From NCBI RefSeq assembly GCF_000973085.1, contig NZ_CP011280.1, forward strand, positions 398,642 to 462,641: a DNA stretch of 64,000 nucleotides, given 5' to 3'. The translations under genes were made by a program, and so were the position numbers. This DNA is from Sneathia vaginalis (GTDB taxonomy: Bacteria > Fusobacteriota > Fusobacteriia > Fusobacteriales > Leptotrichiaceae). Positions 1 to 64,000 of the stretch are shown here, piece after piece. The notes beneath the pieces were generated by a model. It did not search any database and was not told where the DNA came from. It saw only the letters and a program-made list of their open reading frames with translations. Positions within the stretch are counted from its first letter, which is position 1. Every line of letters begins with the position of its first letter.

Positions 1-342
1 GGAATACAAGATAGCTTCGCTAAATTAGCTGATGGAGCAGTGTTCTCATCACAATTTACATCTGATGATACTTCACCAGCAGTACAAGAATTCATAAAGA
101 ATTACAAGAAGAAATTTAATAAAGAACCTCTAATATTTGCAGCACTTGGTTATGACGCAATGACTACAATAGAAAATGCAATAAAACAAGGTGGAAATTT
201 AAGAGATGCATTAGCTAAGACAGACTTAGAATTATTAACAGGGCATATAAAATACGATGAAAATAGAAACCCTAAAAAGAAAGTAAGTTTTGTTCAAATA
301 AAAGATGGAAAACAAGTATTAAAAGAAAAATTCGGAGATTAA
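1..342 (+). CDS. Branched-chain amino-acid ABC transporter substrate-binding protein, 3' end (partial)
   Basis: The reading frame is open from base 1, so the gene starts outside the window; about 113 C-terminal residues are present. They match the end of a LivJ/LivK-type periplasmic binding protein (type 1 periplasmic-binding fold): a segment with FAALGYDAM, a helix, then a basic C-terminus containing VSFVQIKDGK. The protein would capture leucine, isoleucine, valine or similar amino acids and deliver them to the LivHM permease. The stop codon lies one base before the livH start, so the genes are clearly one operon. The call rests partly on the adjoining livHMGF genes. Confidence 0.85.
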   Translation, partial: GIQDSFAKLADGAVFSSQFTSDDTSPAVQEFIKNYKKKFNKEPLIFAALGYDAMTTIENAIKQGGNLRDALAKTDLELLTGHIKYDENRNPKKKVSFVQIKDGKQVLKEKFGD

Positions 343-343
343 A

Positions 344-1240
344 ATGATTAAAAATTTAATAGATCAGACTATAATAGGTCTTCAGACAGGTAGTATTTAT
401 GCATTGATAGCATTGGGATACACCATGGTATATGGAATTGTAAAACTTATAAACTTTGCACATGGTGATTTGTTAATGGTAGGTGCATATGTAACATATT
501 ATGGCGTAGAAAAAGGTTTACCTTTTTCTATTGCCATTTTAATATCAATAATTTTTTGTGCTATTCTAGGAATATTAATAGACTTTTTTGCATATAAGCC
601 ATTGAGAAATGCACCTAGAATGTCAGTATTAATAACAGCAATAGGAGTCAGCTTCTTATTAGAAAGCGTAGCATTGATAATATTTGGAGCAGCACCAAAG
701 GTTATTAAACATGAATATATACCTAAGTATTTTAGCACAACAGATAGCATTAATATATTTAATTTTTCAGTAAGTTATTTATCAGTAGTAGTAATTCTAG
801 TATCAGTATTATGTATGGTATTATTACATCTATTCATAACTTATACAAAAATGGGTAAAGCAACAAGAGCTGTTGCACAGGATAGTGATGCAGCTAATTT
901 GATGGGTATAAATTCAAATTTAACTATATCATTAACATTTGCAATAGGTTCAGCATTAGGAGCATTAGGTGGAGTTATGTATGCTTTAATGTATCCTAGA
1001 ATAGAACCGTATATGGGTATAATGCCAGGGCTTAAAGCCTTTATAGCCGCTGTATTTGGTGGAATAGGAAGTATACCAGGTGCCATGTTTGGTGGATATA
1101 TGCTAGGTATGATAGAAACATATACTAAAGCATATATATCAACAAGTTGGGCAAATCCTATAGTATTCTTGTTGTTGATAATAATATTACTTGTTAAACC
1201 AAGTGGAATATTTGGTAAAAATGTTAAGGAGAAAGTATGA
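344..1240 (+). CDS. livH: Branched-chain amino-acid ABC transporter permease LivH
   Basis: A 298-residue, very hydrophobic protein with about eight membrane segments, the usual LivH length. It carries the family features ALGYTMVYGI and INFAHGDLLMVGAY near the N-terminus and the conserved cytoplasmic loop LKAFIAAVFGGIGSIPGA (about residues 228-245), which docks on the ATPases. It forms the inner-membrane channel with LivM. It follows the binding protein by one base and overlaps livM by four bases (ATGA), implying translational coupling. Confidence 0.93.
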   Translation: MIKNLIDQTIIGLQTGSIYALIALGYTMVYGIVKLINFAHGDLLMVGAYVTYYGVEKGLPFSIAILISIIFCAILGILIDFFAYKPLRNAPRMSVLITAIGVSFLLESVALIIFGAAPKVIKHEYIPKYFSTTDSINIFNFSVSYLSVVVILVSVLCMVLLHLFITYTKMGKATRAVAQDSDAANLMGINSNLTISLTFAIGSALGALGGVMYALMYPRIEPYMGIMPGLKAFIAAVFGGIGSIPGAMFGGYMLGMIETYTKAYISTSWANPIVFLLLIIILLVKPSGIFGKNVKEKV

Positions 1241-2208
1241 TGAAGTTAAAAATTAAAGATAGTTTTATTGTAGGAGTATTACTTATTGCTATTTATGCTT
1301 TTCTTTACTTAACAATAATGAATGAAGGTGTATTTAGCTATAAGGCAGGAATATATATTAATATATTAATAGCAATACTATTTGCAGTAAGTTTAAATAT
1401 TACAGTAGGACTAATGGGACAATTAAACCTAGGTTTTGCTGGGTTCATATCAATAGGTGCTTATACAGGTGCAGTAATTACAAGAGCAATGAGTAATGTA
1501 AATATTAATGATAATATTAAATTAGTAATTGCATTAATTGCTGCTGGTATAGTAGCAGGTATATTCGGTGTTATAGTCTCAGCATTGACTTTAAGATTAA
1601 AAGGAGACTATTTAGCAATAATTACACTAGCTTTTGGAGAAATGGTTAGATATGTAATACAAAATATAGACTTTTTAGGTGGTGCAGCTGGATTTAAAAA
1701 CATACCGATAATTACTAATTTTACTAATACATATATTGTAACAATAATCAGTTTAATTATTATCATCCGTCTTATGACATCAGGATATGGTAGACTTGTA
1801 TTATCAATACGTGAAGATGAAATAGCTAGTGAAAATATTGGTATAAATACTAACATGGTAAAGATATATGGATTTTTCATATCATCATTTTTTGCAGGAG
1901 TAGCAGGTGTACTATTTGCACATAATTTAGGGGTATTATCACCAGATAAGTTCTCTTTTGTATATTCAATCGAAATATTAGTTATGGTAGTATTTGGTGG
2001 AATAGGAAGTATAACAGGATCAATAGTTTCAGCATCCTTCATCACTATTATTAACGAACTATTAAGACAAGTTTCTGAATATAGAGTATTGATTTATTCA
2101 GTTGTCTTAATTATGATAATGATCTTTAGACCTGAAGGGCTTTTAGGAACAAGTGAATTAACTTTAAAAAAGATTAAGGAGAAAATACGAAAATGTTATT
2201 GGAAGTAA
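1237..2208 (+). CDS. livM: Branched-chain amino-acid ABC transporter permease LivM
   Basis: A 323-residue membrane protein of the LivM family: multiple transmembrane helices, the motif ADGLxxQLNLGFAGF-like stretch near residue 65, the segment LRLKGDYLAIITLAFGE and the ATPase-docking loop VMVVFGGIGSITGS near residue 250. It pairs with LivH. Two adjacent ATGs (1237 and 1240) follow the Shine-Dalgarno AAGGAG at 1226-1231; either could be used, and 1237 gives the ATGA overlap with livH. Its end overlaps livG by 16 bases. Confidence 0.93.
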   Translation: MMKLKIKDSFIVGVLLIAIYAFLYLTIMNEGVFSYKAGIYINILIAILFAVSLNITVGLMGQLNLGFAGFISIGAYTGAVITRAMSNVNINDNIKLVIALIAAGIVAGIFGVIVSALTLRLKGDYLAIITLAFGEMVRYVIQNIDFLGGAAGFKNIPIITNFTNTYIVTIISLIIIIRLMTSGYGRLVLSIREDEIASENIGINTNMVKIYGFFISSFFAGVAGVLFAHNLGVLSPDKFSFVYSIEILVMVVFGGIGSITGSIVSASFITIINELLRQVSEYRVLIYSVVLIMIMIFRPEGLLGTSELTLKKIKEKIRKCYWK

Positions 2209-2948
2209 AAAAAGCTGGAATAAAGTTTGGTGGATTACAGGCTGTTAGTGATGTTGATATAGAAGTAGATAATAATCAGCTAGTAGGATTAATAGGTCCT
2301 AATGGTGCAGGTAAAACTACAATATTCAACCTTTTAACAGGTGTGTATACAGCTGATTCAGGGAGTATTTGTATAAATAATACGGATATTACAAAGAAGA
2401 AAACATATGAAATAGTGCGTTTAGGATTAGCAAGAACATTTCAAAATATACGTCTATTTAAGCATTTGACAGTTTTAGAAAATATTAAAATGGCATATCA
2501 GTATAAGGTGAAATATTCAAATCTAGATGCAATATTTAGAAATAGAGAATATAGAAAAAGAGAAAATGAAGCTACAAGAAAAGCAATTGAGTTGTTGGAT
2601 ATATTTGATATGAAAGATTTGGCAGAATTTAAAGCAGAAAGCTTATCATACGGACAACAAAGAAAACTAGAAATTGCAAGAGCGTTAGCAACTAAACCAA
2701 AATTGTTACTTCTAGATGAACCAGCAGCAGGGATGAATCCACAAGAAACATTAGAATTAATGAATATTATTAAATTAATAAAGGAAAAATTTAATATTTC
2801 AATACTATTAATAGAACATGATATGAAATTAGTCATGGGTATTTGTGAAAAACTTTATGTTTTGAATTTTGGTAAGATAATAGCACATGGAACACCACAT
2901 GAAATTCAAAATAATAAGGAAGTTATTAAGGCATATTTAGGAGAATAA
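2193..2948 (+). CDS. livG: Branched-chain amino-acid ABC transporter ATP-binding protein LivG
   Basis: A 251-residue ABC ATPase of the LivG type. Walker A GPNGAGKTT is at about residues 35-43, the signature LSYGQQRKLEIARAL at about 150-164, and Walker B LLLLDEPAAGMNP just after. The Leu-Ser-Tyr-Gly-Gln signature and the Ala-Ala-Gly-Met-Asn-Pro after Walker B are typical of LivG rather than LivF. It powers LivHM on the cytoplasmic side. The start lies inside the livM 3' end, and the stop abuts the livF ATG. Confidence 0.94.
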   Translation: MLLEVKKAGIKFGGLQAVSDVDIEVDNNQLVGLIGPNGAGKTTIFNLLTGVYTADSGSICINNTDITKKKTYEIVRLGLARTFQNIRLFKHLTVLENIKMAYQYKVKYSNLDAIFRNREYRKRENEATRKAIELLDIFDMKDLAEFKAESLSYGQQRKLEIARALATKPKLLLLDEPAAGMNPQETLELMNIIKLIKEKFNISILLIEHDMKLVMGICEKLYVLNFGKIIAHGTPHEIQNNKEVIKAYLGE

Positions 2949-3656
2949 ATGAAGTTATTAGAAGTAGAATCAATGAATGTATATTACGGCGGTATTCACG
3001 CTGTTAAAAATCTTACCTTCTATATTAATAAAGGAGAAATAGTGGCACTAATAGGAGCAAATGGAGCTGGTAAGACAACTACATTACAAACTATTTCAGG
3101 TTTGTTAGTTCCTAAATCAGGTCAAATAGAATTTAAAGGTATAGATGTAACGAAAGTGAAGGCACATAAATTGGTTGAGATGGGCGTATCACATACTCCA
3201 GAAGGAAGAAGAATATTTACAGAATTAACAGTTTTAGAAAACCTAGAATTAGGAGCATATACTAGAAGTAATAAGGAAGCAAAAGAAAGTATAAAAGAAA
3301 TGTTTGAACTCTTTCCAAGACTTAAAGAAAGAAAGAATCAATTAGCAGGTACTATGAGTGGTGGAGAACAACAAATGCTAGCAATAGCAAGATCATTAAT
3401 GTCAAAACCAGAACTATTATTACTAGATGAACCATCTATGGGATTAGCACCTATACTTGTAGAAGAAATATTTAAAATTATTAGAAAGATAAATGACTTA
3501 GGTGTTACAGTCTTACTAGTAGAACAAAATGCAAATCAATCATTAGCAATTGCTAATAGGGCATATGTACTAGAAACAGGTGAGATAGTAATGGAAGGTA
3601 CAGGTAAGGAATTACTTGAAAATCAAGATATAAAGAAGGCCTATTTAGGGTCTTAA
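2949..3656 (+). CDS. livF: Branched-chain amino-acid ABC transporter ATP-binding protein LivF
   Basis: A 235-residue ABC ATPase with Walker A GANGAGKTTT (about residues 36-45), the family stretch THTPEGRRIF-like (here SHTPEGRRIF), signature MSGGEQQMLAIARSL and Walker B LLLLDEPSMGLAP. These are LivF hallmarks. It is the second ATPase of the transporter, starts on the base after the livG stop and is the last gene of the operon; a strong terminator follows within 10 bases. Confidence 0.94.
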   Translation: MKLLEVESMNVYYGGIHAVKNLTFYINKGEIVALIGANGAGKTTTLQTISGLLVPKSGQIEFKGIDVTKVKAHKLVEMGVSHTPEGRRIFTELTVLENLELGAYTRSNKEAKESIKEMFELFPRLKERKNQLAGTMSGGEQQMLAIARSLMSKPELLLLDEPSMGLAPILVEEIFKIIRKINDLGVTVLLVEQNANQSLAIANRAYVLETGEIVMEGTGKELLENQDIKKAYLGS

Positions 3657-3661
3657 GAAGG

Positions 3662-3689
3662 AATAGTTAGTTCGCTAACTATTTTTTTT
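3662..3689 (+). terminator. Intrinsic terminator of the liv operon
   Basis: Inverted repeat AATAGTTAG / CTAACTATT with a TTCG tetraloop, followed by a run of T. It begins six bases after the livF stop. Confidence 0.9.
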
Positions 3690-3693
3690 ACGT

Positions 3694-3831
3694 AATCGTG
3701 CTAAATTAAATTGATTAATTTAGGAAAATACAGTAAAATATGGAATGTAACAAAAATAATCGTGCGTTAATCGTGCGAAATTCATAGCACGATTGCTATA
3801 AAACCCAGTAAAATAGGGAAAATAATCGTGC
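3694..3831. repeat. Cluster of AATCGTGC octamers (intergenic repeat element)
   Basis: The octamer AATCGTGC occurs at 3694-3701, 3758-3765, 3769-3776 and 3824-3831, and inverted as GCACGATT at 3787-3794. The spacers are also related: CAGTAAAATA occurs at 3731-3740, and CAGTAAAATAGGG starts near 3806. This repeat block lies between the liv terminator and the next promoter and encodes nothing convincing. A single further GCACGATT is at 61416-61423, upstream of pflB, in a similar setting (preceded by CATA and followed by a TAGCTAT/GCTAT stretch). Function is unknown; a protein-binding array or a dispersed intergenic repeat family are both possible. Confidence 0.75.
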
Positions 3832-3852
3832 AATTTATTAACTATATATTTT

Positions 3853-3871
3853 TTATAACATATGTTATAAT
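3853..3871 (+). promoter_or_regulatory. Palindrome overlapping a -10 box upstream of the 3889 gene
   Basis: TTATAACATATGTTATAA (3853-3870) is a perfect 18-base palindrome, and its right half overlaps a consensus -10 box, TATAAT, at 3866-3871. A repressor bound here would block the promoter. No clear -35 is seen. The Shine-Dalgarno AGGAGG of the downstream gene is at 3878-3883, so the transcript leader would be very short. Confidence 0.5.
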
Positions 3872-3888
3872 ACAAACAGGAGGTGATT

Positions 3889-6660
3889 ATGAAGAAATAT
3901 ATAATTTTAAGTATGATAATTTCTTCAATAGCAGTATCAAAAGATATTGAAGGTAGAGTTAATATAGGTGCAAGTGCAAGTTTTGGAATAGAAGGTTTAT
4001 CTAGTATTAATATAGATAAAATGGGTACTATACAAATGTTCAAAACAAAGGTAGATGCACCAACTACAAATAATTTACAAAATTTTGTAGATAGTATAGA
4101 AAAAATTGATAATAAGGAAAAGAATAATAACAATAGCAATAGCAATAATAGTAGCAATAACAATAATAGTAGTAATAATACTACTACATCACAAAAACCT
4201 AATAAAAAGGTAGAGCCAAAACAACTTTTAAAAAAATTAATACTAAGAGGTATACAACTAGATTCTACATTATTTGATGGTTACATTAAAATGAATAAAA
4301 TAGGTACAACTTTAGGTGCGAAAGTTTATGGTAAAACTAGTAGAATAGGTGAAGATATTAATATATACAAGGTAGGAAAAGCTAAGGTATTTTTAAATAT
4401 AGATAATAATAAGTTTAAGAGCAATAATACATTGTATATAACAGGATATGATAAGAAAAATATAGGACTTGATAAGTATAGAGTAGAAGATAGTGCTGAA
4501 GACAAGTCAAATATGCAATTTGATTCAGATGGAGTTATTAGTCCATTTGAAACTAAGGTGAAACCAGAATTGGCATACAGGGTGAGTTTAGGTAAAAGAA
4601 AAGAATTCTTACTTGCACCAGGTATTTCAACAAATTTAATTGATAATGATAAATACAGATTAAATTTAACAGCTAATTACTATATCTCAAACTATAAGGC
4701 AGATAAATTTGATATAGATGAAGTTAAATATGATCTCCAAGATTTAGCACCAGGGAAACAAGAAGTTGAATATTTCAAAAACTGGGAATTAGGAAAAGAG
4801 AGAAATATTGAAGAAGGTATACTAGATGGAAATAATGGTTCAATTCGATCAATTGGTCACCCAACAGGAGCACTATATGGTGAAAGTGTTGTTTCATATG
4901 CAATGAATAAGGCATATGACTACCTTATTAATAATTCAGGTAGTGCTGGTAAAAAAATAGATGAAATAGTAAAAAGAATTAGAAATGAAAATGGCAAAGC
5001 TAGTTTAAAAGATATTACCTCCTTAGCAAGCAAACAAAGTCAAGAACAATTAATTAGTTTAAAAAATGATTTTCCTAAGATGTATGAAACATTTTTAAAA
5101 GATGCCCTATTAGAACTAGGTGTAACACCAGGAAATAGAGAAATATCAAGCTATCATCTAAAACAATATATACCACCACATTCATTAGACTACATACTAC
5201 CACAACAACAAAATACAAAAGAAGTAAAGGTACAAGACAGAAGTGCAATTACAGAAGGTGAAAGTGAGAATAGTAATAAGTTTGGTGAATTAGAGTATTT
5301 ATTCCCACAACAAAAATTAAAGGGAGTTACAAGTATAGTTGAAAATGTTAAGTTTATAAACTCTGTTGAAGATTTAACTAAAATATTCGAAAATATAAGA
5401 CCTAGTATTGAATATTTTGGAAAAATAAAAAATAATTTATTTATAGAAGGAGCAAATGGTCTCATATCAGGCGAATTGAAACAAAACTTAAAAAAATTAA
5501 AAGATGAAACTGTAAAAAATAGAAAGAAAATAAATGAAATATTAGATGAAAGTGTATCATTATTAAAAACAATGAATAAAGAGATGTATAATAATAAAAA
5601 TAAAACTATAAATAATACCATAAATGAATTAGTAAAAACTAAACAAAATATTCAATCAACAATCAATGTTATTAGTGGAAAGACATTTAAAGATGTAAAA
5701 TGGTATAATGTTTTAAGTGTTATAAGTGATGTAAAAAATTTTATTGAAACAATATTTTCAATGAGAGATGTTGATAAAAACTATAAAGCCAATATCGAAA
5801 ATGTTGTAGGTGAATTTGGAACCAAAATGGTTAAAGATGCAACAGACATAATCTTTGAACCTGAAAATGTTCCTAACTTTGATATGCTTCTAGGTCTTAA
5901 TATAGTTAAGAGTGAACATGATGCTGTTAAGTATGATTATGAAGCTAAGATGTTGAAAAAATTAAATGAACCTAAATATGCTGTTCATAATGGTGGTGTA
6001 GGTCATGGGTTAAATATTAATCTTAGATATGATAATAAGGTGAAGCCTATTTACCTAAATACTAATGTTGATATGTTACATTACAGTAATGTAAATAATC
6101 ATATGAATAGGGTGGCACTTTCTAATGAACTAGGATATACACCAAATAAATTTGATTTTGTAGCTAAAACAGATTTAGCGTATAAAGATATTAAGCTTAA
6201 TGATTTGGCGTATAGTAAACTTAATGCAGACTTAGATTTATCATTGAAATTTAAGTTACGTTCTCGTAATTCTAAGTGGTTATTAAGACCAGGTATAGAA
6301 TATGTTGGTAATTATGAATATGTTAATACAAAAAATAGTGTAGAACCTGTTGAAATATTTAAACGTGATAAAAAGGGAAATTTAATTGATAAGAAGAAAG
6401 GTAATTCTGTTGATATTACTAAAGAATCAAGATACAAGTATGGAAAAAACTTGAAAGAAGAATTTCAAACTCAAACAGTTACACATAGTAAAAAATGGTT
6501 GAAGCCTACTCATACAATAATACCAAGTGTAGATCTAATATATACACCTACAAAAAATATTGATATATCATATGGAGTTATTGTTCCTGTGAAGTTTATA
6601 GGCAAAGATTTTGATGGTATTATGATAAAGAATAAGGTGGGAGTAGGAATAAAATTTTAA
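3889..6660 (+). CDS. Large exported, probably outer-membrane protein of unknown function
   Basis: I do not recognise a named family. The start at ATG 3889 is chosen because AGGAGG lies five bases upstream; the 923-residue product begins with a short signal peptide (MKKYIILSMIISSIAVS). A low-complexity Asn/Ser/Thr linker spans about residues 78-102 (bases 4120-4190). The middle has long charged, partly coiled-coil-prone stretches (about 530-620). The last ~230 residues alternate hydrophobic and polar residues as in beta-strands (for example NLRYDNKVKPIYLNTNVDML), and the protein ends in Phe, as many outer-membrane barrels do. A role as a barrel adhesin or transporter is inference. It is a single-gene unit with its own promoter and terminator. 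Confidence 0.7.
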   Translation: MKKYIILSMIISSIAVSKDIEGRVNIGASASFGIEGLSSINIDKMGTIQMFKTKVDAPTTNNLQNFVDSIEKIDNKEKNNNNSNSNNSSNNNNSSNNTTTSQKPNKKVEPKQLLKKLILRGIQLDSTLFDGYIKMNKIGTTLGAKVYGKTSRIGEDINIYKVGKAKVFLNIDNNKFKSNNTLYITGYDKKNIGLDKYRVEDSAEDKSNMQFDSDGVISPFETKVKPELAYRVSLGKRKEFLLAPGISTNLIDNDKYRLNLTANYYISNYKADKFDIDEVKYDLQDLAPGKQEVEYFKNWELGKERNIEEGILDGNNGSIRSIGHPTGALYGESVVSYAMNKAYDYLINNSGSAGKKIDEIVKRIRNENGKASLKDITSLASKQSQEQLISLKNDFPKMYETFLKDALLELGVTPGNREISSYHLKQYIPPHSLDYILPQQQNTKEVKVQDRSAITEGESENSNKFGELEYLFPQQKLKGVTSIVENVKFINSVEDLTKIFENIRPSIEYFGKIKNNLFIEGANGLISGELKQNLKKLKDETVKNRKKINEILDESVSLLKTMNKEMYNNKNKTINNTINELVKTKQNIQSTINVISGKTFKDVKWYNVLSVISDVKNFIETIFSMRDVDKNYKANIENVVGEFGTKMVKDATDIIFEPENVPNFDMLLGLNIVKSEHDAVKYDYEAKMLKKLNEPKYAVHNGGVGHGLNINLRYDNKVKPIYLNTNVDMLHYSNVNNHMNRVALSNELGYTPNKFDFVAKTDLAYKDIKLNDLAYSKLNADLDLSLKFKLRSRNSKWLLRPGIEYVGNYEYVNTKNSVEPVEIFKRDKKGNLIDKKKGNSVDITKESRYKYGKNLKEEFQTQTVTHSKKWLKPTHTIIPSVDLIYTPTKNIDISYGVIVPVKFIGKDFDGIMIKNKVGVGIKF

Positions 6661-6684
6661 AAAAAGGCAACTTGCCTTTTTTTT
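6661..6684 (+). terminator. Intrinsic terminator after the large exported protein
   Basis: AAGGC AACTT GCCTT hairpin preceded by A and followed by eight T; it starts directly after the stop codon. Confidence 0.85.
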
Positions 6685-6699
6685 ATAGTCTTTTTTTGA

Positions 6700-6870
6700 T
6701 ATAATATATTAAAGACTGATACAGATACTGAAAAAAGAATTTATTCTTTTAGCGCCAGGGCTAGAGATAGTTGACGAGGACAAAGTTATCGAAATATTCG
6801 GCGGATGCTTTGCGGAATGTCTATTCCGATAGGATATTAATTATTCATAGACATCAGTCATTAAGGAGGA
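6700..6870 (+). ncRNA. glmS ribozyme/riboswitch leader
   Basis: The leader of glmS contains the conserved glmS ribozyme core: AGCGCCAGG at 6751, AGTTGACGAGGA at about 6769-6780, TTATCGAAATATTCGGCGG at about 6787-6805 and the following GATGC. Known biology: the RNA self-cleaves when it binds glucosamine-6-phosphate, lowering glmS mRNA; the scissile bond is expected just 5' of G6752. A -10 box TATAAT lies at 6700-6705, placing the transcript start near 6711. TTAAAGACTGAT (6709-6720) is complementary, with one mismatch, to ATCAGTCATTAA (6853-6864), so an outer helix could enclose the whole ribozyme. Its 3' strand touches the Shine-Dalgarno AAGGAGGA at 6863-6870. Confidence 0.92.
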
Positions 6871-6876
6871 ATACAT

Positions 6877-8658
6877 ATGTGCGGAATAGTAGGATATTTC
6901 GGAGACAAAAAAGCAAGTGACATAATTCTTGATGGATTATCAAAATTAGAATATAGGGGTTATGACTCAGCAGGTATCGCTGTAATTAGTGATGGAGAAA
7001 TTAAATCAAGAAAACACAAAGGTAAATTAAGTGTTTTAGTTGAAAGTTTAAAAAAAGAAGATATATTTGGTCATGTTGGAATAGGTCATACAAGATGGGC
7101 AACACATGGTGCACCATCTGATGTAAATTCACATCCACATTTTAATAATGACAAGAGTATAGCTGTTGTACATAATGGGATAATAGAAAATTATCAAGAG
7201 TTAAAAAAAGAATTGGAAGAAAAAGGTGCAAAATTTGTTTCAAGTACAGATACAGAAGTAGTTGCACATCTAATATCATTGTATTATACAGGATCACTAA
7301 AAGAAGCTGTGTATAAGGCAACAAAGAGACTAGAAGGTAGTTATGCATTAGGAGTAATTTGTAAGAATAATCCAGAAGAATTAGTTGCTGTTAGAAAATC
7401 ATCACCATTAATCTTAGGTTTAGGTGAAAATGAGTATTTTATAGCCTCTGATATACCAGCAATATTAAAATACACAAGAGAAGTTGTGTACTTAGAAGAT
7501 CATGATTTGGTAGTGATAAATAGAAGTGGTGTAAGTATATATGACGAACAAATGAATAAAGTAAAAAGAGAAGTTAATCATGTAGAATGGGATATACAAG
7601 CTGCAACTAAGGGTGGATATGATTTTTTTATGGATAAAGAAATACATGAACAAAAAGAAGCAGTGAAAAATACCATAGAAAAAAGTTTGTTAAACCTTAG
7701 AGAAATTAATATAGATTTTAGTGATATTGATAAGATATATATAGTAGCATGTGGAACTGCATATAACGCAGGTACAATAGGTAAGTATTACTTCCAAGAA
7801 TACTTGAATAAGCCAGTATATACAGATATCGCATCAGAATTTAGATACAATAAGCAATTTATAGACCAACACACCCTAGTTATACTAGTAAGTCAATCTG
7901 GAGAAACTGCAGATACTTTAGCAGTGTTAAGAAAAGTTAAAGAACATGGTTGTAAAGTCTTAGCAGTAACAAATGTAGTTGGTTCTACAATATCAAGAGA
8001 AGCAGATAATGTATTCTATACATTTGCAGGTCCAGAAATTGCAGTTGCATCAACTAAAGCGTATACTACACAAATAGTATCATTATACTTAATTGCAAGA
8101 TATTTCTCTACTACAAAGGAAGAATATGAAGATGTTCTTAAAGAAGCAGTTAAAATATGTCCTTTAATTGATGAAGTATTAGAAAAAGAAAAAGATATCA
8201 AAGAAATTGCAAGAAAGTTTATTAACGCTAAGAGTATATTCTATTTAGGTAGATCAATAGACCATGCATTAGCAAATGAAGGAGCATTAAAGCTAAAAGA
8301 AATTTCATACATTCATGCAGAAAGTTTTGCAGCTGGTGAATTAAAACATGGGACTATAGCATTAATTGAAAATATGACACCAGTAGTTGCAATAATGACG
8401 CAAAAAGACTTGTATGACAAGATGTTATCTAATATACAAGAAGTTAAGGCAAGAGGAGCATATATTGTAGCAGTTACAAATGACAATGAAAAGATAAAGT
8501 TTGCAGATGACACAATACAAATACCAGAATTTTGTCAAATGTTAACACCAATATTAGCAGTAATACCATTACAAATACTTGCATATTACACATCATACCT
8601 AAAAGGTTATGACGTAGATAAACCAAGAAATTTAGCTAAGTCAGTTACGGTGGAATAA
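6877..8658 (+). CDS. glmS: Glutamine-fructose-6-phosphate aminotransferase (isomerizing)
   Basis: A 593-residue protein starting MCGIVGYFG: Cys2 is the nucleophile of the glutaminase domain (about residues 2-220), followed by two SIS sugar-isomerase domains (with VACGTAYNAG, SQSGETADTL and GELKHGTIALI) and the conserved end DKPRNLAKSVTVE. It makes glucosamine-6-phosphate, the first committed step to peptidoglycan and LPS amino sugars. Regulation is by the upstream glmS ribozyme. Shine-Dalgarno AAGGAGGA is six bases before the ATG. Its stop overlaps the ung start by one base. Confidence 0.98.
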   Translation: MCGIVGYFGDKKASDIILDGLSKLEYRGYDSAGIAVISDGEIKSRKHKGKLSVLVESLKKEDIFGHVGIGHTRWATHGAPSDVNSHPHFNNDKSIAVVHNGIIENYQELKKELEEKGAKFVSSTDTEVVAHLISLYYTGSLKEAVYKATKRLEGSYALGVICKNNPEELVAVRKSSPLILGLGENEYFIASDIPAILKYTREVVYLEDHDLVVINRSGVSIYDEQMNKVKREVNHVEWDIQAATKGGYDFFMDKEIHEQKEAVKNTIEKSLLNLREINIDFSDIDKIYIVACGTAYNAGTIGKYYFQEYLNKPVYTDIASEFRYNKQFIDQHTLVILVSQSGETADTLAVLRKVKEHGCKVLAVTNVVGSTISREADNVFYTFAGPEIAVASTKAYTTQIVSLYLIARYFSTTKEEYEDVLKEAVKICPLIDEVLEKEKDIKEIARKFINAKSIFYLGRSIDHALANEGALKLKEISYIHAESFAAGELKHGTIALIENMTPVVAIMTQKDLYDKMLSNIQEVKARGAYIVAVTNDNEKIKFADDTIQIPEFCQMLTPILAVIPLQILAYYTSYLKGYDVDKPRNLAKSVTVE

Positions 8659-9305
8659 TGAAGTGGGAAGATATATTAAAAGATGAGTACAATAAGGAAT
8701 ATTTTCTAAATCTAAAAAATTTTTTAGAACAAGAATACGGAAAATATACAGTATTTCCTAAAAAATCTGATATATTTAAGTCATTAAAATTAACGGAATA
8801 TGAGGATACAAGGGTTGTGATATTAGGACAAGATCCATATCATGATGATAATCAAGCAAATGGGCTAGCATTTTCTGTTAATGATGGAATAAAGTTACCA
8901 CCATCATTAGTGAATATATATAAGGAGATAGAGAGTGAATATCAGTGTAAAGTAAATAGAAGGGGTAATTTAGAGTATTTAGCAAGACAAGGAGTCCTAC
9001 TATTAAACACGGTATTAACTGTAAGAGCACATAATGCAAATTCGCATAAAGATATGGGCTGGGAAATATTTACTGATAAGATAATTGAAAAATTAAATGA
9101 AAGAGAAGATCCAGTGATATTTGTATTATGGGGTAATAATGCAATAAAAAAAGAAAAGTTGATAAATAAGGGAAGACACTATGTGTTAACTGCAGCACAC
9201 CCAAGTCCTTTATCAGCATATCGTGGATTTTTTGGCTGTAATCATTTTAAGAAGATAAATGAAATATTAAGATATTTGAATAAGGAAGAAATTAAGTGGA
9301 CATAG
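8658..9305 (+). CDS. ung: Uracil-DNA glycosylase (family 1)
   Basis: A 215-residue enzyme with the water-activating motif GQDPYHD (residues 57-63; Asp59 is the expected catalytic base), the uracil-pocket segment NGLAFSV, LLLNTVLTV, and the DNA-intercalation motif HPSPLSA near residue 178 with the catalytic His. It removes uracil from DNA, starting base-excision repair in the cytoplasm. It overlaps glmS by one base (TAATG) and is followed 12 bases later by murE, so it is part of the glmS transcript. Confidence 0.97.
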   Translation: MKWEDILKDEYNKEYFLNLKNFLEQEYGKYTVFPKKSDIFKSLKLTEYEDTRVVILGQDPYHDDNQANGLAFSVNDGIKLPPSLVNIYKEIESEYQCKVNRRGNLEYLARQGVLLLNTVLTVRAHNANSHKDMGWEIFTDKIIEKLNEREDPVIFVLWGNNAIKKEKLINKGRHYVLTAAHPSPLSAYRGFFGCNHFKKINEILRYLNKEEIKWT

Positions 9306-9317
9306 GAAGGTAGAAAA

Positions 9318-10739
9318 ATGTTTGAAAACGTTGAATATACATTATTACAAAAAGGAAAAGATTTTGAATTTAAGTCAATAGAATATGATTCAAGAAAAAT
9401 TGAAAAAGGTGATATATTTGTTGCTATGAAAGGTTTTAATACTGATGGTAATAACTATGTAGAAAAAGCTATACAAAATGGAGCTGTATGTATATTAACT
9501 GATGAGAAAGAGCATGATGTAAAAAAATATCCAGATATCACTTTTTACTATATCCCAGATTTAAGAAAGCATTTGGGTGTAATATGTGCTAATTTATACA
9601 ACCATCCAGAAAAGAAATTAAAGATAATAGGTGTAACAGGGACTAATGGTAAGACAACAAGTACATATATATTAGAAAATGTATTACCTAATAGTTCAAG
9701 AATAGGTACTACAAATTACAGAGTTGGTGATAAATATTATGAAGCACATAATACAACACCTGAGTCTATGGATATAATAAAGTTGATGGATGAGAGTGTA
9801 AAAAAAGGTATAGAATATTTTCTGATGGAAGTAAGTTCACATGCACTTGCATTAGGACGTGTGGATATGTTGAAGTTTGATGGTGCGATATTTACTAATT
9901 TAACACAAGACCATCTAGATTATCACAAAACATTTGAAAACTATTTCAAAGCAAAATGTCATTTAATAGACTTATTAAAAGATAATAGCAAGATAAGCGT
10001 CAATATTGATGACAAGTACATTAAGACTATTAAATCAGATAAGCTTAATACTTTTGGAGTAGAAAATGGAGATATACGTGGTAAGGTAATAAGCTATACA
10101 ACAAGTGGAATGAATGTAGAGATAAAGGTAAAAAATGAAGTAAAAAGATTTCACACAAAATTAATTGGAGCATATAATCTGTATAACATATTAGGGGTTG
10201 TATCTGTTCTTGTTAATTTAGGAATTGATTTCTCATATATAGTAGACAGAATTTCAAAAATGGAACCAGTGGTAGGAAGATTTGAGCTTATAGAAAACAA
10301 TCTAGGAGCAAGAATAGTTGTAGATTATGCACATACACCAGATGGTTTAGAAAATGTTTTAAAGACATTAAAAGGTATAACTGATGGTAAGATGTATGCA
10401 GTATTTGGTGCAGGTGGAGATAGAGATAAAACAAAACGCCCTATAATGGGTAAAATTGCCTGCAAATATGCTGACTATATCCTAATAACCTCAGATAATC
10501 CTAGAACAGAATACCCTATTAGCATTATGAATGACATAGAAAAAGGAATAATAGAGGCAAAATATACCAACTATACTAAAATTGAAAAAAGAGAAGAAGC
10601 TATACAAAAGGCAGTATCCTTACTAAAAAGTGGAGATTCTCTAATAATAGCTGGTAAAGGACATGAAACATATCAAATAATTGGTAAAACAACAAGATAT
10701 TTTTCAGACAAAGAAGAAGTAAAAAAATGTTTAAAATAA
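9318..10739 (+). CDS. murE: UDP-N-acetylmuramyl-tripeptide synthetase MurE
   Basis: A 473-residue Mur ligase: N-terminal Mur_ligase domain, ATP-binding GVTGTNGKTTSTY at about residues 104-116, central domain motifs (FTNLTQDHLDYH), and C-terminal domain with GRFE and VVDYAHTPDGLE. The SDNPRTEYP segment near residue 392 has the DNPR signature associated with meso-diaminopimelate-type MurE, although some Fusobacteriota use lanthionine, so the added diamino acid is uncertain. It adds the third residue to the peptidoglycan stem. Shine-Dalgarno GGAAGG precedes the ATG. It is co-transcribed with glmS and ung, a cell-wall/repair grouping. Confidence 0.93.
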   Translation: MFENVEYTLLQKGKDFEFKSIEYDSRKIEKGDIFVAMKGFNTDGNNYVEKAIQNGAVCILTDEKEHDVKKYPDITFYYIPDLRKHLGVICANLYNHPEKKLKIIGVTGTNGKTTSTYILENVLPNSSRIGTTNYRVGDKYYEAHNTTPESMDIIKLMDESVKKGIEYFLMEVSSHALALGRVDMLKFDGAIFTNLTQDHLDYHKTFENYFKAKCHLIDLLKDNSKISVNIDDKYIKTIKSDKLNTFGVENGDIRGKVISYTTSGMNVEIKVKNEVKRFHTKLIGAYNLYNILGVVSVLVNLGIDFSYIVDRISKMEPVVGRFELIENNLGARIVVDYAHTPDGLENVLKTLKGITDGKMYAVFGAGGDRDKTKRPIMGKIACKYADYILITSDNPRTEYPISIMNDIEKGIIEAKYTNYTKIEKREEAIQKAVSLLKSGDSLIIAGKGHETYQIIGKTTRYFSDKEEVKKCLK

Positions 10740-10756
10740 AAAGAGGTGATTTTTAG

Positions 10757-11803
10757 TTGAAAAGAGTAGCAAAAATTTTTATGGTAGCTATGTTATTCAT
10801 TGTTAGCTTCTCATGTGGGAGTAAGAAAACAAATGAAGTCAATATTTACACTTGGACGTATTTCATTCCTGATGAAATAATACAAGGTTTTGAAAAAGAA
10901 ACTGGTATAAAGGTCAATATTAGTTATTATGACAACAATGACACGCTATTAACCAAGTTATTTACAGGAAGAACACAATACGATATAATATCCCCATCTA
11001 CAGATTATGTTGATATTTTGATTAAAAAAGGCTTATTAGAAAAACTTGATAAGAAAAAATTAGGGGATACATTTAAAAACTTAGATGCTGATAACCTAAA
11101 TCTATATGAATATGCTAAGGGTTATGACGATGGGTTAAATTATTCATTACCATATGGTTTTTTTGCGACAGGTATTACAGTAAATACTAAGGTATTAGGT
11201 AAAGATTTTAAAAGAGATTTAAGTATTTTTGAAGATGAAAAATACAAGGGTTCAATGACAATGTTAGATGATGGACGTGAGGTTATAGGAATGATACTAC
11301 AAAATCTAGGGTATCCATCAAATTCTAAAGATGATAAACAATTAGAAGAAGTAAAAAACATTTTATTGAAATACAAGAAGAACTTAGCTAAGTTTGATAG
11401 TACAACATTTGGTAAATCATTAGCAACAGGAGAATTTGTTGTTTCACATGGATATCCAGATGTGTTCTATGAAACAAATGAAGAAGAACAAAAAAACTTT
11501 ATGTATTTCTTACCTAAGGGAGCTATGATGTATATAGACAATATGGCTATACTAAAAGAAGCACCTAATAAAGAAAATGCATATAAGTTTTTAGAATATT
11601 TATACAGACCAGAAAATTATGCAAAATATGTTGAACTATTTAGACAAGTACCAGTAATTAAGGGAACAGAAAAATATACTAATGTAAAACCAATTGTTAG
11701 TGCTAGTGAAGTAGTTAAAAATGCTAAATTACCATTAAGTCTTGATGAAGAAGCAAAAGAAAAACAAGATAGAATATGGAATGAGGTAAAGTTAGCAAAG
11801 TAG
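10757..11803 (+). CDS. PotD-like polyamine-binding lipoprotein (extracellular solute-binding family 1)
   Basis: A 348-residue protein starting at TTG 10757; AGAGGTGAT lies just upstream and there is no better ATG. A lipobox with Cys20 (VSFSC) predicts a lipid-anchored protein. The mature part begins VNIYTWTYFIPDEII, like PotD/PotF spermidine/putrescine-binding proteins, with later segments PYGFFATGI and YIDNMAILKEAPN typical of this family. No PotABC permease or ATPase genes are adjacent, so it is an orphan here. The ligand is inferred from the family; other small cations or metal chelates are possible. A strong terminator follows. Confidence 0.85.
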   Translation: MKRVAKIFMVAMLFIVSFSCGSKKTNEVNIYTWTYFIPDEIIQGFEKETGIKVNISYYDNNDTLLTKLFTGRTQYDIISPSTDYVDILIKKGLLEKLDKKKLGDTFKNLDADNLNLYEYAKGYDDGLNYSLPYGFFATGITVNTKVLGKDFKRDLSIFEDEKYKGSMTMLDDGREVIGMILQNLGYPSNSKDDKQLEEVKNILLKYKKNLAKFDSTTFGKSLATGEFVVSHGYPDVFYETNEEEQKNFMYFLPKGAMMYIDNMAILKEAPNKENAYKFLEYLYRPENYAKYVELFRQVPVIKGTEKYTNVKPIVSASEVVKNAKLPLSLDEEAKEKQDRIWNEVKLAK

Positions 11804-11810
11804 ATATATG

Positions 11811-11843
11811 AAAATGAAGCGAAGTGAAAGCTTCATTTTTTTT
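11811..11843 (+). terminator. Intrinsic terminator after the PotD-like gene
   Basis: AAAATGAAGC / GCTTCATTTT hairpin followed by a run of T. Confidence 0.9.
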
Positions 11844-11981
11844 AGCATCTATTTTCAAAATAAATAAAAACGAATAAAAAAGTTAAGAAACTACAAGTGA
11901 CTAAAAATAAATCTACAAACAAAAGAAAGCGTTGAGTTTTTAATATGTTAACAAAGAAAATAAAAAAAAGTTTAAAAAATG

Positions 11982-12008
11982 TTGAAAATAAATGGGGGGG
12001 GGTAAAAT
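11982..12008 (+). promoter_or_regulatory. Putative phase-variable promoter with a G9 tract in the spacer
   Basis: TTGAAA (11982-11987) and TAAAAT (12003-12008) resemble -35 and -10 boxes; the 15-base spacer contains a run of nine G (11994-12002). Slippage of the tract would change the spacing towards or away from 17 bases. A caveat is that a start site about seven bases after this -10 would leave only a very short leader before the Shine-Dalgarno AAGGAG (12014-12019). A G9 run is striking in DNA this AT-rich. Confidence 0.5.
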
Positions 12009-12028
12009 TTGTTAAGGAGATGATATTA

Positions 12029-12304
12029 ATGAAAATATTTTCAAGATTTAAAGCAAGAAAAAGTATAATTACAGCTTTATTAATAAGCTCTTTTTTAAGT
12101 AGTAGAATAGGATTTGGTGAAGAAAAGAATAAGCCATTAACTGAAGCTGAAAAAACTCAAGTAGAAGAAGTTATAAAGCAATTAGGAATAGAAAGAGCTA
12201 AAACTTTATTTGACTTATTAATCAAAAAAAATGAAACAGATAAAGTAAGAGAAATCATAAAAAAAATAAATGAAGTAGAAGGAACAGATGAAGAAAAAAA
12301 GTAA
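12029..12304 (+). CDS. N-terminal part of a YadA-like trimeric autotransporter (separated by a frameshift)
   Basis: Start at ATG 12029, with AAGGAGAT at 12014-12021; upstream in-frame codons to 11945 cross the G9 run and look like leader. The 91 residues have a basic start (MKIFSRFKARKS), a hydrophobic core ITALLISSFLS and a GFGEE cleavage region: an extended-type signal peptide as in trimeric autotransporters. Then follows a charged helical segment. The frame ends in the run A7 at 12294-12300 with AAG TAA. One additional A would join it to the downstream open frame, which stays open from 12301 onward. So this is the export part of the adhesin, currently out of frame. Confidence 0.7.
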   Translation: MKIFSRFKARKSIITALLISSFLSSRIGFGEEKNKPLTEAEKTQVEEVIKQLGIERAKTLFDLLIKKNETDKVREIIKKINEVEGTDEEKK

Positions 12305-12411
12305 AAAAGGAAGATATTATTGAAAAAGGAGAGGGGCCATTTAGTAGTAATATATTAAAGGACATTAAAGACACTGAAAATAATTCAATTGTTAGAATTT
12401 ATCGATCAGGC

Positions 12412-14751
12412 GTGATAGAAATTGGAAAAGGAGCAAGTATGATAAATAATGTTGCTCTTAATAATGATGGTATATTAATAGGTACAGATGCAAAGGTTGA
12501 CGGATATTTAGGACATCCAGGAAGTATAGCTATAGGTAAAAGTGCATATGCAGAAACATTTTTTGGTGTAAGAGAGCAAATATTAAACTTTAAAAGAACA
12601 ACATTTAATAAAACTGGATATAACGCTGCATATCCGTATGATATAGATAAAATAGATACTCCTATTGCTATAGGTAGAAATAGTTATGCAAGTTCAGGTA
12701 GTGTTGTTTTAGGACAACATACATATACAGGCAAAATTGGTGATATAAATATAGAATCAATGAAAGATGGTGCCAGCAATAGAGTTAAAGGAATAGGAAT
12801 ATATTCTACAGTAGTTGGAACAAACAGTTTTGCTAATGGGACATTATCAACTTTATCGGGAGCTTATTCGATTATGACTTCACAATATGAAGGAGAAGAT
12901 AATGAAGGTGTTAATTTAGGAAAGGGTGTTGCTAATCATAATCTAAATTTAGGGGCATTAATAAACGGTTCATTAAATAGTATAGAATCTAATGAAGGTG
13001 CTAATGGTGCAGAAATTGATAAATATTCAGGTATAGCAAATTCTGTTGTTGGTTTTGCAAATAGAGCAAACAATTCTAATGGAACTATGATATTTGGTGC
13101 AGGTAACGAAATAACAAATTCTGTTGATGAAATAGGTAACTATGATGTATGTGGACAAGATGTAGAAAAATATCCTAACTCAGTAAAAGAATTAGCCGAA
13201 AATTTAAGAAAACAATATAGTGATGGTAATGTAGGAGGTTCAACTCTAGTATTTGGTAGTGGAAATAAGGTAGATTATGCGAAATATGCTAATATAGCAG
13301 GAAGTAAAAATACGATAACAGGAACTAAAGATAAAAAATCAGAAAATAATATAGTAAATGGTAATGATAATGAAATTATCGAAGCATCAAATAATATAGT
13401 TTATGGAACAAAGTATAGAATTAAAAAGAAAAGTCCTCAAACTCAAACAAGATCTACACAAGATACTGGAACACAAACAGAAGATCCAAATGGAAATATA
13501 CTATTTGGACATAATGATGAATATGTAGATATAACAGTAAAAAATACTATTGCAATAGGAGGTAATATTAAGCCTAATTTAGATAATTCAGTATATTTAG
13601 GTACAAAAAGTATGGAATCAAAAGAAGCTAATACATTATGGAGAAAAGAAAATAGAGATCGATCATATAAAGGTTATGCAGGCTTTGACCATATTGGTGG
13701 TATAGTTACAGTAGGTAACGATACATTAACACGTGTTATACAAAATGTAGCACCAGGATTAATATCAGCTACATCAACAGATGCAATTAATGGTTCACAA
13801 CTATATAAATATGTTGCTAAGCAATCTATAAATGTAAAAGCAGGAGATAAAATTATAAACGTTAAATTGGGAGATACTTTAGAGTTAAAAGGAAATGGTA
13901 TTGATATATCAGTAGATGATAAACAACCTCAAACAACACAATCTAATACTACACCACAACCAGCACCTTCTACATCACAAGAACATACAGCAACCTTTGA
14001 AGCAAAAGGAAATGTTGGAGGTTCAGATACATTTGGGTATAAGTATAGAGATGATAAAGGTAAAGAAACAGAATTAAAAGAAGGTCCTGATGGTAAGCTA
14101 TATACTGATGAATTTTTACAAAATAATGAATACAAGAATAATAAATGGGTTAAAAAAGGAACAACAGAAGATAGTATACTTAAAGATAACCGATACGACA
14201 AAAACAATGAAAAAGTAATTTTAAGCACAAAATATGGTAAGATAATTACTGATGTAGCTGATGGTATCAAAGCTAAAGATGCAGTAAATGTAAGTCAATT
14301 AAATGCTGTTAGAACAAAAGTAGAAAAGAATACTAGTGATATACAACAACTACAAAAAGATGTTAAAGAAGTAGATAAGAAATCAGACCTAGCTTTAGGT
14401 GGAGTATCAAATGCAGTGGCTATGGCTAATCTACCACAAGTAATGGGAGATAAGAAGTTTAATTTAGCTGCATCTTATGGATATTATGGTGGTTCTCATG
14501 CAGTAGCTATTGGATTTAGTGGAACAAATGACAAGCAAAACTTTATCTACAAATTAAGTGGATCAGTAAATAATAAGGGAAATCTTGCCTTTGGTATTGG
14601 TGCTGGAGTAATGCTTGGAGAAGTTAATAATAAGGATAAGAAGATTGAGGACTTAACTAAAGAAAACAAAGAAATTAAAGAAAATTTGAGAAATCAAAGT
14701 GCTGAAATACAAGAGTTAAAAGAAATTGTAAAAAGATTAATGAGAAAATGA
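12412..14751 (+). CDS. YadA-like trimeric autotransporter adhesin, head/stalk/anchor part
   Basis: The frame is open from 12301; GTG 12412 or ATG 12439 (with AAGGAG at 12427-12432) are possible separate starts, but neither gives a signal peptide. The N-terminal half has left-handed beta-roll head repeats (IAIGRNSYASSGSVVLG, STVVGTNSFANGT, AIGGNIKPNLDNSVYLG). A neck-type motif follows (APGLISATSTDAINGSQLY, near residue 450; a second DAVNVSQLNAV near 625), then a stalk. A YadA anchor comes next (FNLAASYGYYGGSHAVAIG, SGSVNNKGNLAFGIGAG), with a charged coiled coil after the barrel as in fusobacterial members. It would be a surface adhesin; without the upstream signal peptide fragment it cannot be exported. 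Confidence 0.88.
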   Translation: MIEIGKGASMINNVALNNDGILIGTDAKVDGYLGHPGSIAIGKSAYAETFFGVREQILNFKRTTFNKTGYNAAYPYDIDKIDTPIAIGRNSYASSGSVVLGQHTYTGKIGDINIESMKDGASNRVKGIGIYSTVVGTNSFANGTLSTLSGAYSIMTSQYEGEDNEGVNLGKGVANHNLNLGALINGSLNSIESNEGANGAEIDKYSGIANSVVGFANRANNSNGTMIFGAGNEITNSVDEIGNYDVCGQDVEKYPNSVKELAENLRKQYSDGNVGGSTLVFGSGNKVDYAKYANIAGSKNTITGTKDKKSENNIVNGNDNEIIEASNNIVYGTKYRIKKKSPQTQTRSTQDTGTQTEDPNGNILFGHNDEYVDITVKNTIAIGGNIKPNLDNSVYLGTKSMESKEANTLWRKENRDRSYKGYAGFDHIGGIVTVGNDTLTRVIQNVAPGLISATSTDAINGSQLYKYVAKQSINVKAGDKIINVKLGDTLELKGNGIDISVDDKQPQTTQSNTTPQPAPSTSQEHTATFEAKGNVGGSDTFGYKYRDDKGKETELKEGPDGKLYTDEFLQNNEYKNNKWVKKGTTEDSILKDNRYDKNNEKVILSTKYGKIITDVADGIKAKDAVNVSQLNAVRTKVEKNTSDIQQLQKDVKEVDKKSDLALGGVSNAVAMANLPQVMGDKKFNLAASYGYYGGSHAVAIGFSGTNDKQNFIYKLSGSVNNKGNLAFGIGAGVMLGEVNNKDKKIEDLTKENKEIKENLRNQSAEIQELKEIVKRLMRK

Positions 14752-14773
14752 GGCTGTAAAGCTTCATTTTTTT
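14745..14773 (+). terminator. Intrinsic terminator after the adhesin
   Basis: AATGAGGC / GCTTCATT hairpin (one G-U pair) with a T run; the adhesin stop codon lies in the 5' arm. Confidence 0.85.
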
Positions 14774-14813
14774 AAAAATTTCTTGTATAATATAAAAAAA
14801 AGGAGGTATTTTT

Positions 14814-16064
14814 ATTTTAAAAAACAAAATATACAGAATATTTTTACTATCAGATGTTTTTTCTATAATGGGGAGGACATTATTTGATATAGCGTTTTTG
14901 ATATATGCTTCTAAATTTGAAAATGCTAAACTTGCAGTTAGTATTGTATCCATAATTACAACATTACCCTATGCCACAGATTTTATACTAGGCTATATGG
15001 CTGATAAGGAAGACAAGAAGGTAAGTAGACTTATACATAATAAAGTGTTGCAAACAATCCTATTTCTAGCATTTTCGATAATAGTATTCTTTAAGCCTAG
15101 CTGGTACGTGTTTTTTGCCATAGTCTTAATTAACGTAGTAGCAGATGTATTTGGAGGGTATAATTCATATTTATCATTATCTATATATTACAAGATAGTT
15201 GAAGAAAAAGATCTAGAAAAGGCTTTTGCTTTTAATAATTCTATATCTACAACAGTTTCATTGGTTTCTAAGTTTATGGGAGTTATGATTATTGAAGTTA
15301 TAGCATACAATTATTCTGTATTTGGGATAATAAATTCCTCTTTGTATTTTGTAAGTTTTTTACTAATGTATATTAATAGAAGTAGACTTAAAAGTGTAAA
15401 GTTTAATATAAAAAAGAAAGAAAAAATAACAGCTAAAAGATTTTTAAAAGATACTATAGAAAATTTAAAGATTATAAGATCAAATAAAAAGATATATAGA
15501 TTTGTACTGCTATTTGCAATACTTAATCTATATTCTTCAGGAATGTATGCAATCTTTTTATTAGTAATTTTAGATACTCCTAACTTATTAGTAGGTAATT
15601 ATGCTAATACATTAACTGTTACACAAGCTCTAGAAACAATTTTTATGATAGTAGCAGGTGTATATATTATACCGATTTATAGGAAGGTTGATATAGTTAG
15701 GATGACATTTATTGAAATAATATTTTTCATACTTTATGTATTAAATATACTATTTTTACAAAATGTATATGCCCTATTAATACTAGTTAGTATCTCTGGT
15801 TATTTAGCAGGTGTATCTAATCCTAAATTAACAACATTCCTATTAAAAGAAGTGCCTGAAGATAAACAAACATCAATATTTAGTATATATGGAACTATAG
15901 TAACATTAACTGTACCTTTAGGTACGATAATATTTACATTTTTATCTAATGTAATAGGAAATATGTTTACAATATCTATACTTTTAGCAGTATTAGTATT
16001 TTCTCTTTTATACACTTACACTTTCATTTTGAATGAAAAACAAAAATATTCTCCCAAAATCTGA
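14814..16064 (+). CDS. MFS-type membrane transporter, likely starting at ATT
   Basis: About 416 residues with 10-12 membrane segments and an MFS-like layout (transport substrate unknown). The first ATG in frame (14868) falls inside the first membrane helix and has no good ribosome site. A perfect AAAGGAGGT (14799-14807) instead sits six bases before an in-frame ATT at 14814, giving ILKNKIYRIFLLSDVFSIMG, which completes helix 1. ATT is a known rare start codon (for example infC), so translation probably begins there. A promoter-like TATAAT is at about 14786. It is convergent with the 16079 gene and shares a two-way terminator with it. Confidence 0.75.
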   Translation: MLKNKIYRIFLLSDVFSIMGRTLFDIAFLIYASKFENAKLAVSIVSIITTLPYATDFILGYMADKEDKKVSRLIHNKVLQTILFLAFSIIVFFKPSWYVFFAIVLINVVADVFGGYNSYLSLSIYYKIVEEKDLEKAFAFNNSISTTVSLVSKFMGVMIIEVIAYNYSVFGIINSSLYFVSFLLMYINRSRLKSVKFNIKKKEKITAKRFLKDTIENLKIIRSNKKIYRFVLLFAILNLYSSGMYAIFLLVILDTPNLLVGNYANTLTVTQALETIFMIVAGVYIIPIYRKVDIVRMTFIEIIFFILYVLNILFLQNVYALLILVSISGYLAGVSNPKLTTFLLKEVPEDKQTSIFSIYGTIVTLTVPLGTIIFTFLSNVIGNMFTISILLAVLVFSLLYTYTFILNEKQKYSPKI

Positions 16065-16080
16065 GAGAATATTTTTTTTT
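16044..16080. terminator. Bidirectional terminator between convergent genes
   Basis: AAATATTCTC / GAGAATATTT hairpin with T run on the + side and A run (T on the other strand) on the - side. Confidence 0.85.
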
Positions 16081-16600
16081 AAAATTGTATAACTTCAAAA
16101 TATTTAGAATTTAAGAAATCTAGGGGCATAATAATATTGCTTTTAGGTAGACCTAAAACATCAACATTTGTAGTATCTTTAAAGATTCTGTATACAAAGT
16201 GTGAGCAATATGTAAGTCCTAAATCCATATCTAAAGGTATTAGAGGGAAATATTTTTTAAATAGGTAGTTGTCATATATATCAGTTAACATCTTACTTCT
16301 AATATCATCGTTAATATATTTGTATCTTAATAGTACAAATTCTTTTTTCTGATTATTTAAAAAGTAAAATGGAAATTCTCTTAGACCTATTTTCATACTA
16401 GGATAGTCCACTATCTTATTACCCTCTACCACTATCATACAGTGACCCCATCTTGAAACAAAAGTAGCGTTACTTGGTTTGTAGAGTATAATATCACCAA
16501 CTTTTGCTATATTTGAAATTTTTTCTATATTATCAGTAGAATGCCAATCAATAGAAAATGAAAAAATTGAGAGTAAAAATACTAATAAATATTTTTTCAT
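16079..16600 (-). CDS. Permuted papain-like cysteine peptidase/amidase (YiiX/YebB-like), exported
   Basis: A 173-residue protein with a signal peptide (MKKYLLVFLLSIFSFS) and the pattern of permuted NlpC/P60 enzymes: GDIILYKPSN, then WGHCMIVVEGNKIVDY carrying the catalytic His, and downstream TYCSHFVYRIF carrying the catalytic Cys. In the permuted fold His precedes Cys, as here. Known relatives act on amide or ester bonds in lipids or cell-wall peptides; the substrate here is unknown. AGGTGAT lies just before the ATG. It starts eight bases after the pcrA stop, so it is co-transcribed with the helicase. Confidence 0.75.
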   Translation of the reverse strand: MKKYLLVFLLSIFSFSIDWHSTDNIEKISNIAKVGDIILYKPSNATFVSRWGHCMIVVEGNKIVDYPSMKIGLREFPFYFLNNQKKEFVLLRYKYINDDIRSKMLTDIYDNYLFKKYFPLIPLDMDLGLTYCSHFVYRIFKDTTNVDVLGLPKSNIIMPLDFLNSKYFEVIQF

Positions 16601-16608
16601 ACAATCAC

Positions 16609-18717
16609 CTATTTTAAAAATCTATCTGCAAGTAATAGGGAAATTTTCTTTTCGCCTATAATAAAGTCTATTGTTAGACTCTTATCATCAATCTTTTTTA
16701 TAGTCCCACGACCATAAGCTAAATGATTTACAGTTTGTCCCACTTTAAATGTTGAAAAAGCAGTCTCTACTGTTTGTTTCTTATTCCTTACAGGATTAAA
16801 GTTTTCTATTATGTGTTCTGATACATTTTCTGTATTTTTCTTAGCATTTACATGTTCTATATATTTTTTGTCCATATCATAGTAGAAATGAGAAACAGAT
16901 TTAAAGTTTTCTGTTAAACCATTAAATGTTCTATTTTTACAATAACTTAAGTATAGTTCTTTTTTTGCACGTGTAATTGCAACGTAACAAAGTCTTCTTT
17001 CTTCTTCAAGACTACTAATATCATTGAGGTTAGAATTAGTAGGGAATAAATTAGATTCAAAACCAGCTAAAAAGACTGTGTTAAATTCAAGACCTTTTGA
17101 GCTGTGTATAGTCATAAGTTTTACTATATTATCTTCATTAATACTATCTGTTGTACTAGATAATGATGTGAAAGTTAAATATTCATCTAGTGTAAGATTT
17201 TCATCAACTTTTTGTGCTTCTTTTATTGAATTTAATAATTCATATACATTAGCTCTTTTTTCATCAGGATTATCAAGTGTAGCAACATATTCTAAATAGT
17301 GAGTTTTTTCGATAATTTCTTGCATTAAACCACTTAACATTATATTATCTTTTTTATCGTATAAGTCACTCATTAAGTTATAAAAATCTTTTACTTTACT
17401 TGTATTATCATATTGCATAGCATCTAATAGACTGATACCGTTATCCCTTGCAAAAGATATTATTTTTTCTTGTGTCTTACTTCCGATTTTTCTTTTTGGA
17501 TTTGAAATACAACGTTCAAAACTAACAACATCCTCAGGGTTATTTAAAAACATAAGGTACGATAAAAGGTCTTTTACTTCTTTTCTTTGATAGAATGATA
17601 ATCCTCCATATACCTTACAATTTATACCATTTCTATTTAGTTCTTGTTCTAATACACGTGATTGAGCATTCATTCTGTAAAGAATTGTGAAATTACCATA
17701 TTTTTCTTTTGATTCCTTTATTATTTCACAAATATGTCTTGCTTCATCATAGGGGTCTGTTGCTTCATAAAGATTAGGTAATTTACCAGTATCATTTTTT
17801 GTCCATAAAGCCTTACCAAGTGATGATGTGTTTTTAGAGATAACAGAATTTGCAAGATTTAATATGTTAGATGTAGATCTATAGTTTTGTTCTAATTTTA
17901 CTATCAATGCATTTGGGTAATCTTTTTTGAAATTTAATATGTTATTTATATCAGCACCACGGAATGCATAAATACTTTGATCTTCATCACCTACGACACA
18001 TAGATTTTTGTATTTTTTAGCTAATTTTGTCACGATTTGATATTGTATATTGTTTGTATCTTGGTATTCATCAACCAATATATATTTAAACTTATTTTGT
18101 ATTTTTTCTAAGACAGTATTGTCATCTAGTAAGGCTTTACAATTTAATAGTATATCTGTAAAATCCATACAGTTGTTTTTTATCAATGTTTCTTGATATT
18201 GTTTTAGGACTTCATAGAATTCTCTATTATCCTTAATTTTTAAGTCTATTTCATTTTCAAAATTTTTAACTGTAACGCCATTTTCTTTAGATTTTGAAAT
18301 TCTTGTGTAAAAGCTAGAAGGTGTTTGTGCATAGTTTAAATTTTTTACGATTTTCTTAATTAAACTTTTTGAGTCATCAGCATCATAGATATTGAAATTA
18401 CTTGTGAAACCAATGCTTTTACCATAGATTCTAAGCATTCTAACTGAGAATGAGTGGAAAGTAGAAATTATCATCTTATTAGCATCTTCGCCTATTAAAT
18501 CATGAATTCTTTCTTTCATTTCATTAGCAGCCTTATTAGTAAATGTAAGTGCTAGGATAGATTCTGGATCTATATTGCATTCTTTTACCATATGTGCGAT
18601 TTTGTATGTTACGGTTCTTGTCTTACCACTACCAGCTCCAGCTAGTATAAGGGAAGGTCCATCTATTTTTTCACTAGCTTTTCTTTGCATGTCATTTAAA
18701 TTGTCTAATATATTCAT
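16609..18717 (-). CDS. pcrA: ATP-dependent DNA helicase PcrA/UvrD
   Basis: A 702-residue superfamily-1A helicase. Visible motifs: LAGAGSGKTRT (motif I, about residues 25-35), DEYQDTN (II), VGDEDQSIYAFRGA (III), QNYRST (IV), TIHSSKGLEF (V) and EEERRLCYVAITRAKKEL (VI). A C-terminal FKVGQTVNHLAYGRGTI domain is the Tudor-like RNA-polymerase contact seen in PcrA and UvrD. It unwinds DNA 3'-5' in repair and clears recombination and transcription intermediates. AGGAG precedes the ATG; it is divergent from pgpH. Confidence 0.96.
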   Translation of the reverse strand: MNILDNLNDMQRKASEKIDGPSLILAGAGSGKTRTVTYKIAHMVKECNIDPESILALTFTNKAANEMKERIHDLIGEDANKMIISTFHSFSVRMLRIYGKSIGFTSNFNIYDADDSKSLIKKIVKNLNYAQTPSSFYTRISKSKENGVTVKNFENEIDLKIKDNREFYEVLKQYQETLIKNNCMDFTDILLNCKALLDDNTVLEKIQNKFKYILVDEYQDTNNIQYQIVTKLAKKYKNLCVVGDEDQSIYAFRGADINNILNFKKDYPNALIVKLEQNYRSTSNILNLANSVISKNTSSLGKALWTKNDTGKLPNLYEATDPYDEARHICEIIKESKEKYGNFTILYRMNAQSRVLEQELNRNGINCKVYGGLSFYQRKEVKDLLSYLMFLNNPEDVVSFERCISNPKRKIGSKTQEKIISFARDNGISLLDAMQYDNTSKVKDFYNLMSDLYDKKDNIMLSGLMQEIIEKTHYLEYVATLDNPDEKRANVYELLNSIKEAQKVDENLTLDEYLTFTSLSSTTDSINEDNIVKLMTIHSSKGLEFNTVFLAGFESNLFPTNSNLNDISSLEEERRLCYVAITRAKKELYLSYCKNRTFNGLTENFKSVSHFYYDMDKKYIEHVNAKKNTENVSEHIIENFNPVRNKKQTVETAFSTFKVGQTVNHLAYGRGTIKKIDDKSLTIDFIIGEKKISLLLADRFLK

Positions 18718-18760
18718 CTTTCACTCCTAATAAATAATAGAGATTATACCATATTTTAAA

Positions 18761-18789
18761 TAGACATTAAAGTAGCTATATGGTATAAT
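18761..18789 (+). promoter_or_regulatory. Promoter of the pgpH-ybeY-dgkA-ppaC operon
   Basis: TAGACA (18761-18766), 17-base spacer, TATAAT (18784-18789). On the other strand TATAAT at 18748-18743 could serve pcrA, so the two promoters overlap in the divergent gap. Confidence 0.7.
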
Positions 18790-18818
18790 TTAACATAATA
18801 AATTATGGAGATAAAATC

Positions 18819-20867
18819 ATGGAATTTAACTTTTTTGGTAATAAATTTGACATTAATATACGTCATCAAGAAAAAAATATAGATAGAATTAGAACTAAAA
18901 AAATTTATGATAAATACAATTTTAGAATCTTTATTCTACTAGCAATATTTGTGTTTTTTTCTATAATTTTTGTATATTACAAAACAAAAACAGATTATGT
19001 TATAGGGACACCAGCAAAGCGTGATGTTATTGCATACAAGACTATTACATATGAAAAAGATATTTTAGATAAAGAAATAAAGAAGAAGATATTAAAAAAT
19101 ACTAAACCAGAATATGATAGACATGATGATGTTGCTAAAGCTGAAGTAGATAAGTTTTCTAAAGTGTTACAAAATTTAAGTTTAGTAGATTTAAAAAACG
19201 TGAATGAAGTCCATTTATTTATTAAGGAAAATAACCTAAATATTTCACCAGAAGATCTGATAAGTGTTGGAATTAATGGTGGTAATAAGTATCATATATA
19301 TTTGATAGATATATTGAATAAAATATATGAAGAAGGTGTAATAGATAAAGACGATTTAACAAAGATTTTATCTAAAAAACAAATAGTTTTAGATGACTAT
19401 GAAAAGAATTTGATTAATAATTTCATAGAACCTAACTTAATAATTAATGAAGAAGAAACTAATGCTAAAATAGATGCAAATATACGGGCATTGAAGAATA
19501 ATACTATTACAATCAAAAAGGGAGATTTCATACTGAAAAAAGGTGATGAAATAAGTGAAAGTAAGTATGAACAATTAAAACAATTAGGTTTAGTTTCTAA
19601 TTATGAAAGAAACTTAAGAAATGTATTTAGCATCATATATGTAGTTATGATTTCTATTTCTTTTTATGTAGGTGGTAAAAAGTTCTTAAGTAAGGGTATA
19701 AACTCAAAAGGATTCTATCCTATGTTAATAAGTTTTGTACTAGTAAATGTACTATACTTATTAACAATAAATAAATCAGACACATTATTATACTTAGTAC
19801 CTTTTGCAACGGTGTCTATAATATCATCAATGTTAACACAGGATAAGCAATTTTCTATTGCAGTTTCATGTATGACGAATATTTTACTTGCACCTAATTT
19901 AGAATGGTTTTGTGCAATGACAATAGTTTCTATTGTTAGTATATACAATAATATTAAATTAACAAATAGAATGGAATTAGTAAAAAATGGATTTAAGATA
20001 GGAGCTATACAAGGCCTATTTGTACTAATATATGCAGGGGTATATAACTATGGGATTAAATATTTAACCATCTTATTAACCTTCTCAATAATATCAGGAT
20101 TTTTAACTGGTATGATATGTCTTGGTATAATACCATATTTTGAAAATGCATTTTCTATACTAACAGACATTAAATTACTAGAAACTGGAGATTATTCATC
20201 ACCATTACTAAAACGTCTATTGCTTGAAGCACCAGGGACATTTTATCATAGCATAATGGTAGGAGCATTAGCTGAACAAGCAGCAGAAGCAATAGGTGCT
20301 AACCCTATACTAGCTAGAGTTGGAGCGTACTACCATGATATAGGTAAATTAAAAAGACCAGTTTATTTCGTTGAAAATCAAGGAGGACTTACTAATTTAC
20401 ACAATGAATTAAAGCCTTCATTAAGTGCATTGATATTAACATCTCATCCTAAAGATGGATATATACTAGGTAAGCAATATGGATTACCTAAAGAAGTGTT
20501 GGATATAATAATAGAGCACCATGGTACAACTATGGTACAGTATTTCTATTATAAGGCAGTTGAAATAGGTGAAAACATTAATGAAACAGACTTTAGATAT
20601 GTGGGACCTAAACCTAGTACAAAAGAATCAGCAATAGTAATGTTAGCTGACACAGTAGAAGCTGCAGTAAGGGCATCTTCTGATAAAAGTAAAGAAGGTA
20701 TTGAAAATACTATAAGATACCTAATTAAGTATAAGATAGATGATAATCAATTAGATGAATGTGATATAAAATTAAAGGATATTGAAGCAATAATACAAGC
20801 ATTCTTGAAAGTATTAAAAGCAGCTTATCATGAAAGAATACAATATCCAAAAATTAGTAGAAAATAA
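18819..20867 (+). CDS. pgpH: 7TMR-HD family cyclic-di-AMP phosphodiesterase (PgpH-like)
   Basis: A 682-residue protein: N-terminal membrane helix (about 30-50), an external 7TMR-HDED region (about 60-260), seven membrane helices (about 270-460), then a cytosolic HD domain with the metal motif YYHDIGK (about 505-511) and EHHGTTM downstream. Family members degrade c-di-AMP to control potassium balance and cell wall. It heads a run of closely spaced genes (ybeY, dgkA/PAP2, ppaC), an arrangement common in Firmicutes and Fusobacteriota. Confidence 0.9.
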   Translation: MEFNFFGNKFDINIRHQEKNIDRIRTKKIYDKYNFRIFILLAIFVFFSIIFVYYKTKTDYVIGTPAKRDVIAYKTITYEKDILDKEIKKKILKNTKPEYDRHDDVAKAEVDKFSKVLQNLSLVDLKNVNEVHLFIKENNLNISPEDLISVGINGGNKYHIYLIDILNKIYEEGVIDKDDLTKILSKKQIVLDDYEKNLINNFIEPNLIINEEETNAKIDANIRALKNNTITIKKGDFILKKGDEISESKYEQLKQLGLVSNYERNLRNVFSIIYVVMISISFYVGGKKFLSKGINSKGFYPMLISFVLVNVLYLLTINKSDTLLYLVPFATVSIISSMLTQDKQFSIAVSCMTNILLAPNLEWFCAMTIVSIVSIYNNIKLTNRMELVKNGFKIGAIQGLFVLIYAGVYNYGIKYLTILLTFSIISGFLTGMICLGIIPYFENAFSILTDIKLLETGDYSSPLLKRLLLEAPGTFYHSIMVGALAEQAAEAIGANPILARVGAYYHDIGKLKRPVYFVENQGGLTNLHNELKPSLSALILTSHPKDGYILGKQYGLPKEVLDIIIEHHGTTMVQYFYYKAVEIGENINETDFRYVGPKPSTKESAIVMLADTVEAAVRASSDKSKEGIENTIRYLIKYKIDDNQLDECDIKLKDIEAIIQAFLKVLKAAYHERIQYPKISRK

Positions 20868-20877
20868 AGGAGTTAAT

Positions 20878-21336
20878 ATGTTAGACTTAGATATTACTTA
20901 TGACGTAGATGAAGTGTTAGAATATTATGATGAAGATAGAATAAGAGAATATGTGGAATACATATTAAAAAATGAAAAAGAAGATTTTAATGATAAGACA
21001 TATTATGTATCATTTATGCTAACCAATAATGAAGTTATTCATAAGATTAATAAGGAATATAGGGGTGTTGATAGACCAACAGATGTAATATCATTTGCAT
21101 ATAATGAAACAGAAAATGTAGGACCAGTTGAAGTAGTAGGTGATATAATAATATCTATCGACAAGGTAAGAGAACAAGCGAAAGAATATGGTCATAGTGA
21201 TAAAAGAGAATTCTTTTATTTACTAACTCATGGTATGTTGCATATACTTGGTTATGATCATATAAAGGATGACGAAAGAAAAATTATGCGTGAAAAAGAA
21301 GAAAGATATTTAGATGCGTATGAGTATAAAAGATAA
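20878..21336 (+). CDS. ybeY: Endoribonuclease YbeY, rRNA maturation factor
   Basis: A 152-residue protein; ATG 20878 follows AAAGGAG (the longer frame from 20830 overlaps pgpH and adds unrelated residues). It has the segment RPTDVISFAYNE and the zinc motif HGMLHILGYDH (about residues 117-127), the UPF0054 signature. It matures 16S rRNA 3' ends and takes part in ribosome quality control. Its 3' end overlaps the next gene. Confidence 0.95.
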   Translation: MLDLDITYDVDEVLEYYDEDRIREYVEYILKNEKEDFNDKTYYVSFMLTNNEVIHKINKEYRGVDRPTDVISFAYNETENVGPVEVVGDIIISIDKVREQAKEYGHSDKREFFYLLTHGMLHILGYDHIKDDERKIMREKEERYLDAYEYKR

Positions 21337-22066
21337 TAAATCAAAAAAAGCTTCAAGAATAATAGAAAGTTTTAACCATTCTATAGATGGTATAATAGAA
21401 ACAATAAGAAGTGAATCACATATGAGGTTTCATATATTCACTGCAATAATTATAATAATCCTAGCAATGCTATTTGATGTAACAAAGGCAGAACTATTAA
21501 TTTTAATTTTAACAGTTTCCCTTGTCTTTATAACCGAAATAATAAATACTAGTATTGAAAGGACAGTAGACTTAGTCACTGAGAAAAAGAATCCGCTAGC
21601 AAAAATAGCAAAAGATTCAGCAGCAGGTGCTGTTATGATAGCGGCAATTTCATCTTTATTAGTAGGGTATATAATATTTTTTGATAGGATACTAAAGTTT
21701 GTTGTGACAACACATCATATTGCAACATTAACAGGTAGAATATCTAACATATCATTACTAGTTATTGCCTTGTTATGCATAATAGTAGTTAGTGTTAAGG
21801 CTATTTACAAAAAGGGAACAGCACTAGAAGGTGGTATGCCCAGTGGACATGCAACTTTAGCTAGTTCGTTTGTTGTAATAATTACATTTATGACAACAGA
21901 TATTAGAGTAATATTAATGGCTTTAGTCCTATACCTATTAGTCTGTCAAAGTAGAATAAAAGCAGGTATTCATACATTTAAGGAAGTTTTAGTAGGTAGT
22001 ATAATAGGATTTAGTATAACTTATATAATATTTTTAGTATTAATAAAATTAGGAAGAATATTTTAG
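21314..22066 (+). CDS. Fusion of DgkA-type undecaprenol/diacylglycerol kinase and PAP2 phosphatase
   Basis: 250 residues (a second ATG at 21320 is equally possible). Residues ~10-125 are a DgkA/UdpK domain: three membrane helices with EIINTSIERTVDLVTEK and KDSAAGAVMIA, the kinase signature. Residues ~140-250 are a PAP2 domain: EGGMPSGHATL (catalytic His) and SRIKAGIHTFKEVLVG (second Arg/His motif). The kinase phosphorylates undecaprenol or diacylglycerol; the phosphatase removes phosphate from the same type of lipid or from undecaprenyl pyrophosphate. One polypeptide could thus manage lipid-carrier recycling. It overlaps the ybeY end by 23 bases. Confidence 0.88.
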   Translation: MRMSIKDNKSKKASRIIESFNHSIDGIIETIRSESHMRFHIFTAIIIIILAMLFDVTKAELLILILTVSLVFITEIINTSIERTVDLVTEKKNPLAKIAKDSAAGAVMIAAISSLLVGYIIFFDRILKFVVTTHHIATLTGRISNISLLVIALLCIIVVSVKAIYKKGTALEGGMPSGHATLASSFVVIITFMTTDIRVILMALVLYLLVCQSRIKAGIHTFKEVLVGSIIGFSITYIIFLVLIKLGRIF

Positions 22067-22074
22067 GAGGAATA

Positions 22075-23010
22075 ATGGAAGAAATTTTAGTTTATGGGCA
22101 CAGAAATCCAGATTCTGATGCAATATGTACAGCAATAGCTTATGCAGAACTTAGAAATTTAACAAATAAGAAGGATGAAAAAGCAGTAGCTGTTAGAATT
22201 GGTGATGTTAATGAAGAAACAAAATATGCATTAAATTATTTTAATGTAGAAGCACCAAGATATGTTGAAAATGTAGCAGGTAAGAAGATAATAATGGTTG
22301 ATCATAATGAAAGAACACAAACAGCTGATGGATTTGAAGAAGCAAAAGTTCTAGAATTAATAGACCATCATAGAATAGCAAACTTTAAAACAGATGAACC
22401 TTTACACGCAAGAGTTGAACCTTATGGATGTACTTCAACTATAGTATGTGAAATGTATCAAGAAAAAGGTGTAGTACCATCTAAAAAAATGGCAGGTATG
22501 ATGCTAAGTGCAATAATATCAGATACACTATTATTCAAATCACCTACATGTACAGAACATGATGTTAATGCTTGTAAGTATTTAGCACCTATTGCAGGAG
22601 TAGAATTAAGAGAATATGGTATGGATTTACTAAAAGCAGGTACTAATTTAGGTTCTAAGACTGAACATGAAATACTTAATATGGATATGAAAGTATTTGA
22701 ATTAGATAAGGGTAGATTTGGTATAGCACAAGTAAATACAGTAAATGAAGAAGAATTATTAGCTAAAAAAGATAAATTCCTAGCTGAAATCAAAAAAATG
22801 TTAGAAGACTTAAACTTAGAAGGATTTATGTTTGTAATAACTAACATATTATCAAATGATTCAGTTGCTATAGTAGAAGGTAATAAAGTGGATATTATAG
22901 AAAAAGCATTTGATAAAAAGGCAGTTGCTAATACATTTAGTTTACCTGGTGTAGTATCAAGAAAGAAACAAATGGTACCACCTTTAACAAGAGCTGCAAG
23001 TAATAACTAA
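22075..23010 (+). CDS. ppaC: Manganese-dependent inorganic pyrophosphatase (family II)
   Basis: A 311-residue DHH-family enzyme: GHRNPDSDAI (metal ligands), MVDHNE, LIDHHRI in the N-terminal domain and the C-terminal DHHA2 domain ending SRKKQMVPPL. It hydrolyses pyrophosphate in the cytoplasm, driving biosynthetic reactions. AGGAGG is seven bases before the ATG. Last gene of the pgpH operon. Confidence 0.97.
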   Translation: MEEILVYGHRNPDSDAICTAIAYAELRNLTNKKDEKAVAVRIGDVNEETKYALNYFNVEAPRYVENVAGKKIIMVDHNERTQTADGFEEAKVLELIDHHRIANFKTDEPLHARVEPYGCTSTIVCEMYQEKGVVPSKKMAGMMLSAIISDTLLFKSPTCTEHDVNACKYLAPIAGVELREYGMDLLKAGTNLGSKTEHEILNMDMKVFELDKGRFGIAQVNTVNEEELLAKKDKFLAEIKKMLEDLNLEGFMFVITNILSNDSVAIVEGNKVDIIEKAFDKKAVANTFSLPGVVSRKKQMVPPLTRAASNN

Positions 23011-23011
23011 A

Positions 23012-23047
23012 AAAAGAACTGTTACTATTTAGTAACAGCTTTTTTTG
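23012..23047. terminator. Bidirectional terminator between ppaC and the PAP2 gene
   Basis: CTGTTACTA / TAGTAACAG hairpin with A run on the left and T run on the right; serves both converging genes. The stop of the - strand gene lies within it. Confidence 0.85.
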
Positions 23048-23789
23048 GATAAACAAACATAGTTATTAAGAATAATATGTAGAATATATATGTTGGTAAA
23101 TTAAAGTACTTAATGATTAATAGGACCACTGCAAGAGGTATAAGACCTATTAGTATTTTCTTGTTACTTAATTTATGAGGTTTTTGTATATATGGTGTTA
23201 TTATTATAAACAGCAAAGTCAAAATACTTATCATTAAATCATCCTTTATAAGCATAAACTCTGTACCTTTTGTATATTTAAATATTGAGAGCAATAAGGA
23301 AATTAAAGCTATAACAAATAGGTTACCTTTATTTAAACGTATAAATATTAACCCTATAATCAAACCAATAATTACATCAGTTGGTGTATGTACACCAAGT
23401 ACTAATCTAGATATTGCAACTAAAAATGGTATAGCATACAATATATTCCTATTATACTTATTAGCTAAAAATCCAAATACAGACATAGATCCTTGTGAAT
23501 GTCCACTAGGGAATGAGTATCCAGTAGCAGTCTTTAATGCAAATTTACTAGGATTAATATTTTTGTATATTGTAAAAGGTCTAGGTATACAAAAAACTAA
23601 TTTTGCAATTTGCGACACATTTCCAGCCATAAGTGTAGTTTTAATTAATTCAATGCCTACAATAGAATTTTTCCAATAGACTGTACAGATAATGAATAAA
23701 AGTACTTTAGTATCACCTAACAAGGTGATGTAGTCAAAAATTTTAATGATTCTTAAAGCTTTAAAAAGCATAAGTATTTGGTATTCCAT
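23025..23789 (-). CDS. PAP2-superfamily membrane phosphatase
   Basis: A 254-residue membrane protein. A catalytic PAP2 core is visible: FCIPRPF (motif 1), GYSFPSGHSQGSM (motif 2, His) and SRLVLGVHTPTDVIIG (motif 3, His). Several hydrophobic segments follow to the C-terminus. It probably dephosphorylates a lipid phosphate or undecaprenyl pyrophosphate in the cytoplasmic membrane. It is the second PAP2 domain within 2 kb, next to the DgkA-PAP2 fusion. Single-gene unit. Confidence 0.87.
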   Translation of the reverse strand: MEYQILMLFKALRIIKIFDYITLLGDTKVLLFIICTVYWKNSIVGIELIKTTLMAGNVSQIAKLVFCIPRPFTIYKNINPSKFALKTATGYSFPSGHSQGSMSVFGFLANKYNRNILYAIPFLVAISRLVLGVHTPTDVIIGLIIGLIFIRLNKGNLFVIALISLLLSIFKYTKGTEFMLIKDDLMISILTLLFIIITPYIQKPHKLSNKKILIGLIPLAVVLLIIKYFNLPTYIFYILFLITMFVYPKKAVTK

Positions 23790-23866
23790 ATTTTTTTCTC
23801 CTAATTAAGTTATAGTATATTATAGCCTATTATTATACAATATACAAAAATAAAGAGGAAAAATGG

Positions 23867-23895
23867 TTGACAAGAAAATCAAAAAATGGTAGTAT
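23867..23895 (+). promoter_or_regulatory. Promoter of the tRNA cluster
   Basis: TTGACA (23867-23872), 17-base spacer, TAGTAT (23890-23895), 13 bases before tRNA-Ser. Confidence 0.7.
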
Positions 23896-23908
23896 ATTCT
23901 AGTGCAAC

Positions 23909-23998
23909 GGGCAGATGTCCGAACTGGCTAAGGAACCGGTCTTGAAAACCGGCGAAGATGTAACAGTCGTCTGGGTTCGAATCCCAGTCTGCCCGCCA
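23909..23998 (+). tRNA. tRNA-Ser (anticodon TGA)
   Basis: A 90-base cloverleaf: acceptor GGGCAGA / TCTGCCC, discriminator G, encoded CCA, anticodon arm CCGGT-CTTGAAA-ACCGG with TGA at 23943-23945, a long variable arm as expected for serine, and T loop GGTTCGAATCC. Confidence 0.97.
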
Positions 23999-24000
23999 GT

Positions 24001-24092
24001 GGTGAAGTGTTAGAGTGGCCGAATATGCTCCCCTGCTAAGGGAGTGTCCAAGTAATATTGGATCGAGGGTTCAAATCCCTCCTTCACCGCCA
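24001..24092 (+). tRNA. tRNA-Ser (anticodon GCT)
   Basis: A 92-base class II tRNA: acceptor GGTGAAG / CTTCACC, encoded CCA, anticodon arm CTCCC-CTGCTAA-GGGAG with GCT at 24035-24037, long variable arm. It begins two bases after the previous tRNA. Confidence 0.97.
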
Positions 24093-24098
24093 TTATAT

Positions 24099-24175
24099 GT
24101 GCTTCTAGCTCAATGGATTAGAGCGTCTGGCTACGGACCAGAAGGTTACGAGTTCGACTCTTGTGAAGCACGCCA
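24099..24175 (+). tRNA. tRNA-Arg (anticodon ACG)
   Basis: 77 bases: acceptor GTGCTTC / GAAGCAC, encoded CCA, anticodon arm TCTGG-CTACGGA-CCAGA with ACG at 24133-24135 (A34 normally edited to inosine). Confidence 0.96.
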
Positions 24176-24177
24176 CT

Positions 24178-24202
24178 TTGTACCGTGAGGTACTTTTTTT
24201 TT
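24178..24202 (+). terminator. Hairpin with T run after tRNA-Arg(ACG)
   Basis: GTACC GTGA GGTAC stem-loop followed by nine T. It separates the tRNA cluster from the methyltransferase gene, whose Shine-Dalgarno follows at once. Confidence 0.8.
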
Positions 24203-24214
24203 ACTGGAGGTTCT

Positions 24215-24904
24215 ATGATACAGGAAATATGTATAAAGGGATTAAAAATATTACAAAATGTAGATTTACAATCAGTAACGCTAGATTCTTTAGTTTTAGC
24301 TGACTTTGTAAAGATTAATAGGAAGGTAAAAAATATATTAGAAATAGGAAGTGGTAATGGAATAATATCAATGCTGTTGTATAAAAAAACTAGTGCCAAT
24401 ATACAAGGGGTTGAAATCTTAAAAGAGTCATATGAATTAGCAGTAGAAAATATGAAAGCTAATAATATGGAAATTGAATATATCAATGCAGATATAAAGG
24501 AATATTCTAAAGGTCTACATCAAAATTTTGATGTTATCGTATCAAATCCACCGTATTTTATAGAAAAAAATGAGAATCAAAAAAAGAAAAATATTTTAAA
24601 ACAAATAGCAAGAAATGAAGAAGATTTAAAGATAGAGGATATAATAGAAATATCGAATAGATTATTAAAAAATATGGGACATCTTTATCTAGTATTTAGA
24701 GTAGAAAGATTAGATGAAGTTCTAGAATATATCTCTAAAACTAAATTAGTTGCTAAAGTTTTGAAATTTGTGTATACTAAAAATACAGATAACGCTTTAT
24801 TAGTCTTAATTGATTGTATAAAGTCGGGTAAAAAAGGTTTAATTGTAGAAAAACCTTTAAATATATATAACAAAAAAATTAAAAATGAAATATATGGGAT
24901 ATAA
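24215..24904 (+). CDS. SAM-dependent methyltransferase, TrmN6-like (tRNA1(Val) A37 N6-methyltransferase family)
   Basis: 229 residues from ATG 24215 (TGGAGGT just upstream; the longer frame from 24185 runs through the terminator). It has a class I methyltransferase fold: EIGSGNGIISMLL (motif I), NADIKEY and the adenine-N6 signature SNPPYF (motif IV). The opening LQSVTLDSLVLADFV is as in TrmN6/YfiC relatives. It probably methylates an adenine in tRNA; the exact target is not certain. Its stop lies one base before tRNA-Arg(TCG), so they are probably co-transcribed. Confidence 0.82.
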   Translation: MIQEICIKGLKILQNVDLQSVTLDSLVLADFVKINRKVKNILEIGSGNGIISMLLYKKTSANIQGVEILKESYELAVENMKANNMEIEYINADIKEYSKGLHQNFDVIVSNPPYFIEKNENQKKKNILKQIARNEEDLKIEDIIEISNRLLKNMGHLYLVFRVERLDEVLEYISKTKLVAKVLKFVYTKNTDNALLVLIDCIKSGKKGLIVEKPLNIYNKKIKNEIYGI

Positions 24905-24905
24905 C

Positions 24906-24981
24906 GTGCTTCTAGCTCAATGGATAGAGCAGCTGGCTTCGAACCAGAAGGTTACGAGTTCGACTCTTGTGAGGCACGCCA
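24906..24981 (+). tRNA. tRNA-Arg (anticodon TCG)
   Basis: 76 bases: acceptor GTGCTTC / GAGGCAC (one wobble), encoded CCA, anticodon TCG at 24939-24941. Nearly identical to tRNA-Arg(ACG) at 24099; it has lost one D-loop T and has a G27-A43 mismatch at the top of the anticodon stem, where the other copy has T-A. A T run follows. Confidence 0.95.
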
Positions 24982-25003
24982 TTTTTTTTAGTAAAGGAAT
25001 AAA

Positions 25004-26389
25004 ATGAAAAAAGGCGATATAATTAGTATAAAAATAGAAGGTATTAATGAAAGAGGAAAATCATATGGAATTATTGATAATAATAGGGTTTTTGTCAATA
25101 TTAATGCTGCAAAAGACCAAATTGTTGAGGGAAGATTAAACAAAACAAGAAAAAAGAGATATGAGTTAAATGATTGTAAGATAATAGATTATGCTAATAG
25201 AAAAAATCAAATATATCAAGAATTAGAAAGACAGTGTGGAGGATGTAATTTTCAATATTACACCTATGAAGAACAACTCTATTTAAAAAAAGAAAATATT
25301 AAAAGATTGTTAGATCAGTGTATAAAGTATGAATATGAGTTTCAAGAACCTATACAAAGTGTTGAAAAACAAGGGTATAGAAACAAGATGGAATTTAGCT
25401 TTGGGAATGAATACCTAGATGGTCCAACAATTTTAGGATTACATAAGCAAAATAGTTTTCATGATATAGTAAATGTTAGTGGTTGTAAGTTGATGGATGC
25501 TAATTTTAATATGATATACAATAAAATAGATGAAATTTCAAAGAAATTTGGTTTAAACTTTTATCATAGACTTAAGCATGTAGGCTACTTAAGAAATTTA
25601 GTTATAAGAAAAGGTGAAAATGATATCTTAGTAAATCTTGTCACAACAAGTGATATAGACAGAAAAATAGAAAAAGATTATCTAGAAGAATTAAAAAAAG
25701 AACTCCTTATTTTACCCTTAAAATATGGGTATAAGATAACTGGTATACTACATACATTAAATGATGGTTTACAAGATATGGTAGTTAGTGAAAAAGAAAA
25801 TATACTTTATGGTAAAAGAGATATATGCGAAGAGGTATTTGACTTAAAATTTGAAATTAGTCCTTATAGTTTCTTTCAAACAAATAAAAAGACAGTTGAA
25901 AAACTTTATTCAAAGGTAATTGAATATATAGGTCAAAAAAAAGATAGAGTGGTATTCGACCTATTTAGTGGTACAGGGACTATAGGACAAATAGTGTCGA
26001 AAAACTGTAAGAAGGTTATAGGTATAGAAATAGTTGAAGAAGCAGTGGAGAAGGCAAAATCAAATTGTGTATTAAATAATATACAAAATTGTGAGTTCAT
26101 AGCTGGTGATGTGTTTAGTAGGTTAGAAAATCTAGAAATCCCTGACCTATTAATACTAGATCCACCAAGAGGTGGTGTTGGTGAAAAAACAGTTAAAAAG
26201 ATTGTAGAGTTTTATCCAACAGATGAAATAATATATGTTTCTTGTAATCCAAGAACATTATGTACAGATTTGAAACAATTTCAAGAGTATGGTTATACTG
26301 TGAAAAAAGCATGTATAGTTGATATGTTCCCATTTACTAATCATGTTGAGACGGTAGTATTGATGTCAAAAGTTGCATACAGTGCGTAA
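25004..26389 (+). CDS. rlmD: 23S rRNA (uracil-C5)-methyltransferase, RlmD/RumA family
   Basis: 461 residues: N-terminal TRAM domain (about 1-60), a CGGC motif (Cys78, Cys81) of the iron-sulfur site, SAM motif FDLFSGTGTIGQ, catalytic DPPRGG and VSCNPRTL with the nucleophilic Cys near 414. The first Cys usually found before CGGC is not seen, so the cluster may be altered. It makes m5U in 23S rRNA (positions 747/1939 in model species; target here inferred). The last codons (HVETVVLMSKV...) are an integration hot spot: a 34-base imperfect copy lies at 28947-28980, bounding a mobile-element remnant. Confidence 0.9.
   Translation: MKKGDIISIKIEGINERGKSYGIIDNNRVFVNINAAKDQIVEGRLNKTRKKRYELNDCKIIDYANRKNQIYQELERQCGGCNFQYYTYEEQLYLKKENIKRLLDQCIKYEYEFQEPIQSVEKQGYRNKMEFSFGNEYLDGPTILGLHKQNSFHDIVNVSGCKLMDANFNMIYNKIDEISKKFGLNFYHRLKHVGYLRNLVIRKGENDILVNLVTTSDIDRKIEKDYLEELKKELLILPLKYGYKITGILHTLNDGLQDMVVSEKENILYGKRDICEEVFDLKFEISPYSFFQTNKKTVEKLYSKVIEYIGQKKDRVVFDLFSGTGTIGQIVSKNCKKVIGIEIVEEAVEKAKSNCVLNNIQNCEFIAGDVFSRLENLEIPDLLILDPPRGGVGEKTVKKIVEFYPTDEIIYVSCNPRTLCTDLKQFQEYGYTVKKACIVDMFPFTNHVETVVLMSKVAYSA
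26341..26374 (+). repeat. attL-like repeat in the 3' end of rlmD
   Basis: 34 bases matching 28947-28980 at 29 positions; central GAGACGGT is shared. It encodes HVETVVLMSKV in rlmD. Probable left attachment site of the element at 26.4-28.9 kb. Confidence 0.7.
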
Positions 26390-26448
26390 ATAAGGGCTTA
26401 TTCATAGGATATCATTAAAGGTATCGTTAGCTTTGAGTAAGTCTTATT
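26389..26448 (+). terminator. Long inverted repeat after rlmD
   Basis: AATAAGGGCTTATTCA pairs with TGAGTAAGTCTTATT (one bulge, two wobbles); no T run. It may end rlmD transcription or mark the element terminus. Confidence 0.4.
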
Positions 26449-26622
26449 ATTTGAGAGAAAATAAGGTTGAGTGGGAACATATCCATAGCCTAGAGTTGAC
26501 ACTAGAGAATGGATAACAAGAAAAAATGCACCCAACTAGAAATTTGATAATTGCAAAATAGCCTAATGAACATTATAATTAGATTAAAGAATAATTATGC
26601 TAAAATATTGTGGGGAATCTCT

Positions 26623-27558
26623 ATGAATGGAAGAAAACATATGGCTGAAAATGTAACTGTAATACAGAAGCAGAGAGTTATAAAAGATTATGCTGTTTGG
26701 ATATATGATCGTGTAAGTACAAGCCATAAAGCCCCAATGGATAGTTTATAGGCACAAATATAGGGATTAACGAGACTAGCGGTTGCACATAGAACATGGT
26801 TTGTGGCAGATGTTTTTATTGATGCTGCATATGCTAAGACAGGATCAAAAAGATCAGAAATTAATAGAATGATAAATGAGTGCAAGTATGGAAATTTAGA
26901 TATTATTCTTATTAAAAGTTTTAGCCGTTTTGGACGTGATGCTAAAGAAGGCTTAGAAGCTATTAGAAGAATACGAGTAGCAGGGAAAAGAATTATATTT
27001 GAGAAAGATAAGATAGATACAGAGACCGTTAAAGATGAATTATTGATTAGTACAATTGAAACGTGTGAAATGACTGGAGAAGCGAAAATATACGCTTGGG
27101 CTTAAAATGCAGAGCCGAGGATGGAACATCAGGACTATATAATAGAGCCTGTTACGGCTAACAAAAAAGATAAGAATGGAATGCTTATAATTGATGAAGA
27201 AGAAGCAAGCATTGCTAGAAGAATTTACGACTAGTATCTTGGAGGATATAGTATTGGTGGAATTATAGATAAACTTGAAGAAAAGAAAATAAAGACATTT
27301 AAAGGTAAAGAACGATGGAGTAAAAAAGTGATTGAATCTACACTCATACGAGAAAAATATACAGGTGATGTGGCAATTGCGAATTCAGGAGGATCGGAGA
27401 ATCGTTATTTGAATAAGAATCATCACGAAGGGATAATTTCAAAAGAGCAATTTAAAGCAGTTCAACTAGAAATGGAACTTCGTAGTAATGTTGAAATTGG
27501 AGAAGATGGAAAGTCTCAAAGAAAGAGTAAAAAGTATAGTGCGAAGAAAATAAAATGA
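26623..27558 (+). pseudogene. Large serine recombinase, inactivated by four in-frame stops
   Basis: One continuous frame with stops at 26749 (TAG), 26761 (TAG), 27103 (TAA) and 27232 (TAG). Segments of the resolvase domain are clear: WIYDRVST (with the catalytic Ser), AVAHRTWFVADVFIDAA, GSKRSEINRMINECKYGNLDIILIKSFSRFGRD. The recombinase domain follows (ARRIYD, YLGGYSIGGIIDKLEEK, WSKKVIESTLIREKYTGDV). Several stops sit where relatives have Glu or Gln, consistent with point mutation; no frameshift is needed. The C-terminal part is short for the family. Confidence 0.85.
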
Positions 27559-27571
27559 TAGGAGAAAATAT

Positions 27572-28192
27572 ATGAGAGATAAATATTCTAAGTCTAATAT
27601 TAATAATGTTTCAGGGAATATTTTTAATGGTCCAACTAATATTTTAGCTGGTAATAATTATTCTAAGGAAGCTGAAGAAGATAAGGTTGTATTATATACA
27701 CCAGAACCTGTTTGGAGAAGTCCGATAACAATGGCAATACTTTCATGGATGGGATTTATACTTTCTTTAATAGAACTTTTCCAAATGTATAAAATATTTG
27801 AGCCCTTAATCAATTTAATAACTAATAAGAATATTAAGTTAGATTCAAATAATATTATTTACTTCATAATTTTTTCTGTAATATTGATACTTCTTGTGAT
27901 AGTCATATTTTTAAAGAATATTACAAAAAAAGAAACTAGACATCCATTATTCTTTAATTATGCAATAAGCGGTCTTGGAAGGAAAATCACAATAGAAAAA
28001 ATTCATATTGACAAATGTCCTATATGTGGTGGAAAAATGAAATACTTCAATAAACCAGTAGAATGTATAGATGTACTAAATTCAGATGGGAAAATAAAAC
28101 GTAAGGTTACAAAAAGAGTGCCTGCATTACAGTGTAAAAGAAATTCAGAACATTGGTATAGAGTTGATCCAGCTGAAGACAAGTTAAGATAG
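27572..28192 (+). CDS. Two-helix membrane protein with a zinc-ribbon-like C-terminus (unknown function)
   Basis: 206 residues, not a family I can name. The N-terminus is Asn/Gly-rich (NNVSGNIFNGPTNILAGNN), a short motif style that recalls amyloid-type signalling motifs of bacterial immune proteins; this link is speculative. Two membrane helices span about residues 50-72 and 93-116. The cytosolic tail holds CPICGGKM and a later Cys and His (ALQCKRNSEHWYRVD), a possible zinc ribbon. AGGAG precedes the ATG. It begins 13 bases after the recombinase remnant and is followed 56 bases later by the 28249 gene, both within the rlmD element and both intact. Confidence 0.65.
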   Translation: MRDKYSKSNINNVSGNIFNGPTNILAGNNYSKEAEEDKVVLYTPEPVWRSPITMAILSWMGFILSLIELFQMYKIFEPLINLITNKNIKLDSNNIIYFIIFSVILILLVIVIFLKNITKKETRHPLFFNYAISGLGRKITIEKIHIDKCPICGGKMKYFNKPVECIDVLNSDGKIKRKVTKRVPALQCKRNSEHWYRVDPAEDKLR

Positions 28193-28248
28193 ATTTTGCA
28201 AAAATAACTATATTATTATTTCTGTTTTATATAAGGAGATATGAGGAA

Positions 28249-28842
28249 ATGAATATGTATAAATTTACTGCACTTAAAATATTACATGAAGATATGAAAA
28301 TCAGAAAAGAGGAAAGGGCAATATTTCCATTTACATATAATGCTAAAGATTTTAGCTGTCTATTTTTAACCGATATTAACCCAATGAGATTGTACTTATC
28401 AACCTTGGGGAATAATCCGATTGTTTTTGAAATTGAAATTGATGAAAAATATTGTGCAAAACCTTATTTAGATGATTATAAAAAACTTGTTGAATATTTA
28501 GAAATTAAATACGACCCCAATCATACTTTTAAACCGATAGATTTTTTTGAAGCGTTAAATAATAAAATTCCGAAAATGTTTCAACGAAAGCCGAATTATT
28601 CAGATGTAGTAATGGTAGTGTCAAAAAGAAGGGTTGTTGAGGAAGCATATAAAATCTATTTTTGTGGATGGAGAAATAATCCTACAGGATATAATGTTAG
28701 CGATATGAATATAGAAAAAACGAGAAATGCGTTTGGAGATAAGGTAGCGGCTATATGCAAATTAAAAAATGTTAGTTCATGTTGGACAGATATTTCTAGT
28801 GATGAATCTTTGAAAAAAATTAATAATTTATATAGCATGTAA
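28249..28842 (+). CDS. Unknown soluble protein (DUF6037-like), cargo of the rlmD element
   Basis: 197 residues without signal peptide or membrane helix. The opening YKFTALKILHEDMK and the blocks FTYNAKDFSCLFLTDI, RLYLSTLGNNP, LEIKYDPNHTFKPIDFFEALN recall the uncharacterised DUF6037 family; this is memory-based and should be tested. The C-terminal half has WRNNPTGYNVSDMNIEKTRN. Function unknown. AAGGAGAT precedes the ATG 28249 (28255 is a second ATG). Kept intact while the recombinase has decayed, which suggests selection. Confidence 0.65.
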   Translation: MNMYKFTALKILHEDMKIRKEERAIFPFTYNAKDFSCLFLTDINPMRLYLSTLGNNPIVFEIEIDEKYCAKPYLDDYKKLVEYLEIKYDPNHTFKPIDFFEALNNKIPKMFQRKPNYSDVVMVVSKRRVVEEAYKIYFCGWRNNPTGYNVSDMNIEKTRNAFGDKVAAICKLKNVSSCWTDISSDESLKKINNLYSM

Positions 28843-28946
28843 AATCCTAATCAAAAATTATGGATATTAAACGACAAAACCATTATAAATCTTGAAAATA
28901 AAGTGTGTTTTATATAAATGTACAATTTGTTAAATAGTCTAAAAAT

Positions 28947-28980
28947 TCATGTCGAGACGGTTGCATTGATGTCAAGGGTT
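28947..28980 (+). repeat. attR-like repeat (relic rlmD 3' end)
   Basis: Imperfect copy of 26341-26374. Read in frame it gives HVETVALMSRVKG and TGA (28988), i.e. the C-terminus of an RlmD/RumA protein. Codons AGG and GGG are unusual for this genome. Confidence 0.7.
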
Positions 28981-29092
28981 AAAGGGTGATAGGCTCCGTG
29001 AGAACTTATCCACGGTGGCTTATAGAAAAAAGTGTGAGGGTTGAGTGTTCAATTTAGATGTCAGAAAGATAAATTTGAAATGGAAGGTTTTT

Positions 29093-29680
29093 ATGACGGA
29101 AAAAGAAAAAATGCTTCATCATAAAATGTATGATGCCAATTATGATGAGGAACTAAAGATGGATAGGATAAAGTGTAAAGTGCTTTGCCAGAAATATAAT
29201 AATCTTCCAGTGGACGATTTTGATGCGAGGGAAAGTCTTATAAAAGAAATTATCGGAAAGACTGGAGACTCCATTCTTATTGAGCCTGACTTCTGGTGTG
29301 ACTATGGATGGAATATAGAAGTTGGAGAGAATTTTTATGCAAATCATGGTCTTGTGATTTTGGATGCTGGGAAGGTTATATTCGGGAACAATGTCTTTAT
29401 TGCTCCTTACTGCGGATTTCATACATCAGGTCATCCGATAGATTATGAAAGAAGAAATCAGGGTTTTGAATATGCATATTCGATAACTGTCGGAGATAAT
29501 GTATGGTTTGGCGCAGGTGTTCAAGTTATGCCAGGGGTTACTATCGGGAATAACGTTGTAATTGGTGGTGGAAGTATAGTTGTCAAAGATATTCCAGATA
29601 ACTCTGTGGCTGTCGGGAATCCATGTAAGGTAATACGTACGATTACAGAGGAAGATAAGATTAGAAATTGGGATATATGA
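29093..29680 (+). CDS. Sugar O-acetyltransferase (maltose/galactoside acetyltransferase family)
   Basis: 195 residues from ATG 29093 (GGAAGG upstream). N-terminal Mac domain (KEKMLHHKMYDANYDEEL), then left-handed beta-helix hexapeptide repeats: DYGWNIEVGENFYANHG, GNNVFIAPYCGFHTSGHP (with the catalytic His), TIGNNVVIGGGSIVVKDIP. It transfers acetyl from acetyl-CoA to a sugar hydroxyl. Base composition is visibly less AT-rich than the core genes, and it lies between mobile remnants, so transfer from Firmicutes is likely. Confidence 0.92.
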   Translation: MTEKEKMLHHKMYDANYDEELKMDRIKCKVLCQKYNNLPVDDFDARESLIKEIIGKTGDSILIEPDFWCDYGWNIEVGENFYANHGLVILDAGKVIFGNNVFIAPYCGFHTSGHPIDYERRNQGFEYAYSITVGDNVWFGAGVQVMPGVTIGNNVVIGGGSIVVKDIPDNSVAVGNPCKVIRTITEEDKIRNWDI

Positions 29681-29887
29681 TTGACGTTTTTCAGTTATCA
29701 ATATTTCTAAAAGGAGGAAAACGGCTGAGAAAGGATAGCTTCTTGATAGTGGAGATCTTCCAATGTTCCCTGATGATATGAAATTCATTGATGAGTTTCT
29801 ATACGGAGAGTTTGTTTATTAAAGTCTTAAGGAAATTAGCTAGTATTTGAATACTAAATATTCAAAAGAAACTAAATAGCACTTAAG

Positions 29888-29915
29888 AACCTCGCGACTT
29901 CAGTCGTGAGAGGTT
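29888..29915. repeat. Hairpin resembling an IS200/IS605-type right end
   Basis: AACCTC-GCGACT / AGTCGT-GAGAGGTT nested stem with TC loop. The ACTTCAGTCGTGAG core resembles terminal hairpins of IS605/IS1341 elements. No transposase is adjacent, so this would be a solo end. Confidence 0.35.
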
Positions 29916-29933
29916 CAGAGAGGTAAATAAATA

Positions 29934-30517
29934 ATGGATAAAGATAAGATGGTATTGCAGAATACAAATGTGGGAAAAGATAATCATCGGTTTGATGATA
30001 TTGTTAAGATTATTGAAGGCGTAAAGGATCGTGCTTATAGAAAAGTCAATGAAGAACTGATTTTGATGTATCAGGAAGTGGGAAAGTATATAAGTGAGAA
30101 AAGTAAAGAAACAAGTTATGGATCAAATTTTGTGGAAAATGTTGCTGATTTTTTTTCTGAGAACTATCCTGATCTAAAAGGGTTTAACCGTAGAGGACTC
30201 TATAGAATGAAGCAATTCTATGAGTTATATAAGGATGATTAAAAAGTGTCAACACTGTTGACACAATTGAACTGGTCTAATCACTTAAAAATAATGTCTG
30301 GTTCAAAAAGCAAAGAAGAAAGAGAATTTTATCTCAACTTAGCTGTAAAAGAAAATTTAACACATGTGAATTAGTAAGACAGATGGATAGTGGTTATTAT
30401 GAGAGATATATGCTTTCTAATGGTGAGAGGTTGCCTGCTATACAAAAAGCAAAGCAAGAAACACATAATTTGTTTATGGATAGCTATGTGTTGGAATTTT
30501 TTGATGCTAGATTTTAA
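29934..30517 (+). pseudogene. YhcG-type (DUF1016/PDDEXK) nuclease, truncated and frameshifted
   Basis: The frame from 29934 encodes the DUF1016 N-terminal domain (YRKVNEELILMYQEVGKYIS, FSENYPDLKGFNRRGLYRMKQFY). It meets TAA at 30240, continues in frame to about 30350 (LNWSNHLKIMSGSKSKEEREF), then needs a frame change near 30360 to read CELVRQMDSGYYERYMLS to 30517. The C-terminal PD-(D/E)XK nuclease domain is missing. Such proteins occur in mobile elements and restriction or defence neighbourhoods. Confidence 0.8.
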
Positions 30518-30531
30518 TATATCTACAACAT

Positions 30532-30562
30532 TTTTAATTATTTAAAACTGTCAAACTCGGGA
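30532..30562. repeat. 31-base repeat, copy 1 (solo IS end)
   Basis: 30 of 31 bases match 50526-50556; it contains ACTGTCAAACTCGGGA. The two copies, in the same orientation, flank the sugar island. Confidence 0.75.
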
Positions 30563-30735
30563 AAAGTTTACTAAAAAACAATAAAATTATATTTGAAAAA
30601 AACAAAAAATAATTATAGACCATTTATATATAGAGGATAGTAAATGTGCCGCTATCGCCCTTGCAGAAATGTAGGTATGGAGAAGTGGAAAAAGGCAGAC
30701 CCACCTATATATGATAAAAATGATTGCAATCTAAA

Positions 30736-30757
30736 AGCACCCTTAGGGGTGTTTTTT
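30736..30757 (+). terminator. Terminator-like hairpin in relic DNA
   Basis: CACCC / GGGTG stem with TTAG loop followed by six T. Upstream (30563-30735) I see no intact gene, only short fragments. Confidence 0.6.
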
Positions 30758-30780
30758 AGTTAATTAGGGAGGTATAAATA

Positions 30781-30954
30781 ATATTAAATAAAGACTTAAT
30801 AAGGCAAATATTACTGTATATTGAAGAAAACGGAAACGACAAAATGCTAGTGTACAATATTGAAATTGATATATATACAGATGAATAGATTAAGTACTAT
30901 TTTAAGCGATTGCTAGAAGCTGTATAGGTAAGAAAGTCCTTGTCTATTAGTTAA
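30781..30954 (+). pseudogene. DUF2513-like phage protein, N-terminal relic
   Basis: In frame: LNKDLIRQILLYIEENGND, then KMLVYNIEIDIYTDE, TAG at 30886, IKYYFKRLLEAV, TAG at 30925, stop at 30952. The pattern resembles the start of DUF2513 phage/plasmid proteins. The position of the expected start reads ATA, after an AGGGAGG ribosome site, so the start codon also appears mutated. Confidence 0.55.
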
Positions 30955-31088
30955 TTTTTCTATGGTATAGTACATGAAATCACCCCACAAAAAAGGAAAG
31001 TACTTTCAAAAAAAATGCATAATGTTTATGCATGCTCGTTAGTATTTTGATCCTCTAATTTTGGAAAAATTTACGATAAATAAAAAAT

Positions 31089-31140
31089 TTGACAATTAAA
31101 AAAAACAAGGTATACTCTTAATAAGAGTGCACGGGCACAA
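31089..31140 (+). promoter_or_regulatory. Promoter and candidate operator of the sugar-island regulator
   Basis: TTGACA (31089-31094), 16-base spacer, TATACT (31111-31116). Just downstream, GTGCACGGGCACAA (31127-31140) has inverted GTGC/GCAC halves and resembles TGTGCGAGCACAAG upstream of xylA, suggesting LacI-type binding sites and self-regulation. Two further inverted repeats lie upstream: GAAAGTACTTTC (30996-31007) and TGCATAATGTTTATGCA (31016-31032). Confidence 0.65.
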
Positions 31141-31151
31141 GGAGATGAATA

Positions 31152-32180
31152 ATGGTTACAATTAAAGAAATCGCTAAAAAAGCTGGGGTTTCCAGAGGAA
31201 CAGTTGATAGAGTGATAAATAATAGAGGTTCGGTTAAAAGTGAGACTAAAGAAAAAATATTAAAAATACTTGAAAAAGAAAATTATAAGCCTAATATATT
31301 TGGGAAAATGTTGGCTAATAATAAATATAGTAAAAAAATGATAGGTGTAATACTAAATTCAAAAGGAAATCCATTTTATGACCAAGTTATAAACGGTATT
31401 GAAAATAAGAAAGAAGTTTTAGAAAATTTTGGTTTTGAATTATTATATGAATTAAAAAAAGGATATGATGTAAAAGATCAAATTAATGCAATTGACAAAA
31501 TGATTTTAAATGAAGTACAAGGTCTTATTATAACACCTATAGATGATAAAAAAGTGATTAATAGATTACAAGAAATAAGTAAAAAATCTATTCCAGTTAT
31601 TAATTTAAATATAGATATTGATAATGCTGATAAGTTAGCATATATAGGATCTGATTACAAAAAAACTGGAAATGTTGCTGGTGCGTTATTTAATATTTTT
31701 TCAACAAAAAAAATATATAAATTACTTGTTGTAACTGGTTCTAAATTGGTGTCTGGACATAGAAATCGAATAAATGGACTAAAAGAATATTTAGAAAAAA
31801 ATGATAATGGCATTCAAATTATAGATATTATAGAAAATGAAGATAATGATGATAAGTCATATAAAATGATTAATCAGTATATTCAAAAAAATAAGGATTT
31901 TGATGGTGTGTTTTTCTCAGCAGGTGGTATTGAGGGTGGAATAAAAGCTTTAGAAAAAAACCATATATTAGATAAAATAAATATTATAACTGTGGATTTG
32001 ATTCCAATTGTTGAAGAATACATAAAAAAAGATAAGATTTCAGCTACAATTTGTCAAGAACCTTTTAAGCAAGGTCAACTAGCTGTAGAAGTGTTATTAG
32101 AATATTTAATTATGAATAAAGTTCCAATTAATAAAAGAATAATTATGACAACTGAAATTAAAATTAAAGAAAACTTATAA
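31152..32180 (+). CDS. LacI-family transcriptional regulator of the xyloside/xylose island
   Basis: 342 residues: LacI-type helix-turn-helix at the N-terminus (VTIKEIAKKAGVSRGTVDRV, hinge region near 45-60), then a periplasmic-binding-like sugar domain (MIGVILNSKGNPFYDQVI, INLNIDIDN, VTGSKLVSGHRNRI). It probably represses the island in the absence of a sugar effector. It is not the ROK-type XylR common in Firmicutes xyl operons. AAGGAG is in front of the ATG. Candidate operators are in its own leader and before xylA. Confidence 0.88.
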   Translation: MVTIKEIAKKAGVSRGTVDRVINNRGSVKSETKEKILKILEKENYKPNIFGKMLANNKYSKKMIGVILNSKGNPFYDQVINGIENKKEVLENFGFELLYELKKGYDVKDQINAIDKMILNEVQGLIITPIDDKKVINRLQEISKKSIPVINLNIDIDNADKLAYIGSDYKKTGNVAGALFNIFSTKKIYKLLVVTGSKLVSGHRNRINGLKEYLEKNDNGIQIIDIIENEDNDDKSYKMINQYIQKNKDFDGVFFSAGGIEGGIKALEKNHILDKINIITVDLIPIVEEYIKKDKISATICQEPFKQGQLAVEVLLEYLIMNKVPINKRIIMTTEIKIKENL

Positions 32181-32201
32181 AAAAAATTTTAAATAAAAAT
32201 G

Positions 32202-32213
32202 TGTGCGAGCACA
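32202..32213. promoter_or_regulatory. Candidate operator upstream of xylA
   Basis: TGTGC GA GCACA palindrome between the regulator and xylA, 16 bases before the xylA ATG; shares GCACAAG with the element at 31127-31140. Confidence 0.55.
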
Positions 32214-32229
32214 AGAAAAGGGGTTGATT

Positions 32230-33537
32230 ATGAAATATTTTTCAAATATTGAAAAGGTAAGTTTTGAGGGAAAGGGGACAAAAAATAGATTTGCATTTAG
32301 ACATTATAATCCTAATGAAGTTATAATGGGTAAAACAATGGAAGAACAACTTCGTTTTGCTGTTGCTTATTGGCATACAATGAATGGTACAGGAAGTGAT
32401 CCATTTGGTGATGGAACATATATTAGAAATTGGAATGGAAGAACTCATATGGAAACAGCAAAAAATAAAGTTAATGCTTTCTTCGAATTATTAGAAATAC
32501 TTAATGTTAAGTATTTTACATTCCACGATATTGATATTGCACCACAAGGTGAAAGTCTTAAAGAATTTATGGATAATATAGATGAAATTACAGACTTAAT
32601 TAAAGAAAAAATGGATAAGACTGGAATTAAATTATTATGGAACACTCAAAATCTATTTACTCATCCAAGATTTATAAACGGTGCTGCTACATCTAATAAT
32701 GCTGATGTATTTGCATATGCTGCTGCACAAGTTAAGAAAACTATTGAAGTTAGTAAAAAATTAAATGGTGAAAATATCGTATTTTGGGGTGGAAGAGAAG
32801 GTTATGAATCTCTATTAAATACAGACTTAAATTTAGAGCTAGATAATATGGCAAGATTATTAAAAATGGCTGTTGATTATGCAAAGAAAATAGGACATAA
32901 AGTTCAATTCTTAATAGAACCTAAACCAAAAGAACCAATGACACACCAATATGACCATGATGCTGCAACTACAATAGCTTTCCTATATAAATATAATTTA
33001 ATTAATGACTTTAAATTAAATTTAGAAGGAAACCACGCAACTTTAGCTGGTCATACATTTGAACATGAATTAAGAACAGCTAGAAGTTATGGACTTTTAG
33101 GTTCAATTGATGCAAACCATGCTGAGACAATTTTAGGATGGGATACAGATGAATTTCCTACAAATATATATGATACAACACTTGCAATGTATGAAATTCT
33201 GGAAAATAATGGATTACAAAAAGGTGGAATAAACTTTGATGCTAAAGTTAGAAGAACATCTACTTCTATGGAAGACTTAGTTTTAGCACATATAGCTGGT
33301 ATGGATACATATGCTAGAGGATTAAAATCAGCGGCTAAAATGAAAGAAGAAAAATTCTTTGATAGTATTATTCAAGAAAGATATGCTAGCTATAAAGAAG
33401 GAATAGGTGCTAGCATCGTTAGTGATAATGAAAATTTAGAAACATTAACAGATTATGCTATGAAAAATGGTGAAATTGAAAATAAATCTAATCATTTAGA
33501 ATATATTAAGTCTATGTTAAATGATTATTTAGTATAA
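32230..33537 (+). CDS. xylA: Xylose isomerase
   Basis: 435 residues from ATG 32230 (AAAGGGG upstream). It has family motifs: FAVAYWHTMNGTGSDPFG, TFHDIDIAPQGESL with the catalytic His/Asp, IEPKPKEPMTHQYDHD and LNLEGNHATLAGHTFEHEL with metal-binding Glu/His. It converts D-xylose to D-xylulose. The length is that of class II enzymes. It is followed 16 bases later by xylB. Confidence 0.97.
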   Translation: MKYFSNIEKVSFEGKGTKNRFAFRHYNPNEVIMGKTMEEQLRFAVAYWHTMNGTGSDPFGDGTYIRNWNGRTHMETAKNKVNAFFELLEILNVKYFTFHDIDIAPQGESLKEFMDNIDEITDLIKEKMDKTGIKLLWNTQNLFTHPRFINGAATSNNADVFAYAAAQVKKTIEVSKKLNGENIVFWGGREGYESLLNTDLNLELDNMARLLKMAVDYAKKIGHKVQFLIEPKPKEPMTHQYDHDAATTIAFLYKYNLINDFKLNLEGNHATLAGHTFEHELRTARSYGLLGSIDANHAETILGWDTDEFPTNIYDTTLAMYEILENNGLQKGGINFDAKVRRTSTSMEDLVLAHIAGMDTYARGLKSAAKMKEEKFFDSIIQERYASYKEGIGASIVSDNENLETLTDYAMKNGEIENKSNHLEYIKSMLNDYLV

Positions 33538-33553
33538 TTAGGAGAAATATTTT

Positions 33554-35071
33554 ATGAGTTATGTACTGGGAATTGATTTAGGGACAAGTTCTTTAAAAGG
33601 TTTAGTTTTAAATAAAAATGGAGAAATTGTTGAAACAGAACAATATTCTTATCCACTTATTCAAGAAAAAATTGGATATAGCGAACAAAATCCGAAATTT
33701 TGGGTAGAAGCTTTAGAAAATGTAATCAATAATTTATCAAGTAAAATATCGGATTTTACTGAAAACCTTGAAGGAATAAGTTTTTCAGGGCAAATGCACA
33801 GTTTAGTCCTTTTAGATAAATGCGGTAAAGTTTTAAGAAATGCAATATTATGGAATGATGTTAGAACTACTGCTGAATGTAATGAAATAATGAAGGATTC
33901 TTTAAAACTTTTTGAAATTACTAAAAATAGAGCTCTTGAAGGTTTTACATTGCCAAAAATAATGTGGGTACAAAAAAATGAAAAAGAAATATGGGATAAT
34001 GTAAGACATATATTATTACCTAAAGATTATCTTTCATTTTGGTTAACAGGTGAATATGTTACTGATTATTCGGATGCTTCAGGGACTTTATTACTTGATT
34101 TAAATAAAAATGAATGGTCTTCTTATCAATTAGAAAAGTATGATATTCCTAAAGAATATATGCCAAAACTTTTAGGATCTTATGAATTAGTAGGAACTAT
34201 AAAAGCTGAATTAAAAACAAAATTTAATTTTAAGAAAAATATAAAAATATTTGCTGGAGGTGCTGATAATGCCTGTGCTGCACTAACAACAGGAATATAT
34301 GATGAGAATAAGGCTATGGTAAGTATAGGAACCTCTGGAGTATTCTTAACACTAGAGAATAATGTTGATAAAGAATATAATGGAAAGTTACATGTTTTCA
34401 ATCATGTTATTAAAGGATTATATTACTCAATGGGTGTTACATTATCAGCTGGTCATAGTTTAGAATGGTTCAGAAAAACTTTTGCTAAAAACAGTAACTT
34501 TAATGAATTGTTAGAAAAGATAGATGAAATTCCTGCTGGTTCAAATGGCTTATTATTTACACCGTATATAGTTGGAGAAAGAACTCCACATATTGATGCT
34601 AACATAAGAGGAAGTTTTATTGGTATAGATACTAGTCATAACTTAAATCATTTTACAAAATCAGTTGTTGAGGGGATTACATTTTCTTTAAAAGATAGTC
34701 AAGAATTGATTAATGAAATAACAAATAAAAAAATTAATGAAGTTATATCAATAGGTGGGGGAGCAAAAAATAAAAAATGGCTTCAATTACAAGCAGATAT
34801 ATTTGGTTTAAATGTTAAAACAGTTTCAGTTGAACAAGGACCATCTTTAGGAGCTGCTATGCTTTCTGCATTAGGATTATCTTGGTATAAAAATGAACGT
34901 GAATGTATAAAATCATTAATAAATTATTCAAATAGTTATACTCCAGATAATGATAAAAAAGAGAAATATAAAAATATATATGGAATATATAAAAAAATAT
35001 ATGATAATACAAATTTAATTTGTAAGGAAATAAATAATAAAGGAGTAAGAAATGGTAACAATAAAGGATAA
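33554..35071 (+). CDS. xylB: Xylulokinase
   Basis: 505 residues of the FGGY kinase family: YVLGIDLGTSSLKGLVL (phosphate-binding), SFSGQMHSLVLLD, GGADNACAALTTGIY, and the ATP-domain ISIGGGAKNKKWLQLQADIFG. It phosphorylates D-xylulose, linking xylose to the pentose-phosphate pathway. It overlaps the GH31 gene by 20 bases; the AAAGGAG for that gene lies inside the xylB end. Confidence 0.96.
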   Translation: MSYVLGIDLGTSSLKGLVLNKNGEIVETEQYSYPLIQEKIGYSEQNPKFWVEALENVINNLSSKISDFTENLEGISFSGQMHSLVLLDKCGKVLRNAILWNDVRTTAECNEIMKDSLKLFEITKNRALEGFTLPKIMWVQKNEKEIWDNVRHILLPKDYLSFWLTGEYVTDYSDASGTLLLDLNKNEWSSYQLEKYDIPKEYMPKLLGSYELVGTIKAELKTKFNFKKNIKIFAGGADNACAALTTGIYDENKAMVSIGTSGVFLTLENNVDKEYNGKLHVFNHVIKGLYYSMGVTLSAGHSLEWFRKTFAKNSNFNELLEKIDEIPAGSNGLLFTPYIVGERTPHIDANIRGSFIGIDTSHNLNHFTKSVVEGITFSLKDSQELINEITNKKINEVISIGGGAKNKKWLQLQADIFGLNVKTVSVEQGPSLGAAMLSALGLSWYKNERECIKSLINYSNSYTPDNDKKEKYKNIYGIYKKIYDNTNLICKEINNKGVRNGNNKG

Positions 35072-37133
35072 TTGCATTGTAAAAACATATGATGAAGAGT
35101 TATTAATAATAGAACCATGGGGTGAAAACTCATTAAGAGTTAGATCTTTCTTAGATCAAAAATATGTGGATAGAAAGAATGCTTTGACTGAAAACTATTC
35201 TAGTAATTACCCTAATTTATTAATTTATAAGGAAAATGATAAAGCTGTTATTGTTAATGGTAAGATTAAAGCAGTTTTAGATCATAGAGATAGAATAAGT
35301 TTTTTTAATGATAAAGATGAATTAATACTTAAAGAGTTTATAAGACTAAGAGCTGTTAAACACGATGACGGAAGTGAAGATGTAGGAACGATTGAAATAA
35401 CTAAAGATTTTAATTCTACTCTAAAATTAAAATCTAGGGAATACAGATCAAATTTTGATGGTTCGAGTTTTAATGTAAAAGTTAGATTTGAAGCAAATAA
35501 AGAAGAAAAAATATATGGTATGGGTCAATACCAACACGAATATTTAGATTTAAAAAATACAATGCTTGAGTTAGCACAAAGAAATACACAAATGTCTGTT
35601 CCATTTTATATTTCAAGTAAGAATTATGGGTTCTTATGGAATAATCCTGGAATAGGGAAAGTAACTTTTGCTAAAAATTTAACTGAATGGGAAATGTTTG
35701 GGACTGATTATATTGACTATTGGATAACAGTTTCTGATGATTCTAAACAAATAACAGAACAATATACACAAATGACTGGAAGAGTTCCAAAAATGCCGAA
35801 AAATTTACTTGGATTATGGCAAAGTAAATTAAGATATAGAACAGATGAAGAAGTTATTAATATAGTAGAAGAATACAAAAAAAGAGATATACAATTGTCA
35901 ACAATTGCTATAGATTACTTCCACTGGCCAAAGCAAGGTGAATATAGATTTGATAGAGACTACTGGAAAGATCCATCTGGAATGGTTAATAAATTAAAAA
36001 ATGAATATAAAGTAGAACCTATTATTTCAATATGGCCTACAGTTCAATCAGATGCCTATAATTATAATACTTATCTTGAAAATGGCTATTTAGTAAAAGT
36101 TAATAGAGGTATTAGATTAACAATGCAAATACAAGGAAATACATTATATCTAGATACTACTAAAAAAGCTGCAAGAGATTATGTATGGAGTTTAATTAAG
36201 AAAAATTATAAAGATATTGGTATCGACTACTACTGGGTAGATGTGGCAGAACCAGGATTTGCTGTATATGATTTTGATAATTATAGATATAGTAAAGGAA
36301 CCGCTTTTTACTGTGGTAACTTATATCCAAATAAATATTTAGAAATGGTTTATGATGGTAATAAGGATTCTAATGAAGCTGTTGTAACATTAGTACGTGG
36401 AGCTTGGGCTGGTGCTCAAAAATATGGAGCGTTAGCTTGGTCAGGTGACATTGATTCTAGTTTTAAATCTTTTAGAAATCAAGTTAATACAGGATTAAAT
36501 ATGGGAATTGCTGGAATTACATGGTGGACAACTGACATAGGAGGTTTCCATGGAGGTAATCCAGAAGATGAAGAATTTAGAGAATTAATAATAAGATGGT
36601 TCCAATATAGTACTTTCTCCCCAATTTTAAGAATGCACGGGGATAGATTACCACATAGTAAACCTTTGTCAAATACTGGTGGTGGTTGTATGCCAACTGG
36701 AGCTGGAAATGAAATTTGGTCGTATGGTACAAAAGTTGAAGATATACTAACAAAATATGTTAGAATAAGAGAATTATTAAAGGATTATTTAGATAATCTA
36801 ATGCAAGAATCACATGAATTTGGTTATCCGATAATGCGTCCTTTATTCTATGAATTTAAAAATGATAAATTATCTTGGGAAGTTGATAATATTTATATGT
36901 TAGGTGATAGTATTCTTGTTTCTCCTATACTTTATTATAAAGATAGAAAAAGGGAAGTATATTTACCTGCCGATGAAAACTGGATAGACTTATATACTAA
37001 CAAGGTATATAAAGGTGGTAAAAAATATATTGTTGATGCAGGTATAGAAAAAATTCCTGTATTTATAAGAGAAAGATCAAAAGATAATTTTAAAGAATTA
37101 TTTAAATATATTGAAAAGAATATAAATAAATAA
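35052..37133 (+). CDS. Glycoside hydrolase family 31, alpha-xylosidase-like (1)
   Basis: 693 residues, no signal peptide, so cytoplasmic. N-terminal beta-sandwich, then a GH31 barrel: GLWQSKLRYRTDEEV, LSTIAIDYFHWPKQGEY, a nucleophile region YYWVDVAEPGF (Asp), the acid/base candidate LAWSGDIDSSF and RMHGDRLPHS. The short AIDYFHW and DVAEPG forms resemble alpha-xylosidases. It should release xylose from alpha-xylosides; its location after xylA/xylB supports this. Specificity is not provable from sequence. The ATG at 35052 has AAAGGAG six bases upstream. Confidence 0.87.
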   Translation: MVTIKDNCIVKTYDEELLIIEPWGENSLRVRSFLDQKYVDRKNALTENYSSNYPNLLIYKENDKAVIVNGKIKAVLDHRDRISFFNDKDELILKEFIRLRAVKHDDGSEDVGTIEITKDFNSTLKLKSREYRSNFDGSSFNVKVRFEANKEEKIYGMGQYQHEYLDLKNTMLELAQRNTQMSVPFYISSKNYGFLWNNPGIGKVTFAKNLTEWEMFGTDYIDYWITVSDDSKQITEQYTQMTGRVPKMPKNLLGLWQSKLRYRTDEEVINIVEEYKKRDIQLSTIAIDYFHWPKQGEYRFDRDYWKDPSGMVNKLKNEYKVEPIISIWPTVQSDAYNYNTYLENGYLVKVNRGIRLTMQIQGNTLYLDTTKKAARDYVWSLIKKNYKDIGIDYYWVDVAEPGFAVYDFDNYRYSKGTAFYCGNLYPNKYLEMVYDGNKDSNEAVVTLVRGAWAGAQKYGALAWSGDIDSSFKSFRNQVNTGLNMGIAGITWWTTDIGGFHGGNPEDEEFRELIIRWFQYSTFSPILRMHGDRLPHSKPLSNTGGGCMPTGAGNEIWSYGTKVEDILTKYVRIRELLKDYLDNLMQESHEFGYPIMRPLFYEFKNDKLSWEVDNIYMLGDSILVSPILYYKDRKREVYLPADENWIDLYTNKVYKGGKKYIVDAGIEKIPVFIRERSKDNFKELFKYIEKNINK

Positions 37134-37149
37134 TTATATTGGAGAAAAA

Positions 37150-39189
37150 ATGAATAAACAGAATCGATATAAAATAAGTAACAATTCATTTTCTGCAATA
37201 AATGATAAAGAAATATTAATTGTTGAAGAGTGGGGAGTAGATGCTATTAGAGTCTACTCATCACCTAAAAATAAAAAAATTAAAAATGAATTTGGAATTA
37301 AAGAGTTAAAAAAAAATGAAAATTCAAATTTTAAAATAATACAAAATGGAGATATTATTGAATTTATAAATGGCAATTTAAAAGTTGAATATAAAGATAA
37401 TAAATTATTTTTTTATAATAAAAATCAATTAATTCTAGAAGAATATTCAAGAAAACAAAGTAATGTTAGAAGGACTATTGGAATAGATGATGATGTTAAA
37501 ATAGAATATAAGCCATCATATTCATTAAATATTTCACCAAGGGAATTTAAAAAAAATTATAAGGATTCGTTTGAGTCAATACAATTATTTGAGACTGATA
37601 TAAACGAGAAAATTTTTGGAATGGGTTCTTATGCAGAGGAAAATTTGAATAAGAATTTAGGAATGTATGAATTAATGCAAAGAAACTCACAAACTACAAT
37701 ACCTTTCTATATTTCAAATAAAAATTATGGTTTTTTATGGAATGGTTCATCGATAGGTAATGTATCATTTAATAAAAACTATAAAAAATGGGTAAATAAT
37801 AATACCGAATGTATAGATTATGTTGTAATTGTTGGAGAAAATCCAAAAGATATAATTGAAAAATATACTTTTATGGTTGGTAGAGCACCAATAATTAAAA
37901 AAGAATTATTAGGTCTTTGGCAAAGTAAACTAAGATATCAAACAACTAATGAAGTTGAATCAATATATAATGAATACTTAAATAGGAAAATAAAACCTTC
38001 AGTAATTGTTATAGATTATTTTCATTGGACTGAAGATGGAAATTTTGAATTTGATGATAATTATTGGAAAGATATAGATAAATTGTCAAAAAAAATGAAA
38101 GAAACTAACACTGAATTAATGGTTTCTGTTTGGCCAACTGTTAGTAAAAATTCAAAATATTATAATTATTATAAAAATAATAAGATGTTATTAGAACCTA
38201 GAGATAATAAATCAAAAATATTTGATAATAAAGATATTCTTGACTTCTATAATGACGAAACAAAAAAATTCGTCTCAAATTTATTAACAAACAATTATAA
38301 AACCAAGAATATTAAATTATTCTGGGCAGATCAAGCAGAACCTGAAATGAATATATATGAGCAAAGAGAGTATAATACTTCAAAAGGAAATTTTGAAAAA
38401 ATGGCAAATAGATATCCTTATGAGTATTTAATGACAATACCTAGAGAAGAAGGATATCCAGTATTAATAAGATCTGCATGGTTTAATTCACAAAAAGAAG
38501 GAAGTCTTGTTTGGTCTGGGGATATAGATAGTTCATTTAAATCTTTAAGAGAACAAATACAAATACTAATTAGTATGGGACTATCAGGAATCTCTTGGAG
38601 CACAACAGACATAGCAGGTTTCCATAGTGGAGATTCAACTACACAAAAATTTAAGGAATTAATGATTAGATGGTTTCAATTTGCTGTATTTAGTCCAGTT
38701 TTAAGAATGCATGGGGATAGACAACCTCATAGTCAAAAAATTGGTAAAACAGGAGGAGGAGTAAGAACAAGTGGATCTAGTAATGAAATTTGGTCATTTG
38801 GAACAGAAGTTGAAAGAATCTTAACAAAATATATTAGAATTAGAGAAAAATTAGTTGATTATATATTTAAATTATATGAAGAAAGTACAAATTTTGGTTA
38901 TCCAATTTCAAGAAGTTTATTCTTTGAATTTCCAAATGATAAAAAAGCTTGGGACGATAGACTTTCGTATATGTTCGGAAGTGATTTACTCATAAGTCCT
39001 GTTATTGATTTTGAAATGAAAAAAATGAAGGTTTATTTACCTGATGGAAATGATTGGATTAACGTATTTAATAATAAAGTTTACAAAGGTGGTAAGGATT
39101 ATATAATAGAATTTAGTTTAGAAACTTTACCAGTATTTTGTAAAAAAGATAGCTATTTAGCTAAAAAAATAAATTATATTTTTAATTAA
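37150..39189 (+). CDS. Glycoside hydrolase family 31, alpha-xylosidase-like (2)
   Basis: 679 residues, a diverged paralogue of the previous gene (same GLWQSKLRYQT, VIVIDYFHWTEDG, LVWSGDIDSSFKS and RMHGDRQPHS blocks; nucleophile region LFWADQAEPEMN). Cytoplasmic. Two tandem family members with different active-site neighbours suggest they cut different linkages or steps of one oligosaccharide. GGAG precedes the ATG. Confidence 0.87.
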   Translation: MNKQNRYKISNNSFSAINDKEILIVEEWGVDAIRVYSSPKNKKIKNEFGIKELKKNENSNFKIIQNGDIIEFINGNLKVEYKDNKLFFYNKNQLILEEYSRKQSNVRRTIGIDDDVKIEYKPSYSLNISPREFKKNYKDSFESIQLFETDINEKIFGMGSYAEENLNKNLGMYELMQRNSQTTIPFYISNKNYGFLWNGSSIGNVSFNKNYKKWVNNNTECIDYVVIVGENPKDIIEKYTFMVGRAPIIKKELLGLWQSKLRYQTTNEVESIYNEYLNRKIKPSVIVIDYFHWTEDGNFEFDDNYWKDIDKLSKKMKETNTELMVSVWPTVSKNSKYYNYYKNNKMLLEPRDNKSKIFDNKDILDFYNDETKKFVSNLLTNNYKTKNIKLFWADQAEPEMNIYEQREYNTSKGNFEKMANRYPYEYLMTIPREEGYPVLIRSAWFNSQKEGSLVWSGDIDSSFKSLREQIQILISMGLSGISWSTTDIAGFHSGDSTTQKFKELMIRWFQFAVFSPVLRMHGDRQPHSQKIGKTGGGVRTSGSSNEIWSFGTEVERILTKYIRIREKLVDYIFKLYEESTNFGYPISRSLFFEFPNDKKAWDDRLSYMFGSDLLISPVIDFEMKKMKVYLPDGNDWINVFNNKVYKGGKDYIIEFSLETLPVFCKKDSYLAKKINYIFN

Positions 39190-39206
39190 AATGAAAGGAT
39201 ATAGAT

Positions 39207-39683
39207 ATGGGAATAAAGTTAGCAAGAATTGATGAAAGATTAGTACACGGTATAGTTGTAACTCAATGGACAAGTACAACAAATGCACAAAGAATAATGG
39301 TTATAGATGATGTTGTAGCAGAAGATGAGATGAGAAAATCAGCTATGAGAATGAGCAAGCCATCAGGAGTTGGTATGTCACTTATTAATGAAAAGACAGC
39401 AATAACTAATATTAAAGCTGGTAAATATGATAATCATAATGTTTTATTAGTTGTTAATAATGTTGAAGTATTAGTAAGATTGGCAAAAGAAGGTATTAAA
39501 ATACCTAAAGTTAATATAGGTATTATGTTAGATAGACCTGAGCGTAAAAAATATGAAAAAAGTTTTGCAGCAACAGAAAATGAATTACAATTATTAAAAG
39601 AACTTGAAGATATGGGAATACCAGTAACTTATCAATTTGCACCTTCTGATAAAGAAGTATCATTAAAAGAATATTTAAAATAG
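39207..39683 (+). CDS. PTS mannose-family EIIB component (first system)
   Basis: 158 residues; the phosphorylated His is expected at residue 14 in RIDERLVHGIVVTQW. Typical IIB-Man/Sor length and fold (RIMVIDDVVAEDE). It accepts phosphate from the EIIA at 41297 and passes it to the sugar during transport. The genes IIB-IIC-IID-IIA follow each other here. Confidence 0.94.
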   Translation: MGIKLARIDERLVHGIVVTQWTSTTNAQRIMVIDDVVAEDEMRKSAMRMSKPSGVGMSLINEKTAITNIKAGKYDNHNVLLVVNNVEVLVRLAKEGIKIPKVNIGIMLDRPERKKYEKSFAATENELQLLKELEDMGIPVTYQFAPSDKEVSLKEYLK

Positions 39684-39701
39684 GAAAAGGAGATTAAAAT
39701 T

Positions 39702-40493
39702 ATGCCAAGTATTTTACAAGATATATTAATTATATTACTTCCAATGTATGCCTTAATAGATAATCGTGGTATCACAATAGTTAACCACTGGCCAGTAACA
39801 GTTGGGTTCTTTGCAGGGTTAATAATGGGAGATTTACAATCAGCATTAGTTATAGCTGGAACATTTCAATTAATGAGTTTAGGAGTAGCTGCTTTAGGTG
39901 GATCATCAGTACCTGATTACGCTCTTGCTACTGTAGTTGCAATATATTTAAATGCTAGAACTGGAGCTACAATAGGGACAGCTGTTGCTATTGGATTACC
40001 AGTTGGTATAATAGCAATAAATCTAGATGTATTAACAAGAACATTAAATTCATTTGTTTCTGAAAAGGCAAAACAATATTTAGAAAAGAAACAATTTAAA
40101 AAGATGCAAAATGTTAACTTTATAAGTGTATTCTTTGTTTCTATGCAAGCATTTATTCCTATGATTATACTAGTTGTATTTGGACCAACAGCTGTAGAAA
40201 CTATTATAAAGATAACACCTGATTGGTTTACAAATGGTTTAAATATTGCTGGAGGAATGCTACCAGTAGTTGGGGTTGTAATGTTAATGCGTTATATGCC
40301 TACAAGTCGTTATATTTGGGCATTATTAATTGGGTTTGTAATTGCTGCGTATATGAAATTACCAATATTAGCAATTTCTATAGTAGGATTTGCATTAGGA
40401 GTTTATGTTTACAAAGATATGATATCTAAAAAGCAAATGGTAACAAATAATACCGAAGCAGTTTATGAAGGAGGAGTTGATTTTGATGAATAA
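39702..40493 (+). CDS. PTS mannose-family EIIC component (first system)
   Basis: 263 residues with about seven membrane helices; family blocks GLIMGDLQSALVIAGTFQLMSLG and ARTGATIGTAVAIGLPVG. Forms the sugar channel with EIID. AAAGGAG precedes the ATG; the end overlaps the IID start by eight bases. Confidence 0.94.
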   Translation: MPSILQDILIILLPMYALIDNRGITIVNHWPVTVGFFAGLIMGDLQSALVIAGTFQLMSLGVAALGGSSVPDYALATVVAIYLNARTGATIGTAVAIGLPVGIIAINLDVLTRTLNSFVSEKAKQYLEKKQFKKMQNVNFISVFFVSMQAFIPMIILVVFGPTAVETIIKITPDWFTNGLNIAGGMLPVVGVVMLMRYMPTSRYIWALLIGFVIAAYMKLPILAISIVGFALGVYVYKDMISKKQMVTNNTEAVYEGGVDFDE

Positions 40494-41292
40494 TGGAATA
40501 AAATTATCTGAAAAAAATAAAAAAAGAGCCGTTTGGAAATTTTCTTTCATAGGTGCTAACAATTTAAATTATGGGACTTTAATGGGGACAGGTTATGCTT
40601 GGGCTGTTGCTGATCCACTAAGAGAAATATATAAAAATGATGAAGATTATCAAAAAGCAATGAGAATGGAACATGAATATTTTAATATTACACCATATAT
40701 GGGACCACTTGTAATCGGAGCAGATTTAGCAATGCAAGAAAAAGAAGGACTAGAATCATTAAATGCTGTAAGATCTATTAAAACTTCATTAATGGGACCT
40801 TTATCTGGTATTGGAGATTCATTATTATGGGTATTATATCCTACAATAATGGGATCAATTGCAGGTTATATGGCGTTAGATGGGAATCCATTAGGTGCTA
40901 TAATATGGATGTTATTGAATTTAACGCTAATACTTTTAAGATTAAAATTGTTTGAAATTGGATATAATTCAGGTGTTAGATTAATTACTGATTTATCTGA
41001 TAAATTAAGTGCAATAACAGAAGGTGCTTCAGTAATGGGGTTAACAGTAGTTGGAAGCTTAATTGCTACTGTTGTAAGAGTAAAATCTCCTATTGAGTTT
41101 AAATTTGGAGAAGTCGTTTTAAATCTACAAACTGGTATTTTTGATAAGATTTTACCTGCATTATTACCAGTTACTTTAACTGGAATAGTATACTATTTAA
41201 TGGAAAAAAGAAAATGGGGATTCTTAAGAGTTATACTAACTATAGTTGTATTCTCATTAATAGGATCATACTTTAAAGTTTTAGGAGCGTAG
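40486..41292 (+). CDS. PTS mannose-family EIID component (first system)
   Basis: 268 residues from ATG 40486; GGAGG lies upstream (an ATG at 40465 belongs to the IIC end). IID-type features: AVWKFSFIGANNLNYGTLMGTG, a cytosolic segment, then ALxGPLSGIGDSLLW-like SLMGPLSGIGDSLLW and C-terminal membrane helices. Pairs with EIIC in the membrane. Confidence 0.93.
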   Translation: MNNGIKLSEKNKKRAVWKFSFIGANNLNYGTLMGTGYAWAVADPLREIYKNDEDYQKAMRMEHEYFNITPYMGPLVIGADLAMQEKEGLESLNAVRSIKTSLMGPLSGIGDSLLWVLYPTIMGSIAGYMALDGNPLGAIIWMLLNLTLILLRLKLFEIGYNSGVRLITDLSDKLSAITEGASVMGLTVVGSLIATVVRVKSPIEFKFGEVVLNLQTGIFDKILPALLPVTLTGIVYYLMEKRKWGFLRVILTIVVFSLIGSYFKVLGA

Positions 41293-41296
41293 CTTT

Positions 41297-41716
41297 ATGA
41301 AAAAAATTATTGTTGCAAGTCATCATAAGCTTGCTAATGGATTTAAGAACACATTAGAATATATTTTGCCTAATACAGTTGAAATAATTGACATTAGTGC
41401 TTATTTAGAAAATGTTTCAGTTGATAAACAAATTGATGAAGTATTAAGTAATTTTACTAAAGAAGAGCAAATCTTTGTATTTACTGATATACCAGGAGGA
41501 TCTGTTAATCAAGCTTTTATAAGAAGATTAAACGATTATAATATAGAATTAATTTCTGGAACAAATTTATCAATTTTAATTTCAATAGCTACTCAACTTG
41601 GGGAAAAAAATATTGATAAAGATACTATTAGAGAAGAAATAATAAATGCTGCTAGTGAAATTGTTTATGTAAATGATAAATTAGCAAGTCAATCTTTAGA
41701 TGAAGATGACGAATAA
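41297..41716 (+). CDS. PTS mannose-family EIIA component (first system)
   Basis: 139 residues; His9 in IVASHHKLANG is the expected phosphorylation site, and FVFTDIPGGSVNQ is the family DLxGGSP-like region. Takes phosphate from HPr and gives it to EIIB. Ends in an acidic tail. Confidence 0.92.
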   Translation: MKKIIVASHHKLANGFKNTLEYILPNTVEIIDISAYLENVSVDKQIDEVLSNFTKEEQIFVFTDIPGGSVNQAFIRRLNDYNIELISGTNLSILISIATQLGEKNIDKDTIREEIINAASEIVYVNDKLASQSLDEDDE

Positions 41717-41735
41717 AAAAAAATAGGAGAATTTT

Positions 41736-44120
41736 ATGTATATTGAAAAGTATAATGATTTTAATCCTTTGGCTAATCCAAAATCGATTATTATTGGAAA
41801 AGGATATAGAATTACCTTATTAACATCAAAATTAGTAAGATTAGAATATTCAAAAAATAATATTTTCGAAGATGCTAGAACTAAAATGGTTATAAATAGA
41901 AATTTTCCTGAGGTTTTATATGAAATTTATGAAGATGAAAACTCTCTTAAAATTATAACTAAAGATATAACTCTTAGATATAACAAAAGAGAGTTTTCTC
42001 CTTATGGACTAAGTATAGAATTAAACGGGAAAACAAAACATCCTTACAAAGAGATTTGGCACTTTAATGATAAATTAAGTAACCTTGGTGGAACAAGAAG
42101 AACACTTGATTTTATAGATGGAGAAGTTGAATTAGATGATGGAATTTTATCAGAGTATGGAATTAGCGTAATTGATGATTCTAACTCTCCAATACTTCTA
42201 GAAAATGGATGGTATGAGGATAGAAATTCTAATGAAATAGATTTATATGTTTTTGCTTACAAAAGAAATTATAAGGAAGCATTGAAAGATTTTTTCTTGT
42301 TAACAGGACCACAACCAAAATTACCTAGATATGCTCTTGGAAATTGGTGGAGTAGATATTATCCATATAATGAAAATAGTTATAAAGATTTGTTAGAAAA
42401 ATTTGAAAACGAAAAACTACCATTTTCTGTTGCTGTATTAGATATGGATTGGCATTTAGTTGATATTCCTGAAAAATATGGAAGTATTTGGACAGGTTAT
42501 ACTTGGAATCACGAGTTATTCCCGGATCCTAAAAGATTTATTGATTATATTAAAGAAAAAGGCTATAAAATAACATTAAATGTACATCCGTCAGCTGGAA
42601 TAAGACCGTTTGAAATAATGTATAGAGATTTTGCTAAAGCTATGAATATTGATCCTAATAAAGATTTATACATTGATTTTGACCATAAGTCAAAAACATT
42701 TTTTGAAAATACATTTAAATATTTATATAAACCAAATGAAGATATTGGAGTTGATTTTTGGTGGATAGATTGGCAACAAAGCCCAACAAAAATAGATGAA
42801 AATAAAGATCCATTATGGGTATTAAACCATTATCACTATAATGATAATAAAAAAAATAATAATATTGGATTAACTTTCTCAAGATATGCTGGACCAGGAA
42901 GTCATAGGTATCCAGTTGGTTTTTCTGGAGACACTGTAATAAGTTGGGAATCTCTAGATTTTCAACCATATTTTACATCTACAGCATCTAATATAGGTTA
43001 TGGATGGTGGAGTCATGATATTGGTGGTCACAGACATGGTTATAGGTCAGATGAATTAACTTTAAGATGGATACAGTTTGGAGTATTTTCTCCTATAAAT
43101 AGATTACATAGTTCAAATTCTGAATTTATAGAAAAAGAACCATGGAATTTTAAAGAACCATATAAAACAATAATAGTAGAATATTTAAGATTAAGACATG
43201 AGTTGATTCCATATACATATACTATGAATGTTATTGCAAATACTGAAAATATTCCATTAATTAGACCTATGTACTATGAATATCCAGAAAATAAAGAAAG
43301 TTATAAAGTAAAAAATCAATACTATTTTGGATCTGAACTTCTAATTTGTCCAATTACTAAGAAAATAAATGAAGAATCAGAAATGGCTGAATTCAAAGCA
43401 TGGTTACCTAAAGGAAATTGGTATGATCTTCAAATAGGGTTAAAGTATAGTGGTAATAGGAATATCACTATAAATAGAGGTATAGAAAACTTAGGTATAT
43501 TTTTTAAAGAAGGGTCAATTATACCATTAGCAAAATTAAAAGAAAGAATTAATAATATTGATAATCCTGAAAATCTAAGAATTATTATTGGTTCTGGAGA
43601 TGATGGTGAATTTAACTTAATAGAAGATAATAAAGATAATCTATCAAATGTTGAATCAGTAACTACAAATTTTAAATATTTAGAAAATGATAGTAAAATT
43701 TTAATTCATAAGGCTGAAGGAAATATAAATGTTATTCCTAGATATAGAAGTTTTGAATTTAATATATATGGAAAAAAAATAAAAAAAGTTATGATTAAAA
43801 TTAAAGATAGTATTAGAGAAATAGGAACAGAATATAATTTTAAAAAGAATATAACAAGTTTTATAATTAGGGAAATACCTATAAATGAAAATGTTGAAAT
43901 TACTTTTGAATATGATGAAGCTGTTTTTGATTCAAAGACTCAAAAATTAGATATTATTAAAAAGTTTCTTAAAAAATCACAAATGAGTAATGTAGATAAA
44001 GATGAAATATATAAAATTTTAGTAGCTAATAAAGATTATAAAACAACTATATCTGAAATTTTAAATTACGATACTAGCTTAGCAATAAAAAATGTTTTAT
44101 TAGAAATTATTTTAGCATAA
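41736..44120 (+). CDS. Glycoside hydrolase family 31 (3), alpha-glucosidase/xylosidase type
   Basis: 794 residues, cytoplasmic, of a different GH31 subgroup from the two upstream. Blocks: GNWWSRYYPYNENSY, FSVAVLDMDWHLVDIP, GYTWNHELFPDPKRFIDY, the nucleophile region VDFWWIDWQQSP (Asp), FSGDTVISWESL (acid/base region), GYGWWSHDIGGHRHG. A C-terminal beta domain and about 80 extra residues follow (KKVMIKIKDS onward). It could cleave the glucoside part of the imported sugar. Last gene of the first sugar operon. Confidence 0.87.
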   Translation: MYIEKYNDFNPLANPKSIIIGKGYRITLLTSKLVRLEYSKNNIFEDARTKMVINRNFPEVLYEIYEDENSLKIITKDITLRYNKREFSPYGLSIELNGKTKHPYKEIWHFNDKLSNLGGTRRTLDFIDGEVELDDGILSEYGISVIDDSNSPILLENGWYEDRNSNEIDLYVFAYKRNYKEALKDFFLLTGPQPKLPRYALGNWWSRYYPYNENSYKDLLEKFENEKLPFSVAVLDMDWHLVDIPEKYGSIWTGYTWNHELFPDPKRFIDYIKEKGYKITLNVHPSAGIRPFEIMYRDFAKAMNIDPNKDLYIDFDHKSKTFFENTFKYLYKPNEDIGVDFWWIDWQQSPTKIDENKDPLWVLNHYHYNDNKKNNNIGLTFSRYAGPGSHRYPVGFSGDTVISWESLDFQPYFTSTASNIGYGWWSHDIGGHRHGYRSDELTLRWIQFGVFSPINRLHSSNSEFIEKEPWNFKEPYKTIIVEYLRLRHELIPYTYTMNVIANTENIPLIRPMYYEYPENKESYKVKNQYYFGSELLICPITKKINEESEMAEFKAWLPKGNWYDLQIGLKYSGNRNITINRGIENLGIFFKEGSIIPLAKLKERINNIDNPENLRIIIGSGDDGEFNLIEDNKDNLSNVESVTTNFKYLENDSKILIHKAEGNINVIPRYRSFEFNIYGKKIKKVMIKIKDSIREIGTEYNFKKNITSFIIREIPINENVEITFEYDEAVFDSKTQKLDIIKKFLKKSQMSNVDKDEIYKILVANKDYKTTISEILNYDTSLAIKNVLLEIILA

Positions 44121-44133
44121 AAAATTCGATTTT

Positions 44134-44163
44134 TGGGTTTGTCAAGTAAATTGTGTAAATTTT
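44134..44163. repeat. 30-base repeat, copy A (IS-end-like)
   Basis: Identical over 30 bases to 50241-50270; core TTTGTCAAGTAAATTGTG. Part of an IS-like terminus (see 44271 and 50216). Confidence 0.8.
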
Positions 44164-44186
44164 TTTATTTCATATAAATTTTATTT

Positions 44187-44252
44187 ATAGTGAGACTAAA
44201 TATATAATGTATTCAAAATCTATGAGAAGCATTATAGGTCTCACTATTTTTA
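44187..44252 (+). terminator. Long terminator hairpin after the first sugar operon
   Basis: ATAGTGAGAC / GTCTCACTAT outer stem with an inner TATAATG / CATTATA stem, followed by T run. Confidence 0.75.
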
Positions 44253-44270
44253 ATATTTCTCATATTTTAA

Positions 44271-44307
44271 GGGAGTGTATAATTTACACACTTTATTATA
44301 CACTCCC
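44271..44307. repeat. IS-like terminal inverted repeat
   Basis: GGGAGTGTATAA / TTATACACTCCC perfect 12-base arms. The 19 bases at 44289-44307 (reverse strand) equal 50216-50234. Reminiscent of IS256-type ends, but no transposase is present. Confidence 0.7.
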
Positions 44308-44362
44308 AAAAATCATTTTTATGTCTTGTTTATTGGTACATGTTCTTTTTAAATAGGATGTT

Positions 44363-45538
44363 TTAATAAATAATAGCGAATCTACTTTTCATATTTCTGT
44401 TGTACTCCCCTATAATAACAATATTATTTTCTTTATATATAAAATTATTATTTTTTCTAATAAAATTAACAATATTTAAGTATAGATTTTCTTTTGTATT
44501 GTGTTGGTACATATCAGGATTGATGATAATATATTCAATTATATTTAACGTAAGTTTTATAAATTTATTATTTAATTTTTTACAATCTTTTATTGATCTT
44601 AAAATCATATCCCTTTTATTTTCATAGACATTTTCAATATAAATAATAGGTTGTTTATTAAATTCTTTAAGTTTATTATTAAAATTATTATTATATAAGT
44701 CATTGTTTATAGTAGTTTTAATATCTAGTTCTTGTAATAAAGCGTACTTAAAATTATTTTCAACAAATGTTTTACCGTATTTTGATATAGATTCTTTTAA
44801 ATATTTGAACATTATTTCTTTATCTTCTGTGTTAAGATTTAAATTATGGATCATTCTTGAAGTAGAAATTTCAATTAGTGAATCATATTTATTCTTAATA
44901 AAGAAAATAATAGAAGTAATATTTCTTTGATTTTTCTTTTTAACCTTTATATATTCAATGTTTATATTTTTATATTTCTTTATTTCATTAATAGATTTTT
45001 TTAAAATATTTTTTTCAAAATCATAAAATCTAGAATATTCTTTATTAATAGACAAAATATCTTTTAATAGAGATAAATCTATTTCAACAATATTGTCAAA
45101 GATATGATTATCATAAAGATATGTATAAAGATTAAATGTATGATTTTTAAATAGTATTCTATTATCAAATCTTGCTAATTTAAAATCGTTGTAAGAATCA
45201 TTAAAGATATTTATTAAATCTTGAGATATTTTAATACTAAAAATATTATTTCTATAAGAAAAACTAGAAATTATTCTAATAATTCCCTTATTTTCAAAAT
45301 TCAATTTTGAGGATTTATAAATAAAATATTTTTTTGAAAAATTTATAAAAAAGTTAAACCAATCATTATCAATATCTAATTTATATTTAGAATTTAATTT
45401 TTCTTCAAGAAGTTCAATATAATAAGTACCATATCTAATATTTTTAATGATATTTTTAAATAATTGAGACTCAATTTTATTAAAATTTTGATTAAGTTTT
45501 ATATAATCATCAGTAGAAAAAAATTTTTTTTTATTCAT
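44363..45538 (-). CDS. Rep_3/RepB-type plasmid replication initiator
   Basis: 391 residues, extremely Asn/Lys/Ile-rich. The central part has the Rep_3 winged-helix pattern: FKNHTFNLYTYLYDN, SLLKDILSINKEYSRFYDFEKNILKKSINEI, followed by KNINIEYIKVKKKNQRNITSIIFFIK. This is the YxRFYDFEKNxL...AxxEI...G/Rxxx.xF signature of theta-plasmid initiators. In a plasmid it would bind iterons and start replication. Here it lies among chromosomal genes, divergent from a PTS operon. The upstream gap (45539-45732) is extremely AT-rich with two copies of ACGAAAAAAAAT (45576-45587, 45663-45674) but no clear iteron array. Confidence 0.8.
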   Translation of the reverse strand: MNKKKFFSTDDYIKLNQNFNKIESQLFKNIIKNIRYGTYYIELLEEKLNSKYKLDIDNDWFNFFINFSKKYFIYKSSKLNFENKGIIRIISSFSYRNNIFSIKISQDLINIFNDSYNDFKLARFDNRILFKNHTFNLYTYLYDNHIFDNIVEIDLSLLKDILSINKEYSRFYDFEKNILKKSINEIKKYKNINIEYIKVKKKNQRNITSIIFFIKNKYDSLIEISTSRMIHNLNLNTEDKEIMFKYLKESISKYGKTFVENNFKYALLQELDIKTTINNDLYNNNFNNKLKEFNKQPIIYIENVYENKRDMILRSIKDCKKLNNKFIKLTLNIIEYIIINPDMYQHNTKENLYLNIVNFIRKNNNFIYKENNIVIIGEYNRNMKSRFAIIY

Positions 45539-45575
45539 TATTATATATCTCCTTTTATATTTTTTTTATAAAAAG

Positions 45576-45674
45576 ACGAAAAAAAATATGTATATTTTCT
45601 TCAGCAAATTTATATTATTAATATTATAACTCATTTATAAAAATAATCAATAATTGTAAAAAACGAAAAAAAAT
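45576..45674. repeat. Two 12-base repeats in the AT-rich rep-PTS gap
   Basis: ACGAAAAAAAAT at 45576-45587 and 45663-45674, 87 bases apart in the same direction. Possible initiator sites or chance in AT-rich DNA. No good promoter pair is seen for either divergent gene. Confidence 0.4.
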
Positions 45675-45732
45675 TAAAATTTTACTTTTTAAATTTTTGT
45701 TGTAAACTTCTATAAAAGAGGAGGTGATTATA

Positions 45733-46152
45733 ATGTTTGGAATAGTTGTTATTGGTCATGGTAAATTTGCTTCTGGAATAACAAGTAGTTTAAATTTATT
45801 AATTGGTAAATTAGATAACTATGTAGCAATAGATTTTTTAGAAAATGATGATATAAACACATTAGAGATTAAATTTAAAGAAAATCTTATCAAGTTAAAG
45901 GATTGTAAAAAAATAGCGATATATACAGATTTAAGAGGAGGTACTCCATTTAATATTGCTATTAAAGAAAAAATAATAAATGAAAGGTTAGAAGTAATAG
46001 GGGGAGCTAATTTAACTTCAATAATATCTTTTGCTATGGGAAGACTTTTATCCGAGAATTTCAATGAAATGATTAATAATAGTATTATTGAAGGAAGAGA
46101 AGAACTCTTGATATATAATAATATAATTGAAAACAATAATTTTGAAGAATAA
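45733..46152 (+). CDS. PTS mannose-family EIIA component (second system)
   Basis: 139 residues from ATG 45733 with AGGAGGTGAT upstream. His9 in VVIGHGKFASG is the phosphorylation site; IYTDLRGGTPFNIA is the conserved second motif. First gene of the second PTS operon. Confidence 0.94.
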   Translation: MFGIVVIGHGKFASGITSSLNLLIGKLDNYVAIDFLENDDINTLEIKFKENLIKLKDCKKIAIYTDLRGGTPFNIAIKEKIINERLEVIGGANLTSIISFAMGRLLSENFNEMINNSIIEGREELLIYNNIIENNNFEE

Positions 46153-46182
46153 TTTAAAAATGTGTGTGTGGGGGAGATTATT

Positions 46183-46995
46183 ATGAGTTTATTACAAGCT
46201 TTTCTAATAGGGATATTTGCCTATTTGGGTTGTAAACGTACGCCATGGTTTTTTGGGATAACAGGTGGTTGGAATATGATTGGAAGACCTTTAGTTGCAG
46301 GTTTGATTGTTGGAATAATTTTGGGCGATGTAACTAATGGTATAATTGCAGGTGCTATGGTTCAAGCATTATTTATTGGACAAATAACACCTGGTGGTGC
46401 TATGCCAGCTGATGTAAACTGGGCTTCATATATTGGAATACCATTAGCGTTAGCTGCTGGTGGTGGAGGAGCTGAAGCTGTTGCATTATCAGTACCATTA
46501 AGTTTATTAGGATTAGGAGTATTTAATTTTATAATGACAATTAATACTTATTTTCCTTTATTAGGTGATAAGGCTGCTAGCAAAGGAGATGGAAGAGGTA
46601 TTCATAGAGCAACATATTTAGCGGCAGTACCAAGTGCAATTTTAAGAATAGGTTCAGCATTTCTAATTTGTTATTTTGGAACACCTTTTGCAGAATCATT
46701 AATTAGTGCAATGCCATCTCAAGTACTTCATTTCTTTGAAGTTGCTGGAAGAATGTTGCCAGCAATTGGATTTGCAATGTTATTAAAACAATCATTATCC
46801 AAAACTTGGATGATAGTATTATTTTTATTAGGTTGGGTATTAATGATATCAACAAGTATGACTATAACAGCTCTTGCGACATTTGCTTTAGCAATAGCAT
46901 TTATATTTGTTAAATCTGAAGGAAATAGCCAAAATATAGTTACTAATGTTGATAATAATACATTAAATGTGGAGGATGATTGCTATGAAGACTGA
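46183..46995 (+). CDS. PTS mannose-family EIIC component (second system)
   Basis: 270 residues from ATG 46183 (GGGGGAGAT upstream). Membrane protein with LVAGLIVGIILGDVTNGIIAGAMVQALFIG and TPGGAMPADVNWASYIG, close to the agalacto/sorbose-type IIC group. Several helices follow, with an acidic tail overlapping the IID start by 11 bases. Confidence 0.94.
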   Translation: MSLLQAFLIGIFAYLGCKRTPWFFGITGGWNMIGRPLVAGLIVGIILGDVTNGIIAGAMVQALFIGQITPGGAMPADVNWASYIGIPLALAAGGGGAEAVALSVPLSLLGLGVFNFIMTINTYFPLLGDKAASKGDGRGIHRATYLAAVPSAILRIGSAFLICYFGTPFAESLISAMPSQVLHFFEVAGRMLPAIGFAMLLKQSLSKTWMIVLFLLGWVLMISTSMTITALATFALAIAFIFVKSEGNSQNIVTNVDNNTLNVEDDCYED

Positions 46996-47818
46996 TGAAA
47001 GAAAAAAATTAACTAAAAAGGATATAAGAAAAGCTGCATGGTCATATATTTTCTTTGGACAAGCAACACAAAATTTTGAGCGTATGATGGGACTTGGATA
47101 TTGCCATGTTATGGAACCAATACTCAAAAAATTATATAAAGATGACAAAGAAGAATACATAAAAGGATTACAAAGACACATGCAATTTTTTAATACAGAG
47201 TCACAATTAGGTTCAATAATACCAGGTATTACAATTGCAATGGAAGAGTCAAGAGCTAATGGAGAAGATGTTTCTGAAGAATTAATAGTAAATACTAAAA
47301 ACGCATTAATGGGGCCTTTTGCAGGTATTGGTGATTCTATGTTAATAGGAACTTGGAATCCTATTTTACTTAGTATTGGAATGGGTATGTGTATGTTGGA
47401 TGGAAACCCAATGGGTCCAATATTTTTCATGATAACATGGTTGCTTTCAGTACTTGCTTTACAATTATATCTATTCCACAAAGGGTATGAAATGGGAATA
47501 GGTCTTGCTAATGAATTTTTTAGTAATAAAGAATTAGCTAATAAAATTTCAAAAGGTTTAACAACGGTTGGTCTTGTTATCATAGGTGGTGTTGCAGCAA
47601 CAACCGTTAGAGCAAAAGTTATTTACTCATTTGTTAGTGGAGAAATGAAAATACCATTACAATCACAAATATTTGATAGAATAATGCCTACTTTATTACC
47701 GCTAATAATAACATTAGTAGCATGGTATTTAATGGATAAAAAGAAATATAAACCAACAAGTTTAATTTTATTTGTTATAATATTTGCAGCGATTATGGTT
47801 CTTTTAAAAATAATGTAA
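46985..47818 (+). CDS. PTS mannose-family EIID component (second system)
   Basis: 277 residues from ATG 46985 (GGAGGA upstream). Family blocks AAWSYIFFGQATQNFERMMG, ALMGPFAGIGDSMLIGTWNP and C-terminal helices with LIITLVAWYLMDKKK. Pairs with the upstream EIIC. Confidence 0.94.
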   Translation: MKTDERKKLTKKDIRKAAWSYIFFGQATQNFERMMGLGYCHVMEPILKKLYKDDKEEYIKGLQRHMQFFNTESQLGSIIPGITIAMEESRANGEDVSEELIVNTKNALMGPFAGIGDSMLIGTWNPILLSIGMGMCMLDGNPMGPIFFMITWLLSVLALQLYLFHKGYEMGIGLANEFFSNKELANKISKGLTTVGLVIIGGVAATTVRAKVIYSFVSGEMKIPLQSQIFDRIMPTLLPLIITLVAWYLMDKKKYKPTSLILFVIIFAAIMVLLKIM

Positions 47819-47827
47819 GGTGATTTG

Positions 47828-48310
47828 ATGGAAATAGTTAATATAAGAATAGATGATAGATTAATTCATGGCCAAGTTGCTACAGTATGGATTAAATTTA
47901 CAAAAGCAACAAGAATTATGGTTATAGATGATGAAGTTGTTAAAGATCAAATAAATAAAGAAGCCTTAAAAATGGCTTGTCCAAAACAGTGCAAATTATC
48001 AATATTAACAGTTGAAAAAGCAGTTAATAATATAAATGAGAGCAAATATGATGGTGAAAGAATTTTTGTGATTGTAAAAGGGCCAAAAACATTATGTAAA
48101 TTATATGATGCTGGCTTTGATATTAAAGAGTTTAATATAGGAAATATGGCTGGCAATTTAAATACAAAGATGTTAGTAAAATCAGTAAGTGTAAGTGAAG
48201 ATAACATAAAAGATTTTTTATATTTAGATACTAAAGGTATTAAAATAACAGCACAAATGGTTCCGTCTGATGAAAAAATTAATTTTATAAAAATAATAAA
48301 GGAAGTATAG
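47828..48310 (+). CDS. PTS mannose-family EIIB component (second system)
   Basis: 160 residues from ATG 47828 (AAGGTGA upstream). His14 in IRIDDRLIHGQVATVW is the expected phosphorylation site; IMVIDDEVVKDQ follows. Gene order IIA-IIC-IID-IIB differs from the first PTS, so this is a separately acquired system. Confidence 0.94.
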   Translation: MEIVNIRIDDRLIHGQVATVWIKFTKATRIMVIDDEVVKDQINKEALKMACPKQCKLSILTVEKAVNNINESKYDGERIFVIVKGPKTLCKLYDAGFDIKEFNIGNMAGNLNTKMLVKSVSVSEDNIKDFLYLDTKGIKITAQMVPSDEKINFIKIIKEV

Positions 48311-48312
48311 TG

Positions 48313-50181
48313 ATGGAAAGTATAAAAAAAATAAATGAATTTGGAGAGTTTATAATAAACTATAATAAAGAAATTATTGCTGATGGTGAATTAGAATGGA
48401 ATATTAGAATAAAGTTAAATAAATCTTTAAAAAAAGGTACTAAATTTAAAATTACTTTCCCTGCATATGCTCATCAAAGATCAATAGAATATGTACAAAA
48501 TATAGACTATTGGAAACCACATTTTATATATGCATATTTTGATTATGAGAAATCTAAGTTAAAAACAAAAATAGAAAAAATAAACTCTGAATTTTCACAT
48601 GTTTTAAGATGGCCTGATAGTACTAGAATTGCTATTGTTGAAGCAATAACAGATTGGGCAAAAGATGATATCTTAAATATTTATTATGGTGGTATAAATA
48701 GAATGTGGTTAAAAGGTTATGCTCCAGCAACAAGATGTATGAATCATGTTACATTTAAAAATGGAACATATTTAAAATATAAAATTGAAATAGCTGAATC
48801 TGGAAATGAAGAGTTTAAACAATTAAATGTATTTCCTGAAATTAAAGTAATACCAGATAAAGAAAAGTATTTACTAATTAAAACACCATTAGTAATTGAA
48901 AAAAATAAAGAATATGAAATAAAATATATGTATAGTGATAAATTTAAAAATCCAATTTGGGATAATAAAGAGTGTCCAAAATTAATGTTGAAAAATTTAT
49001 TAACAGGAGAAATATCTGAATTGGTTAATAATAAATTTACAGTTTATAACTCTGGTTATTATGAAGTTGATGCTATTACAGATTTAATATGCGAGAAATC
49101 AATAAGTGTATGTAAGGATAATCAAAAAAAAATTTACTTTGGAGATACCCATGCTCATTCAATTTTAACACCTAATATTAAAGACAATAATAAAGGCGGT
49201 TGTGTGGATGATGCCTATGAGTTTGCAAGAGATGCTAGGATGATAGATTTCTTAGCCTTAGTTGAACAAACATTTTTATTCGATGAAAATGAAAGACAAA
49301 ATGTAACAAAAAAAATCTGGGAAGTAATGGGAAAATATTCAAATATATATAATGAAGATGATAAGTTTGTAACATTTCCTGGATTTGAATTTCATAGTCC
49401 TAGAGGAGATACTGTTGTAATTTTAGGAGAAGATATTGAAAATTTCGAATACCCTAAAGGTGCAATTGACATAGGAGATATATGGGACAAATTTAAAAAT
49501 AAAAAATATTTATCAATTCCACATTTTCATCGTTATTGTGGTGGAAGACTTCATAAAGATGAGCAAGATCAAAAAAATACAGGATTTGATCTAAAAAAAT
49601 GGGAAAGAAATGATGAAGCTGAGGTTTTATGTGAATTCTACTCAGGTCAATGGGGAAGATTTGAATATCCTAAAAATCCAATGCTTTTAAAAGCTATGTC
49701 AAATATTGATGATAATACGGTGACATCATTTTTAAATAGAGGTAAAATGTGGGGAGTGACAGCTAGTAGTGACGACCATGATTTAATGCCAGGTCATGCA
49801 GGTTTAACATTTGTATATTCAGATAAATTAAGAAGACCAGATATTTTTAATGGATTGAAAAGAAGAAATACTTATGCTTCTACATATACAAGAGTTTTTC
49901 TTGATTATAGAATTAATGAAGTCTTGATGGGTGGAATATTAAAATATGATGAGATTAATAAATTAAATATAAAAATAAACTTAGTTTCTCCTGTAGAAAT
50001 TAGGACTTTTGAACTTATTGTAAATGGTGAAATTTTTATTGAAGATAATGTAAAAAATCAACTTGATAAAAGAGATATTGAAATTGATAAAAAAGATATA
50101 GTTAAAAATAGTTATATTTATGTTAGATATAAACTAGAAGATGAGAATATCATAATAAGTAGTCCAATTTGGATAAAATAA
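48313..50181 (+). CDS. DUF3604 PHP-like metallo-hydrolase at the end of a PTS operon
   Basis: 622 residues, no signal peptide. Residues ~1-270 form an N-terminal beta-rich domain; then the DUF3604 PHP-like core: KIYFGDTHAHSILTPN (metal His residues), ARMIDFLALVEQ, FVTFPGFEFHSPRGDT, IPHFHRYCGG, and the later WGVTASSDDHDLMPGHAG and RRNTYAST. PHP proteins are metal-dependent phosphoesterases or related hydrolases; some DUF3604 members are found with polysaccharide-utilisation genes. Here it would act on the phosphorylated sugar from the adjoining PTS, which is inference. ATG 48313 is two bases after the EIIB stop. Confidence 0.82.
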   Translation: MESIKKINEFGEFIINYNKEIIADGELEWNIRIKLNKSLKKGTKFKITFPAYAHQRSIEYVQNIDYWKPHFIYAYFDYEKSKLKTKIEKINSEFSHVLRWPDSTRIAIVEAITDWAKDDILNIYYGGINRMWLKGYAPATRCMNHVTFKNGTYLKYKIEIAESGNEEFKQLNVFPEIKVIPDKEKYLLIKTPLVIEKNKEYEIKYMYSDKFKNPIWDNKECPKLMLKNLLTGEISELVNNKFTVYNSGYYEVDAITDLICEKSISVCKDNQKKIYFGDTHAHSILTPNIKDNNKGGCVDDAYEFARDARMIDFLALVEQTFLFDENERQNVTKKIWEVMGKYSNIYNEDDKFVTFPGFEFHSPRGDTVVILGEDIENFEYPKGAIDIGDIWDKFKNKKYLSIPHFHRYCGGRLHKDEQDQKNTGFDLKKWERNDEAEVLCEFYSGQWGRFEYPKNPMLLKAMSNIDDNTVTSFLNRGKMWGVTASSDDHDLMPGHAGLTFVYSDKLRRPDIFNGLKRRNTYASTYTRVFLDYRINEVLMGGILKYDEINKLNIKINLVSPVEIRTFELIVNGEIFIEDNVKNQLDKRDIEIDKKDIVKNSYIYVRYKLEDENIIISSPIWIK

Positions 50182-50215
50182 TAAAAAATAGGAAAATTCT
50201 AAAATTTTTATTAAA

Positions 50216-50270
50216 GGGAGTGTATAATAAAGTGCATAAATGGGTTTGTCAAGTAAATTGTGTAAATTTT
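50216..50270. repeat. IS-like terminus, copy B
   Basis: GGGAGTGTATAATAAAGTG (50216-50234) and the 30-base repeat (50241-50270) are contiguous here. At 44.1-44.3 kb the same two parts are separated and oppositely oriented. Together the copies bracket the Rep gene and the second PTS operon. Confidence 0.75.
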
Positions 50271-50325
50271 GTAGAGTATAATTAATGATGCAACACTATA
50301 AAAATTTAATTGAATATAATAAAAT

Positions 50326-50374
50326 AAGCGTGTAGAAGGAAATTGACGTTTCTTTTACTTCACGCTTTTTTTTG
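50326..50374 (+). terminator. Intrinsic terminator
   Basis: AAGCGTG / CACGCTT stem with an inner AGGAAA/TTTCTT stem, followed by eight T. Confidence 0.85.
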
Positions 50375-50525
50375 TGTAAAGTTAAAAGACTGTATAATTA
50401 AATAACGAAAAAGTATAAAGAAATAGATAGATATGCTATCATATAAAAATCAATATCATGAAAGGAATATCTATCTATATGAATAATAATAACATAAAAA
50501 CAAGAAAAAAATAAAGGCATAACTA

Positions 50526-50556
50526 TTTTAATTATTTACAACTGTCAAACTCGGGA
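50526..50556. repeat. 31-base repeat, copy 2
   Basis: One mismatch to 30532-30562; same orientation, 20 kb apart. Confidence 0.75.
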
Positions 50557-50608
50557 GTTGAGGTTTCATGATAGTTGATTTTCGGCTAAAAAAACAACTA
50601 ATAGTTTC

Positions 50609-50638
50609 TTGAAAGTTAATAAAGTTAAGTGATATAAT
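50609..50638 (+). promoter_or_regulatory. Promoter of the PLDc_N-ABC-XRE operon
   Basis: TTGAAA (50609-50614), 18-base spacer, TATAAT (50633-50638). Confidence 0.75.
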
Positions 50639-50674
50639 ACAAATAACATAAAGATAACGTAAGGAGGATTTAAA

Positions 50675-50875
50675 ATGGAATTTATTAGAGAATATTTACC
50701 AATCTTAATACCGATAGTTGTTTTTGAAATTGGGCTTATGATTTACGCATTGTCCCATATATTAACACACAACAAGTTTAAATTTGGGAACAAGGTAATG
50801 TGGATTGTTATAGTTGTTTTTATACAAACTATTGGTCCTATTTTGTATCTAATGATAGGAAAGGATAATGAATAA
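50675..50875 (+). CDS. Small PLDc_N-domain membrane protein
   Basis: 66 residues with two membrane helices (about 9-30 and 41-62), ending TIGPILYLMIGKDNE. This is the phospholipase-D-nuclease N-terminal (PLDc_N) domain found alone beside ABC exporters in Firmicutes. AGGAGG precedes the ATG; the stop overlaps the ATPase start by one base. It is probably an accessory membrane subunit. Confidence 0.82.
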   Translation: MEFIREYLPILIPIVVFEIGLMIYALSHILTHNKFKFGNKVMWIVIVVFIQTIGPILYLMIGKDNE

Positions 50876-51789
50876 TGTATGCTCTTAAAATAGAAAATCT
50901 ATCTAAATCTTTTGGATGCCATAATATTTTGAATGGACTGTCTTTAGCTATTCCTCAAAAAACTATATTTGGATTTTTGGGCAAAAATGGTGCGGGTAAG
51001 ACGACAACAATGAAAATGATTTTGGGATTTTTGAAAATTGATGAGGGATCTATTGAAGTATTTGGTGAAAAAGTAAAATATGGTCAGACAAGCACAAATA
51101 GGTTTATTGGTTATTTACCAGATGTACCTGAGTTTTATGGTTATATGACACCGAAAGAATATCTTAAATTATGCGGTTCAATAACTGGGCTTAATAATGA
51201 TGAGATAGTAAAAAAAAGTAATGAATTATTAAAATTAGTTGGACTAGATGGAGTTGACAAAAGAATACATAGTTTTTCTAGAGGTATGAAACAACGTTTG
51301 GGAATTGCACAAGCTCTTTTAAATAGTCCTAAATTATTGATTTGTGACGAACCTACTTCGGCTCTTGATCCGGTGGGCAGAAAAGAAATATTAGAGATCA
51401 TTAGAAAAATAAAATCAACAACGACGGTTGTTTTTTCTACGCATATTTTATCTGATGTTGAAGCAATTTGTGATCATGTTGTTGTCTTAGATGGAGGTAA
51501 AAACGTATTAGACGGCTCAATAGATGAGTTGAAGAATATGAAACGTACAAATGAAATTGATATAAGGTTTAAATCTATTGATGAGTTGAATAAGTTTAAA
51601 AACAACAATGTTATCTCGAAAATGAATTTTAAAGAGGAAGAAAGTACGCTTAGTTTTTTAGAAGTAGATTCTGAAAAGAAAGCGTTTGAGATATTATCTG
51701 AACTTCATAATGAGAATATTCTCCCTCTTGAGTTTAGTGTGAAAGAGCCAACACTAGAAAATATTTTTATGGAGGTAATTAAGTCATGA
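50875..51789 (+). CDS. ABC-2-type transporter ATP-binding protein
   Basis: 304 residues: Walker A GKNGAGKTTT (about 36-45), signature SRGMKQRLGIAQAL, Walker B LLICDEPTSALDP, switch STHIL. The C-terminal extension is usual for antibiotic/lantibiotic-type exporters. Pairs with the permease at 51786, overlapping it by four bases. Confidence 0.93.
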   Translation: MYALKIENLSKSFGCHNILNGLSLAIPQKTIFGFLGKNGAGKTTTMKMILGFLKIDEGSIEVFGEKVKYGQTSTNRFIGYLPDVPEFYGYMTPKEYLKLCGSITGLNNDEIVKKSNELLKLVGLDGVDKRIHSFSRGMKQRLGIAQALLNSPKLLICDEPTSALDPVGRKEILEIIRKIKSTTTVVFSTHILSDVEAICDHVVVLDGGKNVLDGSIDELKNMKRTNEIDIRFKSIDELNKFKNNNVISKMNFKEEESTLSFLEVDSEKKAFEILSELHNENILPLEFSVKEPTLENIFMEVIKS

Positions 51790-52553
51790 AGATATTTTTT
51801 TCACTGATAAAAAAAGAATTAATTGAAAATATTAGGACAAAAAAGATGCTGGGACTTTTATTGTTATTTATATTTATTGGATTTATAAGTCCACTTACAG
51901 CAAAACTGACTCCTCAAATCCTTCAAGCTATTGCAACTGATGGCATTGATATCAAGGCTAATACTCCAACAGAAATTGATTCTTGGGTACAATTTTTTAA
52001 GAACGTCAAACAAACAGGAATGCTTGGCCTTGTGATATTGTTCAGTACACAAGTTACGAATGAGATTCAAAAAGGAACTTTAATAAATTTGCTATCAAAG
52101 GGATTACCAAGATATCAAGTAATAATATCAAAGTGTTTTTTTAATACAATTATGTGGATTTTTTCATATTGTATTTGTTTTCTTGTAGCATTTGGATATA
52201 CAAAGTATTTTTTTGGGAATACATTTCCTATTGAGAATATACTCATGGCAGTATTTCTTCCACTAATTTTTGGAATATTTTTGATTTCACTTGAGATACT
52301 AGGCAGTGTCATTACTGAAAATGTGATAGGCACATTATTATTCGTCACAGGTGGTGTAGTGATACAATTTCTTCTTTCTCTAAAAGAAGAAATTGTAAAA
52401 TATATGCCGATTGCCTTAATTGGGAAGAATGTAGATATAATTAAGGGGATAGTTTTTAATGACTATTTCATACCTATTTTTACAACCTGTGGTTTAATCA
52501 TTATTTGTATTATTAGTTCTATTATTGTATTAAATAAAAAGGAAATATCATAA
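51786..52553 (+). CDS. ABC-2-type transporter permease
   Basis: 255 residues with about six membrane helices: LIKKELIENIRTKKMLGLLLLF at the N-terminus, QVTNEIQKGTLINLLSKGLPR and LGSVITENVIGTLLF. Exports an unknown substrate with the upstream ATPase. Confidence 0.9.
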   Translation: MKIFFSLIKKELIENIRTKKMLGLLLLFIFIGFISPLTAKLTPQILQAIATDGIDIKANTPTEIDSWVQFFKNVKQTGMLGLVILFSTQVTNEIQKGTLINLLSKGLPRYQVIISKCFFNTIMWIFSYCICFLVAFGYTKYFFGNTFPIENILMAVFLPLIFGIFLISLEILGSVITENVIGTLLFVTGGVVIQFLLSLKEEIVKYMPIALIGKNVDIIKGIVFNDYFIPIFTTCGLIIICIISSIIVLNKKEIS

Positions 52554-52567
52554 AAGGAGTGTCATAT

Positions 52568-53671
52568 ATGTTGAAAATTGCGGAGAATATTTATCGAAGA
52601 AGAAAAGAAAAAAATATAACACAGGAAGAATTAGCTGGCTTTATGATGGTTACAAAAGCTTCTGTTTCAAAATGGGAATCTGGACAGAGTTACCCAGATA
52701 TTTTATTGTTACCAAAGCTTGCGACATTTTTTGACGTTACAGTAGATGAATTGATTGGTTATGAACCTCAATTATCACTAGAACAAATAAAAAAAATATA
52801 TGAGGATTTTTCAAAAGAGATTACAAAGGGTGGAATTGATGACGTTATTAGGAATATTAAATTGACAATAAATCAATATTATTCATGCTTTGAATTGCTT
52901 TATTATATGGGGGAATTGATAGTTAATCTATGCGATTTGGTTGGTGAGATAGAAAAAAAGCAGGAATACTTAAGATATGCAAATGAAATATTTAAAAGAG
53001 TAATTGACCAATCTAAGAATAATACATTAACTAAAAAAGCACTAAACATGAAAGGGGTATGCCTTCTTCAATTAGGACAAGCAAAAGAGGTGATAGAAAT
53101 ATTACCTTCATCGGAGGAATTGCTCTTATCAACAGAATGCTTGCTTGCATCTGCTTATCTACAAACTCAAGAGGATGAATTTGTGGATGCAAAATTACAG
53201 GTGTTCATTCTAAAAAATGTTGTTGAGCTAGTCACCTTATTGCTAATGAAAAGCAATCTTAAAAATGATAATTGGCGTGCAACTTGTAAAAAAATTGAAG
53301 ATTTAATAGAAACATTTAACCTGGTAGAAATTAATGTAGCTATGGCTTTGAATTTTTATTTAACCGTAGCTATGCATTATAACAAGGATAAAAACTTTAA
53401 TTTAGCTAATAAGTATATAGAAAAGTACTTACAAATTCTTTTGGAGAGAGGAAAACAATCTTTTGAAATCAAAGGGGATCAATATTTTAATGAAATTGAT
53501 AACTGGATTGAAGATAACTTGCTTTTAGGAGGTAAGCCTAGTAGAAATCATGAGATAGTTTATAGGTCATATTTAGATTCTGTAATTAAAAATACAGAAT
53601 TGGAGAATTCAATTGATTTTGATAGTACAAAAAAACTAATAGAAAAAGCAAAAGATATAATTAGTTATTAA
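52568..53671 (+). CDS. XRE-family regulator with helical (TPR-like) C-terminal domain
   Basis: 367 residues from ATG 52568 with AAAAGGAG upstream. N-terminal Cro/C1 helix-turn-helix (RRRKEKNITQEELAGFMMV, KASVSKWESGQSYPDI, VDELIGYEP). The remaining ~280 residues are helical with repeat-like spacing, resembling peptide-sensing regulators. It probably controls the adjoining ABC operon. A strong terminator follows. Confidence 0.9.
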   Translation: MLKIAENIYRRRKEKNITQEELAGFMMVTKASVSKWESGQSYPDILLLPKLATFFDVTVDELIGYEPQLSLEQIKKIYEDFSKEITKGGIDDVIRNIKLTINQYYSCFELLYYMGELIVNLCDLVGEIEKKQEYLRYANEIFKRVIDQSKNNTLTKKALNMKGVCLLQLGQAKEVIEILPSSEELLLSTECLLASAYLQTQEDEFVDAKLQVFILKNVVELVTLLLMKSNLKNDNWRATCKKIEDLIETFNLVEINVAMALNFYLTVAMHYNKDKNFNLANKYIEKYLQILLERGKQSFEIKGDQYFNEIDNWIEDNLLLGGKPSRNHEIVYRSYLDSVIKNTELENSIDFDSTKKLIEKAKDIISY

Positions 53672-53682
53672 GTATTCAATTC

Positions 53683-53725
53683 GGAGGACTTATTATGCCT
53701 ATGTGCAGAAGTCCTCCTTTTTTTT
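53683..53725 (+). terminator. Intrinsic terminator after the XRE gene
   Basis: GGAGGACTT / AAGTCCTCC stem followed by eight T. Confidence 0.9.
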
Positions 53726-53941
53726 GTCTAATATGTCAATGGACAAAGGAACATAAAAGCAGATAAAGAAAAGTCTACTGATGTGGAAATACAAATACTT
53801 AGAGTATGTATGATAGCAGAGGAATTTTGTTTATGTAGATACATATTTTTAAATATGGATAATTGAAATAAGAAAAGTTTAGGGAATTAATACCTCAAAC
53901 TTGATAAAAATAAAAGTTTAGGGCATAATGTAATCAAAAAA

Positions 53942-54140
53942 AGAAGAGGATTAAGACAAATTACTGATGTAGAATTACTTAGAAAAATTATAATATTTTT
54001 AGCGGATAATATTGGAAATACTACCTCTCTTAATTTGGTAAGCAATACACTTGTATCTGAAAATATGATTCAAAATCGTGAAAGGCAAGGTAAACCAGCA
54101 ACGAAAACTATTGCATCATATGTAGGAGCATTGAAATTAA
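53942..54140 (+). pseudogene. DUF4143 AAA ATPase, middle fragment
   Basis: Frame 53942 onward reads RRGLRQITDVELLRKIIIFL, ADNIGNTTSLNLVSNTL and GKPATKTIASYVGALK, typical of the region after the ATPase domain in DUF4143 proteins. No ATPase domain is left upstream (53731-53941 shows only scraps). The frame is cut by the IS605-type element; the C-terminal part resumes at 55691. About 55 residues normally found between are missing. Confidence 0.7.
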
Positions 54141-54220
54141 AGCTACCGCAATCCCACTGGCTTTAGACGGGTGGGTTAAGGTAGCAAAAATTATGATTTA
54201 ATGGTACAATAATTGGCATT

Positions 54221-54478
54221 ATGGGAACGTGGAAATCAAAGAATAGGCATAAGTATTTATTGCAGTATCACATTATTTTTGTATGCAAGTATAGAAATGC
54301 CGAAATCAATGTCGGATGATATCAAGCAGTTTTCTTATGAGATATGCAAGAAGCATAATATAATCATAAAATATATGGAAAAAGCATACAGAATATCTTA
54401 AGAAACATTTTTGGAAAGAACATACATTTTGGACTGATGGATATTTTGCTTGTAGCAGGGTAGAAAGGCAGGTAAGCT
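54221..54478 (+). pseudogene. TnpA (Y1 transposase, IS200/IS605) relic
   Basis: ATG 54221 gives WKSKNRHKYLLQYHIIFVCK, the TnpA start with the HUH-region lead. A deletion and frame change follow, then SDDIKQFSYEICKKHN and, in another frame, KKHFWKEHTFWTDGYFAC. The catalytic HUH and Tyr regions are mostly lost. Confidence 0.8.
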
Positions 54479-54480
54479 GA

Positions 54481-55584
54481 ATGTTAAAAGCATATAAATA
54501 TCGGATTTATCCAAGTAAAGAGCAAGAAATACAGTTGGCAAAGACATTTGGCTGTTGCCGTTTTGTATATAATCAAACCCTTGCATATAGAAAAGATGCT
54601 TATGAAAAAGAAAAAAACTCTATCAGTAAAACAGACTGTAATAATTATTGCAATAGAGAGCTGAAAAAAGTTTATGAATGGCTGAAAGGAGTAGACAAAT
54701 TTGCTTTAACAAATGCGATTTATCATATGGATAGTGCTTATAAAAATTTTTTCAAAGAGCATGCAGGTTACCCAAAGTTTAAGAGTAAACACGATAGGCA
54801 TAAATCCTACACAACTAATTTTACAAATGGGAATATAACTGTAGATTTTGATAGAGGAAGAATAAAGTTGCCAAAGTTAAAAAAGATAAAAGCAAAAATT
54901 CATAGGAATTTTGCAGGGCAAATAAAATCGGCAACTATATCACAACTGCCGAGTGGAAAGTATTATGTAGCAATCTTAGTAGAAACAGAGAATGTAAAAA
55001 AGCAGGAGACAAGAGGTAAAATAGGTTTAGATTTGGGGATAAAGGATTTGTGTATTACATCAGATGGGAGAAAATACGAAAATCCAAAGACAATAAAGAA
55101 GTATGAGAGAAATCTTACAAAATTTCAAAGACAGCTTGCACATAAAATAAAAGGGAGCAGGAACTATCAGAAAAAAAGAAAGCAAATAGCATTATGCCAT
55201 GAGAAAATAACAAATACCAGAAAAGATTATCTTCATAAGATTTCAAGTGAAATAATAAGCGAAAACCAAGTGATTGTTTCAGAAAACTTGCAGATAAAAA
55301 ATATGATAAAAAACCATAAATTGGCTAAGTCTATAAGTGACGTTTCATGGTATGAGCTTACAAGACAGCTAGAGTATAAAGCAAAGTGGAACAATAGAAT
55401 ATATGTTAAGGTAGATAGTTTTTACGCAAGTAGTCAGTTATGTTCTTGTTGTGGTTTCCAAAATAAGGAAATAAAAGATTTATCCGTAAGGCAATGGAAA
55501 TGTCCAAATTGTGGGGAAATACACGATAGAGATGTCAATGCCGCAAAGAATATATTAGCAGAAGGATTAAGAAAAATAGCGTAA
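54481..55584 (+). CDS. tnpB: TnpB RNA-guided nuclease (IS605 OrfB family)
   Basis: 367 residues, full length. N-terminal helix-turn-helix ([20 protein letters not shown]), RuvC-like motifs with Asp184 (GLDLGIKD), Glu268 (VSENLQIKN) and Asp351 ([11 protein letters not shown]), and a zinc ribbon CSCCG...CPNCG. Known biology: TnpB uses an RNA from the element's right end (omega-RNA) to cut DNA next to a target-adjacent motif, helping the element persist. All catalytic residues are present, although the partner TnpA is dead. Confidence 0.95.
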
Positions 55585-55706
55585 TAAAAAAATATAGGGT
55601 AGGGACTACCCGAATTAACGCCTGTGGAGATAGTAGGTTACAAGGTAGCGAAGCAGGAAGCCCATAGGCTTTAGACTATGGGTAGTTCACTTGTTAAGAC
55701 GAGGGT
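55585..55706 (+). ncRNA. Probable omega-RNA 3' region and guide
   Basis: The right end after tnpB carries hairpins GGGTAG GGA CTACCC (about 55598-55612) and CCCATAG / CTATGGG (about 55661-55682), ending at 55690. By analogy with other IS605 elements, the guide is the flanking DNA from 55691, here within the interrupted ATPase gene. Confidence 0.55.
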
Positions 55707-55951
55707 TTGATGTAGCAATTGGGAAAATTAACAATTTAGAAGTCGATTTTATTGTCACAAATGCAAATGAAAAAATGTATGTTCAAGTAACAGAAAGCAT
55801 GAAAAATGAATCTGTAAGAGAAAGAGAATTAAAACCGTTACAAAAAATCCATAATAATTATAAAAAAATGGTTATTACTCTAGATAAAGTTATTGATGAC
55901 GAATATGATGGAATTCAGTCTATTGATATAATTGAGTGGTTGTTAAAGTAA
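55691..55951 (+). pseudogene. DUF4143 ATPase, C-terminal fragment
   Basis: 86 codons reading LLRRGFDVAIGKINNLEVDF, then VTNANEKMYVQVTESM, the C-terminal restriction-endonuclease-like region of DUF4143 ATPases. It starts directly at the element's right end and continues the fragment at 53942. A separate functional protein is unlikely. Confidence 0.75.
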
Positions 55952-56060
55952 GATAATGTAGTTATAAAAATTAATATTAGGGAACTTTGACTTAGTTCTT
56001 TAGTTCCTCATGGGTGTATTGTAAGTGGAGTGAAGGAATATGATTAATAAAGGAGGGCTT

Positions 56061-56567
56061 ATGAAATTAATTAGACCAGATAAGAAATATATTCAAAGTT
56101 ATATAGAAGCAAATGAAGAAGATGAAATTTTTAGACCGTATGCAGAAAGACGTTTTAGAAACTATGAGACAATTATAGAAAGTTCATATAATATGGAACA
56201 TGGTATAAATTTACCTATAAATTATGTTAGATCTACTACATTTTGGTTGATAGATAATAAAAAATTTATTGGTGAAATTAATATTAGACATGAATTAAAT
56301 TCTTTTTTACTTAACTATGGTGGCCACATAGGGTACGAAATTAGACAATCTGAATGTATGAAGGGCTATGGAACAAAAATGCTTTCTATGGCACTTATAT
56401 ATTGTAAAGAGACTTTGAATCTACATAAAGTTTTGATTACATGTGATGATGACAATATTGGATCAATAAAAGTTATAGAAAATAATGGCGGAATTTTGGA
56501 AAACAAAGTGAAAAATATATTACCAAGAGGGAATGTTACAACAAGAAGGTATTGGATTAATATATAG
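56061..56567 (+). CDS. GNAT-family N-acetyltransferase
   Basis: 168 residues from ATG 56061 (AAAGGAGGG upstream). GNAT fold: KFIGEINIRHEL (strands 2-4), IGYEIRQSECMKGYGTKML (acetyl-CoA site), and DDDNIGSIKVIENNGGILENK. Acetyl acceptor unknown; it resembles the RimJ/RimL-type branch. Confidence 0.88.
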   Translation: MKLIRPDKKYIQSYIEANEEDEIFRPYAERRFRNYETIIESSYNMEHGINLPINYVRSTTFWLIDNKKFIGEINIRHELNSFLLNYGGHIGYEIRQSECMKGYGTKMLSMALIYCKETLNLHKVLITCDDDNIGSIKVIENNGGILENKVKNILPRGNVTTRRYWINI

Positions 56568-56604
56568 GAAAAAGTATAAAAATATTAAATAAGAGGTGTA
56601 AGAA

Positions 56605-57279
56605 GTGAATATTAAAGATGAACTATTTTCATTACAGGATATTTCATATGGAGATTTCCAGTCAAAATTGATTCCAGGAATTTCTAGAAAGAGTATTATA
56701 GGTGTTAGAGTTCCGGAAGTAAGAAAGCTTGCAAAAAGACTTGTAAAGGAAAAGGAAGTATCTAAATTTTTAAAAGAACTACCACATAAATACTATGATG
56801 AAAATATGCTTCATGGACTTATTCTTTCTGAAATGAAGGACTACGATATATGTATTACTGAAATAGATAAATTTTTGCCTTTTGTAGATAATTGGGCTGT
56901 TTGTGATATTATGTCGCCTAAGATTTTTAAGAAGAATAAGACAAAACTTTTGAAAAAAATCAAAGAATGGTCTTTATCAGAAAAGACATATACTTGTCGT
57001 TTTGGAATTGAGATGTTAATGTCTTACTTTCTTGATGATGATTTTAAGCCTGAGTATTTAGAAATACCAACTTTTATTCATAGCAAAGAGTATTATGTTC
57101 AAATGATGGTTGCGTGGTTTTTTGCAACGGCTTTAGCAAAGAAATGGGATGATAGTATAAAATACATTAAAGATTATAGGTTAGATACAATAATTCACAA
57201 TATGACAATACAAAAAGCATGTGAGAGTAAACGTATTACTCCAGAACAAAAAGAATATTTAAAATTACTCAAGAAGTGA
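56605..57279 (+). CDS. AlkD-like DNA alkylation repair protein
   Basis: 224 residues, GTG start with AGAGGTG upstream. All-helical HEAT-like repeats of the DNA alkylation repair family: IIGVRVPEVRKLAKRL, NMLHGLILSEMK, FVDNWAVCDIMSPKIF (with the conserved Trp/Asp), RFGIEMLMSYFLDD. Such enzymes remove bulky or cationic alkyl-purines. Confidence 0.88.
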   Translation: MNIKDELFSLQDISYGDFQSKLIPGISRKSIIGVRVPEVRKLAKRLVKEKEVSKFLKELPHKYYDENMLHGLILSEMKDYDICITEIDKFLPFVDNWAVCDIMSPKIFKKNKTKLLKKIKEWSLSEKTYTCRFGIEMLMSYFLDDDFKPEYLEIPTFIHSKEYYVQMMVAWFFATALAKKWDDSIKYIKDYRLDTIIHNMTIQKACESKRITPEQKEYLKLLKK

Positions 57280-57349
57280 GAAAAGAATTGAAAAAAATTA
57301 AAAACTGGGTATAATTTAGTAATATATTTTTTTCGATTTGGAGGTTTTT

Positions 57350-58552
57350 ATGAAAAAACTTGAATTTGGACTTGTTCCTAGATTAATTATTGCAATCTTT
57401 CTAGGAATATTACTTGGAACTTTTGTGCCTTTAGGTTTTGTAAGGGTATTTAAAACTTTCAGTACATTTTTTGGAAGTTTTTTATCATTCTTTATTCCTT
57501 TTATGATTATAGGGTTTGTTGTAATAGGGATTGCTAGATTGTCTGAAGGTGCGGGTGTACTTTTAGCATTGACAGCAGGTATTTCATATGTGTCTACTAT
57601 TATAGCTGGACTATTCTCATACACAGTAGCATCAAATATTTATCCAAGCTTAGTATCAAGTGAATTAGTTAAAAGTTTACAAGATACAATATCTAATAAA
57701 ATGATGGTAGTTTCACCATACTTTACCATTCCACTTTCGCCTGTACTAGATGTTACAGCAGCAATAGTGTTTTCATTTATGGTTGGAATTACAATAAGTT
57801 ACATGAGAAAGAAAAAAACAGGTGAAACAACTTTTAATTTATTTAATGATTTTGAAATGATAGTAACAAGAATATTAAAACATTTTATAATCCCATTATT
57901 ACCACTACATATATTTGGTATAATTTGTGAGTTGTCATATACTGGTGAAGTTTTTGCCATTATTAAACTATTTATCAAGATATACCTATGTATTTTTGCT
58001 ATGCACTACATATATATGTTAGTTATGTTTAGCATAGCAGGAGCAGTATCTAAGAAGAATCCTGTTAATTTAATAAAGAATCAAATACCAGGTTATCTAA
58101 CAGCAGTTGGAACACAATCATCTGCTGCAACTATACCAGTAAATATACAATGTGGATTAAATAACAATACATCTGAAGAAATAGTTAATTTCGTTGTTCC
58201 TTTATGTGCAACAATACACTTATCAGGATCTATGATAACAATAACTAGCTGTGTAATGGGTGTATTAATTATGACTGGAATGAATTATTCAGTATCACTA
58301 GTTCTTCCGTTTATAGCAATGTTAGGAATTGCAATGGTTGCTGCCCCTGGTGCACCAGGTGGAGCTATTATGAGTGCATTACCATTCTTGTATATGGTTA
58401 ATATAGATTCAAAAGGAGCTTTAGGAGCTTTACTAATAGCGTTGTATATAACACAAGATAGTTTTGGTACAGCAATAAATGTATCAGGTGATAATGCAAT
58501 AGCTATTTATGTAGATGAGTTCTATAAGAGATTTATAAAAAAAGATAAGTAG
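57350..58552 (+). CDS. Dicarboxylate/amino-acid:cation symporter (DAACS family)
   Basis: 400 residues from ATG 57350 (GGAGG upstream). Eight helices and two re-entrant loops; GTQSSAATIPV (serine-rich hairpin 1) and APGAPGGAIMSAL plus TQDSFGTAINVSGDNAI (Asn/Asp cation and substrate site). Imports glutamate, serine or C4-dicarboxylates with Na+ or H+; specificity unresolved. Confidence 0.92.
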   Translation: MKKLEFGLVPRLIIAIFLGILLGTFVPLGFVRVFKTFSTFFGSFLSFFIPFMIIGFVVIGIARLSEGAGVLLALTAGISYVSTIIAGLFSYTVASNIYPSLVSSELVKSLQDTISNKMMVVSPYFTIPLSPVLDVTAAIVFSFMVGITISYMRKKKTGETTFNLFNDFEMIVTRILKHFIIPLLPLHIFGIICELSYTGEVFAIIKLFIKIYLCIFAMHYIYMLVMFSIAGAVSKKNPVNLIKNQIPGYLTAVGTQSSAATIPVNIQCGLNNNTSEEIVNFVVPLCATIHLSGSMITITSCVMGVLIMTGMNYSVSLVLPFIAMLGIAMVAAPGAPGGAIMSALPFLYMVNIDSKGALGALLIALYITQDSFGTAINVSGDNAIAIYVDEFYKRFIKKDK

Positions 58553-58558
58553 ACATAT

Positions 58559-58595
58559 GACTATAGGCTATTAAAGCTTATAGTCTTCTTTTTTT
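58559..58595 (+). terminator. Intrinsic terminator after the symporter
   Basis: GACTATAGGC / GCTTATAGTC hairpin with a T-rich tail. Confidence 0.85.
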
Positions 58596-58713
58596 GTTTA
58601 AAAAAATTATACCGATTAGACTTGTTTCATTTAGACATTTATGCTCATATTGTATTGTAAAATAGGATTATTAGTGATAGAATTAGGCTAATCAAGTTAA
58701 ATAAGGAGTACTG

Positions 58714-59307
58714 ATGGAAAATAAGATTTTAAATGTTAAAGATTTGATTAATGCAGGACTATTTAGTGTCCTAATTTTATTCTTTACTTTTGTGTGTGGA
58801 ATGGTTGCACATTCTCCTGTAACAATGCCATTTTTACCATTTTTAATTGGTGTTGTAACAGGACCAGTATATATGCTATATTCAACTAAAATCACTAAAC
58901 CAGGTATGATAATAATACAACAATTTGTTTTAGGGTTAGTATTTTTAGCAACAGGTCATGGAATATTTGTAATAGGAACTCTTATGATATGTGCGATAAT
59001 AGCAGAATTTGTTATAAGAAAAGATAATTATACAAATTTAAATGCAAAAAGAATAGCATTTAGTATTACTCCTATGGGTGTAATAGGTAATTTTGTTCCA
59101 CTTTTAATTTCAAGAGATAAAGTTTACCAAAGATTGGTAATGCATCGTGGAGTTGAGTTTGCTAATAAGTTCATGAATGCTATGTCATATAAAGTAATAG
59201 TTCCTTGTATTTTACTAGCATCAGTAGGTGGATTTATAGGTTGCACTATAGGTATACATTTATTGAAAAAACATTTTGTTAAGGCAGGTATGTTAAAGGA
59301 AAAATAA
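58714..59307 (+). CDS. ECF transporter S component, MptD/Trep_Strep family
   Basis: 197 residues with about five to six membrane helices: VKDLINAGLFSVLILFFTF, TGPVYMLYSTKITKPG, GHGIFVIGTLM, SFFITPMGVIGN-like SITPMGVIGN. Substrate-capturing subunit; ligand unknown. AAGGAG precedes the ATG. Operon with T and A components. Confidence 0.85.
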   Translation: MENKILNVKDLINAGLFSVLILFFTFVCGMVAHSPVTMPFLPFLIGVVTGPVYMLYSTKITKPGMIIIQQFVLGLVFLATGHGIFVIGTLMICAIIAEFVIRKDNYTNLNAKRIAFSITPMGVIGNFVPLLISRDKVYQRLVMHRGVEFANKFMNAMSYKVIVPCILLASVGGFIGCTIGIHLLKKHFVKAGMLKEK

Positions 59308-59308
59308 T

Positions 59309-60004
59309 ATGAAGCTAGATTTTAGAACAAAATTTTTTATGACCGTAGTTATATCATACGTAGCTATGATGGAACAGGTTTTATTTAGAAATATGTATTT
59401 AATGCTAGTAATATTATTTGTACCCTACATATTATTTATGTTATCGGGATATATTAAAATAGCTTTGAAGGGAATAATACTAACAGTTATTTCCTTCATT
59501 CTTCATATATATATGTTTAATATACAAAATTCAATACTTTTAAGTGTGTGTCTATTTATGAATACAGTATTTTTAAGTATAATTCCTGGTATCGCTATGG
59601 GAAGTTATTCTGTTATGACTACAGATATGGGTGAGGTTATAGCTAGCATGACTAAAATGAAATTTCCAGATCAGTTAATAATACCTATTTCTGTTATGGC
59701 AAGATTCTATTACACAATACTAATAGATTATGGTCAAATAAAAGATGCTATGTTTTTAGATGGTCTAAGTGTTAAAAAGTTAATATTTCATCCCTTAAAA
59801 TTATTTGAATATAAGGTTGTTCCTCTTTTGATGTGTATAACAAGAACAGCTGATGAGGTTACAATTTCTGCTATTACAAGAGGACTTGAAGTAGGAGGTA
59901 AAAGATCTAGTATTTATGATGTTAAATTTGGAATTGTTGACTATGTCCTATTATTCTTAACAACTAGTTTATTAATTTATCAGATAGGAGGTCAAATTGC
60001 TTAG
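59309..60004 (+). CDS. ECF transporter T component (CbiQ/EcfT family)
   Basis: 231 residues, membrane. N-terminal LDFRTKFFMTVVISYVAMME; the coupling helices carry SMTKMKFPDQLIIPISVMARFY and ADEVTISAITRGLEVGG, the two-Arg/Gly motif region used to contact ATPases. Energy-coupling scaffold for the S component. It ends inside the next gene's start. Confidence 0.9.
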   Translation: MKLDFRTKFFMTVVISYVAMMEQVLFRNMYLMLVILFVPYILFMLSGYIKIALKGIILTVISFILHIYMFNIQNSILLSVCLFMNTVFLSIIPGIAMGSYSVMTTDMGEVIASMTKMKFPDQLIIPISVMARFYYTILIDYGQIKDAMFLDGLSVKKLIFHPLKLFEYKVVPLLMCITRTADEVTISAITRGLEVGGKRSSIYDVKFGIVDYVLLFLTTSLLIYQIGGQIA

Positions 60005-61364
60005 TATAGAAAATTTAAGCATAAAGTATGAAAAAAAGACTTTGTTTACTGGATTAAATTTAAATATTAACGAGGGAGAATTAATAGTTATAACAGGGAA
60101 GTCAGGTTCAGGTAAGAGTAGTTTATTAAAAGTGATAAATGGGATAATACCTGAATTCAATATAGCTAGTGTAAGTGGTAATATTAGATGTAATGACATT
60201 GATATATTAAAAGAAAGTATGACAAAAAGATCAAAATATATATCAACAGTTTTTCAAAATCCCAAGACACAGTTTTATTGCATCAATACAACTGATGAAA
60301 TAGCATTTGGATTGGAAAATAGGAATGTTAGTAAGGATGAAATAGAAAGTACGATAAAACATTATTCAAAATTATTAAAAACAGAAGATTTAATGGATAG
60401 GGATATATTTAAGTTATCAGGTGGACAAAAACAACTAATTGCGATTAACGCTTGTATGTGTATGGATAATATTATATACCTATTTGATGAACCTAGCTCA
60501 TCTTTAGATGAATCTAGTGTCGAATGGTTAAAAAATACCTTGTTATTATTGAAAAAAATGGGGAAAATAGTAATTATTGCAGAACACAGACTATACTATT
60601 TAAAAGACATAATGGATAAGTTGTTAATAATACAGGATGAAAAGATAGTAACTTATACAAAAAAAGAAATACCTTTTATAGACTTTGAAAAATATCAATT
60701 AAGAAGTTTTTCTGATTTAAGTATAGACAGAGAAGTAAAAGAAATAGATCTACATAAAAAAAGAGATATAAGGGACTATGAAGGCTTAGTTTGTAAGGAC
60801 TATTATATTTGCTATAACAAAAATGTTGTTATAGATACAAGTATTTCATTAAACAATGGCACTTTTTTTATAACTGGAAAAAATGGTGTAGGTAAGACAA
60901 GTTTTGTTAGAAAATTAGCGGGCCTATTAAAAAATAAATATGGTCAAACTTATTATATGAATAAAAAAATAAAAAAAGAGTATGAATATATTTCTATGGT
61001 TATGCAGGACGTTAATTATCAAATATTTACAGATTCTGTGTGGTCAGAAATTTCTATTGTAAGTGAAAACAAAGAAGAAAAAATAGAAGTACTAAAAGAA
61101 TTTGATTTATATGATAAAAAAGACTATCATCCACAAATATTATCAGGTGGTGAAAAACAAAGATTAATGATAGCTAAAGCTATTGTTAGTAAGAAACCTA
61201 TTGTAATATTTGATGAACCAACTTCTGGTCTTGATAAGATTCAAATGAATAAAATTATACGATATATAGAAAAAATGAGGAAAGATAATAAACTAATATT
61301 AGTTATAACGCACGACAAAGAACTAATAAAATTTTGTGATGGACAAATTCTTCGTTTCGTATAA
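59997..61364 (+). CDS. ECF transporter A component with two fused ATPase domains
   Basis: 455 residues starting at TTG 59997, four bases after AGGAGGT. Two ABC domains: GKSGSGKSSLLK (about 36) with LSGGQKQLIAIN and DEPSSSLDESS, then GKNGVGKTSFVRKL (about 295) with LSGGEKQRLMIAKA and DEPTSGLDK. EcfA and EcfA' are thus one chain. The S-T-AA set is a complete, self-standing group II-like transporter. Confidence 0.93.
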   Translation: MLSIENLSIKYEKKTLFTGLNLNINEGELIVITGKSGSGKSSLLKVINGIIPEFNIASVSGNIRCNDIDILKESMTKRSKYISTVFQNPKTQFYCINTTDEIAFGLENRNVSKDEIESTIKHYSKLLKTEDLMDRDIFKLSGGQKQLIAINACMCMDNIIYLFDEPSSSLDESSVEWLKNTLLLLKKMGKIVIIAEHRLYYLKDIMDKLLIIQDEKIVTYTKKEIPFIDFEKYQLRSFSDLSIDREVKEIDLHKKRDIRDYEGLVCKDYYICYNKNVVIDTSISLNNGTFFITGKNGVGKTSFVRKLAGLLKNKYGQTYYMNKKIKKEYEYISMVMQDVNYQIFTDSVWSEISIVSENKEEKIEVLKEFDLYDKKDYHPQILSGGEKQRLMIAKAIVSKKPIVIFDEPTSGLDKIQMNKIIRYIEKMRKDNKLILVITHDKELIKFCDGQILRFV

Positions 61365-61428
61365 TGAAACAAAATAAATAAATATATTTTTTCTTGTAAA
61401 TAATGATTGTCATAAGCACGATTATAGC

Positions 61429-61456
61429 TATATTCATGAAAGAATATATTTTTTTT
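61429..61456 (+). terminator. Intrinsic terminator upstream of pflB
   Basis: TATATTC / GAATATA hairpin followed by eight T; likely ends the ECF operon. A lone GCACGATT of the 3.7-kb repeat type lies at 61416-61423. Confidence 0.75.
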
Positions 61457-61479
61457 AATAAATAATAAATAAAATATTA

Positions 61480-61507
61480 TTGATAAAAAAATAAAAGAGA
61501 GTACAAT
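61480..61507 (+). promoter_or_regulatory. Promoter of pflB
   Basis: TTGATA (61480-61485), 16-base spacer, TACAAT (61502-61507), about 40 bases before the ATG. Confidence 0.65.
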
Positions 61508-61548
61508 ATAAGTGTAAAGAATATTAATATATGAAAGGAAGGGCGAAT

Positions 61549-63783
61549 ATGGACGCTTGGAGAGGATTTAAGACCGGTAAATGGGACAAAGAAATAAATG
61601 TCGCAGATTTTATTGAATTAAATTATACTGAATATACAGGAGATGGAAGTTTCCTAGAAGGACCAACTGATGCAACTAAGAAATTATGGGATAAATTAAT
61701 GCCTATGATTAAAGAAGAAAGAGAAAAAGGTATCTATGATGCAGAAACAAAGAAACCATCACAAATAGATGCTTATGGTCCTGGATACATTGAAAAGGAT
61801 TTAGAACAAATAGTAGGACTACAAACAGATAAACCATTAAAAAGAGCAATCTTCCCTAATGGTGGATTAAGAATGGTTAAAAACAGTCTAGAAGCATTTG
61901 GTTATAAATTAGATGATGAAACAAATGAAATTTATACTAAATACAGAAAGACACATAATGACGGTGTTTTCTCAGCATATACACAAGATATTAAATTAGC
62001 AAGACACGCAGGTGTTATAACTGGTTTACCAGATGCATATGGAAGAGGAAGAATAATAGGTGACTACAGAAGAGTTGCTTTATATGGTGTTGACTACTTA
62101 ATTGAAAAGAAACAAGAAGACTTCGATAAGATAGATGGAAATGACATGACAGCTGATATGGTTAGAGATAGAGAAGAAATATTTGACCAAATAGCTGCAT
62201 TAAAAGCATTAAAGAGAATGGCTGAAGGATATGGATTCGATATTTCTAAACCAGCTACAACAGCTAAAGAAGCTATACAATGGTTATACTTTGGATATTT
62301 AGGAGCTGCTAAAGACCAAAATGGTGCTGCCATGAGTATGGGAAGAACTTCTACATTCTTAGACATCTTTATTCAAAGAGACTTAGAAGAAGGAAGAATA
62401 AATGAAAAACAAGCACAAGAATATATAGATCACTTCATCATGAAGTTAAGAATTATAAGATTCTTAAGAACACCTGAATATGATGCATTATTCAGTGGAG
62501 ACCCAGTTTGGGTAACTGAATCAATCGGTGGTATAGGAAGAGATGGAAGATCATTAGTTACTAAGAACTCATTCAGAATTTTACATACATTATATAACTT
62601 AGGACCAGCTCCAGAACCAAACTTAACAGTATTATGGTCAGAAAAATTACCTAAACCTTGGAAGAAATTCTGTGCTCAAGTTTCAATCGATACATCATCA
62701 TTACAATATGAAAATGACGATTTAATGAGACCAGAATTTGGTACTGACTATGGTATCGCATGTTGTGTATCACCTATGACAATAGGTAAACAAATGCAAT
62801 TCTTTGGTGCCAGAGTTAACTTACCAAAAGCATTATTATATGCTATAAACGGTGGTAAAGATGAAGTTAAAGGAACTCAAGTTACACCACTTGGAGAATT
62901 TGAACCAATTAAAGGAGACTACTTAAACTTCGAAGAAGTTTGGGAAAAATATGATAAGATGCTAGACTGGTTAGCAACTACATATGTTAAAGCATTAAAC
63001 ATCATTCACTATATGCATGACAAATATTCATATGAAGCATTTGAAATGTCATTACATGATTCTAAGATAAAGAGAACAGAAGCATTTGGTATCGCAGGAT
63101 TATCAATTGTTGCTGACTCATTAGCTGCTATTAAACATGGTAAAGTTAGAATTATAAGAGATGAAAATGGTGTTGCAATAGACTATAAGAACGAAGGAGA
63201 AGACTACGTTCCATTCGGTAATAACAATGACGAAACTGACCAATTTGCAGTAGATATAGTTAAGATCTTCATGAACAAGATAAGAACACACAAGATGTAC
63301 AGAAACGCAATACCTACTCAATCAGTATTAACAATAACTTCAAATGTTGTATACGGTAAGAAGACAGGTAATACACCAGATGGTAGATTAGCTGGTAAAC
63401 CATTCGGACCAGGTGCAAACCCAATGCACGGAAGAGATACTAGTGGAGCAGTTGCATCATTAGCATCAGTTGCTAAGATACCGTTTGAAGATGCAAATGA
63501 TGGTATTTCATACACATTCGCAATTACACCAGGTACTTTAGGAAAAGATAGAGATGAAAAACAAGAAAATCTAGTAGGATTATTAGATGGATATATGCAT
63601 CAAACAGGACACCACTTAAATGTTAACGTATTTGGTAGAGAATTACTTGAAGATGCTATGGAACACCCAGAAAAATACCCACAATTAACTATAAGAGTTT
63701 CAGGATATGCTGTAAACTTTGTAAGATTGACAAGAGAACAACAATTAGATGTTATAAACAGAACAATATCTGACAAGATGTAG
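61549..63783 (+). CDS. pflB: Formate C-acetyltransferase (pyruvate formate-lyase)
   Basis: 744 residues from ATG 61549 (AAAGGAAGG upstream; an in-frame ATG at 61531 has no spaced ribosome site). Catalytic Cys405-Cys406 in [10 protein letters not shown] and the glycyl-radical Gly719 in [13 protein letters not shown] near the C-terminus. It converts pyruvate and CoA to acetyl-CoA and formate without oxygen. Codon use is strongly optimised (many identical preferred codons), as for a highly expressed gene. pflA follows. Confidence 0.98.
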
Positions 63784-63798
63784 TTATATTATATATTT

Positions 63799-63829
63799 AG
63801 GTGCAAGATTTCTCTTGCACCTTTATTAT
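63799..63829 (+). terminator. Terminator/attenuator between pflB and pflA
   Basis: AGGTGCAAGA / TCTTGCACCT perfect hairpin with a short T-rich tail. It would let only part of transcription reach pflA, giving less activase than enzyme. Confidence 0.75.
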
Positions 63830-63845
63830 AAGGGGTGAATATTTT

Positions 63846-64000
63846 ATGAAGGGTTTTATACATTCGTTTGAAAGTTTTGGAACAAAGGATGGACCAGGAA
63901 TAAGATTTGTATTATTTATGCAAGGTTGCCCTTTAAGATGTTTATATTGTCATAATGTGGATACATGGAATATTAAAGATAGAAAAAAGATATTGGAACC
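63846..64000 (+). CDS. pflA: Pyruvate formate-lyase activating enzyme, 5' end (partial)
   Basis: The first 51 codons are present; the gene runs off the window. A radical-SAM cluster motif Cys28-x3-Cys32-x2-Cys35 ([11 protein letters not shown]), preceded by [13 protein letters not shown] typical of PflA. It installs the glycyl radical on PflB. AAGGGGTGA is a few bases before the ATG. Confidence 0.95.

What the first reader, a model, noticed from the sequence alone, without database searches (positions are those of the whole stretch)
11982..12031. G9 tract inside a putative promoter spacer upstream of a YadA-type adhesin
TTGAAA and TAAAAT are 15 bases apart, with nine consecutive G between them, in DNA where G runs are very rare. 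G-tract slippage between promoter boxes switches surface-protein genes in other bacteria (for example Neisseria porA). Two added G would restore the ideal 17-base spacing. This suggests on/off or graded expression of the adhesin.
Basis: partly seen in the sequence, partly recalled or inferred. Interest (0 to 1): 0.72.

Follow-up and report, generated by a model that had tools for sequence, protein, structure and literature searches.

The report
Slippery G-run promoters driving adhesin genes
In this urogenital bacterium (most likely Sneathia vaginalis) every complete YadA-type adhesin gene has a run of 9-11 G or 14-20 T in its promoter region, so the cells probably switch their surface adhesins up and down at random by slippage of these runs, a set of switches I found no published account of.

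Summary
In detail: TTGAAA (11982-11987), G9 (11994-12002) and TAAAAT (12003-12008), spacer 15, followed by a ribosome site and the ATG at 12029. It is one of a set. The 1.33 Mb genome has 13 G runs of 9-11, none of 8, two of 7; 12 of the 13 lie between -35-like and -10-like boxes upstream of YadA-type trimeric autotransporter (TAA) genes. The other six full TAA genes, and seven genes of an outer-membrane-like family, carry T13-T20 runs at the corresponding place. Both classes share a GTTAA box at a fixed distance upstream. Streptobacillus moniliformis has 36 TTGACA-N6-10-G9-13 promoters, nearly all before surface or secreted proteins; between sister Streptobacillus species, tract length differs in 4 of 5 promoters conserved on both sides. 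Best reading: family-wide transcriptional phase variation by tract slippage, of the Neisseria porA/fetA and Mycoplasma vlp kind. Length variation within the species was not testable here.

The parts
11810..11840 (+). hairpin followed by a T run: likely terminator of the upstream potD-like gene (10757-11803), so the adhesin has its own promoter
   Evidence: fold z = -3.48, 0 of 200 shuffles as stable; the generic terminator scanner does not list it
11947..11951 (+). GTTAA box, 47 bp upstream of the G tract
   Evidence: found 46-48 bp upstream in 8 of 12 G-tract promoters and 34-36 bp upstream in 11 of 13 T-tract promoters of this genome
11982..11987 (+). -35-like hexamer TTGAAA
   Evidence: 5 of 6 match to TTGACA; same position relative to the tract in paralogous promoters
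11994..12002 (+). G9 tract in the promoter spacer
12003..12008 (+). -10-like hexamer TAAAAT; spacer 15
12014..12019 (+). ribosome-binding site AAGGAG
   Evidence: sequence
12029..12304 (+). first part of the adhesin gene (signal peptide and N-terminal region, 91 aa), ends at a stop after the A7 run
12294..12300 (+). A7 run where the two reading frames meet
   Evidence: the upstream frame stops at 12302-12304 and the downstream frame is open only from about 12286
12412..14751 (+). rest of the YadA-type trimeric autotransporter (779 aa from first GTG), in another frame; stalk about 14245-14361, membrane anchor about 14434-14607
   Evidence: Pfam PF05662 E 7.5e-18, PF03895 E 6.3e-10

Best explanation
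The G9 tract is the variable spacer of a sigma-70-type promoter. Replication slippage in the run changes the -35 to -10 distance and so the strength of transcription of the TAA gene behind it: random, reversible, graded phase variation. It is one of a genome-wide set. All 18 full or near-full TAA loci of this genome carry either G9-G11 (12) or T14-T20 (6) in the promoter region, giving a combinatorial surface repertoire. Shown: sequence architecture, near-exclusive association with surface-protein genes, recurrence in the family, interspecies length differences at conserved promoters. Inferred: that the promoters are active, that length sets strength, that slippage is frequent within a strain.
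For: Twelve of 13 G>=9 runs are upstream of TAA genes. Bimodal run lengths with none of 8. -35 and -10 boxes around the runs exceed shuffled nulls. In 9 of 12 the run is not in a reading frame continuous with the gene, so the switch is not translational. In S. moniliformis 36 of 38 unbiased G>=9 runs have TTGA 6-14 nt upstream, all 36 being TTGACA, with -10 boxes of 5-6 of 6; the reversed control pattern finds 0 there. Tract length differs in 4 of 5 S. moniliformis/S. notomytis promoter pairs conserved on both sides, three of them with flanks 93-99% identical. The G001 (probably S. sanguinegens) relative of this adhesin also has G9 in its promoter although the flanks differ. Precedents porA, fetA and opc: PMC5320596 and PMC6389960.
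Against: No expression data, no reads, no second isolate of this species. The -35 boxes of Sneathia are weak (4-6 of 6) and the predicted transcript start falls close to the ribosome site. If the genome is strain SN35 it was sequenced with 454, so exact run lengths are uncertain. The window adhesin itself is frame-split.
Confidence: 0.85

Rival explanations
1. The tract mainly tunes the distance between an upstream activator site (the GTTAA box) and the -10 box, as in Bordetella fim promoters, rather than the -35/-10 spacing.
For: GTTAA at 46-48 bp (8 of 12 G promoters) or 34-36 bp (11 of 13 T promoters) from the tract, which places it 51-60 bp from the -10 in both classes; chance about 1e-15 and 3e-23 if promoters were independent. 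T-class promoters have no recognisable -35. Sneathia -35 boxes are weak.
Against: The box is missing or shifted at 4 of 12 G promoters, and lacks a fixed place in the 36 S. moniliformis promoters, which have consensus -35 and -10 boxes. Paralogous promoters share ancestry and the window was chosen after looking, so the chance values overstate the case. A general scan for GTTAA plus a -10 is not enriched genome-wide.
Confidence: 0.25
2. The runs are fixed features (DNA bending, protein binding, leader-RNA structure) and not hypermutable.
For: The run is kept at 9-13 while flanks diverge.
Against: Lengths differ between paralogous and orthologous promoters with conserved flanks; the run lies upstream of the predicted transcript start; bimodal length distribution.
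Confidence: 0.06
3. The tract switches translation: an N-terminal extension from ATG 11945 reads through the G9 in frame.
For: The frame from 11945 to 12304 is open through the tract.
Against: No ribosome site before 11945 and a good one before 12029; in 9 of 12 sister sites stops separate tract and start codon.
Confidence: 0.03
4. The window adhesin is a decaying or silent gene and its promoter tract is a relic.
For: Frame split at the A7 run; another TAA of this genome is split at an A8 run and the giant TAA near 822-833 kb is broken in at least two places.
Against: Both parts are well preserved, with anchor and stalk over Pfam cut-offs; a relative in G001 and a 61% identical paralogue are intact; a shift at an A run can be a sequencing error, transcriptional slippage, -1 frameshifting (the heptamer A AAA AAG is in frame) or a second slippage switch.
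Confidence: 0.3

Closest known systems
Neisseria porA, fetA and opc promoters (poly-G/C in the promoter)
   Same: Homopolymer of G or C in the promoter of an outer-membrane protein gene; length sets spacing (PMC5320596: fetA poly-C between -10 and -35 alters expression; opc poly-C shifts from 11C to 12C or 14C in PMC6389960).
   Different: In gonococcus NCCP11945 only three genes are listed as transcriptionally phase variable (PMC5320596); here 12 promoters of one protein family in one genome, plus a T-run class.
Mycoplasma hyorhinis vlp promoters
   Different: Adenine runs and lipoproteins there; G or T runs and trimeric autotransporters in a diderm here. The T-run class resembles it most.
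Bordetella fim promoters (poly-C between activator site and -10)
   Same: Possible shared upstream box at fixed distance from the tract (fim is from my own knowledge, not looked up).
   Different: No regulator known here; most G-class promoters still show a -35-like box.
Phase-variable trimeric autotransporters of Neisseria and Moraxella (for example NadA, UspA1, Hag)
   Same: TAA adhesins under repeat-based control (my own knowledge).
   Different: Single genes there; here the whole TAA repertoire. For Fusobacterium nucleatum TAAs, PMC6346709 states that no study had shown phase variation.

Membership tests
Transcriptional phase-variable promoter (porA/fetA kind) | homopolymer between -35 and -10 boxes | tested here: met
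   TTGAAA-ATAAAT-G9-TAAAAT; set-wide null test
Transcriptional phase-variable promoter (porA/fetA kind) | tract length differs between related genomes with flanks conserved | tested here: inconclusive
   met for Streptobacillus promoters; not testable for this locus, no second isolate
Transcriptional phase-variable promoter (porA/fetA kind) | tract not within the reading frame | tested here: met
   9 of 12 sites closed by stops; in the window the frame is open but the start with a ribosome site lies downstream
Transcriptional phase-variable promoter (porA/fetA kind) | expression changes with tract length | not testable with these tools
   needs RNA or reporter data
vlp-like family-wide promoter tracts | every member of the surface family has a promoter tract | tested here: met
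   18 of 18 TAA loci (12 G, 6 T); the two other anchor hits are short fragments. One T case (C1:1021780) has a poor -10
Trimeric autotransporter adhesin (YadA family) | YadA stalk and membrane anchor | tested here: met
   PF05662 and PF03895 over cut-off
Trimeric autotransporter adhesin (YadA family) | signal peptide and anchor in one open frame | tested here: not met
   frame split at 12294-12304 in this copy
fim-like activator-spacing promoter | activator site upstream and no -35 box | tested here: inconclusive
   GTTAA box at fixed distance, no regulator identified; -35-like box present in the window

The most novel reading that the evidence does not exclude
Sneathia runs its whole trimeric-autotransporter repertoire and an uncharacterised outer-membrane-like family as one combinatorial transcriptional phase-variation set with two tract chemistries (G9-11 and T13-20) under a shared upstream element, where tract length sets both the box spacing and the phasing to a common regulator.
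Probability: 0.35. Interest if true: 0.75.

Novelty: new variant of a known kind. Interest (0 to 1): 0.62.

Why it matters
Sneathia and Streptobacillus are pathogens that are hard to work with, and the genome papers I could read list their adhesins without mentioning switching (PMC3535699, PMC13393775; for Streptobacillus, PMC11609424 says that virulence-associated genes have not been described from the genomes). If the promoters switch, adhesin content differs from cell to cell, isolate comparisons based on gene presence miss the state that matters, and that state can be read from existing sequencing data by counting tract lengths.

Tried and rejected
Chance G run: rejected by the genome-wide distribution and gene association. 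Translational switch: rejected for most sites by stops between tract and start codon. Riboswitch or known RNA leader: no Rfam match in 11700-12500. Relatives in genome contigs with the adhesin as query: none confirmed, own and near genomes are left out there. GTTAA-to-TANAAT pattern as a regulon search: too loose, no excess over the control. Syntenic locus in G001 through the downstream transporter gene: no match there.

Full report
Observation. The finding is accurate to the base. At 11982-11987 lies TTGAAA, then ATAAAT, then nine G (11994-12002), then TAAAAT (12003-12008), with AAGGAG at 12014-12019 and an ATG at 12029. No other G run of seven or more occurs in the window on either strand. 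A stable hairpin with a T tail at 11810-11840 closes the upstream potD-like gene, so the adhesin most likely has its own promoter.

Organism. The genome held for the window is one contig of 1,330,224 bases, window GC 28.1%. Size and GC fit Sneathia vaginalis (formerly S. amnii; 28.3%, about 1.34 Mb, PMC3535699; S. sanguinegens 26.7%, PMC13393775). G014 has a chromosome of 1,662,578 bases, the length published for Streptobacillus moniliformis 9901T (PMC3035246). G022 has a contig of 98,448 bases, as does S. notomytis AHL 370-1.

Genome-wide test. The genome has eight G6, two G7, no G8, and 13 runs of 9-11 (eight G9, four G10, one G11). Twelve of the 13 lie 26-211 bp upstream of a start codon that leads into a YadA-type gene; in one of these (L003) a 170 aa ORF comes first. 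The 13th is inside a coding sequence in a phage-like stretch (endolysin nearby). Around the 13 runs, -35 and -10 matches exceed both random and locally shuffled sequence.

A second tract class. The genome has 20 hits to the YadA membrane anchor; two are short fragments. Twelve of the 18 remaining loci are the G-tract genes. The other six have T14-T20 runs upstream, in five of them 3-5 bases before a TAAAAT or TACAAT box; the sixth, at C1:1021780, has a run but a poor -10. The same T-run promoter, T13-T19, precedes seven genes of a secreted family starting MKKTLLLTSLVASMVAMAGTTGS or close to it, without a Pfam family over cut-off. T runs this long are outliers: the + strand of the window has three A9 and no longer A run.

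A shared upstream box. GTTAA occurs 46-48 bp before the tract in 8 of 12 G promoters and 34-36 bp before it in 11 of 13 T promoters, 51-60 bp from the -10 in both classes. S. moniliformis promoters do not have it at a fixed place. It may be an activator site or reflect common descent of these promoters; I cannot tell.

Family-wide. The pattern TTGA-N6-14-G9 is found in 16 of 60 relatives, mostly Leptotrichiaceae, with the reversed control nearly empty. S. moniliformis has 38 G>=9 runs; 36 have exact TTGACA upstream and a -10 of 5-6 of 6, most directly after the run, and spacers are 15-22 for most, mode 19. Nearly all readable genes behind them start like secreted or surface proteins, 16 of them TAAs by their anchor. 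In other genera the genes are mostly, but not only, secreted.

Length variation. Between S. moniliformis and S. notomytis, five promoters are conserved on both sides; lengths are 11/10, 10/10, 11/10, 10/11, 11/10, while the roughly 500 bases of flank carry 0-4 indels. Paralogous promoters within S. moniliformis differ too (G9 and G11 at L167/L173). These are assembly consensus lengths from different sequencing projects, so single-base differences could in part be technical. The G001 relative of the window adhesin (49% identity, intact 854 aa frame) also has G9 before TATATACT although the surrounding DNA is not conserved.

The adhesin frame. The gene behind the window promoter is in two frames. 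The first (12029-12304) encodes the signal peptide; the second holds head region, stalk and anchor. The frames can only meet between about 12286 and 12304, where the A7 run (12294-12300) lies, read as A AAA AAG followed by a stop. A second TAA (L006, 7298-9873) is split at an A8 in the same direction. Candidates are an off state by slippage in the A run, a -1 frameshift or transcriptional slippage, a true lesion, or a homopolymer error: the published Sneathia genome was made by 454 at about 245-fold. Other genes of the window look intact, so such errors are not common.

Mechanism and limits. The most likely account is slippage in the G run altering the -35/-10 distance, as described for fetA and porA (PMC5320596). 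Steps shown: architecture, gene association, interspecies variation. Steps inferred: promoter activity, dependence on length, frequent switching. Nothing in the papers found describes phase variation in Sneathia or Streptobacillus beyond L-forms; the library lacks most subscription papers, so an earlier description cannot be excluded.

Verdict. A real feature of a known kind, but on an unusual scale: one protein family under promoter tracts throughout a small genome, with two tract types. The single site is worth little by itself; the set is a testable switching system.

Noticed in passing
L004:15783-15800, L198:1416-1431, L199:1069-1087, L200:1267-1283 and 3009-3021, L204:1368-1385, L205:1648-1662: Seven paralogous genes of an unassigned secreted, possibly beta-barrel family (MKKTLLLTSLVASMVAMAGTTGS...) share a nearly identical promoter with T13-T19 upstream of TAAAATATA.
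   Followed up: partly
G000:C1:61132-61194 and 69252-69314: Two further copies of the T-run promoter with interrupted runs (TTATTTTTTTATTTTTTTT; TTTTTTTTTATATTTTTTT), perhaps locked states.
   Followed up: no
window 12294-12300; L006:7298-9873: Two TAA genes are split in the same direction at A7 and A8 runs in their N-terminal parts.
   Followed up: partly
L003:978-7031 and L142:5950-10877: A giant TAA (about 3,600 codons) behind a G9 promoter is broken in at least two places without homopolymers.
   Followed up: partly
L002:5605-5613: The only long G run in a coding sequence: G9 after a proline-rich linker in a 689 aa ORF in a phage-like stretch with an endolysin; possibly a translational switch.
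   Followed up: partly
L008:2222-2228: TTGACA-AAATAAAT-G7-TATAAT: the same promoter form with a shorter run, with no long ORF close behind it.
   Followed up: no
L144:3096-3121; L001:4254-4279: T26 runs, one upstream of a gene that looks like the heat-shock repressor hrcA, one about 220 bp upstream of a G10 TAA promoter.
   Followed up: no
G001 contigs C2, C4, C7, C10, C12, C15, C16, C17, C18: In the sister species' draft genome long T runs sit at or near contig ends, suggesting that these runs break assemblies.
   Followed up: no
loci L022-L101: TTGACA-N-G9-TANAAT occurs in many unrelated genomes and MAGs (Clostridia, Saccharibacteria, Treponema, Helicobacter and others); G-run promoter spacers may be widespread and little studied.
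   Followed up: no

Follow-up and report, generated by a model that had tools for sequence, protein, structure and literature searches.

In the isoprimeverose system XylP-XylQ a cation symporter is combined with an intracellular GH31 alpha-xylosidase, and both this system and the E. coli YicJ-YicI pair resemble the operon described here in linking such an enzyme to an importer, but they import by cation symporter whereas the operon would do so by a PTS. A PTS for alpha-xylosides had already been predicted by Gu et al. 2010 (PMC2873477), namely the Xyn-PTS, which adjoins xylS both in C. difficile (CD3070-3067) and in E. faecalis, so that the notion, put forward in a sequence-only reading of the present DNA, that such a PTS is unusual needs correcting. 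Like the operon, the Xyn-PTS is of the mannose class and adjoins a MeXyl31-type alpha-xylosidase and xylose genes, and the C. difficile and Enterococcus loci encode enzymes that share 63-69% identity with the first GH31 enzyme of the operon (GH31a). However, the PTS gene order is IIB-IIC-IID-IIA here and IIC-IID-IIB-IIA there, and the operon adds a second enzyme, GH31b, and one of the GH31_u1 subgroup. A PTS paired with a GH31_u1 enzyme is likewise found in S. mutans SMU.100-104, but neither xylAB nor alpha-xylosidases are described for this cluster or for the L. lactis LlGH31_u1 cluster (PMC9061262); at 30 h in starch+sucrose biofilms, expression of the S. mutans sor/yicI genes is raised 16-18-fold (PMC2957427). 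In the L. casei alfRBEFG and gnb operons (PMC6109692) a mannose-class PTS also imports a disaccharide for an intracellular glycosidase, but the substrates are fucosides or LNB/GNB and the glycosidases belong to other families.

Within the window, that is the whole 64,000-nucleotide stretch of Sneathia vaginalis DNA that was analysed, positions 31152-44120 hold one compact operon of ten intact genes on the + strand, in the order LacI, XylA, XylB, GH31a, GH31b, IIB-IIC-IID-IIA, GH31c, and the sequence-only reading was right in placing a regulator, xylA, xylB, three GH31 enzymes and a mannose-family PTS together. A single transcript is likely, since neighbouring genes are 4-22 nt apart or overlap (XylB/GH31a and IIC/IID). 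With Pfam and NCBIfam profiles the proteins were named as a LacI-family regulator with a Peripla_BP_4 sensor domain (31152-32180; PF00356, PF13407), the xylose isomerase XylA (32203-33537; TIGR02630, 695 bits against a cut-off of 533) and the xylulokinase XylB (33554-35071; TIGR01312, 593 bits against 380); the listed XylA gene begins with a GTG at 32203, but the in-frame ATG at 32230 is the more probable start. The PTS is a complete set of mannose-class subunits, all above cut-off: IIB (39207-39683; PF03830, mannose/sorbose class, with the phospho-histidine in an RLVHG motif), IIC (39702-40493; PF03609, mannose/sorbose class), IID (40465-41292; PF03613) and IIA (41297-41716; PF03610). Upstream of the LacI gene a candidate promoter and an imperfect palindrome span 31089-31138 on the + strand, the former (TTGACA-16-TATACT, 31089-31116) being a consensus match only, of a kind not commoner in the window than in shuffled sequence, and the latter (GTGCACGGGCAC, 31127-31138) a possible LacI operator. 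A LacI protein sets the operon apart from the Xyn-PTS system and from most of its relatives of both PTS kinds, where the regulator is ROK/XylR-like. It is 40-42% identical to LacI proteins adjoining GH31_u1 genes in other clusters, but direct comparison confined the identity to some 90 residues of the DNA-binding end, which gives no ground for proposing a common ligand.

All three GH31 genes of the genome lie within the operon, and similarity to solved structures is decisive for their predicted fold. GH31a (35052-37133; PF01055) and GH31b (37150-39189; PF01055) are 46% and 35% identical to MeXyl31, respectively, and 43% to each other, whereas the identity between YicI and GH31a is no more than 25%; GH31b forms a clade of its own (support 100, nine loci). 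The catalytic aspartate pair and the letters of MeXyl31 subsite -1 are kept at nearly all positions in both enzymes and all their orthologs, the one departure being a tyrosine for phenylalanine adjoining a conserved aspartate, and the two are therefore predicted to be intracellular alpha-xylosidases of MeXyl31 type. They have the glycone site in common but differ just past the nucleophile (V398/G402 in GH31a against Q395/E399 in GH31b), which fits two different aglycones, and the aglycone preference of GH31b is probably distinct. The third enzyme, GH31c (41736-44120; PF01055), does belong to another subgroup as had been suggested, for it clusters with LlGH31_u1 (PDB 7wj9; clade support 100, 49% identity, E 3.7e-200), a nigerose-selective alpha-1,3-glucosidase in which His280 binds O6 of glucose. 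It departs from LlGH31_u1 at M122 and position 429, but keeps Y99, H280, D341, Q343, F391, D394, H427 and S455 and is for that reason probably an alpha-glucosidase of alpha-1,3 type. By the same residues it is unlikely to be a third xylosidase or an alpha1,3-xylosidase.

In a IIC/IID tree the PTS of the operon belongs to a single clade of eight loci (support 100/100), which also supplies the nearest relatives of its IID. This clade is nested in a superclade (100/99.9), and the remaining PTSs of the superclade adjoin GH13 oligo-1,6-glucosidase-like or GH31_u1 enzymes. The C. difficile and Enterococcus xyloside PTSs, the former represented by CD160 locus L005 as a stand-in for CD3070-3067, form a separate clade, each of the two having support 100/100, and forcing them together costs 47 lnL (AU p = 0.0041). 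The operon PTS is not orthologous to the Xyn-PTS but of another lineage, and the operon is a second, separately evolved form of the predicted alpha-xyloside PTS, with extra enzymes.

The GH31a/GH31b pair occurs in nine loci, E. faecalis plasmids included, with Anaerococcus vaginimassiliensis, Trichococcus and Ruoffia tabacinasalis among the further carriers, and recurrence of the same gene set in other genomes means that it is not a chance assembly. In a Trichococcus relative xylAB-GH31a-GH31b are kept while a IIB remnant is all that is left of the PTS, which can therefore not be indispensable to these genes. The third enzyme likewise varies, the E. faecalis plasmid copy having in its place a GH13 enzyme. 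This enzyme was considered as a phospho-trehalase, but it falls below the cut-off of the NCBIfam treC equivalog, while it passes the broader subfamily model and finds its best structure match in oligo-1,6-glucosidase. Among 33 Leptotrichiaceae genomes the operon is present in that of Sneathia vaginalis only, and it was therefore probably gained horizontally; base composition does not mark it as foreign. A Rep3-like gene (44363-45538) neighbours the operon, and the idea that it is the trace of a known plasmid was dropped when PLSDB gave no match.

We consider it likely, at a probability of roughly 0.7, that this operon was acquired horizontally and scavenges small alpha-xylosides by PTS uptake, intracellular GH31 cleavage and the XylA/XylB route. 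Alpha-xyloside catabolism fed by a PTS, as first proposed from the sequence, is supported by the enzyme families, active-site residues and conserved linkage, but the role of GH31c and the exclusion of isoprimeverose by way of C6 call for correction. From residues and kinship we infer the activities of the enzymes, and likewise the substrates, the mode of transport and the regulation: the PTS would import short alpha-xylosyl sugars and related alpha-glucosides, the likeliest cargo being a xylosyl-glucose disaccharide, for instance isoprimeverose and/or Xyl-alpha1,3-Glc, GH31a and GH31b would free D-xylose from differing aglycones, GH31c would free glucose from alpha-1,3-glucosides, XylA and XylB would turn xylose into xylulose 5-phosphate, and the sugar, when present, would switch the operon on via LacI. 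Uptake may phosphorylate the reducing-end glucose where its C6 is free, or may be uncoupled from phosphorylation. A blocked C6 need not keep isoprimeverose out, since a PTS of the mannose class is able to take up a disaccharide unphosphorylated, as L. casei AlfEFG does with Fuc-alpha1,3-GlcNAc (PMC6109692): fucose lacks a C6-OH, and xylose likewise has no C6. The operon contains no secreted enzyme and the sugar must therefore be supplied from elsewhere. That a xylose permease is missing holds for the operon island, and no strong MFS sugar-permease (PF00083) match was found genome-wide; two GPH symporters are encoded, one of them adjoining uronate-type genes.

The PTS could alternatively import mannose, glucose or amino sugars and merely neighbour an alpha-xyloside pathway with another importer. 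Mannose-class PTSs are chiefly monosaccharide importers, and the NCBIfam models that this one matches, in each case under cut-off, are of mannose and galactosamine type, but it is very unlikely that it serves such sugars, given that eight of the nine GH31a/GH31b loci have a PTS of this one clade, that the genome encodes a separate and truer mannose IID outside the operon, that no dedicated xyloside symporter was found near the xyl genes and that Sneathia amnii/vaginalis does not ferment mannose (PMC3535699). The same organism ferments glycogen and maltose (PMC3535699), which would suit an ordinary operon of three GH31 alpha-glucosidases acting on glycogen or starch fragments with xylAB as passengers, as would the residues of GH31c and the nesting of the PTS among those adjoining alpha-glucosidases. 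Maltose is however a poor substrate of LlGH31_u1, GH31a and GH31b share the glycone site of MeXyl31 and carry Tyr-Phe behind the conserved aspartate, where Met-Asp stands in GH31c and LlGH31_u1, and each retrieved locus with the GH31a/GH31b pair, Anaerococcus excepted, contains xylA and/or xylB, so that this too is very unlikely.

A host-derived sugar, Xyl-alpha1,3-Xyl-alpha1,3-Glc of EGF repeats or pieces of matriglycan, of which GH31a and GH31b would cut both bonds while the PTS phosphorylates C6 of the glucose, is unlikely and as yet unsupported. Human-associated carriers include the vaginal Sneathia and, to judge by its name, Anaerococcus vaginimassiliensis. Among xylose-containing sugars Xyl-alpha1,3-Glc is the counterpart of nigerose and has a free C6, sister PTSs adjoin a nigerose-type alpha-1,3-glucosidase, and the two aglycones suggested for enzymes sharing one glycone site would fit. 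Trichococcus and Ruoffia tabacinasalis are however not known to feed on human glycans, MeXyl31 relatives are also present in Sediminibacillus and Gracilibacillus, and the operon has no endo- or O-glycosidase to liberate such a glycan. Quite doubtful is the bolder form, in which human glycoproteins are the source of the alpha1,3-xylosyl glycans consumed (Xyl-alpha1,3-Xyl-alpha1,3-Glc or shorter) and a PTS evolved from a nigerose-type importer takes in the xylose counterpart of nigerose, with C6 of glucose phosphorylated on entry. We know of no earlier bacterial route for an alpha1,3-xylosyl host glycan, and if true this would be the first for Xyl-alpha1,3-Xyl-alpha1,3-Glc.

With scavenging of small alpha-xylosides as the preferred reading, it appears that mannose-class PTSs of different lineages were turned to the use of alpha-xylosides on two or more occasions, which raises the question of how such a PTS handles a sugar without a C6 to phosphorylate. 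Such an operon has probably moved between Bacillota and Fusobacteriota, with Enterococcus plasmids among its vehicles. A search of the literature on Sneathia with xylose or PTS gave nothing useful, but the Sneathia amnii/vaginalis genome paper reports complete 'mannose, galactitol and cellobiose' PTSs, the role of which it calls unclear (PMC3535699), and for one mannose-class PTS of this organism the operon now gives a testable class of substrates.

The ten genes that the sequence-only reading had assigned to one operon are all found intact on the plus strand within 31152-44120, and Pfam and NCBIfam confirm that they encode LacI, XylA, XylB, three GH31 enzymes and a complete mannose-class PTS. 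Since neighbouring genes are spaced by at most 22 nt and overlap in two cases, the operon would most naturally be read as a single transcript, and a candidate LacI operator and promoter are recognised by consensus match. No GH31 genes other than these three occur in the 1.33-Mb genome.

GH31a (35052..37133) and GH31b (37150..39189) are 43% identical to each other and 46% and 35% identical, respectively, to the α-xylosidase MeXyl31 (PDB 5zn6). At the sugar-pocket positions, which we take to be those lining the pocket in YicI, both enzymes and all orthologs examined carry the MeXyl31 residues, save for one Phe of MeXyl31 that is replaced by Tyr. Just past the nucleophile the two differ consistently, with V/G in GH31a versus Q/E in GH31b, which we read as a probable preference for different aglycones. 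GH31c (41736..44120) is 49% identical to LlGH31_u1 (PDB 7wj9), an enzyme strongly selective for nigerose, with which it shares Met-Asp past the conserved Asp, whereas GH31a and GH31b have Tyr-Phe. Since GH31c retains the catalytic and main sugar-contacting residues of LlGH31_u1, among them His280, the residue binding the O6 of the glucose that is to be released, it is most likely an α-glucosidase.

When genome contigs were scanned with GH31a and 398 Globicatella-order and 130 Anaerococcus-family genomes were searched, nine loci with the GH31a and GH31b pair were obtained, namely the window, Globicatella, Ruoffia, Trichococcus, Anaerococcus, three further genomes and the E. faecalis plasmids LR961958 and LR962000, counted as one. 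A matching IIB-IIC-IID-IIA PTS is present in eight of the nine, and in Trichococcus it is reduced to a IIB remnant. As third enzyme, GH31c is encoded in four of the loci, whereas the copy on the E. faecalis plasmids has a GH13 enzyme most similar to oligo-1,6-glucosidase and the Anaerococcus group has none.

In a tree of IIC and IID (36 rows) the PTSs of these loci form a single clade (support 100/100) within a superclade (100/99.9) whose remaining members adjoin GH13 or GH31_u1 α-glucosidases, deep placements being less certain as the outgroups include long branches. The other α-xyloside PTS, which adjoins GH31a relatives in C. difficile, Enterococcus, Atopobacter and an L. paracasei plasmid, forms a separate clade, and a tree joining both groups is rejected (AU p = 0.0041, with groups set by gene context, though a first FastTree had been seen beforehand). 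In the GH31 tree, type-A GH31a enzymes fall within a set including the C. difficile and Enterococcus enzymes, and it therefore seems that the transporter was exchanged in the course of evolution. The Lacticaseibacillus paracasei locus (pFAM18149.23, 8992-14798) encodes a ROK regulator alongside an α-xylosidase and a Xyn-PTS that belongs with those of C. difficile and Enterococcus; the plasmid is mobilizable, and IS elements flank the α-xylosidase/Xyn-PTS region.

The PTS lineage points to short α-glycosides as probable substrates, and its two kinds of partner α-glucosidase suggest isomaltose-like and nigerose-like sugars. The xylose analogues of these are isoprimeverose and Xyl-α1,3-Glc, respectively; xylose lacks C6, and the C6 of glucose is occupied in isoprimeverose. 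L. casei AlfEFG faces a similar problem, solved by importing Fuc-α1,3-GlcNAc without phosphorylation, unlike PTS-Gnb, whose disaccharides are phosphorylated (PMC6109692), and import by the operon PTS may possibly proceed in either mode. Mannose is an unlikely substrate, since another of the four IIDs in the genome is a much closer match to the mannose IID model than is the operon IID and since S. amnii/vaginalis does not ferment mannose (PMC3535699). A host glycan, either Xyl-α1,3-Xyl-α1,3-Glc of EGF repeats or matriglycan, is an improbable source of the imported sugar: linkage chemistry and habitat fit, but nothing else in the sequence speaks in its favour. With short α-xylosides as substrates, intracellular cleavage by GH31a and GH31b would yield xylose and glucose (or glucose 6-phosphate), and XylA and XylB would feed xylose into the pentose phosphate pathway, the non-oxidative branch of which is reported in S. 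amnii (PMC3535699).

The genome is one contig of 1,330,224 bases with about 28% G+C in the window region; about 1.34 Mb and 28% G+C are reported for S. amnii/vaginalis (PMC3535699). Among 33 family genomes from 11 genera, with two species in the genus of the window, no GH31a match was found in the sister species, and since gene order there also diverges directly past an RNA methyltransferase gene at about 26380, the operon lies in a variable stretch. At 26380-31150, near tRNA-Ser and tRNA-Arg genes, lie a DUF6037 gene and a DUF1016_N fragment, which suggest an exchange hotspot. Between the operon and a second mannose-class PTS operon, a minus-strand Rep3-like replication-initiator gene (44363-45538; weak PF21205 and RepE matches) is set in very A+T-rich DNA (17-18% GC); no relatives of it were found among PLSDB plasmids, and the region is possibly a remnant of an integrated plasmid. 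At 45724-50181, the second PTS operon (IIA-IIC-IID-IIB) precedes the gene for a 623-aa protein that is weakly similar to DUF3604 and CehA-McbA metallohydrolases. Elsewhere in the genome, a GPH symporter (locus L168, G000:C1 about 949634-950944) adjoining SDR genes and, judged by eye, a possible mannonate dehydratase appears to import uronates or glucuronides.

The idea of an α-xyloside PTS is itself not new, Gu et al. (2010) having predicted the Xyn-PTS in C. difficile and E. faecalis by gene context (PMC2873477), and the operon is the same kind of system, a PTS with a predicted α-xyloside role. It differs from the Xyn-PTS in its host, which belongs to the Fusobacteriota and, as the window encodes a YadA-type adhesin, is therefore a diderm; what is new here is the different PTS lineage, the second predicted xylosidase, the GH31_u1 enzyme and the LacI regulator.

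Follow-up and report, generated by a model that had tools for sequence, protein, structure and literature searches.

A mannose-family PTS operon of Sneathia vaginalis ending in a DUF3604 gene: a possible route for the uptake and cytosolic hydrolysis of substituted hexosamines

In the 64,000-nucleotide stretch of the Sneathia vaginalis genome analysed here (the window), the genes for the four subunits of a mannose-family PTS run directly into a gene for a DUF3604 protein. Our best explanation, to which we give a probability of roughly 0.4, is that these five genes form a single catabolic operon in which the PTS brings in a hexosamine bearing a substituent, probably sulfate, which a cytosolic DUF3604 enzyme then hydrolyses off; we infer both the substrate and the reaction. 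The sugar taken up by the PTS (IIA, IIB, IIC and IID) would have a free 6-OH and be phosphorylated at C6, and its substituent would most probably be an N- or O-sulfate, as in N-sulfoglucosamine (GlcNS). The DUF3604 protein would act as a PHP-type metallohydrolase in the cytosol, its metal centre activating water and releasing the substituent, for which sulfate is favoured, and the product, an ordinary hexosamine 6-phosphate, would pass to central metabolism. DUF3604 could thus be the sole processing enzyme of the imported amino sugar. It has been argued for GAG disaccharides that C6-sulfated sugars are unfit for PTS chemistry (PMC5430744); GlcNS would fit this chemistry because its 6-OH is free. 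The literature that we searched describes no pathway pairing DUF3604 with a PTS and names DUF3604 in a single paper, which by its title deals with an unrelated subject, so that the statement to this effect in an earlier reading of the sequence still holds within that literature.

The operon and its divergent neighbour

The genes for IIA (45733..46152; PF03610 EIIA-man, 65 bits), IIC (46162..46995; PF03609 EII-Sor, 203 bits), IID (46967..47818; PF03613 EIID-AGA, 295 bits) and IIB (47825..48310; PF03830 PTSIIB_sorb, 175 bits) lie on the forward strand, and all four products score above the cutoffs of their Pfam family HMMs. They are followed on the same strand by the gene for the 622-residue DUF3604 protein (48310/48313-50181; PF12228, 43.4 bits against a cutoff of 20.4). 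This order, with no gap before the DUF3604 gene, had been proposed by the sequence-only reading, and open reading frames and HMM searches confirmed all five genes; throughout the run from 45733 to 50181 neighbouring genes overlap or are separated by gaps of at most 10 nt. The start of IIA is the ATG at 45733, with an RBS-like GAGGAGGTGAT immediately 5' of it and a GTG at 45724 as an open alternative. The stop of IIB ends at 48310 and the likely ATG of the DUF3604 gene lies at 48313, and the two genes are therefore probably translationally coupled. Inspection of the translations shows the phosphorylatable histidine motif IGHG in IIA and the phosphorylation motif DDRLIHGQ (LIHGQ) in IIB.

The genome consists of one contig of 1,330,224 bases. 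As had been noted, this mannose-family PTS is the second in the window, the first being found at 39207-41716; a third is found in the genome at C1:1105171. The earlier remark that no glycosidase or kinase accompanies the operon also stands, as the gene run contains neither, nor does it contain a sulfatase, lyase or epimerase gene. The substrate class is not fixed by NCBIfam, all of whose equivalog models fall below cutoff for this PTS; the best models, likewise below cutoff, are AgaF for IIA and AgaW for IIC.

Divergent from the operon lies a gene (44363..45538, reverse strand; PF21205, 39 bits) for a Rep3_C protein of the plasmid-initiator type, a candidate regulator. The intergenic region between the two contains two ACGAAAAAAA boxes on the forward strand (45576..45585 and 45663..45672), candidate operators set 87 bp apart; nowhere else in the 64-kb window does ACGAAAAAAA occur exactly. 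Taken by itself the number of sites is weak evidence, since at least two sites per window were reached in 5 of 100 shuffles; it is the placement that stands out. A Rep3-type paralogue (31% identical) is encoded divergently beside the genome's third PTS-man operon. The intergenic region there contains a pair of ACGAAAAAA sites, spaced by 86 bp and oriented towards the PTS in the same way. Among 162 loci, a box pair at such spacing was found elsewhere only in a further copy of the window region. We infer that the divergent Rep3-type protein regulates the PTS operon, and the two arrangements suggest that plasmid-type initiators have turned into PTS regulators.

The DUF3604 protein and its putative metal site

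The DUF3604 protein consists of an N-terminal region of approximately residues 2-270 (48313..49119, forward strand), which has no Pfam match, and a PHP-like catalytic region (49120..50181, forward strand) delimited by PF12228, by conservation and by a profile match to PDB 3e38. No hydrophobic signal peptide is seen by eye, and the protein is for this reason probably cytosolic. Sequence search of the PDB gave no direct relative. A profile built from nine homologues matched one PHP-like phosphoesterase, 3e38 (E 6e-4), and the match aligns H281, H283, E360, H405, D488 and H490 with positions that serve as metal ligands in the PHP superfamily. An AlphaFold2 model built from 14 sequences had a pLDDT of 42, too low to use.

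The putative ligands, assigned from conservation and the 3e38 profile, are encoded on the forward strand at 49144 (D279), 49150 (H281), 49156 (H283), 49387 (E360), 49522 (H405), 49771 (D488) and 49777 (H490). In an alignment of 49 proteins, H281, E360, H405, D488, E442, S445 and S618 are shared by all, D313 by 48, and D279 and H490 by 46. The sequence-only reading had asked for conservation of the metal ligands, and putative D279, H281, E360, H405, D488 and H490 are indeed kept in 46-49 of the 49 proteins. Its description of a PHP-like DUF3604 protein was right: the ligand set HxH (H281xH283), E360, H405 and DxH (D488xH490) is present. TDH, the second motif of the PHP site, has however given way to VEQ in the window protein and is absent as well from the related proteins that we call type B below.

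Phosphoester hydrolysis is common chemistry in the PHP superfamily, and the DUF3604 protein could by this token be a PHP-type phosphatase or phosphodiesterase, its target being either the phosphate of the sugar delivered by the PTS or a sugar in phosphodiester linkage. The 3e38 match speaks for this reading, as does a PF02811 PHP match, barely above cutoff, in one relative. We nevertheless consider it rather unlikely: the TDH motif is lost, PEP would be wasted if the fresh PTS product were dephosphorylated, and the homologue in Bacteroides finegoldii, which has a Tat/lipoprotein-like N-terminus, would have unphosphorylated sugars as its substrates, outside the cytosol.

The best NCBIfam match of the protein is the CehA/McbA model NF038032; CehA and McbA differ from it in being plasmid-borne pesticide hydrolases without PTS context. 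CehA is an enzyme that splits carbamate esters, and four histidines matter for its activity, His313 and His315 among them (PMC8292978); these two form an HxH pair with the same spacing as H281 and H283 at the metal site here. The DUF3604 protein might accordingly be a CehA/McbA-like deacylase or a carbamoyl or ester hydrolase that strips an acyl-type group from the sugar imported by the PTS, and several plasmid-borne relatives do occur with ABC importers and not with sulfatases. However, the window protein scores only 46 bits against a model cutoff of 80, and the PTS-linked neighbourhoods described below contain sulfatases and NanE and no esterases or acyl-sugar genes. We regard such an activity as unlikely.

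Recurrence of the pairing and the genes around it

The search for close relatives of the DUF3604 protein covered 98 Fusobacteriota, 389 bacteria, 329 Bacillota, plasmids and viral contigs, with a LepA tree serving solely for picking the genomes to sample. The 97 other Fusobacteriota genomes contain no homologue as close to the window protein, and a scan of genome contigs gave mainly Azospirillum paralogues. A genome search with PF12228 missed even the known DUF3604 gene, so absence by that route is uninformative. A PTS-linked close relative was yielded only by the search of the 329 Bacillota genomes, in which one genome (G588) encodes a LevR/DagR-like regulator, IIB, IIC, IID and IIA, with two DUF3604 genes (A and B) directly behind them. 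Its PTS is related to that of the window (IIC 51% and IID 52% identical), and the adjacency of a mannose-family PTS and DUF3604, which might have been confined to this strain, thus extends beyond it. Of all the relatives found, the A protein comes closest to the window protein, with about 28-32% identity in the catalytic region, and no second A-type gene was found in the family, order or class of G588. As both types occur in this one genome, the two probably have different specificities, which suggests that they remove different groups or positions.

Relatives of the B protein (type B, a sister DUF3604 clade; 47-55% identity) were found in 12 of the 98 Fusobacteriota genomes, and in all 12 the gene lies within an operon with a PTS EIIBC of the glucose/GlcNAc family (Glc/NagE-type); in Cetobacterium, type B also adjoins nagE. 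Taking the number of EII genes in a genome to be a few dozen at most, we estimate that adjacency to an EII gene would arise by chance at about one percent per locus, and linkage in five genera is therefore far beyond chance. It follows from this linkage, together with the recurrence of the pairing with a related PTS in the Bacillota, that the pairing of DUF3604 and PTS is more than chance and the adjacency meaningful. One could still hold that the adjacency in this strain is incidental and that DUF3604 serves an unrelated pathway, as pairing with this PTS subfamily was seen in only 1 of the 329 sampled Bacillota and in no other Fusobacteriota genome. With the tight coupling at 48310/48313, the G588 pairing and the complete PTS linkage of the sister clade set against it, we consider this very improbable.

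The genes around these loci bear on the substrate. The type-B operons contain NagE- or glucose-type permeases, NanE-type N-acetylmannosamine-6-phosphate epimerases, sulfatases and TauE sulfite exporters; among the 12 in the Fusobacteriota, eight add an SGSH_C-type sulfatase and five add NanE. The sulfatases match SGSH_C (N-sulphoglucosamine sulphohydrolase C-terminal) and have no apparent signal peptide. The PTS subunits lead in the same direction. Among 398 Bacillota the closest IIC, 53% identical to that of the window, belongs to a locus (G584) with an IIA-IIB fusion, a GntR regulator, a sulfatase and a divergent radical-SAM/SPASM protein, which could be a sulfatase maturase. No DUF3604 gene lies near this IIC; the sulfatase is 54% identical to a fusobacterial one, and the IID of the same genome is 50% identical to the window IID, which reaches at most 42% identity with other IID genes in 389 genomes. 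Two further loci pair a related PTS-man with NanE and SIS (G716) and NanE with type-B DUF3604 (G717). Because the neighbours are SGSH_C-type sulfatases, NanE and TauE, sulfated amino sugars are favoured, and it is sulfated hexosamines, more than dephosphorylation, that the recurring theme suggests. Among the substrates that the sequence-only reading had put forward, the sulfated sugar is accordingly the one that the neighbourhood supports, while dephosphorylation is not favoured and uronyl cleavage, discussed below, has become less likely.

The Bacteroides heparin locus and the proposed removal of a sulfate group

In B. finegoldii, DUF3604 is found in a locus ordered SGBP, SusC, SusD, GH88 (DUF4995), HepC, SGSH_C sulfatase, DUF3604, ROK, MFS and DUF4962/heparinase. 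This order mirrors BT4661 to BT4652 of the heparin/heparan sulfate locus of B. thetaiotaomicron, which runs SGBP, SusC, SusD, GH88, PL12, S1_11, BT4655, kinase, transporter and PL15 (PMC9067506). Because the two gene orders run parallel, we place the DUF3604 gene at the position of BT4655, an equation made by gene order and not by sequence. When BT4655 is deleted, GlcNS stays behind in the medium (PMC10154612; PMC9067506), and BT4655, which is not a predicted formylglycine sulfatase, has been called a novel sulfatase family, biochemically uncharacterised (PMC11980591). For the gene at this position, the genetics would imply removal of a substituent, the N-sulfate of GlcNS.

How far this function can be carried over depends on the phylogeny. 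In the alignment of 49 proteins, the B. finegoldii protein keeps the DUF3604 metal ligands, and in the tree of the same proteins it forms one clade with type B (support 1.0), from which the window protein is excluded. The latter forms a long branch and, with the A protein of G588, falls outside the type-B clade among poorly resolved branches. The window protein also differs in belonging to this deeply diverged other branch, in having an extra N-terminal region and in its PTS context, the BT4655-type protein being extracytoplasmic and without a PTS. We therefore give the BT4655 function moderate weight for type B and low weight for the window protein, because the latter lies outside that clade; judged from these sequences, the transfer of function to the window protein is uncertain.

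A glycosaminoglycan setting raises a further possibility, that DUF3604 stands in for GH88 and splits imported uronate-hexosamine disaccharides at the glycosidic bond. Streptococcal GAG clusters, in which a PTS and a cytosolic unsaturated glucuronyl hydrolase occur together (PMC5430744), provide a precedent for PTS-based GAG import; like the streptococcal import of hyaluronan disaccharides through PTS and UGL, the window operon combines a PTS, whose IIA and IIC have AgaF and AgaW as best models, with a cytosolic processing enzyme. It differs in lacking GH88, lyase and Dhu/Kdg genes and in having a DUF3604 metallohydrolase instead. The absence of GH88 and the heparin-locus context of DUF3604 fit such a replacement, but the window operon has no lyase gene, and the DUF3604 locus of B. 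finegoldii already encodes its own GH88 protein (DUF4995/PF07470), which makes uronyl cleavage less likely. We know of no PHP-type glycosidase, and we consider this reading quite improbable.

For removal of a sulfate group, the N-sulfamidase Phep_2826 (S1_8) of Pedobacter heparinus offers a comparison. It performs the chemistry proposed here, and sulfatases of the SGSH_C type occur in the DUF3604/PTS operons; Phep_2826 is, however, an S1-type (formylglycine) sulfatase and not a DUF3604 protein. A wider proposal, possible but on the doubtful side, is that DUF3604 proteins are formylglycine-free, metal-dependent sugar sulfohydrolases (sulfamidases), and that PTS operons ending in DUF3604 constitute an undescribed route of uptake and cytosolic desulfation for N- or O-sulfated hexosamines in Fusobacteriota and Bacillota. 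The window operon would then be a minimal version, probably horizontally acquired, in a small genome of the urogenital type.

Sneathia amnii (now S. vaginalis) does not metabolise mannose, although its 'mannose' PTS is complete (PMC3535699), and hyaluronidase is present in S. sanguinegens and absent from S. vaginalis (PMC13393775). It may be speculated that S. vaginalis is a scavenger of monosaccharides freed by its neighbours. If our explanation is true, it would explain the 'mannose' PTS of Sneathia despite the lack of growth on mannose, and it would provide a function for DUF3604, a large family of so far unassigned role. BT4655, the missing sulfamidase of heparin catabolism in gut Bacteroides, would join a recognisable metallohydrolase superfamily, and the PTS-based use of sulfated amino sugars would be possible without formylglycine maturation.

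Rep3_C proteins divergent from PTS operons

A Rep3_C protein of the plasmid replication initiator type is encoded at 44363-45538 of the window on the minus strand, divergent from the mannose-family PTS operon, and a paralogue with 31% identity to it is found in the same genome (locus L085, 11805-13049), where it diverges from another mannose-family PTS operon. Both Rep3/PTS intergenic regions contain a pair of ACGAAAAAA(A) boxes that lie 86-87 bp apart and share one orientation (45576-45585 and 45663-45672 in the window; 11678-11686 and 11764-11772 in L085). These paired boxes are candidate operators, and the two proteins look like plasmid-type initiators co-opted into a local regulator role.

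Other features of the window

The first mannose-family PTS operon (37150-44120) has the gene order IIB-IIC-IID-IIA and is flanked by two GH31 glucosidase-like genes. At 54481-55584 is an IS605-family gene, TnpB/OrfB-type with a Cas12f1-like TNB domain, with no obvious adjoining tnpA.

DUF3604 and sulfatase genes in other genomes

In genome G074 (L103/L106), a type-B DUF3604 gene is divided between two ORFs, through a frameshift or an assembly error, inside a PTS-NanE-DUF3604-sulfatase operon. In genome G078, a divergent DUF3604/PHP protein adjoins a sulfatase and a radical-SAM protein (L016:8157-11684) in a polysaccharide-degradation-like region without a PTS. In the large-genome relative G009, a mannose-family PTS operon without DUF3604 (L087:8177-14044) has two sulfatases, along with a protein that resembles a radical-SAM maturase, and this is a further instance of a PTS paired with sulfatase.
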